DNA from: Daucus carota subsp. sativus
Taxonomy: Eukaryota; Streptophyta; Magnoliopsida; Apiales; Apiaceae
Reading direction: 5' to 3'
NCBI RefSeq assembly: GCF_001625215.2
Contig: NC_030384.2
Span: 26,586,527 to 26,650,526, forward strand
DNA length: 64,000 nucleotides
The notes under the pieces were generated by a model. That model ran no database searches, was not told where the DNA came from, and saw only the letters and a program-made list of their open reading frames with translations. Both the position numbers and the translations under genes were made by a program. This document shows, piece after piece, positions 1 to 64,000 of this stretch. Numbering within the stretch: the stretch's first letter is position 1; every line of letters begins with the position of its first letter.

Positions 1-491
1 ATAGATAATCAAGCAAATACAAACAAGTGCATGCTACTGGTGTATACAGAAAGCTGAACTACCATTATAGTAATAAATAAAGACAATGTATCGGTGCAAG
101 GTAATTTTTTTTTTTTAAGAGTATAGCCTTTCTTCGCTAGTTAAAAGATTGCAATCAGTGAACGAACAACAGAAATGAACAGCCTTTTCATCTAGTTATG
201 TATGCTGGAGATTTGCGTCCTTTTATAAGACCTCTTTACTTATTATTGGTGTTCGGTAATTTAAAAGTTATTAAGAAATCCAGGCTGATAAAACTAATTA
301 TTTGAACCCTACCAAATTTAGGATATACAGTCTGGCCTGACTATGATCGCACTTTAGTAATTGCTGCTTTTTAAGTTTTATGATTCTAAAGCAATCAACC
401 GGAAGATGACACCACTCTGTTTATCCTACTGTTTTGATTTCTTATTCAAATCTAAAGGCGCTAACATAAACTAATAATCATGTTGGTACAG
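1..491. other. Intron or upstream flank of the beta-galactosidase gene
   Basis: AT-rich sequence without recognisable coding exons. It ends in a good 3' splice acceptor (TACAG, ending at 491) directly before the first recognisable beta-galactosidase exon, so it is best read as intron sequence of that gene. The earlier exons, which would hold the glycosyl-hydrolase 35 catalytic domain, must lie upstream of the window or be missing. Confidence 0.5.
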
Positions 492-1298
492 ACAACTTTT
501 GATGAGCCTAGTGGAAATAACCCGATTGCACTGGACATGACGGGAATGGGAAAAGGTGAAGCATGGGTAAATGGACAAAGCATCGGGCGTTATTGGCCAA
601 CGAACATTGCTCCAAACAGTGGTTGTACTGACTCTTGCAATTACAAGGGATCTTATAGTTCAAGCAAATGTCTTCGAAATTGTGGAAAACCATCCCAGGC
701 AATGTAAGTGTTGCAATTAACAAAAGGAATTACTTTTTCAGTACAAATTTTAATTCTGATCTAACGGTGCAGGTACCATGTTCCTCGCTCATGGTTGAAA
801 CCAACTGACAACATCCTAGTATTGTTCGAGGAAATAGGTGGTGATCCCACAAAGATCTCTTTTGCTAATAGACAGGTTGAAAGTTTGTGCTCACAAGTGT
901 CAGAGTCTCACCCACTTCCAGTAGACATGTGGGCGACAGATAAAATGACTGAAAAGGCATCAAGACCAGTAGTTTTTCTGGAGTGTCCTCACTCTGGACA
1001 GGTCATTTCTAAGATAAAGTTTGCAAGCTTCGGAACACCTAACGGGATGTGTGGAAGTTTCAGCCATGGTCAGTGCAGCAGTAAGAAGGCTCTTTCTGTT
1101 GTGCATAAGGTTTGATCTCTTTGACCATTTTGAAATCAGTTTTTTTCACCAAGAATATTAGTTCTTAACCAATTATGACAACTGTTACAGGCTTGCATTG
1201 GCTTAAAAAGTTGCAGCATCGACGTATCAGTGTCAACTTTTGGGAATCCGTGTAGAGGAGTTACAAAGAGTTTAGCAGTAGAAGCTTCCTGTTCATGA
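492..1298 (+). CDS. BGAL8: Beta-galactosidase (GH35), last three exons, BGAL8-like; 5' part outside window
   Basis: C-terminal part of a plant cell-wall beta-galactosidase, which removes terminal beta-galactosyl residues from wall polysaccharides in the apoplast. Coding exons are 492-703, 773-1109 and 1191-1298; introns begin GT (704, 1110) and end AG (772, 1190). The first exon encodes the galactose-binding jelly-roll segment with the family signature [11 protein letters not shown] and the Cys-rich stretch ending [10 protein letters not shown]. The second begins YHVPRSWL and [11 protein letters not shown], then enters the SUEL-type galactose-binding lectin domain ([21 protein letters not shown]). 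The last exon completes that domain ([21 protein letters not shown]) and ends [12 protein letters not shown]. The order and wording match the Arabidopsis BGAL8 clade, recognised from memory. No break is seen in the visible part. It is convergent with the root-cap gene at 2120-3217. Confidence 0.88.
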
Positions 1299-1370
1299 TA
1301 AAATCCTGCATTCTAATCTTAACTCTTGGGATAAGCAGAAAACTATCCCTAGGTAAGTGTACAATAATAG

Positions 1371-1376
1371 AATAAA
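1371..1376 (+). other. Candidate polyadenylation signal of the beta-galactosidase gene
   Basis: A canonical AATAAA lies 73 bases after the stop codon, followed by T-rich sequence. It is a position-based inference without transcript evidence. Confidence 0.4.
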
Positions 1377-2119
1377 GTGTCTTAGAGTTGAGATTATGCA
1401 ATCCTCAAGTAGGGATGAACTCCTAATAGAAGAATGTGATTTTTCACCACCTTATATATCCCTTGCATTACAAAGAAAAAGAAAATCACACATCTTTACC
1501 AGTGATCCATACCAGTTGAGCAACATGTTTTGAACTTGCCAATCATGCTTTTACATTGAGCCTAGTCTTCTTAATTTGATACCATATATCCAATTTGTAT
1601 ATTTCACTATCCACTGAGACAAGACTCTGCAGGTAAAAGCTTGATAGATCACCAAGTTTTGGATTTTAATAATTTTGACTTCTTGATCTCTAATATCGTA
1701 GTTTAATGGATATCCCTCCCGTCATAGACAAATAAGTGCGTGAGTATTCAAATTTCTATTAATCGTCTTTTATTAAAAAGGGAAAAAGCCTGTCGAATCA
1801 GATGAAGGAGAAGCAAGAAAACTTTCTCTCTTTTTTGAGAAAGGGTCTTAGTGACAATTGAACAAGTTCAAATTAAATAATTACAATTACTTTGTTTGAA
1901 AGTAAATCATTATTGAATAGGCAACTAGAATCCAAATTAATCCCATAAACATTTGATAAACATATTAAGTAACCTTTTACAAGATAATAAATGGGCAAAG
2001 CTATATGACCCTTATTCACACTAGAAGAAAACTACATAACGTACTGACACATATTAGTGCATGCTTAGTATACCAAGCAGAATGTTATAGTTGCTGGATG
2101 TTTCAAGTACTTAGTAAAA
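1377..2119. other. Convergent intergenic spacer, nothing recognised
   Basis: The spacer lies between two converging genes and should contain the 3' UTRs of both. No ORF, RNA gene or transposon terminus was recognised. Confidence 0.5.
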
Positions 2120-3217
2120 CTACAGTGTAGCAACAGAAGAATCTCTCTGAAACCTGCATACTTTGCAGACTGGAGAGTAAAGAGATGGGGTTTGGTACTT
2201 GTCCTCTCCTCCCATCATTGGCATGGGCACCCCTCTCTTCACAGGGCTCACATAACCAGCCCGATAAGTCTTTCCCAGGATTCCCTCGACGAGTTCTGAT
2301 AGATTAGTAAACCTGAATTGTGTTTCCAGGTGAGCAAAAGCATCATCTGATGGTAGCTGGTAGTTGTGAATCTTGTTTTCTTTTTCTCCTATGGGGGTCA
2401 CCTTCAGATCGATCTCCACTAGTCCATCAACAATGACTTTTACTGAGTTGGTTTCGTCTGTTCTTTCAATAACCACTTCTCTCTGTTCACCATTGATCCT
2501 CCATTCAGCTTCTCCATCAGTGGGGATGCTGACATCCTCCCCATCCCACTTGACAGTAAGAGACTCCACCTTGTCATCCCAGTTGGTAACTCTTTTAGCT
2601 GCAAGGACTAGAGTGTGGCTGTCGAACATGACTGAGAGAGCCTGAACCCATGTATAATCACGTGTCCTTCCTGTAGGCCGGCTGCCAATGAAATGTGCAT
2701 TGATCTGCAGATTGTTGTCTGAAACAACTGCAAAGTCGCTTCCCTTGGCTCCATGGAAGTAAAACATCACTCCATCACCGCCAACAAACCTAGGATCGTA
2801 GCACAACGAGCCAAATCCATCACATTTAGGTTTTCTATCTGTCAAATAAGTACAATTCATCAGCTTTCAGTACACAACTTATAGGACTATCATAAACTAC
2901 AAAGATCCAAGATAAATGTACTTACTCTTGCAAGTAGCTTCACACTTGCTACTGCAGTTAATGAAGCATCCCTTCCCCTTCTTGTCCTTAGGCTTCCTGT
3001 CAGGACACTGAGATGGACAGGTCAACGTCGTGTTGAAACATGCACTAGCCTTTGTCTTACACACAGCCCGAACCTGCGTTGTTCCTGGCAATGGCTTCTT
3101 GACGTCGTATTTGTTAGCAGGATCTTTACCACTACCCTGCCCCTGAGCAGTTGCACATTCAACAGATACAAAAACCAGAAGAATGGCCAGTAAAACGAAA
3201 GCCCTTTTCATATCCAT
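2120..3217 (-). CDS. Secreted root-cap / LEA-related protein, paralogue 1 (no Gly-Asn repeat)
   Basis: Two exons: 3217-2926 and 2838-2120. The intron (2925-2839, 87 bases) begins GTAAGT and ends CAG, splits a codon after its first base, and gives a 336-residue protein. Residues 1-24 are a hydrophobic signal peptide (AFVLLAILLVFVSV). A short GQGSGK linker leads to the family motif NKYD at about 35. A Cys-rich module with a glycosylatable NTT follows ([28 protein letters not shown]). Exon 2 is the Root_cap domain: [29 protein letters not shown], then a beta-rich region to the Cys-containing tail SLYSPVCKVC. The family includes maize root cap protein 1 and Arabidopsis 'LEA-related' proteins such as At5g54370 and At4g27400. 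They are secreted and expressed in the root tip; their biochemical role is unknown to me. The ATG is chosen because it opens the signal peptide; a second ATG lies two codons later. Confidence 0.9.
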
Positions 3218-3328
3218 CTGCTCTGTTTATTTGCCGTAAATGCACCTCCAAATGTTTGATCTATATTTCTACTTGTGTTTGATCTTATGTTATGAAGACA
3301 ATATGAATCTGCAGAAGGTTAAAAGGAG

Positions 3329-3420
3329 TTTATATAGTTGCATGGCAAGTAGCTAGGCCTTATTCCTTGCAATGTGGCTTCATTCTTGCAAAGGTAACTT
3401 CTGAGGTAATAAACCAGCAG
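3329..3420 (-). promoter_or_regulatory. Core and proximal promoter of root-cap paralogue 1
   Basis: A TATA box (CTATATAAA on the minus strand, 3337-3329) lies about 112 bases before the ATG. Directly upstream is TGCCATGCAA, an RY-like CATGCA element, and then a block containing AAGGCCTAGC. The same order of elements occurs before the other two paralogues. Confidence 0.65.
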
Positions 3421-3633
3421 AGAGCCAGCTACTTTTTACTTGTGCATGTGGCCTCTAGTTTTGACCAATTCAGTGTGTGACTCTGTGGAACTTGGTGTAT
3501 ATTTCTTGTAGATTAGCGTTGAGTTGATGAGAAGCAAAGAGTAGACAACTCTTTGGATCGAGATTGATGTCAAAATATATTTTATCTGATACTGTAGAAA
3601 ATAATTTGGATTCAGCATTGCCCCGTACTGAGT

Positions 3634-4101
3634 GGGCGTTTGGGAGCGGGACTTCTGCGCTTAAAAGCTCAGAAGCCCGCTTCCTCTAATCTGGTGGACC
3701 GTTTGGCAAAAACTGTGAAGGGCTCAATTATGGGGAAAAAAAGCTCTGAAAAGAAGCTATGATATGTAGCTTTTTTTTTACTCAACTTCTTTAATCAGCT
3801 TCTTTCTAACATAAAATCATACATTCGTTCCGTCCTATCAGGTTCTTTAGGTTATTTTTTAGCAAGCATTTTAAAATTCAAATTTAGATTATTCATGTAC
3901 AAATGATTTATTTATAAATTAATTTAAAATAATAATTTTCAGACTAACTTATAAGTTAAGTTATCCAAACACTTAAAAAATTATAAGTTACGGTATCCAA
4001 ACACTTGTAATAGTTTAAAAGTCCAGAATTACTTTTCACTTTTAATCAACTTTTTTACTTTAAGCAATAAGTCAATTCTTTTAAGCCCAGCCAAACGGCC
4101 C
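3634..4101. mobile_element. MITE-like element, 468 bp
   Basis: Imperfect terminal inverted repeats (GGGCGTTTGG at the left, GGGCCGTTTGG as the reverse complement of the right end) are flanked on both sides by CTGAGT (3628-3633 and 4102-4107), a probable target-site duplication. The interior is AT-rich and includes the repeated phrase TATCCAAACACTT. No coding capacity is seen. The superfamily is uncertain because the flanking repeat is only 6 bases. Confidence 0.6.
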
Positions 4102-6040
4102 CTGAGTCGATCTCATTCTCAGGCCATCAACACTCGAATCGATAAGATTTAATGCGCGTTAGATATTAATTGTAGCAGATGCATAGGACCAGAAATCCAT
4201 ATCACATGGGATTTTCACCGGAGGAACAAAAAACTGGGCTGGTCTTCAAAATTTATCGAAAATTAAATCAGTTTTACTTAATATTTTTGTAAGACTGCTT
4301 GGATATATGAAATGTAACAACATATGTACCGGTGTTGGTCCTTTATCACATCTCAAATAATAATATCTTAAATATCACTTCTAGAAAATATGATCCTGAA
4401 TATAATTTTATAACGTTACATCGTCTAATGTTTTTAAATTTTTTAAAAATGACAAAATCACCTCCTCATGCAGGGTTTACAATTTTTTTTTTTTGTCCAA
4501 AGCCACAGGAAAACAAACCTTAAGAATCCTATTAGACGATGTAACCTTGTTTCATTAATTTATTTATCTAGTGTCGAAAGTTCAAACAAAACAAAACTTA
4601 TATAAAATATCTTTTAAATGATGTATCATTTATCGTTTTATCGTTATAATTCTAACGCTATATGATATAGTATTTTAATATACTATTCGGGACCTTATTT
4701 TCACACGATATAGTGTTTTAATATAATTTTGAAACCTTATTTTCACATGATATAATATTTTAAAATATTCGGGACCTTATTTCGGGATATGTTATTCAGG
4801 ACATCTTCCAAATTAAATTGTGATATTTAGATCTTGTTCGGACATAGGCCGAAAACATTTGTTAGTGTATGCGTGGGCGTGAATTTGATTATGAACAAAG
4901 CTAGCTCATGACCGAGTATGTATAATGTGTAGTCTTATGCTTTGTTTCCAATCTAGCATGTCTATTATTCTGAATTTATGGTGGATTATAACATAATGGA
5001 TGTTCACACTTCACATTCGAGATATTTGTAGTTTTTCACGGAAAATATAATTCGATTTCCTTTTCCTTTTGACATCTAGTTCGGTTTGACCGGATGTTAA
5101 AAATTATAAAACCCAGGTATTGTGTGTATTTTTGAGTTGTGTATATAAGACAATATAAGTTTCTATTCTCTTAAATAACGATCATGCGTTCGAGTAACAC
5201 AAAATAAATTTTAATTTATCAAATTTCAGAACATTTTATTGTCAAACTTGTTTTAAGTGTTACTTGCAAAGCACATTTGGAAAAATATAAATAAATGTTA
5301 GGTAGGGTGTGGCCGGTAGTTTGTGCTAAACAATGAATTGATGAAAACCAGAAAAGTTGAATATCATGAAGGTGATTGTAAGTTGCAGTAATGTAGGTAG
5401 TTGCAGTTTTATAAACCACCTTGAAACTGTGAAAAATCTGATGATTGTGTGACAAGCAACTGCTGTTTCAAGTTACCTACTCATAATCTCATGTATTGTG
5501 CCATGTTATAAAATGCAGAGATATATAATATGGCACAGACCATATTGTAGCCTGTATCTATTTATATTTAAGCTTAATTAGTGCAAAAAGAAAGAAAGTC
5601 AAGTGCTCACTCCCGGTTTTCCGGGTCCTGGACAGGAGTTGGGCCTGCATTGAAAATGAAAAATAATGTCAAATTAGGTCCAAAACACAGGTGTACAGGC
5701 CCAGAAGAGAGGGAAGCTGCAGGTGGTTCACAAAAAAAATGCACAAGAATCTATTACAACTGATAAACTAGACATGGGCTATAAATCTAAATCAAAAGAG
5801 AACCAAGCACCTCCCATCCCATTTTCAGGTCCATTAAAACAACCCCAACTTTCAGTCCAGATATAGAACCAGGCCTTTACTTGTATTAGCTTTGCAGAAT
5901 TGTAGGAGGTTTCAGCTTGCAGTACTTAACATTGGTAGGAGTTTTGTCCGAAACTAATGAAAATATAAACAATTAATTAATAATTTTCTGCATCATAATT
6001 ACCTGGAATATTAAACTTTAAAGAAAATAGGCAGATGTTT
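4102..6040. other. Intergenic region, no gene recognised
   Basis: AT-rich sequence holding the short tandem repeat listed separately. Several small open frames here start on non-ATG codons or have no recognisable composition or homology. Confidence 0.5.
4664..4787. repeat. Three degenerate tandem repeats of about 42 bp
   Basis: The unit GATATAGTATTTTAATATA...GGGACCTTATTTTCACAC recurs three times with substitutions (starting near 4664, 4706 and 4749). It is noncoding. Confidence 0.6.
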
Positions 6041-6090
6041 CTGGCCTTTATTGCAATATTATTCAGAGGTTACATCACATGTTGCTGCAT
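6036..6090 (-). other. Conserved 3'-UTR block of root-cap paralogue 2, with AATAAA
   Basis: TTTCTGGCC(T/C)TTATT...ATTATTCAGA, followed by TACATCACAT, is also found below paralogue 3 (about 20490-20540). The minus strand here contains AATAAA (6052-6047), about 130 bases past the stop. Conservation plus position suggest 3'-UTR and poly(A) sequence. Confidence 0.5.
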
Positions 6091-6179
6091 TGCATTGCAT
6101 GCATGCTTGTTTACAACAGAAAAAGAAATTACTTACTGATCACTATCAGCTTGAAAATAAGCAAGTACTTAAATCAAAA

Positions 6180-8023
6180 TTACATAATAGAAAATGCAGC
6201 AGATGGTGCAGATTGTCTCTGAAACAAGCAAACCTTGCAGAGCGGAGAGTAAAGAGACGGAGTTCGATACTTGTCTTCCCCTCCCATTAGTGGCATCAGC
6301 ACTCCTCTCTTAACCGGACTGATGTAGTCTGTCCTATAAGTCTTTCCCAGAACTCCCTCTACGCGATCCGATAAGCTGAAAAACTTGAACTGCGTCTCCA
6401 GATGAGCAAAAGCATCGTCTGATGGTAACTGATAGTTGTGAACATTGTTCTCCTTTTCTCCAATCGGGGTCACCTTGACATCGATCTCCACGAGGCCATC
6501 GACACTTAGTTTAACCGTGTTGGTGTCGTCGGTTCTTTCAATGACCACTTCTTTTTGTTGGCTGTTGATCCTCCATTCGGCCTCTCCGTCGGTGGGGATA
6601 TTGACATCCTCCCCGTCCCACCTCACGATGAGGGACTCGACATTGTCATCCCATTTTGAGACTCTTTTGGCTGCGAGGACTAGAGTGTGGCTGTCGAACA
6701 TGACTGAGAGGGCCTGGACCCATGTGAAATCGCGGCGCCTTCCAATAGGCCGAGTGCCAATGAAGTGAGCATTGATCTGTAAATTGGTGTCTGAGACAAT
6801 AGCAAAGTCGCGTCCCTTGGCTCCGTGAAAGTAGAACATCACTCCATCACCGCCAACAAATCGAGGATCGTAGCACACTGAACCGTATCCATCGCAGTTA
6901 GGTTTTCTGTCTGCGGAACAAATTAAATTTATTAGGTCCCATCCACTGTAAGAAAAGCCGGGTATTTATTTAAGGTCAAATTCGTATGATATCATGTAAC
7001 TTAAAAGAACACAATTATAAAGAAATCGATGAGAGAAAAATATATGTGCTTACTTCTGCAGGTGGCTTCACATTTGGTATTGCAGTCGATGAAGCATCCC
7101 TTGTTTTTCTTGTTCTTGGGCTTCCTCTCAGGGCATTGAGATGGGCAAGTTAAGGTGGTGTTGTAACATGAGCCTTTACTTTTGCATACAGCTTGTTCCT
7201 TGCGTGAGCCTGGCTCGGGTTTCTTTACGTCATATTTGTTAGAAGCATCGTTGTTGCCGTTTTTGTTGTCGTCATTATCATTTCCGTTGTTGTTTTCATC
7301 ATCGTTGTTGTTGTCATTCCCGTCACCATTTCCATTTCCGTTGCCATCTCCATTCCCGTTTCCATTACCATTCCCATTGCCGTTTCCATTGCCACTACCA
7401 CTGTTGCCATTGCCATTCCCGTTGCCGTTGCCATTTCCATTGCCATTACCGTTCCCATTCCCATTGCCATTGCCGTTACCGTTCCCATTCCCATTGCCAT
7501 TGCCGTTACCATTCCCATTGCCATTACCATCGCCATCAAGTCCATTACCATTTCCGTTGCCATTACCGTTTCCATTTCCACTTCCACCATTTCCATTGCC
7601 ATTCCCATTTCCATTTCCACTTCCACCATTACCATTTCCATTACCATTACCGTTGCCATTACCACCATTACCATTTCCATTACCATTGCCATTCCCATTT
7701 CCACCGCCTCCATTCCCATTCCCGTTACCATTGCCATTCCCATTTCCACCGCCTCCATTCCCATTCCCGTTACCATTGCCATTCCCATTTCCGCTTCCCT
7801 CGTTGCCATTACCATTTCCATTCCCATTCCCGTTGCCACCGCTTACATTCTGGTCATCGCTTTGTACTTCTTCATTGCCACCAGCATTACTACTTCCATC
7901 AATCCCTGTCTCAGCATTTTGATCATCATAGTTCCCGCTTCCTTGACCTAAAACAGTGACGGCCTCCATGGCTACAAAAACTACAAGTATGCCTACCAAA
8001 ATGAATGCAGCTTTTCGAGCCAT
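6180..8023 (-). CDS. Secreted root-cap / LEA-related protein, paralogue 2, with long Gly-Asn repeat
   Basis: Two exons: 8023-7054 and 6910-6180. The intron (7053-6911) begins GTAAGC and ends CGCAG, at the same phase-1 position as in paralogue 1; the protein has 566 residues. The start is the ATG of [10 protein letters not shown]; an in-frame GTG four codons upstream is not used. Residues 1-26 form a signal peptide, 27-62 an acidic Asn/Asp-rich stretch, and about 63-261 a Gly-Asn dipeptide repeat that becomes Asp/Asn-rich at its end. The Cys module follows from NKYD at about 262 ([27 protein letters not shown]), then the Root_cap domain ([29 protein letters not shown]) ending [10 protein letters not shown]. 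The Cys positions and the core domain match paralogue 1, so the repeat is an insertion between the signal peptide and the Cys module. Arabidopsis At5g60530 is, from memory, a related Gly-Asn-rich member. Confidence 0.88.
7241..7837 (-). repeat. Gly-Asn / Asp-Asn coding minisatellite in paralogue 2
   Basis: A hexanucleotide-based coding repeat (GGN AAY) spans almost 200 codons. Gly is written with all four GGN codons and Asn with both AAY codons in irregular order. The 3' part changes to Asp/Asn. The open frames seen on the opposite strand and in the shifted frame are by-products of this repeat. Confidence 0.85.
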
Positions 8024-8126
8024 CTTGGTCGTCACTCAATATTATAAATGTGTATAGATGCTGTTTCTACTTGTGTATGAGTTATGTGTATGAAGAGGAT
8101 ATGAAAATGCAAAGGAATCAAAGGTG

Positions 8127-8220
8127 CTTATATAGTTGCATGGCAAGTAGCCAGGCCTTGGCTTGCGGCTCCATTCTTGCTAATTAGATACCTTCTGAGA
8201 TACTAAATTAGTATATAAGC
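8127..8220 (-). promoter_or_regulatory. Core and proximal promoter of root-cap paralogue 2
   Basis: TATA box CTATATAAG (minus strand, 8135-8127), about 104 bases before the ATG. It is preceded by TGCCATGCAA and by a block with AAGGCCTGGC, GGAGCCGC and GCAAGAATGG, as in paralogue 1. Confidence 0.65.
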
Positions 8221-8239
8221 CACAGAGCCAGGTACTTTA

Positions 8240-9601
8240 TACTCACTTATAAGTGTGCATGTTTCCTTCATATTGACTAAACAGATCTAGATTATATCCA
8301 ACTCAATACAAATTGTGTTGATTACAAGTAGCTAATCCTATTTAAGCTCCTAATATCTGGGGATTTCTGCATTTTGTTGATTACAGAGTCTGTTTCGTCG
8401 GTCTTGATGCAATTTTCATGTAACCCTAGGGATTTTTATTATTTTAAACAAATTCTAGGGAGTTCTAATTAGTGTTTTTTGCATGCCTCTGTGGGAAACT
8501 AAGAAGATAAAGCAAAAACCCTATGCACTATCCTCATATAAATTGTTTTCTTCTTTATTCGAGGCGGCCTCCGTATTTTTCAAGTAATTAAATAATATTC
8601 ATTTTTCATACAATTCTATCATGCAAAAACCCAAAAGTTTATATAAGATTTTCTGGCAATAAAATAGAGCTGAAGTATATATCAAAAAGTGATACAACGT
8701 GAAGACTTGCTGTAAAGCTTGCTGACTTGATCTGCATTGTAATATTCCTACGACTGACCTTACATACACAGAATGCATAATATGCATGCATGTTAAGTAT
8801 AAATGGTTTAGTTACGTGCGCAGAAGGAAACTAGATACACAGATGTGAAGAAATCAGATGAGAGCTTTCCGACTTTTCTCATCATTGAATCTATCCTCAT
8901 TGCTGGCAACTAAATGATGCTTCTTTATCCAGGATTTATCATTTTGACATTGTGTATATTTGTAAAAAGATGCTTGTTTTTCCTATATCTCAAGTAAAGT
9001 TGTAAATGGTTGTTCACACTTGCCAATCAATAATGGAGGCAACGCCTAGAAATTTTTTACATTTACACATTATTATTTTAATTACATATAAGAAAATTTT
9101 AATATTTTCCATTTACAAAAAAATGAATTTTTTTTAAAAAATATACATTTATATTCTTTTTCTCATGAAAAGAGAGTAATTTTTTTATTGCATATTTACA
9201 CGAGGATAAGTAATCTTTGGGTCCGATTGACTTATGAAAGAGCATAATTCGAAATCGATCCAAATCGATCGATCTTAAAAGAAATCATCCAAAAAATTGA
9301 ATTTTCAATTTTCTTTTTAACATCTTGGTTTGATTTCAATTTTGATAATTAGAAAATTGAAATTTTTCGATTTCAAGTTCTAACCGAAATAGCTGTTAAC
9401 ACATATATATTACAAATAAGAGTTTTATAATTTGATTCCAATGTTTTTCATAATCATACTCCACTTTTATCTCCGTCCTTATTTTCTTATAACCAGTTAA
9501 TAATCAATAATATCTTCTAAACGATAAATAATTTCTTTTTCTCATTAAATAAGCCATTTTTTTCATAAAAATTTAAAAAGAGTAACACCTAGAATCAATC
9601 A
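8240..9601. other. Intergenic region upstream of root-cap paralogue 2, nothing recognised
   Basis: AT-rich sequence up to the left end of the Helitron at 9602. No gene, RNA or clear transposon terminus was seen. Confidence 0.5.
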
Positions 9602-10252
9602 TCAATATACTTATATAAAGGAGAAGCGAGGGACGTGTAGGTGGCGCCTCTCACATCGCTCCGTTCTATTTTTCTAATTTTCAGGAATTTTTAGAAGATA
9701 AATATAAAAAATTAAAACTATCTTTTTTAGTTTCAGGTATATTAGAAGCAAGTTTCAGAATCTGCTTTTGTTTCAAATTATTTATGGAATACAGTTAGGG
9801 CTGTTCACGAACCGAGCCGAGCCGAGTATTGACCGAACCGAGCCGAGCTTTAATTTTTTTTTCTGACGAGCCGAGCCGAGCATTTTAATCGAACAAAAAT
9901 TGTGTTTAAGCTCGGCTCGTTAACTAACGAGCCGAACACGAGCTTGTTCGCGAACAAATACGAGCCGAGCCGAGCCGAGTCGAGCCAGAAAAAAAATAAG
10001 GACAAACCGCTAGTTGACTCTTAAAATAGCTAACCTAATAATTTCAATTTTTTTTGAAACTTTGTTTATATCACTAAAATGTATATATGTTAACATCCAT
10101 ACGGTTGGATCGGTAAATTTTTTTTTTTTTTTTAAATATTGAAACACTAAATTAGGATTAAACACTAGTTAGTGGTACTAGTCAAACTTCTACTTGCCTG
10201 TTAAAAACCAAACAAAATTATTATTTCCTAAAATTTTGTTTACATCACTAAA

Positions 10253-10289
<37 letters not shown>

Positions 10290-10293
10290 TATA
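10253..10293. repeat. (TA)n microsatellite, left flank of TA-flanked element A
   Basis: A nearly pure TA tract with one G interruption, ending where element A begins. Confidence 0.9.
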
Positions 10294-10739
10294 GGGATAG
10301 GATCAAATAAAAACTTTTTTAAGTTATAAACTTACAAACTTTTTTTTATTCTTCCATGGTGTTAATCCTTAGTTATAAAAAGTATCCATGTTGAAAATTC
10401 TTGAAAAAACATCACAATTTTTAAAAATAACGAATAAATAAATCGTACATTCAACACATTAATAACTGGGGTTCAACATAGGGTGTAGAACACTAATTAT
10501 CATTGTGTTGAATATATCTAAAAAGATGTTTAAACTATACCTCTGGGACGGGTAGGGTCTAGAAACATAAATATTAGTTATATAACACGTTTACCTTAGT
10601 TCTTACATTTAAAAATTAGTTTATGTACTTCTCCACCACTATTTTAATCGATGTTCAACAAAATATGTTAAAAAAATGTTGAACTCAAATTATATATGTG
10701 TTGAACACAGAAAGTTTGTAAGTTTGTACCAGAACCCAC

Positions 10740-10742
<3 letters not shown>
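10294..10742. mobile_element. TA-microsatellite-flanked inverted-repeat element A (449 bp)
   Basis: The ends are GGGATAGGATC and, as the reverse complement of the right end, GGGGTGGGTTC. Matching subterminal motifs follow (AACTTACAAACTT near both ends). Both outside borders are (TA)n tracts. No coding capacity is seen; the interior has several tracts containing 'GTTGAA' / 'TTCAAC'. Confidence 0.6.

Positions 10743-10810
<68 letters not shown>
10743..10810. repeat. (TA)n microsatellite joining elements A and B
   Basis: 34 TA units, essentially pure. It is the shared border of two different inverted-repeat elements. Confidence 0.95.
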
Positions 10811-10813
<3 letters not shown>

Positions 10814-11052
10814 GGCTGTTATACAGCCACCGTTGGATAGGGAACCACCAAATCTCAGCCACTGGATGAGAAGGACTCCCCGCAATGAAACATTGCAGGG
10901 ACTTAAGTACCCGCAATGAAACATTGCGGGGTCTTTGGTACCCGCAATGAAACATTGTGGGAAACTTTGTATTTCCTTCGTGTCAAAACTACCCCTCAAA
11001 TTTCTTCTCTATTTTATTTATAATCTTTACTTTTGATTCAAATAAATCAAAG

Positions 11053-11272
11053 AATGAAATGGGGGAAGGAGATAGAGTAATTTTGTTGTAACTGGTAGGT
11101 AAAAAACATTAATTACGGTCCCCGCAATGAAACATTGCGGGTACCAATACTCCCCGCAATGTTTCATTGCGGGGTACTTTTACTCCCCGCAATGACACAT
11201 TGCGGGGATCGTAATTAATGTATTCACCTACCAGTTACAACAAAATTACTCTATCTCCTTCCCCATTTCATT
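11053..11272. repeat. Long inverted repeat (hairpin) with about 90-bp arms inside element B
   Basis: The left arm (from TGAAATGGGGGAAGGAGA to the palindrome at 11120-11141) is nearly the exact reverse complement of the right arm (palindrome at 11185-11207 to about 11272). Another palindrome copy sits at the centre (11152-11174). Confidence 0.9.
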
Positions 11273-12007
11273 TTTTGAATTTAATTCATTGTATTTTTGC
11301 ATAATATTATTTTATCATTAATTTAATTCATTATGTTTTTGTTTGATATTATTTTATTATGATTCGAAATCATTTGAATTTTTAAAAACTTAAATAAATA
11401 TTAATTAAATTTTTAAGTTTTTTTCTTGAAATTATTTTATTATAATTCGAAATCATTTGATTTATTATTAAAATTATATTATATTATTGATTAAGTTATA
11501 TTTTAAATTTAATTTTAAATTTTTTGGTATTTTTTATTATTATTCGAAATCATATGAATTATTATTAAAATTAAAGTATATTATTAATTATATTATATTA
11601 TTAATTATATTATATTATTAATTTAATTTCTTTTATGAAACTCTTTTATTTATTCGAAATCATTTGAGCTAATATTAAAATCAAAAAATATTTAATTATT
11701 TATATTATTAATCAAATTAAATTATTTTGTTATTAATATAAAACTGAATTTTTATAACTACAAACTTTAAATAAATATATAGCAGAAAAACATTCTTATT
11801 CATAATGTCAAATTAATAAGAAATAAAATTAAGTTACATTATCAATTTAAATATACAATAAAATTTATTTATTATTGATTTTTCTTCAAAGGTTATATAT
11901 CTTCCTAATGGACTGGTAGGAAGGAAATTTCGATTGTCAAACTGTCATTACAATTTGTCTTAGAACTGTAAGGTACCATGTTCGAATCATGATATGTGTG
12001 TTTTGGA

Positions 12008-12608
12008 TAGGGATGACAAACGGGTCGGTCGAAACGGGTTTCGTAAAAACCAAACCCGAACCCGAACCCGAAAAACCCGAACTATGTAAACCCGAACTCG
12101 GCGGGTTTTATTCAGGTTCGGGTTTACCCGAAACCCGAAAAATATAATTATTTAGAAAAATTGAAAATTCAAAAATTCAAACAATTTAAAATGAACTACA
12201 GAGAAATCGATGAGCTGCAATGTCTGCTCATAAATTATTAATAAACATCAAATAATATGATAGTAATACCAAACAATACATACATGTTCTTTGGGAACAA
12301 GCCAACAACAGTCGAGAGCAGCAAATCGGACAATGAATTAATCCATTCATTACAGTTTAAGCACATTGTAATTTCCCCTCCCTGAAATATTTTCTCCATA
12401 TATATGTACATATTACTAATAAATATTAATAATATATATATATATACACGGGTCGGGTTCGAAACAGTATACCATAAACCCGAACCCGACCCGAAAATAA
12501 TTCGGGTTTAAATATTAAACATGAACCCGAAATATTCGAGTTCGGTAAAGTCCAATCGGGTCAGCACGGATCGGGTATCCATCGGTTCGGTACAAATTGC
12601 CATCCCTA
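12008..12608. mobile_element. hAT-type MITE with 8-bp TSD, rich in CCCGAACCCG repeats (601 bp)
   Basis: The ends are TAGGGATGACAA and TTGCCATCCCTA, with the perfect duplication GTTTTGGA on both sides (12000-12007, 12609-12616). CCCGAACCCG-type repeats cluster near both ends. There is no coding capacity. It is nested in element B. Confidence 0.85.
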
Positions 12609-13619
12609 GTTTTGGAGTATAACATACTCCCCGCAATGATTCATTGCGGGGTGTCTTTTAAAAAAAATACTCCCCGCAATGAATCATTGCGGGGTATCTT
12701 TTTAAAAAAAAACATTTCCGCAATGACTCATGGAGAGTGTTTTTTGCAACAAAAACTATCCACCTCAACAAACCACCTATAAATGAAGATTTAACACCCT
12801 GCAATGAATCATTGCGGGGTACGTAATCCCCACAATGTTTCATTGCGGGTATGAAAATTGTGTAAACTATCCCCACTATACTTCATTGCGGGGAGGATAA
12901 TATTACTTATTTTATTCAAAATATTTGAAAAAGTCTAATAAATTGTAAGAATTTATTCGACTTTAGCCAGAAAATATTAATATAGTTGTTCTTACTAATA
13001 TTTAACTAATTTAGGTAACATTTATTAATAATTTAGATATTTTTATTTGATTTGAATTTGTTTGAGTATATTTGAAAACACTACTTGTACATATGAGAAT
13101 TTGAAAAAGTTAATAATTTGTCAAAAATTATTAAATTCAAACATGTGTTCGATATATTTAAGAAACAAACAATAATATTTAAATAAATAAAATTATCCGT
13201 AACTAAAAGACATAAAAAAGTCAATAAGATAAAAACATAAAGGAATTAGATAGAAAATTATTTCTACATTATACTAAGAAAAATAAATTTTCTCAGTATT
13301 TCTGACCTTGACAATATTTTAAATTTTATTTAATAATGTTAAATGATAACAATTTAAATTGTACAAGGCATATGATATGTGAAGGGAGGGGTAAAAGTGT
13401 CCAGAGAATCAAAAAGGACTCCCCGCAATGAAACATTGCGGGGACTTGTATACCCGCAATGATTCATTGCGCGGTCTTTCATACCCGCAATGTTTCATTG
13501 CGGGGTTGCAATGTTTCATTGCGGGGAGACTTTTTTTTAACCGTAGGATCACAGAATGGAGGGATGTGATTTGGTGGCTGGAAACCGGTCCCTATCCACC
13601 GGTGGCTGTGGACCGGTTT

Positions 13620-13621
<2 letters not shown>

Positions 13622-13685
<64 letters not shown>
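13622..13685. repeat. (TA)n microsatellite joining elements B and C
   Basis: Pure TA tract of about 64 bases that forms the right border of element B and the left border of element C. Confidence 0.95.
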
Positions 13686-13687
<2 letters not shown>

Positions 13688-16600
13688 GAAGGTTCAAAAG
13701 AGACCGTAGCTTATCGAGAGAATGGGGAGACCACATCTGTAGTCGTTGATTTGATTATGATCGGAGGGCTAAGAAATTTGAGTTATTAATTAATAATACT
13801 TACAGACATTTCCGTTTTTATATCAAAAGGGTAGTCTTGGGAAACCAATATTGAGAAAATTAATAGCTAGATACCAATCAATGCAAGAATATGTATATCA
13901 ATCAATGCAAATCTCTTGCCTAATATATCATTTTATAACTGATTAATCAATATATAGAAATTTTGTATCAGTTTTGGAAAGTAAGTAAAGAGATGATCCT
14001 ATACAAATAAAATCATTATTATATGTTTTTACAGCATCTATTTCACAGATGTGATAGAGTTTCTGATAACAAATATCCATGAAAACCTCTTTCAAACTTT
14101 TGCAATCCATTATATGTGTTTTTCTATGGAACACGTATTTAATTATCAGAACAATATTAATTCTGCTTAAGAGGTATAATGATGAATGACCACATATAGT
14201 AAATGTTGGAAAAGTATTGTTGCTGTTGGGAGGCAACCAGCATGCAAGAAACAGAAGCAAAGCATGAAAAGAGGATGTGGAGGATTTGTGTTGGAAAACG
14301 TTTCATGATTTTAGGTTGTATTTTAACTAGGATATGAGACAAACTAGACTAATGATCTTAATTTTGCTTCATAGTTTTTTAGGGTTCTTGTGGTTTATAC
14401 TATGAGTATAGATATTCTTTTGTCTGATCATCCTTAGTGAAGTCATATGTATGTTAAAAGCTTGATGGCCTATTTTTGACATGTACTCAAGAATATTTTA
14501 GTTACAATGACTTAGATATATAAACATACTTCTTATTTTAGTTGCGTTATTTTGGAGTTTAGAACAAGATTATAATCACTTAAAGGAATCTATAAAAAAA
14601 GACTAAGTAAAACTTAAAGCAAAATATAATTGAACACTGAATAGAATTTTAAATTTAATGTGATAAAGAAATATAAATTTTCAAAAGTTAGAGAAAAAAT
14701 CTGAAGAAAAAAAATTAATAAATCTTCCTCAAAATACCTTAAAGAATCTTTGATTTTACATAAAAGTAAATTCATTATTAATATATATTGGTGTCAGAAC
14801 AAGATCATATTATAGAACACTTAAAAAAATCTATAAAAACCCAAGTAAACTTTAGAGCAAAATAGAATAGAACACTGAATAGAATTTTAAATTTAATGTG
14901 ACAAGGAAATATAAAATTTTCAAAAGTTAGAAAAAAGTCTGAAGAAAACAAATTATAAAAAAGAAAATTAATAAATTTTCCTCAAAATATCTTAAAAGAT
15001 CTCTGAGTTAACATTAAAGTAAACTCAAAGATTTATCAGAATTTCTAACAAAACATTTAACTGAATTTTTTTTATTATGAGAGCTATCATATTTAAACAG
15101 CTTATAAAATATTTTTTGATATTTTTTTTATGTATTTGAGGTTTTTAAAATTGTTACTAAATTTGAAATAAGAACTTTACTAATAATATAAAATTAAATA
15201 TTGATTATAGTACAATAATTAAATTTGAATAAAAGATTTCACAATCAAAGAGTAATTAATTTAGATTAATAACTACTTAAAAATTTTAATATAATAATTA
15301 AAAGAATCTTGTTATATTTTTTTAAGATTCTACTAATCGTCCGGCAAAAAAAAAAGATTCCACTAATCGATGAATAATATTTTTAGTTAATTAATATCAG
15401 TAAGATATAATTAATATTTTTTTGAGATATTTTTTTAAGATTCTACTAATGGATGAATAATATTCTTTAATTTTCTTTCATATAATTTTTTTTCTTCAGA
15501 TTAGTTTTTTAAGGTGTTTTGAGGAAAATTCTTTAATTTTCTTTCATATATTTTTTTTCTTCAGATTTGTTCTCCAATTTTTGAAAATTTTATATTTTAT
15601 CATCACATTAAATTTAAAATTCTATTCAGTGTTCTGTTATGCTTTTCCTTAAATCTCATTTACTGTTTTTTATAAATTCTTTTAAGTGTTCTATAATATG
15701 ATCTTGTTCTATTATCAATATATATAAAGAATCTATTTACTTCTATGGATGTAAACTCAAAGATTCTTTAAGATATTTAGAGGAAGATTCATTAATTTTC
15801 TTTCGTATAATTTTTTTTCTTAAGATTTGTTTTCTAACTTTTGAAAATTTTATATTTTCCTTCTCACATTAAATTTAAAATTCTATTTTGCTTTAAATTT
15901 TACTTAGTGTTATTATAAATTATTTAAGTGTTCTATAATATAACACTTAAAAAAGTTAATTCTGCTAATGATCTTAATTCTCTGCTTCATAGTTTTTTAG
16001 GGTTCTTGCTTCATAAAAGATTTCACAATCAAAGAGTAATTAATTTAGATTAATAACTACTTAAAAATTTTAATATAATAATTAAAAGAATCTTGTTATA
16101 TTTTTTTAAGATTCTACTAATCGATGAATAATATTTTTAATTAATTAATATCAGTAAGATATAATTAATATTTTTTTTAAGATTCTATTAATGGATGAAT
16201 AATATTCTTTAATTTTCTTTCATATAATTTTTTTTTCTTCATATTTGTTCTTTAAGGTGTTTTGAGGAAAATTCTTTAATTTTCTTTCATATAATTTTTA
16301 TTTCTTCAGATTTGTTCTCCAACTTTTGAAAATTTTATATTTTCTCATCACATTAAATTTAAAATTCTATTCAGTGTTCTGTTATGTTTTTTCTTAAATC
16401 TCATTTAGTGTTTTCTATAAATTTTTTTAAGTGTTCTATAATATGATCTTGTTTAATTACCAATATATATTAAGAATATATTTACTTTTATGGATGTAAG
16501 ATTCTTTAAGATATTTAGAAGAAGATTCATTAATTTTCTTTCTTATAATTTTTTTCTTCAGATTTGTTTTCTAACTTTTGAAAATTTTATATTTTCCTTC

Positions 16601-17849
16601 TCACATTAAATTTAAAATTCTATTTTGCTTTAAGTTTTACTTAGTGTTTTTTTATAAATTCTTTTAAGTGTTCTTCTTGTTCTAAAGTAATGAAATTATA
16701 AATGATAAGTGTGTTTATATATTTTGTTTTTGACGAAAAGATGGGAATATTCTCGAGTAATGGTCAAAAGTATAAATAGATCATTGTGCTTTCACATACA
16801 TATGACTTCACTTAGACGAATGATCAAACAAAAGAGAATTTATACTGATTGTATAATCATCGTTGCATAAATTCTCTTGTAACCAAGAACCCACATGAAT
16901 ATTAAGATTACACAAGAGATCAAGAATAGCTAAACTTCCTTCAATATTCAAACCTTCAAATAATCTTATGTCGTTACCATATATATTTCAGGACTACAAA
17001 TAAACTGAACATCTTTTTGCTATCCACCCTTCACAATTCTCAGTACACTACACCAATTCTGGTCAATTACGACGGATATCTTACGACGGAGCTTCCTATA
17101 TGTAACATATATACCGAGCAGGAACACCTAAAGCATGCACTAATAATAATTGTGCAGATCATCTTGAAGGAGTTGGTTGAACTATCAAAATCTAATCTTT
17201 ACGCCTTCTCGCTCTCACAGTAGTAGTTTTCAATGCTCTTTGAAATCTGATGATGTGTCGACCATTCTCAAACCACTTTTTGTATAGTTAGGTTTTTGGA
17301 GACATTGGCTTGACAGAAATCTATTTCCTCTTGATAGACCCTCAACTTCAATACCACTACAACCAGAAAAATATAAAAATCACAAAAATACGAAGAAATA
17401 CCACTACATCACTGCAACACGATGAAACACTTTATAGAACAGCCTTACCTAATTGCAGAACACAGTATAGACCATCGGCTGAGACTCATCAAACTTATAA
17501 TATTCTCCATTGTTGTCTATCATAATTTTTTTTGGAGCTCTCTGTTTATGGAGATGTTTTAGGACGTGTATACAACGAGACATACTTTGATAATATATTT
17601 CTAGCCTATTCAAATCCAATCTGGTTGCCATATTTACAAAGATATGGTTGTATCAATCAAAACCCTAAATTTATGTTGTTTGCCTTATCAGAGGATTCAC
17701 GCGTGCTCTTAAATTTACATATCCTTGATCTTTATACTAATCACAAGAATGCCACTATCAGTTATTAATTATAATTTTAATAGATCAACGGTCTTAGATG
17801 AGGTCTCCCGATTCTCTTGATAAGCATAGTCTCTCTGGAACTCAACTCA
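13686..17849. mobile_element. TA-microsatellite-flanked inverted-repeat element C (4.2 kb)
   Basis: The left end has GGGAAGGTTC, AGAGACC, GCTTATCGAGAGAAT and GGGAGACC. The right end read as its reverse complement has GAGTTGAGTTC, AGAGACT, GCTTATCAAGAGAAT and GGGAGACC, so the terminal 50-60 bp are inverted repeats. Both outside borders are TA tracts. The interior is a set of AT-rich direct and inverted repeats (14549-16690) and a stretch at about 17000-17780 with several open frames of no recognised family, possibly captured sequence. Confidence 0.62.
14549..16690. repeat. Complex of direct and inverted AT-rich repeats inside element C
   Basis: A roughly 240-bp unit (with AGAACAAGAT, ACACTGAATAGAATTTTAAA, AAAGTTAGA, TCTGAAGAAAA) occurs twice forward (14549-14790, 14800-15050). 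It occurs about four times in inverted orientation (near 15470-15720, 15740-15950, 16200-16470, 16500-16690). Separately, the block from about 15225 is duplicated almost exactly about 790 bases later, at about 16014. The repeats could fold into large hairpins. Confidence 0.8.
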
Positions 17850-19193
17850 TATATATATATATTATGTTGAATTCTGAGTCCAATAACATATATAAATTAT
17901 AAAAAAACCCCGAAAATATTACATTTTTTCGAGTTTTAACGAGCCGAACTCGAGCCGAACGAGCTCGAGCCGAGCTCGAGCCGAACATACTAAAAGCTCG
18001 GCTCGAGCTCGTTTTCTTAACGAACAATTTTTTGTGTTCGAGCTCGAGCTCGTTAACTTAATGAGCCGAGTTGAACGAGCTCTTAACGAGCCGAGCTCGA
18101 GCTTGTTCGCGAACAGCTCGGTTCGTTAAACAGCCCTAAATACAGTAGCTCGAAAGTTTTAATCTGATTTTGTTTCAGATTATTTAATTATGGAAAAGAG
18201 TAGCACACAAGTCTCTCTGCACCTATAAATGCCCCTATAGATTGTAGGATTTTGGATCATCTAAACACAACCTCCTCTCTCTCAATACCACAAGTTTACA
18301 ACCCTACTTCTCTCTGGTGATAGTATTCTTGCTCGATTTCTAACTCGAAGGTGACGTTGTTCTGCAACGATAAGTTCTCTTGCTCGATTTCTAACTCGGA
18401 GGTGACGTTCTTCTACAACGATAAGGGAAGGCTGTTTATACAATATTAAAAAAATAAAGTTTGTTGCAAGCAAAGGTAGCTATAAACCGCTATATTGGAG
18501 TCAACAAATCCAAACACGAGAAAAGAATATAGTCTTGACATGATATTGATGGTTGAAATCAATAAATTAACTATCAGTGATGTATGTTTGTTGGTTATTC
18601 TTTTATAATATTTGTTTTGTTCATCGGACATGCTTGTTGTTGTTAATTTATACAGGAAAAAAATTATACATTATCTGTTTGCTCCGTTCAAGCAACTTTT
18701 AAGTAAAAGTTGTTTATACAGTATTAAAAAATAAAGGTTGTTACAAACAAGGGTAGTTATACACCGCTATCTCACCGATTTAAGTTAGATGTTTTTGTGC
18801 ACAATCAATCCAAAAAAATTGGAGGAAGGTGACAATGTAAGAACATAATTACCTTTAAAAAAAACAAATAAAATTAAGATTCGTCATGTTTTAAATTGTT
18901 AATTACGTGTATAAATTTATTTTCATTTTTTCACCATGAATTATAGTCCAATTTCGCAATTTTATATTTGGTATTGGTATTACATCAAGATTTATATATT
19001 ATAAATTTATTTTATCCTACAAATATTTATTAATTTTAAAATATTAATATACTTTTTATGGACTTTGCCAAAAAATCATAAAAGAATATACTTTTCATAA
19101 ACAGCCACAAAATTATTTTATTTTACAAATATTAATATTGAATCATTAATATAATTTTTATAGAGTCGACGCAACGCGCGGATTCTCAACTAG

Positions 19194-20607
19194 TTAATAT
19201 ATTGGGAAGTTATACAAGTATCCTCTCTATTTTTTATCTAAGCGTTTTGTTGAGAGACAATAATGATAACACTTAAAATTATTTATTTTAGATTAATAAG
19301 AAAACATAATTTTTAAAAACAATTTTGATGTTAGAGTCCTGGAACCTATTTAAACCGATCTAATCCGTTAAAGATCAATTCGGTTGGATGTTTATCAAAA
19401 ATATCTGTTTAGCTTGATTTAGACATCAAAACCTGTCCAAATCGAGTTATACTTGGCCCTACTTAACTTAAGAGAAGTATATATATATTGTCTTAAATTA
19501 CTTGTAAGTAAAATACATATTAATTTACATGTGAGAATTTTTTGTGATATTTCCAATTCAGTTTTAAGGAAAAAGAAGAAAGTATGAGATAATAGTGACA
19601 AAATATGAGTGTAGTTAAATTTCTTTGAGAAAGATTGGGAAGAAACATGATGTAGAAAATTAGTTAAAATAATAAGATTGAAATGATTGAACCTAAAAAG
19701 TAACTACAACAACCTAGAAATCAACTAAAGAGCAACTAAAAATTCAATTAAATTAGGGTTGTAGTTGACGTGTGTATGAAATAATTTAGGTAAATGCATA
19801 AAGATATCAAATATTTTTGAGTTTATATTAAAATTAATTTAAAAAGTTAAACACAAAAGAGAAAGATTATGAATAATCACAAATTTATAAATAATGTAGT
19901 TTTTCAGAACTAAGGGACAACACAGTCGTAACTAGGAATCTAATAGTGCGGATCAAAATAAATAAAAGTAGAAATATATCGATTTATTTGAGACGTGCTC
20001 TTTATTTTGATTAAAATAAAATTTTGTTTAGTAGGGTTATACTATTTTATATATATGTGTGTGTTCTATTAATTATTAAAATTAATTAAATGAGCAAATT
20101 TTATTCTTTTTACCGAGCAAAATTAGAATAATTTAGTTTAGTTCATCTCAGTTATAATTTTTATTTTGTAATATTTAGGAGGATCAAATTCTTTGCAAAA
20201 TATTCTATAAATTTTATAATTTATTATAAGATTATTGCAAAATTGGCCCTGACCTGAACTCCCTTTGTTCCCCAAGTTTCTCCCCTGCCGAAACATGAAA
20301 GACCTAATTAGCTTCTCAGAAAAATGTATTGCTTCATATATTTCTTACTACTGCAAGCAAATTTTTTTCTTATTAAATAATTTTTTTAGTAAAAATCATA
20401 AGTCTCAAAACACAATTCAATCAGCACTACATCAGAATTCAAGAGAATTGAAAAGAGGTAATCTTATACATCATGAAATATGGGCGCACTTTTCTGGCCC
20501 TTATTACATACATTATTCAGATGCTACATCACATCTTCACAGATTTAGTTAGTTACAGAAAGAATACAAATTTATGGACATAAAAAATAGACAAGTAAAT
20601 AGGTAAA
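19194..20607. other. Region downstream of root-cap paralogue 3, no further gene recognised
   Basis: AT-rich sequence right of Helitron 1. Positions 20490-20540 match the block downstream of paralogue 2 (TTCTGGCC.TTATT, ATTATTCAGA, TACATCACAT) and are probably the 3' UTR of paralogue 3. The rest holds nothing I recognise. Confidence 0.5.
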
Positions 20608-22214
20608 TTACATAGCAGCTGCAAGAGCAGATTGTCTGTGGAACAAGCAGACTCTGCAGACAGGAGAGTAGAGAGATGGAGTCTGGTACTTGTCCTCCCC
20701 ACCCATCATTGGCATGGCCACCCCTCTCTTCACAGGACTCACATAATCCGGCCTGAATGTCTTCCCCAGAACTCCCTCCACATTCTCCGATAAATCGAAA
20801 AACTTGAACTGTGTCTCCAGATGAGCAAATGCATCATCAGATGGCAGCTGGTAGTTGTGCACCTTGTTTTCCTTTTCTTTTATTGGAGTCACCTTCACAT
20901 CCACCTCCAAAAGGCCAGATACACTGACTTTCACCGTGTTGGTGTCATCAGTTCTTTCGACAATCACTTCTCTGGCTCCGCTGTTGAGCCTCAATTCGGC
21001 TTCTCCATCAGTGGGGATGGTGAGGGTCTGGCTGTTCCAGGTCACGGTCAGGGACTCGACGTTGTCATTCCAGTGAGTAACTCTTTTTGCTGCGAGGACT
21101 AGAGTGTGGGAATCAAACATGATTGAAAGAGCTTGAACCCATGTGTAGTCACGCGTTCTGCCTGAGGGTCGAGTGCCTATGAAGTGAGCATTGATCTGTA
21201 AATTGGTGTCTGAGACAATAGCAAAGTCGCTTCCCTTGGCTCCGTGAAAATAGAACATCACTCCATCACCACCCACGAATCTAGGATCGTAGCACAGAGA
21301 GCCGTATCCATCACATTTAGGCTTTCTATCTACACATCGAAAAAGTGGACTTGTGTTTTAGTATGTCTGCAATTTTTATGTAAAGGCATTTGAGTAAGTG
21401 ATAAAAAGATTAACTTACACTTGCACACGGCTTCGCACTTGCTATTGCAGTTGATGAAGCACCCCTTTTGCTTCTTATTCTTCTTGGGCTTCCTCTCGGG
21501 GCATTCAGATGGACAGGTCAGAGTCGTATTGTAACATGCGCCTCTGGTTTTGCAAAGAGCTCGTTGCTGCCCTGTCCCTGCTACTGGTGCCTTCATGTCG
21601 TATTTGTTTGCATCTGCCACTTGCCCATTGCCATTTCCATTGCCATTCCCGTTTCCGTTGCCATTACCATTCCCATTCCCATTACCATTACCATTACCAT
21701 TGCCGTTCCCATTACCATTACCATTACTATTGACATTACCATTGCCATTTCCATTTCCGTTTCCATTACCATTTCCATTCCCACTACCATTATTGCTGTT
21801 CCCATTGCCGTTGCCGTTGCCATTGCCACTTCCACTATTGTTATTCCCATTGCCGTTGCCATTGCCATTTCCACCGCCATTCCCATTTCCATTACCATTT
21901 CCATTGCCATTGCCATTGCCATTGCCATTGCCATTGCCATTGCCTCCGGTGTTAACATTATTGTTACCATTGCCATTTCCATTTCCATTTCCATTACCAC
22001 CTCCAGTATTGCCATTACCATTGTTGTTACCATTACCGCTACCAACACTGCCGTTGCCATTCTTGTTACCATTACCATTGCCATTTCCATTACCACTACC
22101 AACATTGCCGTTGCCATTGTTGTTACCGTTGCCTTGACCTACAACAATGGCGACTTCCATGGACACAAAAACAACAAGTATAGCCGCCAAAATGTAAGCC
22201 CTTCTTTTATCCAT
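20608..22214 (-). CDS. Secreted root-cap / LEA-related protein, paralogue 3, with Gly-Asn repeat
   Basis: Two exons: 22214-21419 and 21329-20608. The intron (21418-21330) begins GTAAGT and ends TGTAG and has the same phase-1 position as in its paralogues; the protein has 505 residues. Residues 1-26 are the signal peptide (AYILAAILVVFVSMEVAIVV), and about 27-198 a nearly pure Gly-Asn repeat with Ser, Val and Asn-Asn interruptions. NKYD at about 203 starts the Cys module ([27 protein letters not shown]). Exon 2 is the Root_cap domain ([29 protein letters not shown]) ending SLYSPVCRVC. Repeat length and interruptions differ from paralogue 2, so the tract has evolved separately since duplication. 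The gene is intact. A secreted role in the root tip is inferred from the family. Confidence 0.9.
21621..22136 (-). repeat. Gly-Asn coding minisatellite in paralogue 3
   Basis: About 170 codons of GGN AAY repeats with irregular synonymous codons. The long open frames on the plus strand here follow from the repeat and are not genes. Confidence 0.85.
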
Positions 22215-22335
22215 GTCTAGCTATACTCTAGCTGCCAGATATATATACGCAGCTCTCTAAACTTTTTTCTTTAAGCCTCCTTTTCCAGTTATGGTGGGAA
22301 GGAAACATATGAAAAAAATGGTGCGACAGAAGGGG

Positions 22336-22443
22336 CTTATATAGAGCTTTGCATGACCAAATGAAGAAAAACTAGGCCTTGGATCAAGGCTCCAATTTAG
22401 CACAAGTAACTTCAGGTGATAATAAAGCAACACAGAAGCAGCT
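22336..22443 (-). promoter_or_regulatory. Core and proximal promoter of root-cap paralogue 3
   Basis: TATA box CTATATAAG (minus strand, 22344-22336), about 122 bases before the ATG, with GGTCATGCAA upstream, then AAGGCCTAGT, GGAGCC and CTGAAGTTAC. These are diverged copies of the blocks before paralogues 1 and 2. Confidence 0.6.
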
Positions 22444-22449
22444 TTTCAA

Positions 22450-23774
22450 ATCAACAAGCTAGCATCGGATTATGACTCGCTACAAAGTCAAAACTACTTA
22501 AAATAGTTTTATAATGAATTATTTGAAGTTATATACATGAAATGAGCAATAAAGCTTTGTTGAAGCTGTAGTCATCGAATCTTTTTGGCGTGAGATGCAT
22601 GATCTGATATGAAGAAACATATCTATCATCTTACTACAATCTAGGTTCAGAGACTTCAGAATTGCTTGCCATGCACTACATGGATCATTGCACGCTTGAT
22701 TCCGAGTTTACAGATAAAGTAATACATTAACTTTATAAATAAATAAATACTTATCAACAATTATATGGGAAAAGTTTATAATGGGTCGTCTTAAAATTGT
22801 TTGTAATTCCTTTGTATGTATTAACTTTAGGAAAATTATTTAGTTCGAAAATATATAACATATACTCGCTCGGGTTAACCGGACAAAGAAAGTGTTAGTT
22901 TTTGACATAGAATTTTGTAATTTCTTTTTTTTTTTTTTACAGGGGATCACTTACAGGGCTCCAAAGATTATTGACAGTTTGTTGCAAAAATCCCTCTCTG
23001 ATGACATTTTTGGATATGTGATATGAATTTAAATAAATTATGTGTTCTTTTTAAAATATAAACAAATAATTTTTTTATTGAGATTTTTTATTGAACTTGT
23101 GAGAAAACACTTCTTAAAATATATGTGAGAATTTCTTCCACTAAACTTATTTTTTTATTAAAATCACAAATGATGTTAAATATTAAAGGAATAAGTATTC
23201 AATTATAATATAATATTCCATGACAAATATAATTTAATATTTTAGAAATAGTATAAATTTAGAATATCTTTTTGTTTAATTTAATATCATATATGTGTGT
23301 CTAATACGTAGTTAGTTAATACAAGGAGTGTACGTTTGTGCAAAAAGAATAAATCTAAGCTTACAAGTGTGTATGTAAAACTTGAATCAGATTCAACAAA
23401 ACTTCTAATCATTTGAGTTTAATAAACTAGCTTTGGACCTGCTAAGCACCTGAGATTATATATTTTAAAATTTATTATTTCTAATTTGAATTTTTAATAT
23501 TATTTTATCATGTTTAGTATTAACACATTGGAATTTGATTAAATTATATTAACCGACCGATTATATTCGATCTTATTTTTTATTGAAAATGTAATTTTAC
23601 AATATTTTTTAGATTATAAATTGGTAGTATAATAAAATATTTTTATTATCTATCTATAATTATTTTTCTAATATTAACATATGATAATGTGTTTTTCGAT
23701 TAATTTTAAATCATATTTTCGTATTTGATATATCTTCATTTGTAAGGAAAAAGACTTGTAATGATGACCAGAGT
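22450..23774. other. Intergenic region, nothing recognised
   Basis: AT-rich DNA without a recognisable gene or clear element boundary. Confidence 0.5.
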
Positions 23775-24172
23775 AGTAATTCGAGTCGGGCGGCTCGCGA
23801 GCTCGCCCGACTCAAACTCGTTTAAGTGAGCTCGGCTCGGCTCGTTAAACGAGCCAAGTTCGGGCAAAGGTTTCGGCTCGTTTAATTAAACGAGCCGGCT
23901 CGGCTCGGCTCGACTCGTGAAATGAAACGAGCCGAGTTCGGGTAGAGATTTAGGCTCGATTAAGTGTAAAATTATATGAGCTGGCTCACTCGACTTGTTA
24001 AAACCGGCTCGTTTAGCTAAACGAGCCGGCTCGACACGACTGGTGAAATTAACCGAGTCGAGTTCGGGCAAAGATTTAGGCTCGATCAGTTAACCGATCC
24101 GGCTCAGCTCAACTCGATTAAATTTGGCTCGAATTAGGCTCGGCTCAAAACTAGCCTGACTCGACTCAAATT
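23775..24172. mobile_element. Degenerate hAT-like MITE rich in GAGCCGGCTCG motifs
   Basis: The ends resemble each other as inverted repeats (TAATTCGAGTCG at the left, TAATTTGAGTCG as the reverse complement of the right end). The interior is packed with GGCTCGGCTCG / CGAGCCGAG motifs, like those of the 9796-18138 hAT element. A clean 8-bp duplication is not visible, so the exact ends are uncertain. Confidence 0.5.
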
Positions 24173-24527
24173 ACAGCAATGTTAGGTTAAAAAGGGTTAT
24201 AGGATGGTTAGTGTTTGTGTTAAAATAGTTATGATGCAATGGCAGGAACTAAATTTCATCTAGGCTAGTTTCAAAAAAAAAAAATATTGTTAACTCGTAA
24301 ACTATCAATACTATAGACATAATAAAAAATTATCTTAAACAATAAAAATAAAACAAAAAATTAGGTCACATGTACCACTGTTAGAAGGAGATCCATATAT
24401 AGGTCCGAATGTATATCAGATCACCTGTATGACTATAAAACAAGATTAAAACCAGACCTCGTTTATAAAACGTCCAAGATGGTGTTCTACGAAAAACTAA
24501 ATACCAAATTTGAGTAATTTTTACTTG

Positions 24528-25560
24528 TTATTTGAGTTGCAACCTTCGATTCTTAATAGAATATAATTCATCTATTATCGAATTTGAATCGACATCTTCA
24601 ACAAGGTCTCGCTCAACGGAAATCATCATAGAAACTACTAAAAATTCCTCTTCCATTTTATTGCGCAAAGCTGTTTTAATATTTTCATTACTGAAGAAGA
24701 GCGCTCCGTCGTGGCGGTGGAAACTAGTAAAGTCAAAATTAGACGAATCAGACGGTTAATCAAATTGTAGTGCTGCGACTTGTTTGTTTCAACCAATCTG
24801 CAACACAATTCATTGATGGTAGACAAGTTCTAGAAGTTGTCATGTTAAATCACATCAAGCTGATAATGCTCAAGTTGACATTTCAAGTAATGCATTTTCT
24901 GTCCAATGAAGTCTTCTGGGTATAATTTCTCCAAGCATGTAAACCTTCTCAAGTTTAAATGATTTAAAATTATCTTTAGGGTATGACGCAGTGAACTAAG
25001 TACAAGGAGTTCTATTGCTCCACCACTAAACCTGGAATTTAACTCTTTTCGCTGAAAGTCTATTGCTGAATTGAACGCCCTGTCGCACTTCTGTACAAAG
25101 CTTCCATATCTGGAATTCCAATGTCATGTTGTATACAAATAGATAACACATATGAAAGGAGATGATCAAATCCTTCTTCCCTCAAGGTAAGAATTAAGTA
25201 GTGCTTTAGTAGTTGAGACAAGATCCATGGCACTTATGATGTCAAGAGATTTGTGTTGTAACGCTCGGCAAAGTAAGTCAATGACCCGCATAATCTTATG
25301 CATCATATGAAGTGTAAAAATAAAATCAAAAGATCTCATAATTATCAAACAACTAGTTGCTTCTCCTTGTAATGAACTAGAATTTCCTTTTTTAATAATA
25401 CTTTCAAGCACTAAATTGGTTGCTCCATACATATCAATTAAGCTGCAAATAGAATCAAAATGAGAGCTCCACCGAGTAGCAACGCTCTGATGAAGATTGC
25501 TAATCTGATTTAAGCCTCTACCAGTATCACGTTCATCCGAATTCACCATATGAGCAATTT
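24528..25560 (-). pseudogene. hAT-family (ZMYM1/TTF-type) transposase remnant
   Basis: On the minus strand, 25549-25166 keeps a 127-codon open stretch with LHQSVATRWSSHFDSICSLI and SFDFIFTLHMMHKIMRV, typical of the plant 'zinc finger MYM-type 1-like' domesticated or transposon hAT proteins. Further down, IGIPDMEALYR is recognisable. At 24826-24640 is the dimerisation signature VSTATTERSSSVMKILK. The last family residues (up to NRRLQL and a stop near 24528) follow in another frame. Stops and frameshifts interrupt the middle and end, and no N-terminal domain or start is present. Confidence 0.85.
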
Positions 25561-26320
25561 TAATAGCTTGGGCAGAATGTAATTTAGTATATTTTTTTAA
25601 AATATATTTAAAAATTAATCATACATTTTTTAATATACCCGAGATTTTTTTAATCTTGATTTAGGGTGGTGTATTTAATTGGGATTTTAATGAATCATGT
25701 ATTATTAATAAATTAACTTTCTAACTCGTGCAAATCATGGGTTGTTTTTAATTATTTTTTCAATATTTCTTATATCTCATTGTTCATTTTCTTAAATTAA
25801 TATTATTTGTATTATAAAAAGATTTTAATTTGATATTTAATTTTTCCAACATCTAATAAAAAAATCGAATGAACCTAGCGAAAAAGCCGTGAACACTTTG
25901 CTGAGGAACGAAGCTTCGTGTTTGTTTTTCCTCGAACCCCCAATCCGTTGTCGTTCGCTGCTATATAGTAACGAAGTCCGGATTGATTTCCCTTCCTTCA
26001 GCTACTCATATGTTTGAATTCATATTTTGAGTCGTATTATGTTGATGTCGATATACGTATATTCTATCTTACCACCCACCTAAAATTGTTAAATATTTGA
26101 TAAAAATGAGATTTTTGTCATATCAGAGTTTTTGTCATGTAGTTATATATTATATTTATAATTATATATACATAATTTTATTAAATCATAATTAAATATT
26201 CTAAAAAGCGGCCGATTAATCATCGATTTTCTGACCCCCGCTTTTTTAAAATACTAGATATTTATTTATTTATCAAATCATAATTATAAATATCATATAC
26301 ATAGGAGTTTTAAGTATAAA
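25561..26320. other. Intergenic AT-rich region, nothing recognised
   Basis: No gene found. A less AT-rich patch at about 25890-26010 resembles leader-type sequence but has no ORF to support a gene. Confidence 0.4.
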
Positions 26321-26326
26321 TAACCA

Positions 26327-27222
26327 ATGTATATTAATGAATTGATATTAATGTCTAATAATTAGCTCAGTATCAAACGTCAATGATAAATTGTGGGATA
26401 AATTAGTTTAGTGGGTAAGAGCTTATGCTTAAAATAGAACCATAGAACCACTAAGGTTCTGCTGCAGGACCCTATATTTTTCATAGATTTTCAAGATCTA
26501 AATCTAAATACATGATTTATTGGGAGTGTGTTTAAAAGTAATTTCAAAATATAATACATAAATAATACATTTTTTTTATGTGCAGTTCTGCTGCAGAACC
26601 CTAACTAATACTAGAAATAAGGTAGTGGTTTCAAAGGATGGTGTCTCTGGAACATGATCCATAATATACGTATTTGTATTGAAGTTTTAATTATAAAGTG
26701 ATTAATGTATATTAATGAATAGGCATTAATGTCTAATAAATAGGTTAGTATTGAAAGTCCATGATAACCTTTATAGTATATATTAATATATGTATAGTGA
26801 GCAAGGGTAGTTTAGTCATCGAATTAAATTACTCGTAGTTGCTCTATTAGATATATAATAGATAGATGTGGGATGAATTAGCTCAGTGGTTAGAAGTTTA
26901 TGCTTAAAATAGAATCATAGAATCACTAAAGTTCTGCTGCAGAACCCTATATTTTTCATAAATTTTCAGGATCTAAATCTAAATACATGATTTTTTGCGT
27001 GTGTTTAAAAGTAATTTCAAAATATAATACATAAATAATACATTTTTTTCATATGCAGTTGTGCTACAGAACCCTAACTAATACTAAAAATAAGGTAGTG
27101 GTTCTAAGGTATGGTTCTCTCCGGAAAATGACCCATAATATACATATTTGTATTGAAGTTTTGATTATAAAGTGATTAATGGGTATTAACGAATAGGCAT
27201 TAATGTCTAATAAATAGGTTAG
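26327..27222. repeat. Tandem duplication (2.1 copies, period about 380-475 bp) with tRNA-like A-box motif
   Basis: Copies 26393-26752 and 26868-27222 align along their length. Each starts GTGGGATRAATTAG(C/T)T(C/T)AGTGG, with AAGAGCTTATGC or its variant, and contains CTGCTGCAGRACCC, then TATAATACATAAATAATACA. A third partial copy of the unit tail (TATTAATGAATAGGCATTAATG) precedes and follows. The opening resembles a tRNA-type internal promoter A box (TAGCTCAGTGG), which suggests an old SINE that was later tandemly duplicated. Confidence 0.7.
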
Positions 27223-27253
27223 CTAAACAATTCAACAAAACATTTTAGAAATA

Positions 27254-27427
27254 CTCCATCGATCCCATAATACAAGTCTCTTTTAAAGAAAATTTTTGTT
27301 TCATATTACTTGTCTACTTTTAGTTTCCAATACAAATATATTGTCAATATTCTAAAATTACCCTTCTTGAAAGTTGTATAACAATTAATGGGGGTTGAAT
27401 AAGACATGTATTGTGGGACGGAGGGAG
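27254..27427. mobile_element. Stowaway-like MITE
   Basis: Starts CTCCATCGATCCCATAATAC and ends GTGGGACGGAGGGAG; TA dinucleotides flank both ends. This is the standard plant Stowaway terminus, with one damaged end. Confidence 0.75.
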
Positions 27428-27749
27428 TACAAAAATTCTATCATCATCTAGGTGTGAACATTCAGTCCGTTCTATTCGATTCAAATTGGACTGAACCGAA
27501 TAGACCGACAACCGAAATTACATTTTTTTCCTCGGATCAAACCGGACGAATTTTTATTATGAACCGAACCAGACCTCATCGAAATAATTCAATTCTAAAA
27601 GGGAGATAGTGGAATAAAAGTAGTGTGAAAAAAAGAAGGAAACGTGGGAAAATGGTGGAACCCCTTGACTATTTTTTAGTTTGTTTTGAAAGTTAAATAA
27701 TTGATGAGACATCGAAAAGGAAAACGGTAATGTAATAACCGGCACAGAG

Positions 27750-28080
27750 ACAGTGGCCGTGTTTGAAAGTTAGCGGTTTGGGAAAAAATTAGAGGTTTGG
27801 GGTGAGTCAGAGGTTTAACCATTTCAATACGCTAATGATAGTGTTTGATAGTTAGCGGATTGAAATAGAGGTTTGACCTTAAAAAGCTAATTTTCAAAAA
27901 GCTACTTTGATGAGTTTTTTGGGTTAGCGATTTTGATATGTGTCATAAAAAGCTAATGAAACAGCTATTTATCACACAATTTTACACGAAACTGCTAATT
28001 CAATTCGCTAGTCAAAATATCTATTATTTCAAGCAGCTAGTCAAAACATCTCGCGCTGACAACTAATTCCCAAACCGGTC
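27750..28080. mobile_element. Probable MITE upstream of the GRIK gene
   Basis: The left end, GGCCGTGTTTGAAAGTTAGC, and the right end (reverse complement GACCGGTTTGGGAATTAG) are similar. The interior repeats variants of GCTAATTC / GTTAGCG. No clear duplication was found, so the boundaries are approximate. Confidence 0.45.
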
Positions 28081-28129
28081 GTATCTCAAAATTTTGATAT
28101 ATTTTCCAAGTATCTCAAAATCTCCCTCG

Positions 28130-29370
28130 GTCTAATATATCTCTCTCTCTCTCTCCCTCTGTGGCCCTCTCTCTCTCGCGCTCGCTCTTGTGTTTGTCTG
28201 TATGTATTAAGTTACCACCCAATCGAGCCCCAGTGTTCCCAAATCTCCCTATCAATCAATCCATCTATATTCCTTTCCATTCTCATCTCTGTCTTTTCGC
28301 CCAATTATTCTCCAATTGACATATACCAAATCAAAAAGGTACACATATCCCCCAATTCAATCTCACTCTCTAAACATGTCGCTCTTATTATAATTCTTTG
28401 CACCACTGATGCGTGTTTGATGATTTTATACAGGTGAATGAGTTGAAATCAAGCGGATTGCAGTGGTTTACATCCAATTTTATCTAAACTGGAGTCCTTG
28501 AAATGTTGGGGTTGAATCGAAATGGAATTAACTTGATTAGCTGCTTTTTTCACTTTTCGGAATGGCATCCTTTGGAATAGCAAAGCTTAGTTAGGGCTTC
28601 TAGCCCTTTTCGGCATCCCTCCCTGCTTATATAATTAAGGGTAGTTAATCTTGCTCTGTATCTCGGAATTTATATCGCTTTATTAGTAATGTTGGAAGTT
28701 CAATACTTAATAGAATTTGTTGTTCGTATATGTTGGTTTAGGGTGTTGTATTTATGTTGCTAGAAATAGAAAATTTGAGCTTGGTTATATATGTATGTTA
28801 ATATCGGGAGTTCGGTGTTAGTTACGTGTATAATAGAATTTTTAGTTCATGTGTGTTAGTTTACAGTGCTGTATTTATTTTGTTAGATAGGGAATTTTGG
28901 ATTGAAATGATAAAATAGTTAATTTAGAGGCCTGAGTTTCATTGATATCTTATTGATCTTTTAGTAGGTTGGGGGTGCTCTGTTTCTTGCTATTATAATC
29001 GTTCTTAGGTTTTGTTTGATGCTTTAAGTTGCTATGATTCTGTTTACTGGTTATATGAGAAATTTTAAATTAGTGATTTTAGTGTTGTTAATTTCAAATT
29101 TGTTCCCTACAAAAATTGAGAGTTGGGTTTATTTTTAATATTCTAGAGAATTTGTGGTTTTGTTATATTATTCTATGGTATATTGTGTTTATATTGTTAG
29201 ATTTGGAATCTTCTATTGGAACCTAGAAAGAAAATGAATAATCATATTAGGTTTACATTTTAAGGGCGTGTCTTATCTTGATATTTTAATTTTTTCTTTT
29301 TTAATAGGTCGGGGGATCAGACATATCTACTGCAGTATATTTTATTTCTTTAAAAGAATCAAAGATTCGC
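28130..29370 (+). promoter_or_regulatory. 5' leader region of the GRIK gene, CT-rich, with leader introns
   Basis: A (CT)n-rich tract at 28138-28195 is followed by leader-type sequence and splice-like signals: AAAAAG|GTACAC near 28338, TACAG|GTGAAT near 28434 and AATAG|GTCGGG near 29308. The coding exon starts shortly after the last. Plant GRIK genes commonly have leader introns, but the exact exons here are inferred only from signals. Confidence 0.45.
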
Positions 29371-31800
29371 ATGTTTATTAAGAGGTACTTTATAGGAACA
29401 GCAACGGGAATGGGTTGCTGTGGTTGCTTTGGATTTTCATTGGCTAAGCGGTCTAAAAAGATGGCAGGGCCTACCGTGCCCTATGGCAATCGCTTGTCAC
29501 ATGAGTTGTTGCTGGATGAAGATATTGAAGATGAAGATGATGATTGTTCATATAATGGCGATATAACTGATACTTATGATGATGGTGATGTAACTGATAC
29601 TGGAAACGGGGATGATAGTGAGTTGCCTGTCACTGTAAAGCGATCTGAAGACATCATTCTGTACAGAACTCAAAATGGATTAATCTGCAGAGAGTTTCCT
29701 GTCAAGGAGACTCGGACAGTCATCCGCTCCGAGGTACATTTAGAAATTTTGACAAAGTTATAAACTTATTTGTAATACAAGATTCAGTGCTATGTTGTAC
29801 ACTGTGTAGTTGAATTGTGTCATCACATAAAGTTACTTTATAGTAAGTTTTTGCTTTATGATTCACCACAAGCTACTAAGTACGTTAGCTTTATCTTTAC
29901 TTGAACCAAAATTTGTTATTCTTTAATAAATAAACAAATTTGTCAATCATCTATATATTTTAGTTTATGTAAACCTCGGCTTGTAACAACATGGGTGAAA
30001 TTATTCTTTGGCGAGTAGATAGTGATGGGTATACACTATACACATACTATATGTAAGATTAATGTTACTGATTTCTCAAAATATTATATTCATAGATCAA
30101 GTGCAAAGCTGCTGTTAAGAAAGTTTTGCTAATAGTGTCTACTTAATATTGCTTACTGCTGTATATACTTCTGAAAAGTTATAAGATAATAAGCGGACTG
30201 TCCCCTTATTATTTCGCTACTCATTGTAATGGCACGTCAGTTCAATTTTAATCAGTGCATCTCCAAGGCAACTATTGTTCAGCTGAAGATAAAATGTTAA
30301 ATCTACCGTTTCTTTTAATGAATGCACGTGGTCCTTAATATTCTTTGAGCTTTTGCATATATCATATCATATTGGATCAAGTAAGTAATTGATAAACTAA
30401 AATTAACATTTCATTTACTTAGTTCAACCCTTGCTTTGGGATAGGTTGAGTGGACATAACTAGGGGGATTGTATTAATTAAAGTAGCCTGAGTACAGTAA
30501 ATTTGCTGTTAGTTTGTTTAAGAGAGCTTGTCTATAACCTCAAGGTCATGTCAAGTTCCTAGTTTGTTTTTGTATATAAGTTTATCTGGTTACATGTATG
30601 GTAATGTCTATGTATGGTAATGTCTCTTTTTTACATTATCTACTTGTGCATTAAGAAGCAAGGATATGATGTTGCATACTTTTACGTAATAGGTGCTTAC
30701 TTTTATGTTAGGATCTTATTAAATTGCTTCTTTGGGTAAATATTTTTTTAAGGATGAGGATGGGATCAAGACGGTTAATGAGTACATTCGTGAGTACAAG
30801 ATCGGCTCTGGTAGCTATGGGAAAGTGGTAAGCTCGTTATTGTTGACTTTATTCTGTCAATTCTTGTAAAGAATTTATCCTTAACCTAATATCTTAAGGG
30901 AAACAGGTTTTGTATAGAAGTCGTGTTGATGGGAAGCATTATGCGATCAAGGTAGTGTTCATCTTCAAAATACATGCCCATTTTAAATATACACTTGTTA
31001 TAAAACTTGTCTTTTTGGGTACCTATATATTATCCCAACTCAAAGCTTCTTTCAATTATCAGGTCTGATTTCTTTTATGAATATCTTACATGTTACAAAG
31101 ATGTTTTGGAGTGATTAAACTAATATATGCCAAACAGTCTGACATAAAGTCAAATTGCCCCTCTCACTAGTGGGAGGAGACATTGTTTTATGTACCATGT
31201 GAACTTGTATCTGAAATACATCATGACGTGACTAATTACTGCCAATTTTTTTAGCGCAGGCCTTTCACAAATCTCACTTGTTAAAGCTCCGAGTAGCACC
31301 CTCTGAGACTGCCATGGGTGATGTTCTTCGTGAGGTAAGATTTATATTGTAACATTATAAATGTTAGTAGTTAGGAAATTGGTGATTTTGTCTCTTGATA
31401 GTATAGCTTGAACTGGGGCTCCATTGCGTGCTGATCTATGCCGCTATGCATCTTTTGCTGTCTATTTACCTCTTATAATGAAGTATATTGTAAAGTGCTT
31501 ATGTAGATGGCACATCTTAGATCTGTTTCCAGATCTAATTAAAGAGGTTTTGCTTGAAAATTGGAACTATTTAATTTTATCAGTTGCTAGAAATCATCTT
31601 GTACACAAACTGATTTAGTTGCTAGAAATCATCTTGTACACAAACTGATTTAGGCCTTGGTATTTTGTATATATGATATTCGATTTAGTTATATAGTTCT
31701 ATGGAACAGGTTTCAATAATGAAAATGCTGGAACACCCGAATATAGTGAATCTTGTTGAGGTGATTGATGACCCCACAATGGACTACTTTTACATGGGTA

Positions 31801-31839
<39 letters not shown>

Positions 31840-34800
31840 TTTGAACTGTTCTCTCTCTAAGGAGCTTGAAAGTAGGAGCTTGTTTTGACCATAGATACAT
31901 TGTTCTTTTGTTTGCTCTTCAGTTCTCGAATATGTTGAAGGCAAATGGGTTTGCGAGGGTTCTGGTCCACCAGGCGGGCTAGGAGACGATATAGCACAGA
32001 AGTACTTGCGAGATGTAGTTTCTGGGTTGATGTATCTACATGCTCATGTATGATCTGGGCGCTTACTATGTTCTGCTAGAATGACAATGCTCTTATTTGC
32101 ACGAACTCTCTATTTGTCATAATTTTTGTACTTTTGCAATATGTATAGTTGAACATAGATGTTTAGTGATTATAGTATTTGACCTTCAGGAGGATAGTTT
32201 TCGTATCTAGACAACACTTGGCACATGGGTTAAATCATGGTTGAAAATACTTATTTGAGGTCAATAAGGGGTCAAATCATTCATAAGTACTTTCAAGTAT
32301 GTTGTAGATTTATTTATTAGAATCTATTATTCATAAAACTAAATAATTTGCCTTGATCCCACATCTTAGGGCAAGTCCAACAGTATCCTAGTCCATTCCC
32401 CGTAAATATTATAAAATAATGGATCCTGAAGGATCCTAGTGATTTAGTATCACCATTTTGTGTGTCAACTCCAACAACAATCCCAATTTCCATTCCTCAT
32501 TAATTTATGATAATATATTTGAACTAGTAAAGGGGAAATAATGGACGAAATAAATAGTGGGGACCAAGAGTGTAGAAAGAGAGGGAAATGAATTTTTTAT
32601 TTCAAAAAAATGAAATAGGGGATGACTAGTGGTCACCTAAAAATGGGGCATGGCTAGTGATTTTGAGGATGTTCTAGTGATTTATGGAATCACTAGGACA
32701 CTGTTGGAGTCGCACTTTATGTCATATTCCCTATATTTGAGCTTAGGAGCTCATATAGGAAAGCTGTTGGACTTGCTCTTACTTTTGCGTAAGTTCCTAG
32801 GATAACATGTCCCAGATTATAAAATTGGGTGAGTTTGTATGAGCTGAGCCCCAATGATTGACCTAAATTGGTTTAGTATTAGGCCGGCTTTGAATGTGTG
32901 CCAAATAGAGGTGAAGTATATGAATCTGTAGTTCTTAGAAAACTTGATTCATTTCCTCACATATTAGATAAAAATCAGTTACTATGGCCGTTTCTGGAAA
33001 AACCATATCATCAATTTTCTTATAGGTGATGTGTCTCAGTGCTGTTCAAGGGTTGTCTCCTTGGATTATTTATAGACGGAAAGACATAGATATGCTAGTC
33101 ATACAATATTAAAGCTGGCAAGTGCTGAATCATCTAGGCTAGCGGAGCTAATATATTATACCTTTTAAATTTATCTTTCATGCATTTAATTATCATAAAT
33201 CAGACTCATCAATGAGTTAATTTTTCCATATCGATTACATAGCATAGTCTAACCATTTTATTTGTGCCCTTGATTTTGTTGGATTACGTAATGTGAATAC
33301 TCACATATTATATACTCTAAATTGCAGAATATCGTGCACGGTGATATTAAACCTGACAATCTTTTGGTTACTGGTACTGGTACGGTAAAGATAGGCGATT
33401 TCAGTGTCAGCCAGGTTTTCCAGGTAATGAGCTGATCATTCCCTTTTTTGCCAACCTAATTACTCTCAAGTTTGGTACCCCAGTACTCAAGAGTGTTATA
33501 AGTAAACTGCAGATATATCATTTTGCTCCTTTTTATCATCTCGACCGTGGTTATAGCTCCTCTTGATTTCATGTAATGCTTTTATTGCCCAGTTCACATT
33601 CATGATTATAATAATGCCCTGTTTGGGAACTTGGATTTCATTTGAAGTCCTGGATTTGATCGAATGACATGTTTGGATCGACAAAAAAAGTTGGATTTGA
33701 GTTTCATTTGAAATCCAGGACATTCAAATACTAGTATAAAACTAAGAATTTATAATGACACCTCAAACCATGTCATTTGAAATCCAAGATTCGAAATGAA
33801 ATACATGTTCCTAAACGCAATCTAATATTATATAACCTGACCAAGGGAAGTTGAGGTTTACAAGAGTTAAAACTTAAAGCAATACTTCAGAGTTCAGAGA
33901 AGAGGGTTTTCCTTATATTAGTTACGAATATATTTTTGCTATCTAAACAAGCTTTATATCAGATATTACTTGTCAAATGATCTCTTTGGAGTATGGTTAC
34001 TAGCCTACTGGCTACCAGGCGTGCACTTTTCAGCTGTTTGCTTATCAGATTTTTAAAAACTTTTAAAATTAATGTATCAGTGAAGTGTCTGGATTCTAAT
34101 TAAATTAAATTTATCTTTATATATTTCTGTGTTTTTCGAACACTTTCTTTACCTTTTCCTGTAATTGTTACCTGTAGGATGACAATGATGAGCTTCGACG
34201 CTCCCCTGGAACTCCTGTTTTTACTGCTCCTGAGTGCTGTTTAGGTTAGAGTGTGATTATGACTTGATGTACTTAACATATTAAGGAGCCTCGCTATTAT
34301 CTATAAACTCTAATGCAGACAATCATTCTTGATTGCAGGCTTAACCTATCATGGCAAAGCTGCTGACACTTGGGCGCTTGGAGTTACCTTGTACTGCATG
34401 GTGCTGGGGAATTACCCTTTTCTCGGAGATACTCTTCAGGATACATACGACAGGGTAAGCGGATAACGTTTATTCTTATTCAAAAATTATTATCTGTTTC
34501 AGTTCTTCGTCTTATGTAGTCCTTGTCTTTTACTTTCACATTGTCTAAAAATATATTTTATTTTTTGACTAAATCCCCACAGATTGTTAATGATGAAATA
34601 GCACTTCCTCCTGACATGAATCCTTTGCTCAAGAGCTTGATTGAGGGACTTCTTTGCAAAGGTCAGTCTTTAACCTAAAATTTCTTGTACAGTACCTTTA
34701 TCTGATATTTCCGTTCTTGGTGCCTTGATACTTGTGGGCTTTACTTTCTTAATAGATATGAGAATACCGAAATAATAAAAATGCCAAAACAAAATTAATC

Positions 34801-35049
34801 GGTGATAAGTTGTCAGTATTTAGGAAAGACATCCGAGCTATTCTTTAAATAATTACCCTCTAAGCTTACGATCCACATATATTACATATTTCTGAGTACC
34901 CGTATTTTTATCTTGCAGACCCGAGGCAGCGGTTGTCTCTGGAAAATGTTGCTGATCATCCTTGGGTAGTTGGAAAACAGGGGCCTATTCCTCAATATAT
35001 TTGTTGTTGTAAACGTAACAAAGTAGGTGAAAGGTCTGAAATGCTTTGA
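29371..35049 (+). CDS. GRIK: GRIK/SnAK protein kinase (SnRK1-activating, CaMKK/LKB1-like)
   Basis: Upstream kinase that phosphorylates the activation loop of SnRK1, the plant energy-sensor kinase. Eleven coding exons: 29371-29733, 30753-30827, 30908-30952, 31260-31334, 31710-31797, 31923-32047, 33328-33423, 34178-34244, 34339-34454, 34583-34661 and 34919-35049. All introns are GT-AG and frames join without gaps, giving 419 residues. The N-terminus is Cys-rich (MGCCGCFGF) then acidic. The glycine loop IGSGSYGKV is at 138-146, the ATP-binding Lys in HYAIK at 161, the catalytic loop HGDIKPDN at 261-268, DFS (not DFG) at 281-283, and the activation segment SPGTPVFTAPEC with its Thr at 301. HGD and DFS are, from memory, the normal GRIK forms, so they are not damage. 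The tail is Cys/Lys-rich (YICCCKRNK). An in-frame ATG at 29410 gives MGCCGC, possibly the functional start. Confidence 0.93.
31800..31840. repeat. (CT)n(CA)n compound microsatellite in a GRIK intron
   Basis: A CT tract followed directly by a CA tract, a few bases past the donor site of coding exon 5. Confidence 0.9.
32369..32778. mobile_element. PIF/Harbinger (Tourist-like) MITE in a GRIK intron
   Basis: Terminal inverted repeats GGGCAAGTCCAACAG and CTGTTGGACTTGCTC, flanked by the 3-bp duplication TTA (32366-32368, 32779-32781), which is diagnostic of PIF/Harbinger. It is 410 bp and noncoding, in the largest intron downstream of coding exon 6. Confidence 0.88.
33615..33821. mobile_element. 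MITE in the next GRIK intron
   Basis: The left end (GCCCTGTTTGGGAAC, TTGGATTTCATTTG) and the right end as its reverse complement (ATTGCGTTTAGGAAC, ATGTATTTCATTTC) form inverted repeats of about 35 bp. The target-site duplication is unclear, so the family is uncertain (hAT-like). Confidence 0.6.
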
Positions 35050-35584
35050 TATGAGCTGGAGAATACTAACAGAAATGTCCAAGTCTGTTGTATCTGTTTG
35101 TACATTACCAGCTAGGTTTTATCTCTTCCCCGCCCTCTCCTTGTGGTGAGTCATCAAACTAGTAGCAGACAACTATGCTTCTCAGTATACCTTGTAGACT
35201 TGTACTAATAGGTCCTCGATTGAATATACTTTGAGTGGCCTTAATTGCAACTTTGAATATGACCAAAATTTTCTTTCATTTAATGGATTATCCTGAATAT
35301 TCGGTTATAGTCCAACTTCTCAAAATAGATATTTTTGTTTTGTGAGCTTCAAGCTTCACCTCAAGCAATGTGCCTCTTTTGGGATTCAAAGTTATACATG
35401 TATGAACCCTAATTTATTTCGTCCCAATTATTTATTTAAGGGTCTTGGGCAAATATGACTCGTATTTTAAAAAGATAGTTTTATTTTGGTTTATTGGGCA
35501 GAAAGTATTGGATTTAGTCAAATGTTTGGGCTTTCGAAAGAATTTGGTTTTTCTATTTCTTTCAGTTATATGATCAATTGATTA

Positions 35585-35765
35585 CTCCCTCCATCCCAAA
35601 TTAGATGAGCTTTTTGGAAATATTAGACGTAACAATATAAATTTCGAGAATTTCAAATGTTAAATTCAAAGTTCAACCCATGATCTAAAATCAACTATAT
35701 GTTTCATTTTCAATGCAAAGAAGTCGAAGTCTGCAAGATGAAAATACCGGTACTCATTTTGGGAG
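35585..35765. mobile_element. Stowaway-like MITE, one end shortened
   Basis: Starts CTCCCTCCATCCCAAATTAG and ends CTCATTTTGGGAG, between TA dinucleotides. The right terminus has lost the TCCGTCCC part. Confidence 0.6.
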
Positions 35766-37483
35766 TATTTGGATAGACAATCGACCTGTTTTTCTATAAA
35801 AGCTAGCATTCCTTTCTTTCCCTCTCTCTAAAACTAGTGGCATTTTTATTCCAACTTTCTTTTTTTCCCACATGAATGTCGTTTTCAAAACTCCAATAAT
35901 TTTTCAAAAATCACAAAAATAAAACTTAAGTAAAGAGTAGTATGGCCTATTTGTGAAACTTTTCAAGAGGTAGGTGTAATGTTAAGCTTTATATTAGCCT
36001 TGAAGGTGCCCATCAATCCTGTGTTAGGCACTCAGACTTACTCTGTTAAATCTAAATGCATGGTAATCTTCTAATAGTATGGTTTATGGTCTAGCTAGTA
36101 TGAATCTTGTACGGATATTATATGCAGATCAAGCGGTTGTTATTTTAATTTTATTTTTCGATCCTAGGCTATTCTCTCATTTCCCTTACTTTTATGATAG
36201 CATACTCCCTATAAATCAAATAGTCAGAATATTTTCAATCATCGTTGTGTATGCAAATTCTTTTTCCGGCTCTCCTATAAATAATTTGCTTTTTATGTTC
36301 TTATTATAAGTTTAACACACATATACAATTAGTAGTTTTTACGTGTATGCATTCAGGGCTTGGAAATTAAAATTCTTTTATTACTTGTTTTGTTCATAGA
36401 AATTGTAGCGTATCAGCTTTTGTTTATTTCAAAGCGTTCTTTTTTGAGGCCATGCATGGGGTTTTTATTAGAAGAAGACACGCCTTCGCAGCAATACAAT
36501 TTTCACTGTATAAGGAACAGTTTGTGTATTGTTAGTTTGTGCAAGTGTTTTGGAGCTTGAAAACAAATAAAATTGCTCCACGTTTTTAAAGATAAAAGAA
36601 TGCCAAGTATCTTAAAAATTGTTCCGAATTTTTTTTCTCAAATCTAGTTAGCAACATATTATTGATTCTAACTCACATTAATAATAATAAATCTTGTTAT
36701 ATACACATCAACCATCCGATTAAAATTAATCATCTATCAATCACATCACTTGAGAAAAAAAATGGAATATTATATACCGAGCATTATTTGGAGTCCAAAA
36801 AATATTTTCATTATATTAATAAACATACTAAACGCAGTTGGATATTATAAGTGGTTAGGTTTCATCCTCTATTGTCCAAAGTCAGGTGACCATAATTGTT
36901 ACGAGAGTAATTAATTGAACCGAATCAGAATTTTAAATGTTCTGGAATAATTTAGTACACTACCAAATTAGACAAAACCAGTTACATACAATTTACTCAA
37001 AATAGTCAAATACTCATTAAAGACAAATTTATTAGAGCATCTCCAACCATCTAAAACCCTTGGCTAAAAGGTGAGTTGACATACTTAAAATAAAAAAATT
37101 TAGTCAACAGTTCCAAGAACTCAACTCCAACCATGATCAGCTGTTGTCTATAAATTTAGCCATCGAACCTCTACAGGTATGTAAGAAAATCTGTAGGAAG
37201 ATTGTACATCATTTATTACCATATTGAACTGATATATTCTATTTTAACAATTTAAAATATTAATAACATACTATTTTTAAATTATAACCAACCAATATAG
37301 CGAGTACCATTGAAGCAAAATGTCTTACAGATTCAGCAAATTTTACATAATATCTTACAGGTCCAATTTAACCAAAATGCTCTTAAGCATTTTCTCACAC
37401 TTGACCATTTTAGCTAAAGGCAAACACGAATCAAACCTCCAAAAGTATCGGATGTTTATGAAAATTTTAAATATAATTTTACT

Positions 37484-37487
<4 letters not shown>

Positions 37488-37520
<33 letters not shown>
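37488..37520. repeat. (TA)n microsatellite
   Basis: A pure TA tract without a recognisable inverted-repeat element on either side. Confidence 0.9.
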
Positions 37521-37525
<5 letters not shown>

Positions 37526-38372
37526 TCATAATTCACTAATATTATTCATTTATCAAAATTTTATAATTTATACTTCTTATAGTCTTCAATTTTCAACTAT
37601 TGATTTAATATTTCAAATCACTGCACCATAAAAAATTTACCAAATGAAAATTCATTAAAATATTTTATTCTCAATTTATCTTAGAAAATTATTTCCCCTT
37701 TCTTGTATCTTGTGTTCTCTTTATACATATTGACAACAAAATAATAAAATTGTAAGGGACCCTTGCTCAAAAACAAACAAAAATGATGCACCTAATTGCA
37801 ATATTGTTTTTTTGCTTTAAGACAATCTGTTTCAGTTCTTCTCCTGTTTGTAAGAAACCAGCGATACATACTTGCATACTTACACGCACATGTTGACACC
37901 TCAGCCGATAAAACTTTTTCCGGCCATGTAAAACTTCCGGTAATAATCAAAAGCTCTATAGCCTCTTTGTATTTATATTTATTATATTTTTATTCATCTC
38001 TTTATATATATGTTTGTATGTAGATATTTTGACCCAGTTCTTTTTTTTTTTTTTTGCAGGCAAGATCCTAGTTCATGTATTAATTTTTATATATGTTTAT
38101 ATATGCAGAACATTGATGGGGTTTGGTGATTGATGTTATTAAACTGGAATGTTGGATTTTTGATTGTGATTTTGATTGGTTTTTGTTGTGTATATGAAAT
38201 TAATGTGAGATTTTTTGTGGGTTAGTGGAAGTTGAGAACTTTAGGTTAGGGGGTAGAAGGGTGTGGTTTAGTGATTTATTGGATTGGTTGATGAATGATT
38301 GAGTCTGTTAGAGTGTGAAAAATCGAAACTTTTTTGGGGGTGTGATTGATTTGTGTGAGAGTTTGGTTCGTA

Positions 38373-39533
38373 ATGGATTTTAAATCTAAGAAGAAGTTGA
38401 AAAATGAGTCTTTTGTAGATAAGTTTTTGGAGGGGAGAGATGGAGAAGGTAGAGGAGATTATGATGGTGGTTTTAAGTCTGGATCGAATGATTCACTTAT
38501 ACCTGGTCTTTATGATGATGTTGCATTGAATTGTCTTGCTTGGGCTTGTAGATCAGATTATTTTTCTTTATCTGGCCTTAATGTTAGGTTTAGTAAACTA
38601 ATGAAAAGTGGGTATTTATACGAGTTGCGCAAGAAGTTAGAGATTGTGGAGCATTGGGTGTATATGGTTTGTGATCCGAGGGGGTGGGAGGCGTTTGACC
38701 CGATGAGGAATAAGTGGGTAAAGTTGCCTAAAATTCCATGTGATGAGTGTTTTAATCATGCTGATAAGGAGTCATTAGCTGTAGGCAGTGAGTTGCTTGT
38801 TTTTGGGCGTGAGTTATTTGGGTTTGCGACGTGGAAGTATAGCTTAATTCACCATAGTTGGTTCAAATGTGAAGGAATAAATCATCCTCGTTGTTTGTTT
38901 GCTTCGGGTAGTCTTGGATCGGTTGCTGTCATTGCTGGAGGGAGCGACAAGAGTGGGAACATTCTAAAGTCTGCTGAGCTCTATGATTCTTCAACTGGTA
39001 AATGGGAAATGTTGCCCAGTATGCACTCTCCACGCAAATTATCCTCTGGTTTTTTCATGGATGACAAGTTTTACGTGATTGGGGGGATGACAAGTCACAC
39101 TGAATCATTAACTTGTGGGGAGGAGCTAGACCTTAAGACAAGGAAATGGAGAAGAATTGAAGGGATGTATCCAAACGAAAATAAGGCGGCCCAGGCACCC
39201 CCTCTTGTTGCAGTTGTTGATAATCAACTATATGCAGTTGAGTACTTGACCAACGATGTAATAAAGTATGACAAGGAGAACAAAAAGTGGGATGTGTTAG
39301 GAAGACTGCCGGTTCGAGCTGATTATTCAAATGGTTGGGGGCTGGCTTTTAAAGCCTTTGGAAAGCAACTTCTAGTGGTGGGCGGCCAAAGGAGCCAAGA
39401 AGGTGAAGCTATTGTGTTAAATACTTGGTGCCCGAAATCAGGGATCAAGAATGGGAGTTTGGATTGGAAGGTACTTGGTGTGAAGGAAAAAGTAGGGGTG
39501 TTTGTTTATAACTGTGCTATCATGGGTTGTTGA
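38373..39533 (+). CDS. F-box/kelch-repeat protein (SKIP11 / At1g26930 group)
   Basis: A single-exon 386-residue protein, the usual structure of this group. The F-box would dock on SKP1 of an SCF E3 ubiquitin ligase, and the kelch propeller would bind the substrate; the substrate is unknown. The start is the ATG of [11 protein letters not shown]; the open frame extends nine codons further but without an upstream ATG. Residues 41-85 are the F-box ([20 protein letters not shown], then [17 protein letters not shown]). After it comes [18 protein letters not shown]. Residues about 140-380 carry kelch repeats with GG and spaced Y/W motifs ([62 protein letters not shown]). The C-terminus [15 protein letters not shown] is typical. 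No damage is seen. Confidence 0.93.
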
Positions 39534-40094
39534 AGATTTGTTTCTGCAGATTGGCTCAGGCAACAATTTGCAATCTGAAATGCAATTGACATCCTTAGAA
39601 GCACAATTGCTTGATTGGTTAGAACTTCTTACATAAATTTTCACCATCAGAGATTTAACAATTTTCTTTCTAACATTTCAGTACTGAATGCTCATCATTT
39701 TAATGTCATTCAAGAGTTCTTTTGAGTTTCGGGTGGTTGTGTTTTTTTTGCTAGGCATATCACTGATTCCTAGCCAAATGCCTCATATTAACTACTTCTT
39801 GTTTTTTATAGTTTGAGTTTGCTTATATCCCATTCATCTCCTAGTTTCACATCCTGGTTGACTGAAAGCTCAATGCACATATATTACATAATATGACTAC
39901 CTAATTAATCATTTCCAACTTCTATATGATAATCTACTGGACACATCACTTGTATATCAGTTTCAGGCTTATGTTCTTGATATTACTATATTCCGGCATG
40001 ACACTGTGTCCGTACATAAATATTCCGGCATGAGACTGTGTCCATACATAAATACTGTTTTATTATTCAATAGCCTATTTATGGAGGGTATATG
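39534..40094. other. 3' flank of the F-box/kelch gene, nothing else recognised
   Basis: It probably includes the 3' UTR. A short imperfect direct repeat (ATATTCCGGCATGA..CTGTGTCC) occurs twice at about 39990-40045. Confidence 0.5.
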
Positions 40095-40369
40095 TAGGGC
40101 CGGCAATATCAGACACGACCCGAACCCGACCCGAACCCGACCCAAACTCGTAACCCGATTTACTGAGACAAAATCCGAAAGTGACCCGAAAATCACCCGT
40201 TTTGACACGAAATGGACCCGACATGACCCGAAATTCTAATTTTATTTCTAATAACTTCAATTTTCAGTTTTATTCAATTTTAAGTGATTTTAGCTTGACC
40301 CGAAATCGACTCGAAATTGACCCGATTGCTGACACGAACACGACCCGTTACCCGAAACTGCCACCCCTA
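40095..40369. mobile_element. hAT-type MITE with 8-bp TSD, rich in GACCCGAACCCG (275 bp)
   Basis: Starts TAGGGCCGGCAAT and ends CTGCCACCCCTA. The perfect duplication GGTATATG lies on both sides (40087-40094, 40370-40377). The interior is dominated by ACCCGAA / GACCCG repeats, as in the MITE at 12008-12608. Confidence 0.85.
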
Positions 40370-41171
40370 GGTATATGTATGATAATATTGCATTGCCTGT
40401 CATAGGAGTATAGAGGTTGTTTCCGTGCTGGCAAGAGTATGGAGGTTGTTTCCGTAATGATTCCGTCTTATTGGTGTCCGTAATGATTCCGTTTTTCGTC
40501 TTACTAAAGCCTATCATTACTTGGAAAATTAAACTCAGAAAGAAAAATAAATTGTGAGCATCTTTAAAAGGAGAAAATAAGGGGTGGGGATGGTAGTCTT
40601 GACATTGATGATTTAAGTCTGAAAAAAATGATGGGAAGTAACAGGGAGTTTCTTGCAAAAAAAGCTGAGAATGTGAAAGAAAATGGGGTAGGACAGAAGC
40701 AACAGTTAAATGAGGGAGAGTATTAATTGGTTGAGGGTAGGGTTGAATCATGGCTGGCTGGGGGCAATCATACAAGTAAAGATTGCAGAACAACATGTGA
40801 ATGGGGATAACTTAAGCCCCACCATCTTCAACAATCTTCTTGTTTTTGGCAAGTCGTTACAGTTGTGTCTGTGTCATCTCTAACAAATTTAGGAAAAAAA
40901 GTTACTTTTGTAAAGTCATTTATGATTTTGCATTTCTTTTCTACCCCAAACTCATTGTTTTCTTACTTTATTCATGACTAGCTTTCGAGTCATGTACGGA
41001 TTTTGAAAATATATTTTTATATTTTAATTAATATTTATATAATGATTTAATGAATTTCATGATATTAATATTAATATCTTATTTATAAGTCAAGACTTAA
41101 CATGACTTGTATTTAACATGCATATTTACATCAATAAAAAATTTAACAAATTTCACCGTATTTATATACAA

Positions 41172-41176
<5 letters not shown>
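40370..41176. other. Intergenic region, nothing firm
   Basis: Contains a small repeated phrase (GTATGGAGGTTGTTTCCGTA-like, twice at about 40410-40460). The open frame on the minus strand here has no recognisable family. Confidence 0.4.

Positions 41177-41210
<34 letters not shown>
41177..41210. repeat. (TA)n microsatellite, left flank of element D
   Basis: Pure TA tract ending at the first base of element D. Confidence 0.9.
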
Positions 41211-41213
<3 letters not shown>

Positions 41214-41638
41214 CAAAGTTCTATGTAGTCCACATATTTACTGTAGTACCGTAGACCACGTATGTTCTGCAACAATAGAATGACATAAAAACATTGCAAA
41301 ATGTGTTATTTTGCAAATCATGTTCTATAAACATCATTATTTTGTTAAAATTTTTGACAATCCTAAACATCCTACTACAAATTAAATAGTGAAAAACACA
41401 TTATTCTGCAAAACATGTTAAGTTTGCAGAACATATTTACATGTTACAGAACATATGTGTTTTATTTGTCAAACATAAATGATTTTCAATATTTTTTATG
41501 AAATAGTGATATTTATAGAATGTATTTCACAAAATAACAAGTTTCATACATTTTGCAATGTTTTTATGTCATTTCATAGTTGCAGAACATACGTGGTCTA
41601 CGGTACTACACTAAATATGTGGACTACATGGAACTTAA

Positions 41639-41641
<3 letters not shown>
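41211..41641. mobile_element. TA-microsatellite-flanked inverted-repeat element D (431 bp)
   Basis: The arms are about 95 bp and nearly identical. Left: AAGTTCTATGTAGTCCACAT, then GTAGTACCGTAGACCACGTA, then TGTTCTGCAAC. The right end as its reverse complement: AAGTTCCATGTAGTCCACAT, then the same two phrases. The terminal 11 bases (GAACAAAGTTC / GAGTTAAGTTC) resemble those of elements A and C. Both borders are (TA)n. The centre is AT-rich with repeated 'GCAAAACATGTT / GCAGAACATAT' motifs and no ORF. Confidence 0.8.

Positions 41642-41730
<89 letters not shown>
41642..41730. repeat. (TA)n microsatellite, right flank of element D
   Basis: About 44 pure TA units, the longest in the window, starting where element D ends. 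Confidence 0.95.
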
Positions 41731-41733
<3 letters not shown>

Positions 41734-42331
41734 TGTATAATTCAAGACTTAGCATGACTAAGGGCTCATTTGTTTAGTTCTAGATGGAGCTTAATGATAC
41801 TTAGCCCATCAATTTCTCTTATTCAACTTATTTGTTTTTTTTGCTAAAATTGGCTGATCCAATCTTATAATTACTTAGGCGTTTATTTACAAAATCTTGC
41901 ATCGCACGTTCATACGCTTGTAGATGTCCACTCACTTCACACACATCTTAAAAAGAAATTGTGGTAAATTTATTTCATACATACGTACATATAGTTATTA
42001 TATTTTCTATCAATAATCCGGATTTTTGATGTTCTACAAATTTTCAAATAATTTTATTAAATGACTAAGTAAATGAAAGGATTTGAGGAATTAATTCTTT
42101 AATATTTTTGTTTATTATAAAATTATAAAATATCATGTAGACATCGTGCACACAATCGAGATATATTAATAATACAGATTTGTCAAATAATTCCCAATTT
42201 TATGATTTTGTAGTTGGACTTTGCTGTTTAGAATCTTTTGATTGCGGGAAAATGTGAAATAAAACAAATTATAATTATTAAAAAAGGAATAAAATAAGTT
42301 TTAAAGATACTGATTGATGAAAGAGTGCTTA
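41731..42331. other. Intergenic AT-rich region, nothing recognised
   Basis: No gene or element boundary was recognised. Confidence 0.45.
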
Positions 42332-42345
42332 TCTGCCTAAGAATT

Positions 42346-43171
42346 TTTTTTATTTTTTATTTGTCAAAATTTAGAGCGGATTTCATTAATACGAAAGAGA
42401 CTCAATTGGGACAAACCCCCAACTCATCATGCAACCAGGTTGAAAACAAATAAACGAGCTATATAATTAGCCGTTTTATTTCCAGATTGCTTAACTAACT
42501 GAATACAAGTAGTCTGAAAATTAAAAATAAAGATGATGGTTTCTTGAGTAATCCAACCTGCATCTCTATCGAAAACAGTAGTTTCACAATTAACCCCCAC
42601 ATTAATTTCATGGATAGTGCAATGTTGAGAAGACTCAGTTGTAAAAACTGAGTTGAGAGGTCTCATATTATGAACAAAATATATTTTGTGAGAAGTGAGC
42701 ACATGCGATTTTTACTACTGTCTCAACGGACCCCAGCTATATACCTGCTAGACACTAGCTATAAACCTGCCGAAAATGTTGTTATTCCGAAATCTCCGGA
42801 TCTCCCAATACACCGTAAAATTCATTTTCAATACATAGAGTGAGACACATCGTACAAAGCGGGACACTCAAACACACATATAATAACTCATATAGAAGAC
42901 AACGAAAATATCCAAATGAGTTTTCAGAATTTTGTCGAACAAAACTCAATTTTATTGATAAAGCAAACAAAGAGAATTGTAGACAAAAAATTAAAAAGAA
43001 GAGAAGAGGTGTTGTGTAGATGAAGAAGGGGCGGCTAGAGATTGAGATGGGATGAAAGAACATAAGAATAGAGATGGGTAGAAGGGGTGGAGAAAAAGAT
43101 GGAAGCGACGATAAAGATGGAACGGTCGACTCTCCTAACACACCCTCTTATCTTAAATATTAAAAAAAAAA
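42346..43171 (-). mobile_element. Truncated non-LTR retrotransposon (LINE) on the minus strand
   Basis: The minus strand ends in an A-rich tail (42362-42346). The insert is flanked by a 14-bp near-perfect duplication (TATCTGCCTAAGAA at 42332-42345, TATCTGTCTAAGAA at 43172-43185). The minus-strand ORF 42702-42427 ends with a motif like the LINE RNase H C-terminus (QLVKQSGNKTANYIARL). Only a 3' fragment is present, and the 5' half resembles nothing I know. Confidence 0.6.
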
Positions 43172-43442
43172 TATCTGTCTAAGAAGTTAAGTGGTAAGCG
43201 TTTGAAAACTTTAATTTGGAGAGAAACAAGATACATGTAAGCGGTCGTTTTGTTGTATGACACGAGGAATCAAGCACGGGTATGAAATTAGTCAATTCAT
43301 ACATACCCATATTTCAAACCCCCACATTATGAATTTTTGAAACTCTAAAAGGTGGGTATGAGTATCATTTTAAATTTTCTTTTTTTTTTTCCGAAAAACA
43401 TTAATAATAACAAAAAATATTTAAATGTACAAATAAATGTTA

Positions 43443-43696
43443 CTCCCTCCGTCCCACTTCTTTTGTCTTATTTGATTTTTTGTGGTCAAATTGACCAAAT
43501 TTTGACTGATAATAACTAATTATTCTCACATGATTTTTAAATATCACAAAATTCATCTTAAAATAGAACAAAGATAGATTTTAGTGATATATTTTTTGTA
43601 TTTTTTTAATCACTTAATATATGTAAATTTCAGTTAAAATTTAGTCAATCCGACCACAAAAAGTCAAACAAGACAAAAGAATTGGGACGAAGGGAG
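43443..43696. mobile_element. Stowaway-like MITE
   Basis: Starts CTCCCTCCGTCCCACTTCTT and ends GGGACGAAGGGAG, flanked by TA on both sides. The two halves are long inverted repeats (TTTTGTCTT..., AAGACAAAAG). Confidence 0.88.
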
Positions 43697-43943
43697 TATT
43701 ATTAATAATAAAAAAATTTATAATTTTTTATTTAATAAAATAATTTAATTTAATGAATAACATGATATTAGTTTAAATTAAATATATTCATTCCAACACT
43801 CAACCAAACACATGATATCAAAAATGATACTTTAACCTCATACCACCTTAACCGGATTTTTAATTCCAACCTGAAACCGCTCCGCCAACCAAACGACGCC
43901 TAAAAGGGATATGCTAAAGTTAATTATTATGATCAGTTGTTAA

Positions 43944-44910
43944 TCAATATACTTGTACAAAGGAGAAGCGAGGGGCGTGTATGTGCGCCTCTCAAATAGC
44001 TTCATTCTATTTGTCTAATTTTCTGGATGAAAAATATCAAAAAAGATTATTTATGTAATATAGTAGCTTGCAAGTTTTTTAATCTGATACAGATATCGTA
44101 ACCCGTTTTATCCTGGGAAACTATCGTTCTACACATACGGTGAGGGGGCGAATACGCTTTATAAACAATTTTTCTTTGCCTATTTATCTTCTCCATCTAA
44201 TGCAATAATGAGTTACACTATGATAGATGTTTCGAATGGCGATAGAGATGATTGATTGACAAGAGTAAGAGTTTGTCGGATGTGAGAGTTGATAAATCCA
44301 AACACGGGAGAAGAATATACTCTGGACATGATATTGATGGATCAAAACAGTCAATAAATTAACTGTTAGTGATATATGTTTGTTGGCTATTCCTTTATAA
44401 TATTTGTTTTGTTCATCTGACGTATTTGTTGTTGTTTGCAAGTTTACTGTCTGTTTTTTGGGTGATCGATGTATATGGCTAGATGTCATTAATCAGTTTT
44501 GTTAAAGAGCCGTATGCTTTTTATATGCAGGGAGTGGTGTATATGTCTAAGAAGTAGTGTTTGGAAAAGTTAATAACAATGTTAGTCAAGAACATGATTA
44601 CTTTTCAAAGAAAAAAAAACACAAATAAAATTAAGATTCGTCGTGCTTTAAATCGTTAATTAATGTAGAAATTTATTATCATTTTTTCGTTCATGAATTA
44701 ATGTCCAATTTTAAAATTTTAAATATTAATATTGGTATTGTATCAAGATGTTTATAATATAAAATTTATTTTATTCTACAAATATTAATTTTGAATCATT
44801 AATATAATTTTTATAGGCCGCCGCAAATTTATTTTATTCTACAAATATTAATTTTGAATCATTAATATAATTTTTATAGGCAGCCGCAACGCGCGGCTTC
44901 TCTCAACTAG
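43944..44910 (+). mobile_element. Non-autonomous Helitron 2 (967 bp), same family as Helitron 1
   Basis: Starts A|TCAATATACTTGTACAAAGG followed by GAGAAGCGAGGGGCG; ends GCCGCAACGCGCGGC...TCTCAACTAG|T. Interior blocks such as AATCCAAACACG, GACATGATATTGATGG and TAATATTTGTTTTGTTCATC are shared with Helitron 1 (18490-18630). A 62-bp stretch before the 3' end is tandemly duplicated (about 44760-44880). No coding genes. Confidence 0.85.
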
Positions 44911-45546
44911 TGTCATAATAAATACGACAAAAATACGACATCTACATCAATATCTACATCAATGATCAAGTCGAACAAACAGTAAATTGTAATCGTCTTT
45001 TCTCATAATAGAAAAACAGTTAAACGATATTTTGAAAATAATGTATATACAAATATAAGCACTCGCTTCATGCATTCTTTTTGAATTACTGATACCTTCT
45101 TTGTCATGCTCGGACGGAGTTATCGTTTGAGTTATCGACCAGATTTACGATTCCATACTAACTTCCATCACCAAAACCAAGACCCCCGCTTACAATTAAG
45201 AATAAAAAACAAAGCTCTCACCACGGAGAAAAAACAACCTGAAAATACAAATCGAAAATCGAAAATCGAAATAATAACAAACTGAAAAAAATGAAAATAA
45301 AAAACTAGGATCTGATTGTCGACACCACAAGATAGATCATTAACTCTTGAATCCGATAAGCTCCGCTTGAATCGAAGAAGAAAATAAATCAAAAGTTTTG
45401 ATGATGTAGATCTATTAAAACAAACCTAATCAAAATGACAGAGGATGCAGAAATATGAGCAGGGCTGGTTTGGCACGGCATCAGGTCAAGTCGATTCCTA
45501 ATTTAGAGCCTTTCCAACCAGTAAAAGCCATGACGTGATGCTTTTA
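44911..45546. other. Intergenic region, nothing recognised
   Basis: No gene recognised; short minus-strand frames have no family similarity that I can see. Confidence 0.45.
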
Positions 45547-46180
45547 GAGCATCTCCAGCAGAGTCCTAACATGTTCTCTAAATATATAATAAAATATGTA
45601 TTTTTTAAGGATTACTACATTTTATTGAATGGGTACTCCAACAACATTCTCTATTTGTATTCCCTATTATCATTATAACATTACTCCCTCCGTCCCATTT
45701 TAACTGCTTTTGACTTTTTTACACGTATTTTAAGGTGTTAAAAAAATCACTTCTAAACATAATTATTTTTTATAAAATTTATATCAAATAAAAGTTTAGA
45801 ATCTAAACTTTTATTTGATATTAAGAATTGAAATTTTTTATTGAGTATATATATTGTTTTTTTACACCTCAATATACGTGTTAAAAAGTCAAACATCAGT
45901 TAAAATGGGACAGAGGGAGTATATTCAAATTGGAAGTAGGAGAGAGAAAGGAGGGAAAGGGTGGGAAAAAGGTAGGAAAAAGTAGAGAAGTGAATATTTT
46001 ATTTCTAAAATAGTATGAGGAATGGTCGAGGAATGGTTCCACAATCCTTCAAAATGAGGAATGAAGTGGGCATCCTAACTTTTTAAGAAATCGTTAAGAC
46101 TCTGCTGGAGTTGTGTTTTATGTCATATTCCTTATTTTAATAGTTTAGGACATCATATAGCTAAGCTGCTCGAGATGCTC
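45547..46180. mobile_element. PIF/Harbinger MITE with a nested Stowaway
   Basis: Inverted repeats GAGCATCTCCAGCAG and CTGCTCGAGATGCTC, with TTA on both sides (45544-45546, 46181-46183). Interior motifs (GGAATG, TCCTAAC...TTTAAGAAATCGTTAAGACT) match this common plant family. A Stowaway element lies inside. Confidence 0.85.
45684..45919. mobile_element. Stowaway-like MITE nested in the PIF/Harbinger MITE
   Basis: Starts CTCCCTCCGTCCCATTTTAA and ends TTAAAATGGGACAGAGGGAG, with TA at both borders. Good inverted symmetry. Confidence 0.88.
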
Positions 46181-46217
46181 TTAGAAGTCACAATGGGTTG
46201 TGTTATAAATTGATATG

Positions 46218-46746
46218 TGGTTTTATATCAAAAGGGCTACTCGTTTTACCCAAAAATCTCACCTAGACCACTCATTAAAAAACCATATCATTTAGATCAC
46301 TAAATTGAGTATATATATCATTCTGTTTGATGATTTTATGGTAATTGACAGAAAATGTTAAGTTTTTAAACTTTCTGTCCCAATTCAAAATTGATGTGTT
46401 TATTAACGTTGCTTATGGCATGCATCTGACATGGCGTCCAGAAAAAAAAGATAAATTAAATTGATTAATTAGGCCCACCTAATAAAAATGTGTAAGTAGA
46501 ATAAAATGCCTTAATTAAACTATTCATTAGGGATAAAATGAATTTGAGAGATCATAAATTCGACCCCTCAAGTTTGAATAGGGACATAAAGTTTAAAAAT
46601 CTAACGTTCTCCGTCAATTACCATGACGTCATCAAACGGAATGATATATATACTCAATTTAGTGGTTTAAATGATATGATTTTTTAATGGGTGGTCTGGG
46701 TGAGATTTTTGGACAGAATGAGTAGCCCTTTTGATATAAAATCCAG
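46218..46746. mobile_element. Long-TIR element (529 bp, arms about 160 bp)
   Basis: The outer 160 bp on each side are inverted copies: TTTTATATCAAAAGGGCTAC, AAAAATCTCACC, TAAATTGAGTATATATATCA, GATGATTTTATGGTAATTGA and so on. It is flanked by TTGATATG on both sides (46210-46217, 46747-46754). Long arms and a duplication of 8 (possibly 9 with a mismatch) fit a Mutator- or hAT-derived non-autonomous element. No ORF. Confidence 0.8.
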
Positions 46747-46998
46747 TTGATATGAAGCTGACATTTTTAAAATATGCCTTCTCCAGGAAGATTTTGCATA
46801 TGCTCTTTACCCCGATCGTGTCTAATTCTGCTGTTTCCCTTTATGAACTCATGTGCAACCTTTTGCTTTTATACATGAACATTGCCTTTCCTTTCTGCTA
46901 TTATTTCTTAACACACTCTCCATCTATGCATAATGTAGAAAACTTGTTCCGGGAGATACGTATCAAGAGACTGTTGCTTAAAATAGAAGTGGAGAAAA

Positions 46999-48050
46999 CA
47001 GGGCCGTTCCATACCTTTTGAGGGCCCAAGGGTGAAAAGAGAAAATGAGCTCTAATTTTTTTTATTCCGCTAAATTTCATAAAATATAACTTGTCGCAAT
47101 ACAAACTCAAATGTTAGTTTACTTTAATAAGAAAATGACTTAAGAAACACCCAATTTTTAACTATAATTTAAATAAAAACAAACTACAAAAAACAACTTC
47201 ATCGAGTTAGTATATGTATTGGATGTACAAATACAAAAAATTTAAACAGATGCTTGATGATATTCATGAGTGTATGTGGAGCAATCAGTAGATCAATCGA
47301 CAGTATTATTACTTTAGGTAGAGACGCATCACGTGGGTAGGATAGGCACAATGCACACACGAGGTTAAACTAATAGAAAGTTTAAGTTTTTCCTCCTACT
47401 AAACTCATGTATACTTCCGGTTTCAAAAAGGATCGGATCCGGTTTCAAAAAGGAAAGCGCGCTAATTGTGCCTTAATTGAGGGCGGTAATTGTGCCTGGT
47501 TAATTGTGTCTCTTTATTGAGGGTGTAAATTTTGCCTCAATTATTGAGTGCGTAAATTGTGCCTTTTTATTGAGGGCGTTAATTGGGCCTTATTTAAGGG
47601 CGTTAATTGTGTCTTAATTAAGGATATTAATATTTTATTATTATGCCTTAATTAAGAGCTTAATTGTCTCAATCATGAGTTATCATGATTGTGGGAATAT
47701 TTTGATGTAATCTGTTAAATATATCGACTTATATTCTTCTTGTTTCTCTTGTTTTATTTTGAGGATTCTTGGAAGAAGACCGGTTTTCTTTTCGGACATT
47801 AAAATTTTATTGTCTAAATTTCCCCGGTCATCTTGCATGTCCGACGGTTAGATAATAAGCTTTCTTGAATGAAAGAATTATCACTGTGAATTGCCGATGC
47901 TCGTTGAGATTTATTCTCATTTTCAAAAAAAAAAAAAACAAAAAAAAACTCATGTATACTAGTAAAAATACATGAATTATATAATTTTTGGGCCCCTAAA
48001 TTTTTTGGGCCCTGAGCGGTCGACCTGGATGCCCTCCCTCTGGGCCGGGC
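46999..48050. mobile_element. Possible hAT-like element containing a retroposon
   Basis: The left sequence CAGGGCCGTTCC...GAGGGCCC and the right sequence GGGCCC...GGGCCGGGC look like the GGGCC-rich ends of a common plant hAT family. No target-site duplication is visible and the right end is uncertain. Confidence 0.35.
47416..47946 (+). mobile_element. Non-LTR retroposon with poly(A) tail and 14-bp TSD
   Basis: The insert runs from TCCGGTTTCAAAAAGGATCG to an A-rich tail (about 47928-47946). It lies between two perfect copies of AACTCATGTATACT (47402-47415, 47947-47960), the classic mark of LINE-mediated insertion. No ORF is present, so it is a SINE-like or heavily truncated LINE copy. Its first half is a tandem array of variants of TTAATTGTGCCTTAATTGAG (about 47456-47680). 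Confidence 0.85.
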
Positions 48051-48173
48051 ATGAGTTACTGAAACTAACGTTCGATGCTGCAAATAGAGGTTGGCGCGAT
48101 TGCAATTATTGGTTTATTCACCAAGATCACCGTTGAGAAAAAGATAGTTCCAGTTTTTGAATAAAAAACTTGG

Positions 48174-48681
48174 ATGCCGAATAATTCATGCCCAATATCA
48201 GAGCCGTTTAAATGGTTCAAAGCAAGGTACAGTGACTATTCTAGTTTAATGGGATTTAACTCTGCAGTTGCAGTGGGAAATGGTGCTATTAGAAGGCACT
48301 CAACAGGGGATACGAATGCAAGAGCATATGAAGAGGAAGAAGGTAATGGTCCAGCCTTCACTAGACAATTCAGCTCGTGATTATAATAATGCAATGTTAA
48401 CGGAAACAAGATCGTTCAACACTGCCCATTAATTTAGAAGTTCCTCGGGCCCCTGAGAGAACTGGCAGAAATGATCTGAGGACAAAACAAATTTGGAGAC
48501 TAATGCTTATCAACTAGATAATATTACTCAAATCAGTCACTCAATTGAAAAGCTCGCTGAAGCTGTAAAGTCATTTGATATTGCTCGGTATAGTTGTTTC
48601 AAGGCACCACACTTACTGGACACCTTAGCAAAGAAGATTGAGTTCATTATAATGATCCTGAAGAACGCTATGATTGGATAA
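48174..48681 (+). pseudogene. Degraded coding-like sequence of unknown family
   Basis: Two nearby plus-strand open stretches (48174-48380, 48493-48681) have amino-acid composition like real protein (PFKWFKARYSDYSSLMGF; SIEKLAEAVKSFDIARY). They are in broken frames without a plausible start. They faintly recall MYB/SANT-like proteins linked to Harbinger transposons, but I cannot confirm that. Confidence 0.3.
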
Positions 48682-48959
48682 CTTATGAACTGGGAGAGAC
48701 ATAACTATGCAGTCAATTCTTTGCCTGAAATTTCTAGATGAGTTTGCATCTAAGCTAATTAATAACGGACTCGCGCCATCTTAACCTGTAGATACGAATA
48801 CAGACAAGGCATTTATCGACACTCAAGAGAAACAAAGAGGTATTCCTAATGCATTGAGAAATGTAGTACTATATATGTTTACAAAATACTTTGCTATAAT
48901 ATTTTCGTATCTTATTCTTTAATAAGTTGCTCACTCTCCATTGTGTTTATTTTCTCAGG

Positions 48960-49610
48960 AAATATTTCATTAATGCTGATAAACATAGACATGAGGCTTA
49001 GGCGAGACAATCTGCCAATGTGCTTCTCACAATCAGAACTAGCAAACCAAAAAGGCGTATAAATGAACTTTGCAGCGCCTGGCAGCTAACAAATAGTTCA
49101 TTTCGACAAAAGCATAATGCCATTTCGTCCTCTTAATCCAACATACATAGAGGCTCTTTGATGCTTATAGCCTCTGTAATTTCTGGAATAATCCTTCCCA
49201 GAGTATACCCAGCGAAAGCTTCGATCACATGATCATTATGATCCCGAGCTAGAAGACCGGCTCCATATGCATTTTCTTCTGCAAATACAGTTCCATCAAA
49301 ATTTATCTTAATCATATTAGTTGAAGGTTTAGTCCAGCGCTCAGTACCACTTTGATTAGCCCCATCGGGAACTAGAAGTGGCTCAAATCTTCGAGAATAA
49401 GTGTGTTTCCATTGATCAAGAACCAGACGCACCTAAGAAACTACATCAGCAGTCAATCGTGACTTATTTGTCTACATCATATCATTTCTGGACTTCCATA
49501 TTGACCAGGACACCATGGCAACTTCTTCTAATCAGCTGCGTTGCCTATTCAACAAAATCCAAGGAATGCAGATTTTGATTTAAAAAATCCAGAATGCAGA
49601 TTTCAATTTA
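48960..49610 (-). pseudogene. LINE reverse-transcriptase C-terminal / RNase H-like remnant
   Basis: Minus-strand frame with VAMVSWSIWKSRND (49540-49500), then, in 49432-49133, WTKPSTNMIKINFDGTVF, YGAGLLARDHNDHVIEAF and IIPEITEAISIKEPL. This is the pattern of the RVT_3/RNase H-like domain at the end of plant LINEs. Stops interrupt the frame between and after these pieces. It is a decayed fragment with no full element. Confidence 0.75.
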
Positions 49611-49684
49611 AAAATCAAAGGGATGCTATCCCGTATCCATGTCTACAGTCTACCTTGACTATATGTACAGGGATTGAGGGTCAG

Positions 49685-49975
49685 CAGTGACGGATCTTGA
49701 AGGGTGCTCAGGGTGCTTGAGCACCCCCGACTTCTATAATATTTTTATTAATCTTATAATTTGAGATAGGTCGCGATTCAGCCCCCTTCCAAATTTGAGC
49801 CCCCTTGTTAAAACTTGATTCTGAACTATATTAGTATGCTCTCTCTGTATGATTCAGGTGTCCTTTTATGATAGTATTTAAAGATAATTTTATGAATTTA
49901 TGTTTAAAAATTATAAGAAAAACATGTAATTGTTCTACACTTGAAGGCCCCCCTCTTGCCCTGGATCCGCGTCTG
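49685..49975. mobile_element. hAT-like MITE (CAGTGACGGATC type)
   Basis: Starts CAGTGACGGATCTTGAAGG and ends CCCTGGATCCGCGTCTG, approximate inverted repeats. The interior has GAGCACCCC and GCCCCC tracts, typical of this very common family. The 8-bp duplication is no longer recognisable. Confidence 0.6.
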
Positions 49976-50601
49976 CCAAGGGTGTGAATTAAACTGGATC
50001 CTTTCTGCAATGACTTCCAGCTGCTACTTACTGTCATGTAAGATTTTGGACACAGCCGCAAAATTAAGAAACTCTGCAACTCCTCCTAGTATTATTAAGT
50101 AAATTTGATTTTCACAATATATATTGGTTTGTGCCAAACTAGAGCCAAGTTAGTATACAACTTCGTTCATAGCGAAATGAAATAACTGGTTCATAATGTG
50201 AAATAACTTCATTCATAGATCCAGTTCACTTCTCAAGTTGAATCCATATTGGCCAACAAAACATTACATTGCGCACACTAGTGTAACTAGACACAGATAA
50301 CTACTCCATGGCACTTGTGGTTAAATATATTTTATACTTTTTGAACTGCAAATAAATACTATAAGACATGAAAGAAAACATGAATCGAAAACAAGGGAAA
50401 TATTCCCAGCTAGAACAGATAGATTTACGCTCTAGACTGGAGCTACAATACAGTATTAAAACCATCAACAAAGCATTATTGCAATCTGCTCATTTACGGA
50501 GCTAGTTGAGGTACGTAGCATTACTCAATAAAAAAACCAATCCTTCAGAATTTCTTTTTATTTTTAATCAAGAGAACAGACCTTATCACAAACCGTTTGT
50601 T
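49976..50601. other. Intergenic region, nothing recognised
   Basis: No gene; short phrases such as TTCATAGCGAAATGAAATAAC are imperfectly repeated near 50160-50215. Confidence 0.4.
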
Positions 50602-51255
50602 TCAGTTTTCCCCTCCAAAGATAAAAGCCATGAAGGCCTTGGACTCCAACATCCTATTCAACAGATCCACCACACCAAGAGAAGAATAACGACAAGACAA
50701 TCCAAACACAGAGCGACGCTTATGATCCTTCCCCTGACCTGATCGGTACACATATTCATGAGGCACATTAGACCCTTTGATCAAATTGTGATATCTAGGT
50801 CCATAATTCTTCAAATTATGATATTTCAATGACTGATCACTAAGCTGCCCACACGTAACCCTAATTACAGGCTCAATCGTGGTCCTTAGTACCATGCCTT
50901 TGCGGCCATACCTGTAAATCACTCTAACACTCTCAAGAGCCTTCACTACATCAACTCCATCCAAAACTTTTCCAGACACAACCCCCCATGTCTTTGACAG
51001 TCTTAGGTAAAAATTTGGTCCGGCTTCGAAAAAATATACGTCTCGAATAGTACTGGAATAATCAGTGTAGCGAGCCCATGGCCCACCGTTCTGACCGTCA
51101 TAGAGTGCCCAAAACTTCTCCACGGCTTTGGGACTGATGTCGGCGAAAAGTTCGATTACTATACGGCCTGCATGCACACCGTCGATCTCTATATCGAAGA
51201 AAACCCTAGGGTTTTTCACGTCCTTTGCATCCAAGATTGATTTAGGGTTTCCCAT
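50602..51255 (-). CDS. Cyclophilin-derived single-exon ORF, catalytic core lost; possible pseudogene
   Basis: An uninterrupted 217-residue frame from ATG. Residues 14-50 (NPRVFFDIEIDGVHAGRIVI, then ELFADISPKAVEKFWAL) are clearly the start of a cyclophilin-type peptidyl-prolyl isomerase (PPIase). KTWGVVSGKVLDGVDVVKAL at about 88-107 corresponds to the family's C-terminal HVVFGKV..G.DVVKAIE segment. The roughly 70 residues that normally lie between, with the catalytic Arg and the cyclosporin-binding positions, are replaced by about 37 unrelated ones. After it comes a 110-residue tail of no known domain (CGQLSDQSLKYHNLKNYGPR and so on). The N-terminus resembles CYP40-type proteins (GNPK...NPRVFFDI). 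PPIase activity is very unlikely. Intronless structure suggests a retrocopy. Confidence 0.6.
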   Translation of the reverse strand: MGNPKSILDAKDVKNPRVFFDIEIDGVHAGRIVIELFADISPKAVEKFWALYDGQNGGPWARYTDYSSTIRDVYFFEAGPNFYLRLSKTWGVVSGKVLDGVDVVKALESVRVIYRYGRKGMVLRTTIEPVIRVTCGQLSDQSLKYHNLKNYGPRYHNLIKGSNVPHEYVYRSGQGKDHKRRSVFGLSCRYSSLGVVDLLNRMLESKAFMAFIFGGEN

Positions 51256-51342
51256 TCTTTAAGCAATTAGGGTTCTTGATGGTAAAATAAACGTGAATGT
51301 GAGGTTTCAGCCTCTTTTGTATCAAGTTTGAGAGAATTGAAG

Positions 51343-52204
51343 GCGTATTCGATTGGGATTTTAATAAAGTGTTTTAGTCAATGGATTTTAATGTATTGCA
51401 TGTGATTTTGATTTTGTGCGGAAATCTGATAAAATGTCGCAGAGTTGACAGGATTTAGATGTGTGTATTGGATTGAGATTTTAAAGTATTTTTTTGCATT
51501 CATGAAATCCGAGGGTATTTGATTGGTATTCAATTATGATTTAATTTTTTTTTAAAGCAATTATGATTTTAAATTATACTACAAAATCTGGTGCTATTCA
51601 ATTGGGATTTTAAATTATGTTTTAAAATCCGAAGGTATTCAATTGGGATTGTTTAAAATCCATGAAAATATGATGGTATTCATATGCCGATGGATTTTTT
51701 GCATTTCATAAAATGATGGATTTTGTGGCATTCTTCAGTGTATTTTAAGTTTTTTGAAATCCCACCAAAATTAATGGGATTTTGAAGCATTGTGCTTAAA
51801 TCCTATCAACTCTGCGGCATTTTATCAAGAATCCGCACAAAATCAAAATCACATACAATCCATTAAAATCAATAGACTAAAAACAATCCATTAAAATCCC
51901 AATCGAATATACCCCGTAAACACAATGCTTCGAAATCTCATTAATTTTGGTCGGATTTCAAAAAACTTAAAATACACTGAAGAATGTCACAAAATCCATC
52001 ATTTTTATGAAATCCAAAAAAATCCATCATCATTTGAATACCATCAGATTGTAATGGATTTGAAACAATCTCAATTGAATACCATCAAATTTTAAAGCAT
52101 AATTTAAAATCTCAATTGAATACCATCATATTTTAAAGCATAATTTAAAATCTCAATTGAATACCACCAGATTCTGTAGCATAATTTAAAATCCCAATTG
52201 AATA
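51343..52204. repeat. Composite foldback element with nested inverted and tandem repeats
   Basis: 51343-51530 (ATTCGATTGGGATTTTAA, TGTGATTTTGATTTTGTGCG, GATAAAATG) is mirrored by 51735-51915. The block 51660-51790 is mirrored again by 51910-52030. The tandem phrase GGTATTCAATTGGGATTTTA (51500-51680) is mirrored by three or four roughly 41-bp repeats (CTCAATTGAATACCATCA...GCATAATTTAAAAT) at 52060-52204. The ends resemble the common plant MITE start GGCGTATTCGATTGGGATTT. Confidence 0.75.
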
Positions 52205-52744
52205 CATAAAAATTGTATTTTTTAGGTTATAAAATTATTATTTTATATTTGTGTAAATAAGAATTTTATTTGTAGGTATAAAAACTGGAGGAATTAAAGG
52301 CTGCATAATATCAGTTGTCCAGAACTATATGACCAAAATAACCATTGTGGATGAAATTGCCCAAAGCACGAAATCATATATGCATGTTTATTATGAGATA
52401 TTTGTATTTGTATCCGGCATTTCCGATATTCTAGACACATGTTGCACTATCATTTTTATTTTTGACAGATTTGGACTATAGTTATGGACATATGTTGCAC
52501 TACAACACATTCTGTTTTTTAATGGATTTTAAACTCTAAATCCGTCACAAATAAGTATTTTTGACATATTTTATCTGTCCACTATAATTTTGTTTAAAAA
52601 TAATATTATTATCACGAATTCATGTGTAGATCCCGATCTTAATAATTTTTTTATTTTAGACCGATAGTTCGTCAAATGTTTATTAATTTATATATTTATT
52701 TTCAAATAAAAACAAAATCAAAGGCGAAGATTGTGACCCAACTG
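52205..52744. other. Intergenic AT-rich region, nothing recognised
   Basis: No gene or clear element terminus. Confidence 0.4.
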
Positions 52745-52966
52745 CTACACTGTGAAAATGTCATACAATGTAACTCTCGAAAAAATGGGGACAAACAAGT
52801 CAAACTCGACATCTTTAATACTCTTGAAGTGTATATTTTTACATGTTTTATATGAACAACTAATTTCACCATTTGCTTGATAGCAATTCTTTGTGCAAAT
52901 GTTAAAAAAAAAATTGATACCTTCATAATATTCACATGTCCTACCATATCTCTTCGCTTGATTCAA
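52745..52966 (-). pseudogene. Possible CACTA (En/Spm) transposase N-terminal fragment
   Basis: A 73-codon minus-strand frame with KRYGRTCEYYEGINFFF...GEISCSYKTCKN...IKDVEFDLF follows the pattern of the plant 'transposase-associated' domain (S.EY..G...F...A....G.I.CPC..C.N....D.V..HL). The usual CPC is CSY here, and the frame stops early. A second overlapping frame is a shadow. Recognition is by pattern only. Confidence 0.45.
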
Positions 52967-53276
52967 CTATAATCACTAGACATCTACAATATGGCATGGA
53001 TAATATATATTTGTAAAAACATTATTTAGTTTATAAGAAATATATTTACATCAAATAAATATAAAATCATCATATATATTCGTGTGAATGATAAATATGC
53101 CAATAAAAATGTTAATAGTGACAAAAATTACACGTATCTTGGATATTCACCCTTCTTCATAAATGTACACATACATAATCCTGAAGAGAGATACATATAT
53201 ACTTAATTAAATATAAAATTATAACTAATGAAATAAATTATTAACTTGAAAAAAATACACACATTGATTAAGGATA

Positions 53277-53310
53277 CACTACACCATAAAAGGGCTATAG
53301 CAACGCCAAG
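53277..53310 (+). mobile_element. CACTA-type terminus
   Basis: CACTACACCATAAAAGGGCT followed by ATAGCAACG is the standard left end of plant CACTA elements, with the TTGC/GCAA-rich subterminal region continuing to about 53460. The matching TAGTG end is not recognised in the window, and the fragment at 52745-52966 lies outside this end. Confidence 0.6.
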
Positions 53311-53578
53311 TCTAAATTTTGCTCATAAATCGTTGCTGTTTCTTAACAAATTTAAACAGACTTATAGCTATTGCAATATTTTTAAGAAATGTTACAAATG
53401 AGCGTAATTTTCTACAAAATCATTACCAATTGCAATGAATTTCTATGACCGTTGCAATAAGGTTCAAAATTTTGGGCCCAAAAATTTCCCGGGCTCTAGA
53501 AGTAAGCGGGCTCCTTTTATTTTTTAGTTTATGCCGGCTTTCCACCCGGTCAACACAGATACATTATTATTACTAATA

Positions 53579-53771
53579 CGGTTTGGCTAGTGTGTGCTCA
53601 TGGGCACATGCTAAGCACTAACATTAATAAAAATGGAGGGTTTTGATTGGTGTGGTTGTTGTAACTGCAGGGGGGTCCACCATTATTAGAGAAGGTAAGC
53701 CAATAGAAACCCTCCAATTTCATAAATTTTGGTGCTTAATGTGTGCCCATGGGCACACCATAGAAAAACCG
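53579..53771. mobile_element. MITE with perfect 9-bp TSD (Mutator-like), 193 bp
   Basis: The ends are CGGTTTGGCTAGTGTGTGCT and GTGTGCCCATGGGC...AAACCG. Inner inverted blocks follow: ATGGGCACA, TAAGCAC, TGGAGGGTTT and ATTGG. The perfect 9-bp duplication TTACTAATA lies on both sides (53570-53578, 53772-53780), the length made by Mutator-like elements. Confidence 0.88.
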
Positions 53772-53780
53772 TTACTAATA

Positions 53781-55240
53781 TTATTACTGGATACATTATT
53801 GTTTGAAGATTGAAGCTCAAAACGACCATCACTCAGGCTAGAAAGGGGAGATTCGAGTTGGACGATTCAGGCTAGAAAAACTCTCGAGCTCCAAGATTCA
53901 AGCGCAAAAAATCGCTCAATTGCTAGGACAATATTCAAGATCAAAGGTAATAACTGAACTTTATAGTTGATATTGTTCCCCAAATCAATTTTCTTCCCCC
54001 AATCGATTATTATTTGTTAGTAAATCAAAATGGGTGTTTCAATTAAGACTTTGTTTGTTGATTAGGGTTTCAATTATGATTGTCTTTCTATTTAGGTTTG
54101 GGGTATCATCCTATAGTTTTAGATATATATTGCTGATTTGGGTTCTTTTCCAGGTGATTTAGGGTTTTATTTTGATATGAATATCGATTCAGGGTGCATC
54201 ATCATGTCTAACTCTGTTCCGACTTTCATCAGTTAGTGATAGTAGGTATGCTTTTCTTGTGTAATCTTTGATGTCTTGCTGTAGTTATATTACCTTATAA
54301 ATGAATTTGTTTTTCAGTTATATCACGTTAAATGAGCAAGCTCTCTTAAAGAGACCAACTTTCTGATTTTAATTAGTTAGAAGACAAACCAAGTGCAGGT
54401 AACCCAAGCCTCAGCTCAGTCTCATTAAGGTTGTTTTTTCCTTGTTATTAGTTGAAACATCAGATGAGGAGAGCTTATAATAAGTTTCCATAAGTCCTGA
54501 TAAATCTATGTTATCAACTGTCCAATGATTCCGTCTCTCTTGTGTTTGTGTACTAGTTGTCCATAGAGGTGTAAATTACACTTTCTTTTGTATCGTTTAG
54601 AATTCTGCCTAAGAAAGTATTGCAGCTACAACTAATTTGTATATATGCACCATGTAGAAGTGGTATAGAAACAAGAGCATTTGTACATTCAAGGGTTACC
54701 TGGTTTTTTGATGTTAGCCTAGAATTTATCAGTTAATTCCAGGAACTGGTACTCTCACTTTGTATACTTATCTGTACCACTCATCTGTTATGTCGAGATG
54801 TCTTTCCTTTCAAATTATGTTTACTCTGATTTTGCCGCCCCCTAATTGAAAGTTTCAGCTTGTATATGCTCTGTTACGTGAACTTAATAGATCAGTACTT
54901 TCATAATCTAAACATGTCTCGAGCGTTTGCAGTAAGCTAATTTATGTTCTCCTAAGTTTTAGCTGGAAAGGTATCTATTGTTTTTAATTTATTTTCCTCC
55001 TGTTTTGTATCAGGTTCATTTGCACTCTGCCTTTGATCCTTTTAACTTGTAACTAATGAAAGAAAAATTAGTTTGGATAGCTTTATGGAAGAGAAATATA
55101 AAAATAACCATACACTTTCATCTTGTGTTATTGCCATTTTAAAGCAAAAATAGAAGCAGTATAAACTTAAGTTCTACCTAATGTTACAAATGTATCCTTA
55201 TATAGTTTGTTAATGTATAAAATCAACTGAACCATAATAT
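53781..55240. other. Region without recognised gene; leader-like sequence
   Basis: About 53815-54250 looks like a plant gene leader (less AT-rich patches, CAAAG|GTAATA donor-like and TTCCAG|GTGATT acceptor-like signals). No coding exon follows, so it may be a noncoding transcript, a captured promoter or nothing. Confidence 0.3.
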
Positions 55241-55242
55241 TA

Positions 55243-55493
55243 CTCCCTCCGTCCCCCTGAATTATATACATTGGGGGACCGGGACGCGGCACGGACTTTA
55301 ATGCTCCCGTAAAGTATAGTTCTATAACTTATTTTTAAGATTTTTCTTTTCTGTATAAAAGTTTGAATGTTATATTTTTATTCAGGAAAAGAAAATTTTA
55401 AAAATAAGTTATAGAACTATGTTTTATAAGAGCATTGAAATGCGTGTCGAGCAGTGAAAAAGAAACGTATAGAATTAAATGGGACAGAGGGAG
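55243..55493. mobile_element. Stowaway-like MITE
   Basis: Starts CTCCCTCCGTCCCCCTGAAT and ends AATTAAATGGGACAGAGGGAG with TA at each side. The inner part has long inverted repeats (TATAGTTCTATAACTTATTT and its complement). Confidence 0.88.
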
Positions 55494-55495
55494 TA

Positions 55496-57859
55496 TCTGT
55501 TATATACTTTTCCTGTCAAGTCAACCATTTACTATTGGGAGCCTGTGAAATGGCCAAGTTTTCCTATCTTTCGTTTCAAATATTTAATCGAATTTGTTTA
55601 TTCAGTTTATCTTGATAGTGTAGATGTTTTGGGAAAAAACTATGAATTAACCAGCTTCGGAATTAGATAATATAAACATATTTATAAATTAAATTCTGAT
55701 CAATAAACGACATCAACTTTAAGTCTCATTACGGGACCTTACAACTAAATAGACAAACTACAGTAATTTAGTAACATGTATTGTACAGTATATTAATATG
55801 TCTTGCATAAAATAATTATGACTTCAACCCGTGCGAGGCACGGGGCATTTTCCATAACTTCTGTGAAGGCTTATGGTTGTCAAATTTGATGCATCCTTAT
55901 TGTGTTAATGGGATGATAAAATCCGCAATCCCCACTACACACATATTCTCTCAAGGATACTCAAAATTGAAGTTCAAGACCTTTAATTTTTTTTGAGACC
56001 TTTTACTTTAATAAAAATTAAATTTTTATCAATCTAAAATTGAAGCTCAAGTACAAGACAAAACAGGAAGTTAACATTATAGATTATCCGCATGATAATG
56101 CAAATAAAACTACAGTTTTGTAGCAGATATTGCAGAATACCAAAAAACACGCATACATGACATTTATGTGATTTTTAATTTATCTTTACTGTCTCGTAGC
56201 TGAGGACTGTGAAGCAATTGCAACTCTGAAAAAGCCAAATCGAGTTTTAGAAGATCTATTACTCCCAGCTTTTACAAAGCTACTTTTAAGATTTTTTAAC
56301 CTCCAAACACATCTTTCATCAAAGGAAAAAGAATCAAAAACTATATTATTTATTTCTTTTATACCAGAGTCGTGTAAAAAACAATTGACAATAGAAATCC
56401 TATTCGGTTACTTTTCTCTTAATATATCGACCATAATTGTTTACAAAGAGAAAAAAATCTTGATTGCGCAGTGCATTGTTCAATTTGAAAGGAATGTGCT
56501 TAGAAGTAATGCATTTCTATTTAAAATTAAACACATGCCTTTAGGACAGTCTTGCGCGATGGTGTTGAGGGCATGTAAACCTTCATTAGTGTGAATATAC
56601 TGATGTCAAGTGGGACTTCTATGTATGTGTAACTCCTTATACAAGAATGACCTAAGAATAAGAGAATGAAGAGGTAAGGAAAAAACAACTCTGTGAATTT
56701 GAAATAATGTATTGTGACGGTGAGGGAGTGGGAGGGAAGGGGATCATAAAATATATCTCGAGAGAAAGAGATTTACTAAGAGCTCGTGCAGCAGTCATTT
56801 GTTTATAGGTATTTATTCAAAAGACGCTAATCCTTTGCCTCTAAGGATACTGAAGGCCAAGGTTTTTAGTCAAAACCTGGATCAGACTTAACAACTTCTC
56901 GAAATATGCTAGACTCATTTCAGGCCCGAAATGAGCGACTTCCACACAGAAGTATATATGATACGTGACCTCTACTCCATACATCAGCCTCCATGCTATA
57001 AGATTGCCACTTCCGAAAATGTCATTCAGTTTTGAATCTGCACAGGTTATATACAGTTGGTAAATGATGTCCTAGAGTTACAATAAGAACACATTCTTGT
57101 AAGATCCATTCGGAATGATCCTTACCTGGACTGATAAAATCAGAGAGCCCAAAGTATTTTGCTTTTAACTGTGAGTTTTCATCCGTTGTGCTAAAAAGAA
57201 AACTCTGCTCCAGTAAAAATTAAACTTTAACATTCACATGACAAGTTACTAAAGTAAATAAATATCTGGATAGATTAACTTTAAGGTAGCAACTCCTTCG
57301 CATCATTATCTGAATATTTTCCACCCAAGTCCAGTAGAGTAATTCAGAACACTAATAAGAGACTCAACACACATCATATATTATTATAAAGATAAATATG
57401 AAAACGATATTTGATGACCATAGGCTGTGGACAAAGCAAACAATTGCGACATACTAATAAAAGAAACACCTTGCAAGTATTCTGTCAAGTTACTTCAACG
57501 ATATATAAATTTAACACTATATAGAAAAGTTGTACGACCTTTTATCCTCAATTTTGTTAGTTGTTATTTATTAGAACTCCCCACAAATAATAATAATTAT
57601 TATATACTAACAAATTAATTTTTATCAAACTTAAGTATCTATATATGTGCACAGCTAGTTTGTAAATATCGCAGAGCTGATGGCATGCTTTAATTTGATG
57701 TCTCATAAGGGCTTATACATAATTTTCCATTCAATTTCTGGATATTTTTTGCCCCAGATTCTGCTTTAAGATATATATAAGTATATGGTATTCATACATA
57801 GAAAATGCGTATTTATAATATAAGCTGAATTGGTTATAATGCTAATGAGTACTAAGTAG
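55496..57859. other. Intergenic region, no gene recognised
   Basis: A short hairpin-forming motif CCCGTGCGAGGCACGGG lies at about 55833, like the 'CCCGTGCNNNGCACGGG' hairpins often left by plant transposons. Otherwise I see only AT-rich DNA and short frames without similarity. Confidence 0.45.
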
Positions 57860-57864
57860 AACTA

Positions 57865-58901
57865 TGTTGATGGAGGAATTTGGTAATCAACAAAGATGAG
57901 GTTCATAGCCGGAATCAAGATCTATGACGGTGGTTTTAGCTGCCGGAGTGTGGTGGTTGTGTGTTTTAGGGGGTGGCTGAGATTAGGGTTTTGAGTTGCC
58001 TCCTTGTGCTCTCAACTCATGATCCCCTAATGTGCCTACGTACCCCTATATTTATAGGGGATCAAGCCATACGTAGTTCTATCGAACCAAGACTCCTAGT
58101 TTGATCAGGACTAGGCCTCTTGGGGATAAGACCAACCTTAAGCTGGTGACTTATCACTTAGAGTTCTACTCCAGTTAGAATTAAGCCTTGAGGCCAACTA
58201 CCTAATTTGACTCCTAGTCCAAGTACATCACGGATACGGCATTATCTCCGCTACGAGAGATAAAACTAACCGCTACGTTTCGCAGCATGGAGGAGACATC
58301 TGGTAGAGTCGTGACCAATTCCCTGAGGTGTAGGGATGCGTCCTTACCCCCTAGTAAAGGTTCTCACTAAGAGGTAAGACCATTAGGGAGCCATGTTACA
58401 CGATCGTCTCAATCCCCCAATGAGGGCTAACTCACCAGAATACAGGATTCAGACATATGATTGGCCTTCGTGTTACCCCTGAGGGCCTTCGACAATCATG
58501 ATCACCTCAAGCCCCCACACGAGGGTTAACTCAGCAAATAGCAGGATTGAGGATTATAGATCATGCCCGCATGTAGCCCGGGAACTACCAGATGAGCCTG
58601 ATAACTACCAGATGAGCCCGACACTAGTCTTCATGTCCCTAGGAAGGGTAGATCTTCATATCCCTTGGAAGGGTAGGTCTTCGTATCCCTCGGCAGGGTC
58701 GTCATCGAGACTCACTCATCCTCTCACACAATATATATACTTGTGGGCGCGACCCCTGAGGGCGCGCCTTAGGTCTTCGTCCTCATGTCTCATCGGATGT
58801 CTGCAGCCAAACACCTCCGCATTATAAGGCCGCGCCCTCGGAATCACACCGAGAAGGGTGCGCCTTTTGTCTAAGTTATGTGGCTAATTTTGGCCATAAC
58901 A
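57865..58901. mobile_element. Solo LTR of an LTR retrotransposon (1037 bp) with 5-bp TSD
   Basis: Begins TGTTGATGG and ends CCATAACA (TG...CA, with TGTT/AACA inversion). The 5-bp duplication AACTA lies on both sides (57860-57864, 58902-58906). It is strikingly GC-rich and cleaner than its surroundings, with repeated phrases (GATGAGCC, TCTTCATATCCCT..GGAAGGGTAG, GGGCGCG). No internal domain adjoins, so it is a solo LTR. The family is probably Ty3-gypsy from its length and style, not proven. The small ORF inside is not a gene. Confidence 0.85.
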
Positions 58902-58906
58902 AACTA

Positions 58907-59342
58907 CTAAAGCCAAAGTTTTTGCAGTTATATTATTGGCATCCGTAGATGCTGGAAACAACAACGAAATTCCAACAATTGCAACTGATTTCATATTTGA
59001 AGCTTTCGGTCTCAGGCCAATTGTAAATTGGAATCCCGATAAGATTGATTAATTTATCTGCAGACTGCAAATTACATCATAACTTAATGACTCTAAATTA
59101 CGTACATAATGTGTAAGAAGTATTAGCAGTTGAGAAGTTAATTCAATAGTCTAAAAGCGCGAAGTAATAGGAGTGTTCAATATACTTAAAATGAGATTGC
59201 GTTATCTTAGAAATTAAAAGTAAATAATATGTATAAAACGTAAATAATAACACTAGAATAATGGAATTACATTATGAAAAAAATTCTATTCAAAATCATT
59301 AATAAAGAAGCTACTAGTTCATACTTTAAGGAAAAGATAAAA
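58907..59342. other. Intergenic spacer, nothing recognised
   Basis: AT-rich sequence between the solo LTR and the kinase pseudogene. Confidence 0.4.
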
Positions 59343-60020
59343 TTAAAATGGGGTATTAATTACACATTTAGTTTCAGGAGGGCTATACAAAGCAGACCTC
59401 TTTCTTGGTCTATTTTCTTCCAACTGTATCTTCCATTGGACTCCTTATCCCCTTCAAAACTTTCATCGTTGTTTCTTCTAATACAGCTTCTTTCACTAAT
59501 GATGGCAAATCAAGATAACTACCACTTCTTGCTTTCCCGTGTTTTTTCCTAACAAAATCTCTAAAAGTAAGATCCCAAAAACAAAAACATCGGTTCTAGA
59601 ATTGCATTTCTTCATCCTCTGTAGTTCAGGTGCCTTGCAACCTTCAGCTTTGGAAAGTGCAACAATTTCATCAGCTAAGTTTGGTATCATCAGCTTGTGA
59701 AGTCCAAACTCAGTGAGTCTCGCCACAAAGAAGTCATCAACAAGGACATTTTTTTACCTCACATTACCATGAGTAATCGGTGTTTCAAGACTGGTATGAA
59801 GATGTGCTAGCCCTCTTGCTATACCTAAGGCGATCTTGTGTCGTTTGGACCAACTCAATACCCGCTTTCCAACCCACCCTTCTGGTTCAACCAGGGCAAA
59901 ATTGATATTAAGAATTGGTATATGTCACGAGTTCTTAAACAGATATGGTGCTTCTGATATCATTGTGGTCCTTAAGAGACGATACAACTATACGGTGTAA
60001 AATGTACTTCTCCACTATTT
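59343..60020 (-). pseudogene. TMKL1: TMKL1-like receptor-kinase pseudogene (C-terminal kinase part)
   Basis: Minus strand. Going towards the C-terminus: weakly preserved sequence at about 60020-59930; then VLSWSKRHKIALGIARGLAH, LHTSLETPITHGNVR and a stop codon in the frame; then KNVLVDDFFVARLTEFGLHK, GCKAPELQRMKKCNSRTD and FGILLLEILLGK. After a frame change come KEAVLEETTMKV and IRSPMED, and finally QLEENRPRKRSALYSPPETK...NTPF-stop at 59343. This is the order of the LRR receptor-like TMKL1 (transmembrane kinase-like 1), whose kinase domain is thought to be catalytically atypical. Premature stop, frameshift and an internal deletion of about 30 residues before QLEENRP make it a pseudogene. The LRR and membrane parts are absent. 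Confidence 0.85.
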
Positions 60021-60408
60021 ATTACGCTAGGCACAATCATAAAAGGTTCAAACTGTAGGAGATTAGTAAAGTACTTGGCCAAACAGACTTATGTTGGGTG
60101 GTGATAGCATCCACAAATGAATAGTGAGCACAAGTTCAGTATGTATAAAACGTAAATAATAATGCAATTGCATACACTATACTTAAAAGGAGATTGCGTT
60201 ATCTTAGAAATTTAATCAAGTCAATAGAAATGGACTAACCATGTAAGGGATCAAAGAGGTTTATCCATACATTGCCAAAATAAAAATAATTTAGCCATCA
60301 TGCTGGAATGAAAAATATTTTAGCTATACCCGTGCAAAAACAAAATACTTAAGCTACTTAAAGTGTAATTAAGTCTAAAAAGTATAACACCTCTCCTTCT
60401 GTCTTATA
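60021..60408. other. Spacer between kinase pseudogene and LTR, nothing recognised
   Basis: AT-rich sequence without clear features. Confidence 0.4.
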
Positions 60409-61820
60409 TGTCTGAAGAATTTCAGGATGCTGCTGCACACCACTGGAAGAAGTTCATTAATATGTTCAAGCCTCAGTGTACAAATAATCTTTTGTAGCAC
60501 GTCCAGAAGTCCAGAAGGTATAAAGTTTTAATACTTTATTTATTCAGAAGATTCCATACTATTGTTACTAATGAAGAAGAACTACGAAGACAAAGAATCG
60601 ACGAACAAGCCACGTCTCAAATATTTATTTGATAAAGAATATTTAATTCAGCTAGATACAGATGAACCAGACAGTACATTTGTGTGTCAGCTACTCAGAT
60701 TAAGTGTTCTGCATCAACTACAAGTGGCCGTTTGATCAAGACAAAGATCTACAAAGTTTAATCAAGCCTGCAGTCTCTGCTGATGAAGAAATATAATTTT
60801 ATAAGTATTTATTTAATTATCTCACTAATCAAAATAATTAAATTGGTTGTGTAATTTATTTATTAAATTGATTCACCTTCGAATTAATTTAATTTATGAA
60901 TTTATATAATTAATATAATTAAGTGGGTAATTATCTAATATTTATACAATTATTAAAACTGATTTATTGCATCACATGACTCGGTATGACATTATTTAAA
61001 AATGTCATACCGTGCCCTACTACATGTCTTTCCAGGGTATGACTTGTGAAAGTCATTCTGACATTTGATTTAGTCTAAATCAATCGGTATGACATTCTAA
61101 TTGAAAAGTCATACCGTTTGCCCTTAACAGACTTCATCTGGTATGACATCAAAATCTCATACCGTGTTCTTTAATCAGGCTTTCTGATTTGTGTGTATGT
61201 CTTGCGTGGTTATGACTTAGAAAAGTCATACCGAGTGGACTGTATGGCTTTTGTTGTATATGTCATACCGAATGACTTGATGGCCAAGTCTGATTAAGTC
61301 ATACCGAGTTTTTCAGTATGGCTTTCTCATAAAAAGTCATTCCTTCCCTTTGTTTAGCATGACTTTGTGTTTTAATGTCATTCCTTCTTAGTGTTTGGCA
61401 TGGCTTTGCTTTATAATGTCATTCCTAAGCTAGAAAGTCATTCCTTTCTATGTCATACCTAGATCCAAGTGTTTTGCCTATATATATGGCTTCACTTCTT
61501 CATTTGTAAAGTTGTTCAAGCATTGTAAAAGCTTTCAAGTTGTTTGTAACTTGCAATTGTTATATCCACAGTTTTCTGTGCTTTGATCACTCGGTTGTTT
61601 TAATCACTAAACTAGAATACATCCTGTCGAATTTATTCTACGAACTTTAGTGGACATTAAAACGAACCTTATTAATTATATAACGACTTAAAACATTGTT
61701 ATATTAATTAATTAAAATCTGATTAACAAGTTTAATTCAAATCAGATTATTCCGCCGCGATTTTTAGTGACGATTGTATTCAACCCACCCTTCTACAATC
61801 GTTTCAGGACCTAACACATC
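60409..61820 (+). mobile_element. LTR of a Copia-type retrotransposon (left border uncertain)
   Basis: The right end ATTCAACCCACCCTTCTACA followed by ATCGTTTCAGGACCTAACA is the characteristic 3' end of many plant Copia LTRs. A TATA box (CCTATATATATGGC, about 61480) with plausible transcript start and U5 lies before it, so the LTR reads on the plus strand. No primer-binding site follows, because the sequence passes directly into a gene remnant. This is therefore the outer edge of a 3' LTR or a solo LTR. The left border near 60409 is a guess; no matching 5-bp duplication of CATCG was found. Confidence 0.65.
60982..61461. repeat. Array of about ten imperfect hairpins built on GGTATGAC...GTCATACC
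   Basis: Hairpins lie at 60982-61012 (CGGTATGACATT / AATGTCATACCG), 61035-61060, 61085-61116, 61140-61164, 61208-61233, 61241-61270, 61271-61306, 61315-61343, 61357-61385 and 61396-61425, spaced about 30-55 bases. Sequence drifts from CATACCG to CATTCC along the array, and both arms change together in several copies. It sits in the U3 part of the LTR, just before the TATA box. Confidence 0.85.
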
Positions 61821-62507
61821 GACTATGATATGGCATTTTAGAGTGACAGCATAAGGAAATGTTAACGAAATCTGATCTAACTGGACTCTCAATTTCGTAC
61901 TGATGATTAATACAAAGATGTATCTTTTATGTGCTACTCCGGTTCTTACATCACTATCAACTTCTGGTAAAAATTCTTAATTCTTTTCAAAAACATTAAC
62001 TTCAAGATGCTTATGTTCGTGCACCAGGAGAGAGATTGGCAAAAGCTGTTTGGATGTATGAGAATCATAGTCAAACTTCAGCTTAGCCCTGACACTATGT
62101 AAATCCAATTTAATTCTGCGATTTGGATTTTCGAACTTCAAAAAAAGAGTAGCATTGATATAGCTGAAGTTAAAATTATGAACATAAGCTTTTGGAACTG
62201 CTAACTTAAGATGAGGTGGAATTGGTCTGTAATAAACCAATACAAGTGCGAACAAAAGTTATATAGTAGTAAAGGGAATGGAAAGGATAAAAGTAACAAA
62301 ACGGCAGCGATCTTTGGATGTAACACAAGTAGCACGGACATGAGAATCAGGCCGCACAGTGGAAAGAGGACTGACTGGTAAGTGATCAGACTCTTGAGAA
62401 ATGTTATGATCATTACTATCAACAAAGTCTTCATCAAAGATTTCTTCGATTTCATGTGTAGAAGGAAACATCCTGAGTTCTTCTACGTCTTGACTGGTGG
62501 AAGTCAT
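61821..62507 (-). pseudogene. LEA_2 / NHL (NDR1/HIN1-like) gene remnant with two in-frame stops, cut by an LTR
   Basis: One continuous minus-strand frame from ATG (62507) reads an acidic N-terminus, a basic stretch and a membrane segment (RFVTFILSIPFTTI-stop-LLFALVLVYYRP). The LEA_2-type lumenal/apoplastic domain follows (YVHNFNFSYINATLFLKFEN, LDLHSVRAKLKFDYDS). After a second stop it continues RTGVAHKRYIFVLIISTKLR...AVTLKCHIIVDV. The stops are TAA at 62261-62259 and 61979-61977; no frameshift is needed across about 228 codons. The last residues run straight into the LTR end at 61820. NHL proteins are small membrane-anchored proteins, often linked to defence or stress. An intron-like CTGCAG lies just before the ATG. 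It is most likely a recently dead gene. Confidence 0.7.
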
Positions 62508-64000
62508 TTTAACTGCAGAAAAACATAAAAAAAATTCCCATGAGAGTCCAATTTAATATGTAAACGATATGTTCACTGGTAATGTTAATTTAGTGTTGAT
62601 TCAATCAAGTGTACACATAACTGGATATACCTTCTGTGGTGGCAACCAATCATCGTAAAGTGAGATTGAATTTTAATATTATACTTATATTAAATTATAT
62701 GCACAAAAAGTGCACGAAAAGTGCACGACACTTTTCGAAATGGATATGAGGTTATGATTAAGTGCACGAATTCTTAACATGTCAGATATGAGTTTCGCCT
62801 TTAAGTACATGAAACATGAAAATACATGACACGAAAGTAAATGAGACAAACCATTTGCTAGGTCTAATGCTAACAAAAACTTTTATGAGCATGGGAATAG
62901 AAAAGTAGTCTAACTAGAGTCCTACAGCATAAAATCAAGTATATATTAAAAATGTCTTAATTTTAATTTGCATTTCATTGATGCTAACAAGAACATTTTA
63001 TGACCATAGGAATAATAAAATAGTCTACATAAATCAAGTTGTGAAGCAGGAATACGCGCGAGAAGGACAAAATTTGTATTTTCACAACTAATTAAACACA
63101 AACAAAAAACAATGGGGTTCGGGTTCTTTACCGATTGCAAAAGCAGAGAGAGGTTTTGGATGTTGAAGCCCTGGCGTGTGGTGGCTTTTTCTTCTTCTCT
63201 TAAGGCAAAGAGTTACCTTGAAAAGAGCCTTGACTGTCTGGAAATATGATACAGAGATGGAGAGTGGAGAGAGATATTGGGAAAGAGGGAGAGGAGAGGC
63301 TGAGAGAGAGAGGCGAGATCAGCAGACACGAACAATGTAAAAAATAAGATAGAGATAAGTGAGAAGAAACGATGTATTGAGTGAGGGGATTTATAAGATT
63401 CACAGGGAATCAATTTTGATAACCCGGGCCCCGGGGTACATATGCTGGGTTTGTGTTAACAGGTACAAGTATACTAGTTCCCATTACTCTCTCTCTCTTA
63501 ATATTTAATCTAATCGTAGTTAACTTATAAGAAAACCTGCATTGTAGCCCGTGTGAAGCACAGGCATGTTCTCGTATGTGTGTATGGATATTGCTATTCT
63601 TGTTATTGTCTGACAATGTCAATAATAGAGAGTTTGTATTTTGGATCCTTGTTGTTGTAATGTGGTGTAAATATATCTTTGATTTTTTGTGCGTGCACTA
63701 ACCGTTAATGTGAGCTAAAAGTAGTTGTCCTTAGAATAATGTAACCAAAATATCACAATGATATTCTTATACCAGTGAAGTTCAATCTTGATATTCAACT
63801 GGTTGTGGCGTATCTTCCTGAATCAACTTCGATAGTGTACTATCTTGTGGGTAGTTAAGGCCCGTTCTGACTAATTATTCATATTTGATTAAACGTTGTT
63901 CAAAATTGGGTATTCCGGCCAGTAATCGCCCAAGATTTTAATTAAACTTATAAATATGTTGTTCCCCTCCCAGTGGAGTGTCACACTGATACTCCTCTAC
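62508..64000. other. Right end of window, no gene recognised
   Basis: Contains CT/GA-rich stretches (63250-63330), a perfect 14-bp GC palindrome-like block (CCCGGGCCCCGGGG at 63423-63436), a (CT)n tract near 63485 and the hairpin-like GCCCGTGTGAAGCACAGGC near 63550. Short open frames have no recognisable family. Confidence 0.45.

Follow-up and report, generated by a model that had tools for sequence, protein, structure and literature searches.

The 64,000-nt stretch of Daucus carota subsp. sativus analysed here (NC_030384.2; hereafter the window) contains three different elements, A, B and C, that stand end to end between TA tracts (Table 1). The initial annotation had delimited all three, and we find them to be real elements, with ends that hold within 1-2 bases; (TA)n is indeed present at the ends of each, and the inner tracts are common to A and B and to B and C. 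Around the chain lies a hAT-type MITE that the initial annotation had missed; elsewhere in the window is D, a fourth element laid out like A, B and C and likewise absent from that annotation. Whereas the elements were read in the window, their copies were counted genome-wide, in the genome to which the window belongs (441 Mb).

Table 1. Features of the A-B-C array, its host element and element D (window positions)
Feature	Position	Strand	Details
Left 8-bp target-site duplication of host hAT	9788..9795	.	AATACAGT
Host hAT-type MITE, split by the A-B-C array	9796..18138	+	TIR TAGGGCTGTT..CGAACCGAGC; own DNA 9796-10252 + 17863-18138 + TA
(TA)n tract left of A	10253..10293	.	Interrupted by one G (10271); left over from the TA tract of the hAT itself
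Element A, non-autonomous MULE	10294..10742	+	449 bp; GGGATAGG...CCCACCCC
(TA)34 tract common to A and B	10743..10810	.	34 units
Element B, non-autonomous MULE	10811..13621	+	Many CCCCGCAATG-type palindromes
Second hAT MITE, nested in B	12008..12608	+	TSD GTTTTGGA at 12000-12007 and 12609-12616
(TA)32 tract common to B and C	13622..13685	.	32 units
Element C	13686..17849	+	4.16 kb; imperfect TIRs; large direct and inverted repeats inside; 8 frames scanned, none with a transposase domain
Short TA tract right of C	17849..17862	.	7 units; opposite end of the TA tract of the hAT
Right 8-bp target-site duplication of host hAT	18139..18146	.	AATACAGT
Element D, full fold-back MULE MITE, outside the chain, same layout	41176..41730 (element 41211-41641)	+	
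TA tracts beside D	41176-41210, 41642-41730		35 bp and 89 bp

When the window was simulated as a first-order Markov sequence (n=50), the longest TA tract obtained was 15 bp and tracts of at least 10 bp averaged 0.86 per simulation, so the TA tracts of the window are not a product of chance. The inverted-repeat boundaries that had been claimed for A, B and C stand in an end-anchored test, in which the two ends of each element were compared with 400 random pairs of window positions: random pairs did equally well or better in 3/400 cases for A and in 0/400 for each of B, C and D, although the terminal repeat of A is short and imperfect. Free local alignment of the ends gave scores of 21 for A and 35 for C, below the maxima of random pairs (53 and 47, respectively; n=300), and an ungapped partner scan picked up B and D, not A or C. 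Given these weak scores, the status of A and C as real elements rests on their genomic copies. Around a solitary tract at 37488-37521, no pair of ends stood out clearly from the null (best 15, against 14 at the null 90% and a null maximum of 27). Rfam yielded nothing reaching threshold, and pattern scans of viral contigs and genome contigs matched nothing, an expected outcome with plant DNA.

The element that surrounds the array appears to be of hAT type, judged from its 8-bp TSD and short TIR. Its duplication, AATACAGT, is perfect, as are the 8-bp duplications of 16 of the 19 other hAT copies that were readable, and a paralogous empty site lies in the same window at about 44046-44088, where a copy of the repeat runs continuously through a single target, AATATAGT, with one base different. 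Occupancy was scored in the 40 best-scoring of 541 first-look candidate copies, the window's own among them. In 37 of these 40, all paralogous copies from one genome, the point at which the array sits is empty and carries (TA)n, the TA there measuring about 12-88 bp and lying between CATCACTAA (CATTACTAA in one copy, L146) and TATGTTGAATTC. The three occupied copies are that of the window, with A-B-C, and two in which the same tract was independently entered, by an A-family element (L122) and by a C-like element (L142). Since most of the best copies are empty at a point that holds (TA)n, the outer microsatellite predates the insertions, which gives direct evidence at the outer site for the repeated insertion into a TA microsatellite that the initial annotation had offered as one of two readings. 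Its other suggestion, that the elements made the microsatellites, finds no support for the outer tracts and was rejected there, being largely refuted by the empty hAT copies. In a broader form, that the (TA)n was carried or created by the elements and was not their target, we regard it as very improbable: the inner tracts (64 and 68 bp) do exceed the outer right tract (14 bp), and TA expansion by TAFT insertions has been reported in maize (cited in the available part of PMC5907723), but the same TA is present in hAT copies that have no element there, and copies of both A and D occur with ordinary 10-bp duplications and no TA tract. As for the inner tracts, they may derive from the first one by splitting, duplication or expansion.

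What do the other copies of these elements show? Counted by place, A has 46 copies including that of the window (L032 was omitted, as it is the same place as L037). TA flanks 36 of these on both sides and another 4 on one; 4 more (L010, L024, L035 and L086) show a clean 10-bp TSD whose sequence is no TA repeat, and 2 fit none of these descriptions. For B, a TA run of at least 8 adjoins 16 of 24 left ends and the remaining 8 are without such a run; L116 is a full second copy with TA at both ends. Both full copies of C have TA on both sides, the second (L089) being 97.2% identical to that of the window and set in different flanks. Most D copies, in contrast, are without (TA)n: among 42 rows, 21 have an exact 10-bp TSD, 8 have TA on both sides and 3 on one side. 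It had been proposed beforehand that copies lacking (TA)n would speak against TA targeting, and the outcome is mixed, in favour for most copies of A and most left ends of B, and against for the few A copies with 10-bp duplications, the remaining B ends and the greater part of D. Therefore, TA is best described as a preference, strong for A, and not as an absolute rule.

These flanks also bear on how the elements enter. According to the available part of the paper on SaTar arrays (PMC5907723), flanks in guayule are often unlike cut-and-paste products, for which a model was put forward where circular intermediates with TA filler recombine homologously into existing TA tracts, without direct insertion by a transposase. 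Here, a single insertion often has TA flanks that differ in length, and a TSD is unreadable within pure TA. However, slippage gives unequal TA tracts as well, and A and D yield ordinary 10-bp duplications with the same ends, such that a transposase alone suffices; we therefore consider the recombinational origin of the array unlikely.

A transposase source can be suggested for B, which is related, by deletion, to a MULE that has a FAR1/MULE transposase; relatives of B with the transposase lie at C7:24738053, C9:23156779, C2:24728492 and C2:23274778. Among the matches listed (46 of 204, forming 35 clusters), 5 of the 35 B clusters have one of the 150 scored PF10551 matches no more than 6 kb away, against 0.14 expected, where the same proximity test gave 1/40 for A clusters and 0/38 for D, neither an excess, and 0/39 for the hAT. 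One frame, in L158, has both FAR1 and MULE domains, and the near end of L157, a relative collinear with B, is 1.25 kb from the MULE domain of that frame. The second hAT MITE nested in B is missing from L157 and from the full copy L116, and a transposase-bearing B relative on C7 (L104) has a left end that does not adjoin (TA)n. In 10 frames (8 of C, 2 of B), Pfam gave nothing above cut-off and no MULE domain. A and B are non-autonomous, and no coding capacity was found for C. That C is a MULE at all is inferred from its behaviour, its GGGGAGGTTCAAMAGAGACC-type end, which it has in common with its relatives, and a weak similarity of its ends to those of D and A: random pairs were as good in 1/400 cases for C_R/D_R and in 6/400 for A_L/C_L, uncorrected for 24 cross-element pairs, and in at least 35/400 for each of the remaining 22. 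Neither its 2 full copies nor its 8 frames provided a 10-bp TSD or a link to a transposase.

Although the initial annotation had called a chain of different elements unusual, the copies of A and D that were fetched include seven more joined arrays, in the combinations D-A, A-A, A-A-B and D-D, and more than 300 end-to-end clusters are given for guayule in the available text of PMC5907723. Within the window and these seven arrays, no element of A-D interrupts another. One D copy (L057) lies outside TA, within a relative of D that has diverged to about 70% identity, and mutual interruption is therefore possible outside microsatellites. Because A, B and C are contiguous and have tracts in common, they might be taken for a single composite transposon whose parts move together, but this is hardly credible and was rejected, as each of the three also occurs by itself or combined differently. 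In the stretch fetched, no A-D neighbour accompanies L089 (a copy of C) or L116 (a copy of B). L116 and an A copy, L015, have a left flank in common (108 bp, 89%), the same dispersed repeat being followed by A or B, and because the right flank of L015 is lost we claim no empty site from this pair.

Taken together, we are highly confident that the array consists of three different MULE-type DNA transposons, A, B and C, which inserted serially into one (TA)n inside a hAT-type MITE. That tract would have been the starting target; each insertion would split the TA, leaving the new element with (TA)n on both sides, and the leftover tract would in turn be a target for the next element, building an end-to-end array of the SaTar/MiM kind. 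TA at the same point in empty hAT copies, and independent copies of A, B and C that end precisely at (TA)n, are observed. We infer movement by cut-and-paste with transposase supplied in trans, as well as the order in which A, B and C inserted and a subsequent lengthening of the inner tracts or slippage in them.

The array is a further case of a known stacking of TA-targeting MULEs. A categorically new TA-targeting family is rejected, since such behaviour has already been described (PMC5907723 and PMC8227079, in their available parts, PMC4486113 and PMC8449440). Closest are the SaTar arrays of guayule and rice (Valdes Franco et al. 2018, PMC5907723, the only paper on SaTar that a narrow literature search found). 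In the available text these likewise bring together non-autonomous MULEs of different families, which have (TA)n flanks and are placed end to end, with no mutual interruption in arrays, some copies with a 10-bp TSD, and autonomous MULE relatives. Their non-autonomous families measure about 0.4-1.9 kb, however, compared to 4.16 kb for C, which has no coding sequence that we found, and that text describes no hAT host, while the carrot array sits in the TA tract of a hAT MITE. MuTAnT of Medicago truncatula (PMC4486113) is also a MULE with (TA)n flanks in most copies and a TSD in its few copies that lie elsewhere; it shares a fold-back structure with D and, by description, has terminal GGGG/CCCC and an autonomous relative with a MULE-type transposase. 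It differs in its 9-bp TSD, in place of 10 bp, and in being a single family. The pineapple Ac-mMITEs (PMC8449440) have (TA)n targets, 9/10-bp TSDs outside TA and clusters that arise by insertion side by side, without nesting (46.1% of full-length copies), but comprise two families with TIR similarity, whereas A, B and C are more different. Rice Micron (Akagi 2001), the precedent first offered, is apt as a short element in (TA)n, as far as its available account goes, and is counted as a non-autonomous MULE in the part of PMC5907723 available; SaTar arrays and MuTAnT are closer.

In carrot itself, 15 families of MiMs with 2156 copies in TA stretches and usually poorly conserved TIRs have been reported (PMC8227079), a likeness by description, with putative autonomous Mutators for three families. 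The available part of that paper mentions neither chains nor a hAT landing site, and a narrow literature search on nested insertion and an internal microsatellite in a hAT or MITE found no paper. What is modestly new here is a hAT MITE by which TA landing sites may be spread. That such a MITE, through its internal (TA)n, distributes ready-made sites which microsatellite-targeting MULEs then colonise is a tentative reading that we put at somewhat below even chances; each of the 3 occupied among the 40 best-scoring hAT copies holds a different family or combination. How elements are steered to microsatellites is still called unclear in the part of PMC8227079 available, and a high-copy hAT MITE with a TA tract at a fixed place offers dozens of matched empty sites, along with some that are occupied, within one genome. 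With these matched sites, tract length at empty versus occupied sites, and any length preference, become directly measurable. If the landing-site reading is true, one class of transposon would be building the habitat for another.

The initial annotation had described A, B and C, which are MULE-type elements (C presumably so), as a chain joined by TA tracts, and this chain is borne out, with the three lying end to end, pure (TA)34 and (TA)32 between them, and TA tracts on either side as outer limits. In 50 Markov simulations, TA tracts never exceeded 15 bp. When the two ends of each element were compared, the likeness within A was matched by 3 of 400 random pairs, and that within B, C and D (a fourth element of the same layout, outside the chain) by 0 of 400 each; the repeats of A and C are imperfect, and were not outstanding in two other end tests. 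What had gone unnoticed is that the whole chain is enclosed in a further transposon, a hAT-type MITE (host hAT; see table). At its insertion site, a paralogous repeat copy in the window is uninterrupted and carries one target copy with 1 base changed.

Features of the window
Feature	Position	Remarks
Root-cap (PF06830) gene cluster	2120-8035; 20608-22214	two of the genes adjoin Gly-Asn-rich low-complexity frames
Older dispersed repeat (ATATACTTATATAAAGGAGAAGCGAGGG...)	9601-9686 and 18498-18600; ~43943-44657 (paralogous copy)	insertion site of host hAT; perhaps a Helitron end, judging from its motif
Host hAT	9796-18138	TAGGGCTGTT at the left end, complement at the right; perfect 8-bp duplication AATACAGT around both
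A	10294-10742	
B	10811-13621	
C	13686-17849	
hAT-type MITE (TAGGGCCGGCAAT...GCCACCCCTA)	40095-40369	8-bp duplication GGTATATG
Direct repeat, 24 bp, bracketing D and its TA tracts	41084-41107 / 41736-41759	22/24 identical
D	41211-41641	
Element (GGGCTCATTTG...CAAACGACGCC)	41762-43900	TAA both sides; immediately right of D; presumably PIF/Harbinger-like (by eye, from its motifs)
Presumed Stowaway-like MITE	~43452-43699	within the preceding element (by eye, from its motifs)

A search of the genome (441,086,747 bases, 11 contigs) with the left half of the host hAT gave 541 first-look candidates, the best 40 of which were scored. Besides the window, 39 scored copies were retrieved; for 20 the retrieved DNA covers most of the element, for the other 19 a short stretch at the TA tract. 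Of the longer ones, 19 were readable at both ends, and perfect 8-bp duplications are present in 16 of these. Among the 40 best-scored of the 541 candidates, 37 are empty, reading CATCACTAA-(TA)n-TATGTTGAATTC (36 scored by script, and L146, with CATTACTAA as a variant right flank, by eye). The empty tracts span about 12 to 88 bp, with a median of 25 among the script-scored copies, and in the window A-B-C stands between these two flanks. Within that tract also start an A-family element at L122 and a C-like element (GGGTCGAGTTCCAGAGAGACC) at L142, the far end of each lying outside the fetched stretch. Taken together, the empty and occupied copies indicate that the microsatellite is part of the hAT family, and it is most likely older than the insertions. 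The likely order is outer repeat, host hAT, and then A, B and C, left unordered among themselves.

Counted by place and including the window copy, 36 of 46 copies of A have TA on both sides and 4 on one side, while 4 have clean 10-bp duplications and 2 are of other kinds. For D, exact 10-bp duplications occur in 21 of 42 rows, which include the window copy and two partial or diverged ones; TA lies on both sides in 8, on one side in 3, and 10 are other. The left end of B meets a TA run of at least 8 at 16 of 24 short loci. L116, a complete copy of B, abuts TA left and right and lacks the nested hAT that is present in the B of the window; this nested hAT carries its own 8-bp duplication (GTTTTGGA) and likely entered after B. 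L089, a C copy with 97.2% identity over its full length, likewise abuts TA on either side; (TA)n or TATATA alone borders three diverged relatives on the left (L090 and L065; L091, at the same place as L062), and L063 and L064 matched only parts of C, a clear end being absent.

Arrays recur among the 90 loci with matches that were surveyed: D-A pairs (L007, L041, L077), A-A pairs (L032 and L037, one place; L083), A-A-B with B ending early (L015), and D-D joined partly via an AG tract (L075). Within these arrays and the window, none of the A-D elements interrupts another. However, at L057 (501-928), outside TA, a D copy lies within a diverged D relative (~70%) with a near-perfect 10-bp duplication (target TGTTCTACAA/TATTCTACAA), which counts against mutual non-interruption.

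Of 35 B clusters, 5 have one of 150 scored matches to PF10551, the MULE transposase domain profile, no more than 6 kb away, versus 0.14 expected; the identical test gave 1/40 for A, 0/38 for D and 0/39 for the hAT. In four of the five, the shared B segment is 1268-1342 bp from the domain. At the C7 locus, a 445-aa frame contains FAR1 and MULE domains, and the adjoining 551 bp match B, unbroken where the window's B carries its nested hAT. Judging from this frame and the collinear DNA, B is best read as a relative, shortened by deletion, of an autonomous FAR1-type MULE that may resemble Jittery. Within B (10878-13505), CCCCGCAATGAAACATTGCGGGG occurs at 13 places with up to 3 mismatches, and also in the transposase-bearing relative L157; these repeats are candidate transposase binding sites. 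In C (14395-16856), the segment 15229-15934 is directly repeated at 16013-16674 with 89% identity, and long arms lie in inverted orientation (76%). As to genes, the closest named relatives of the kelch protein, among the 120 matches listed, are various eudicots at 77-82% identity, with asterids among the best and carrot absent from the listing.

Equivalent behaviour is described in PMC4486113, PMC8449440 and PMC5907723; carrot is reported to have 15 MiM families, as its TA-targeting elements are labelled (PMC8227079), and Micron-type MITEs in 207 plants are treated in PMC12550479. That circular intermediates recombined into the TA tracts to give such arrays seems to us improbable. Most likely, the array formed by transposase-driven insertion, for which the TA tract would be the target; since every insertion would keep TA on both flanks, each would leave a landing site for the next element.
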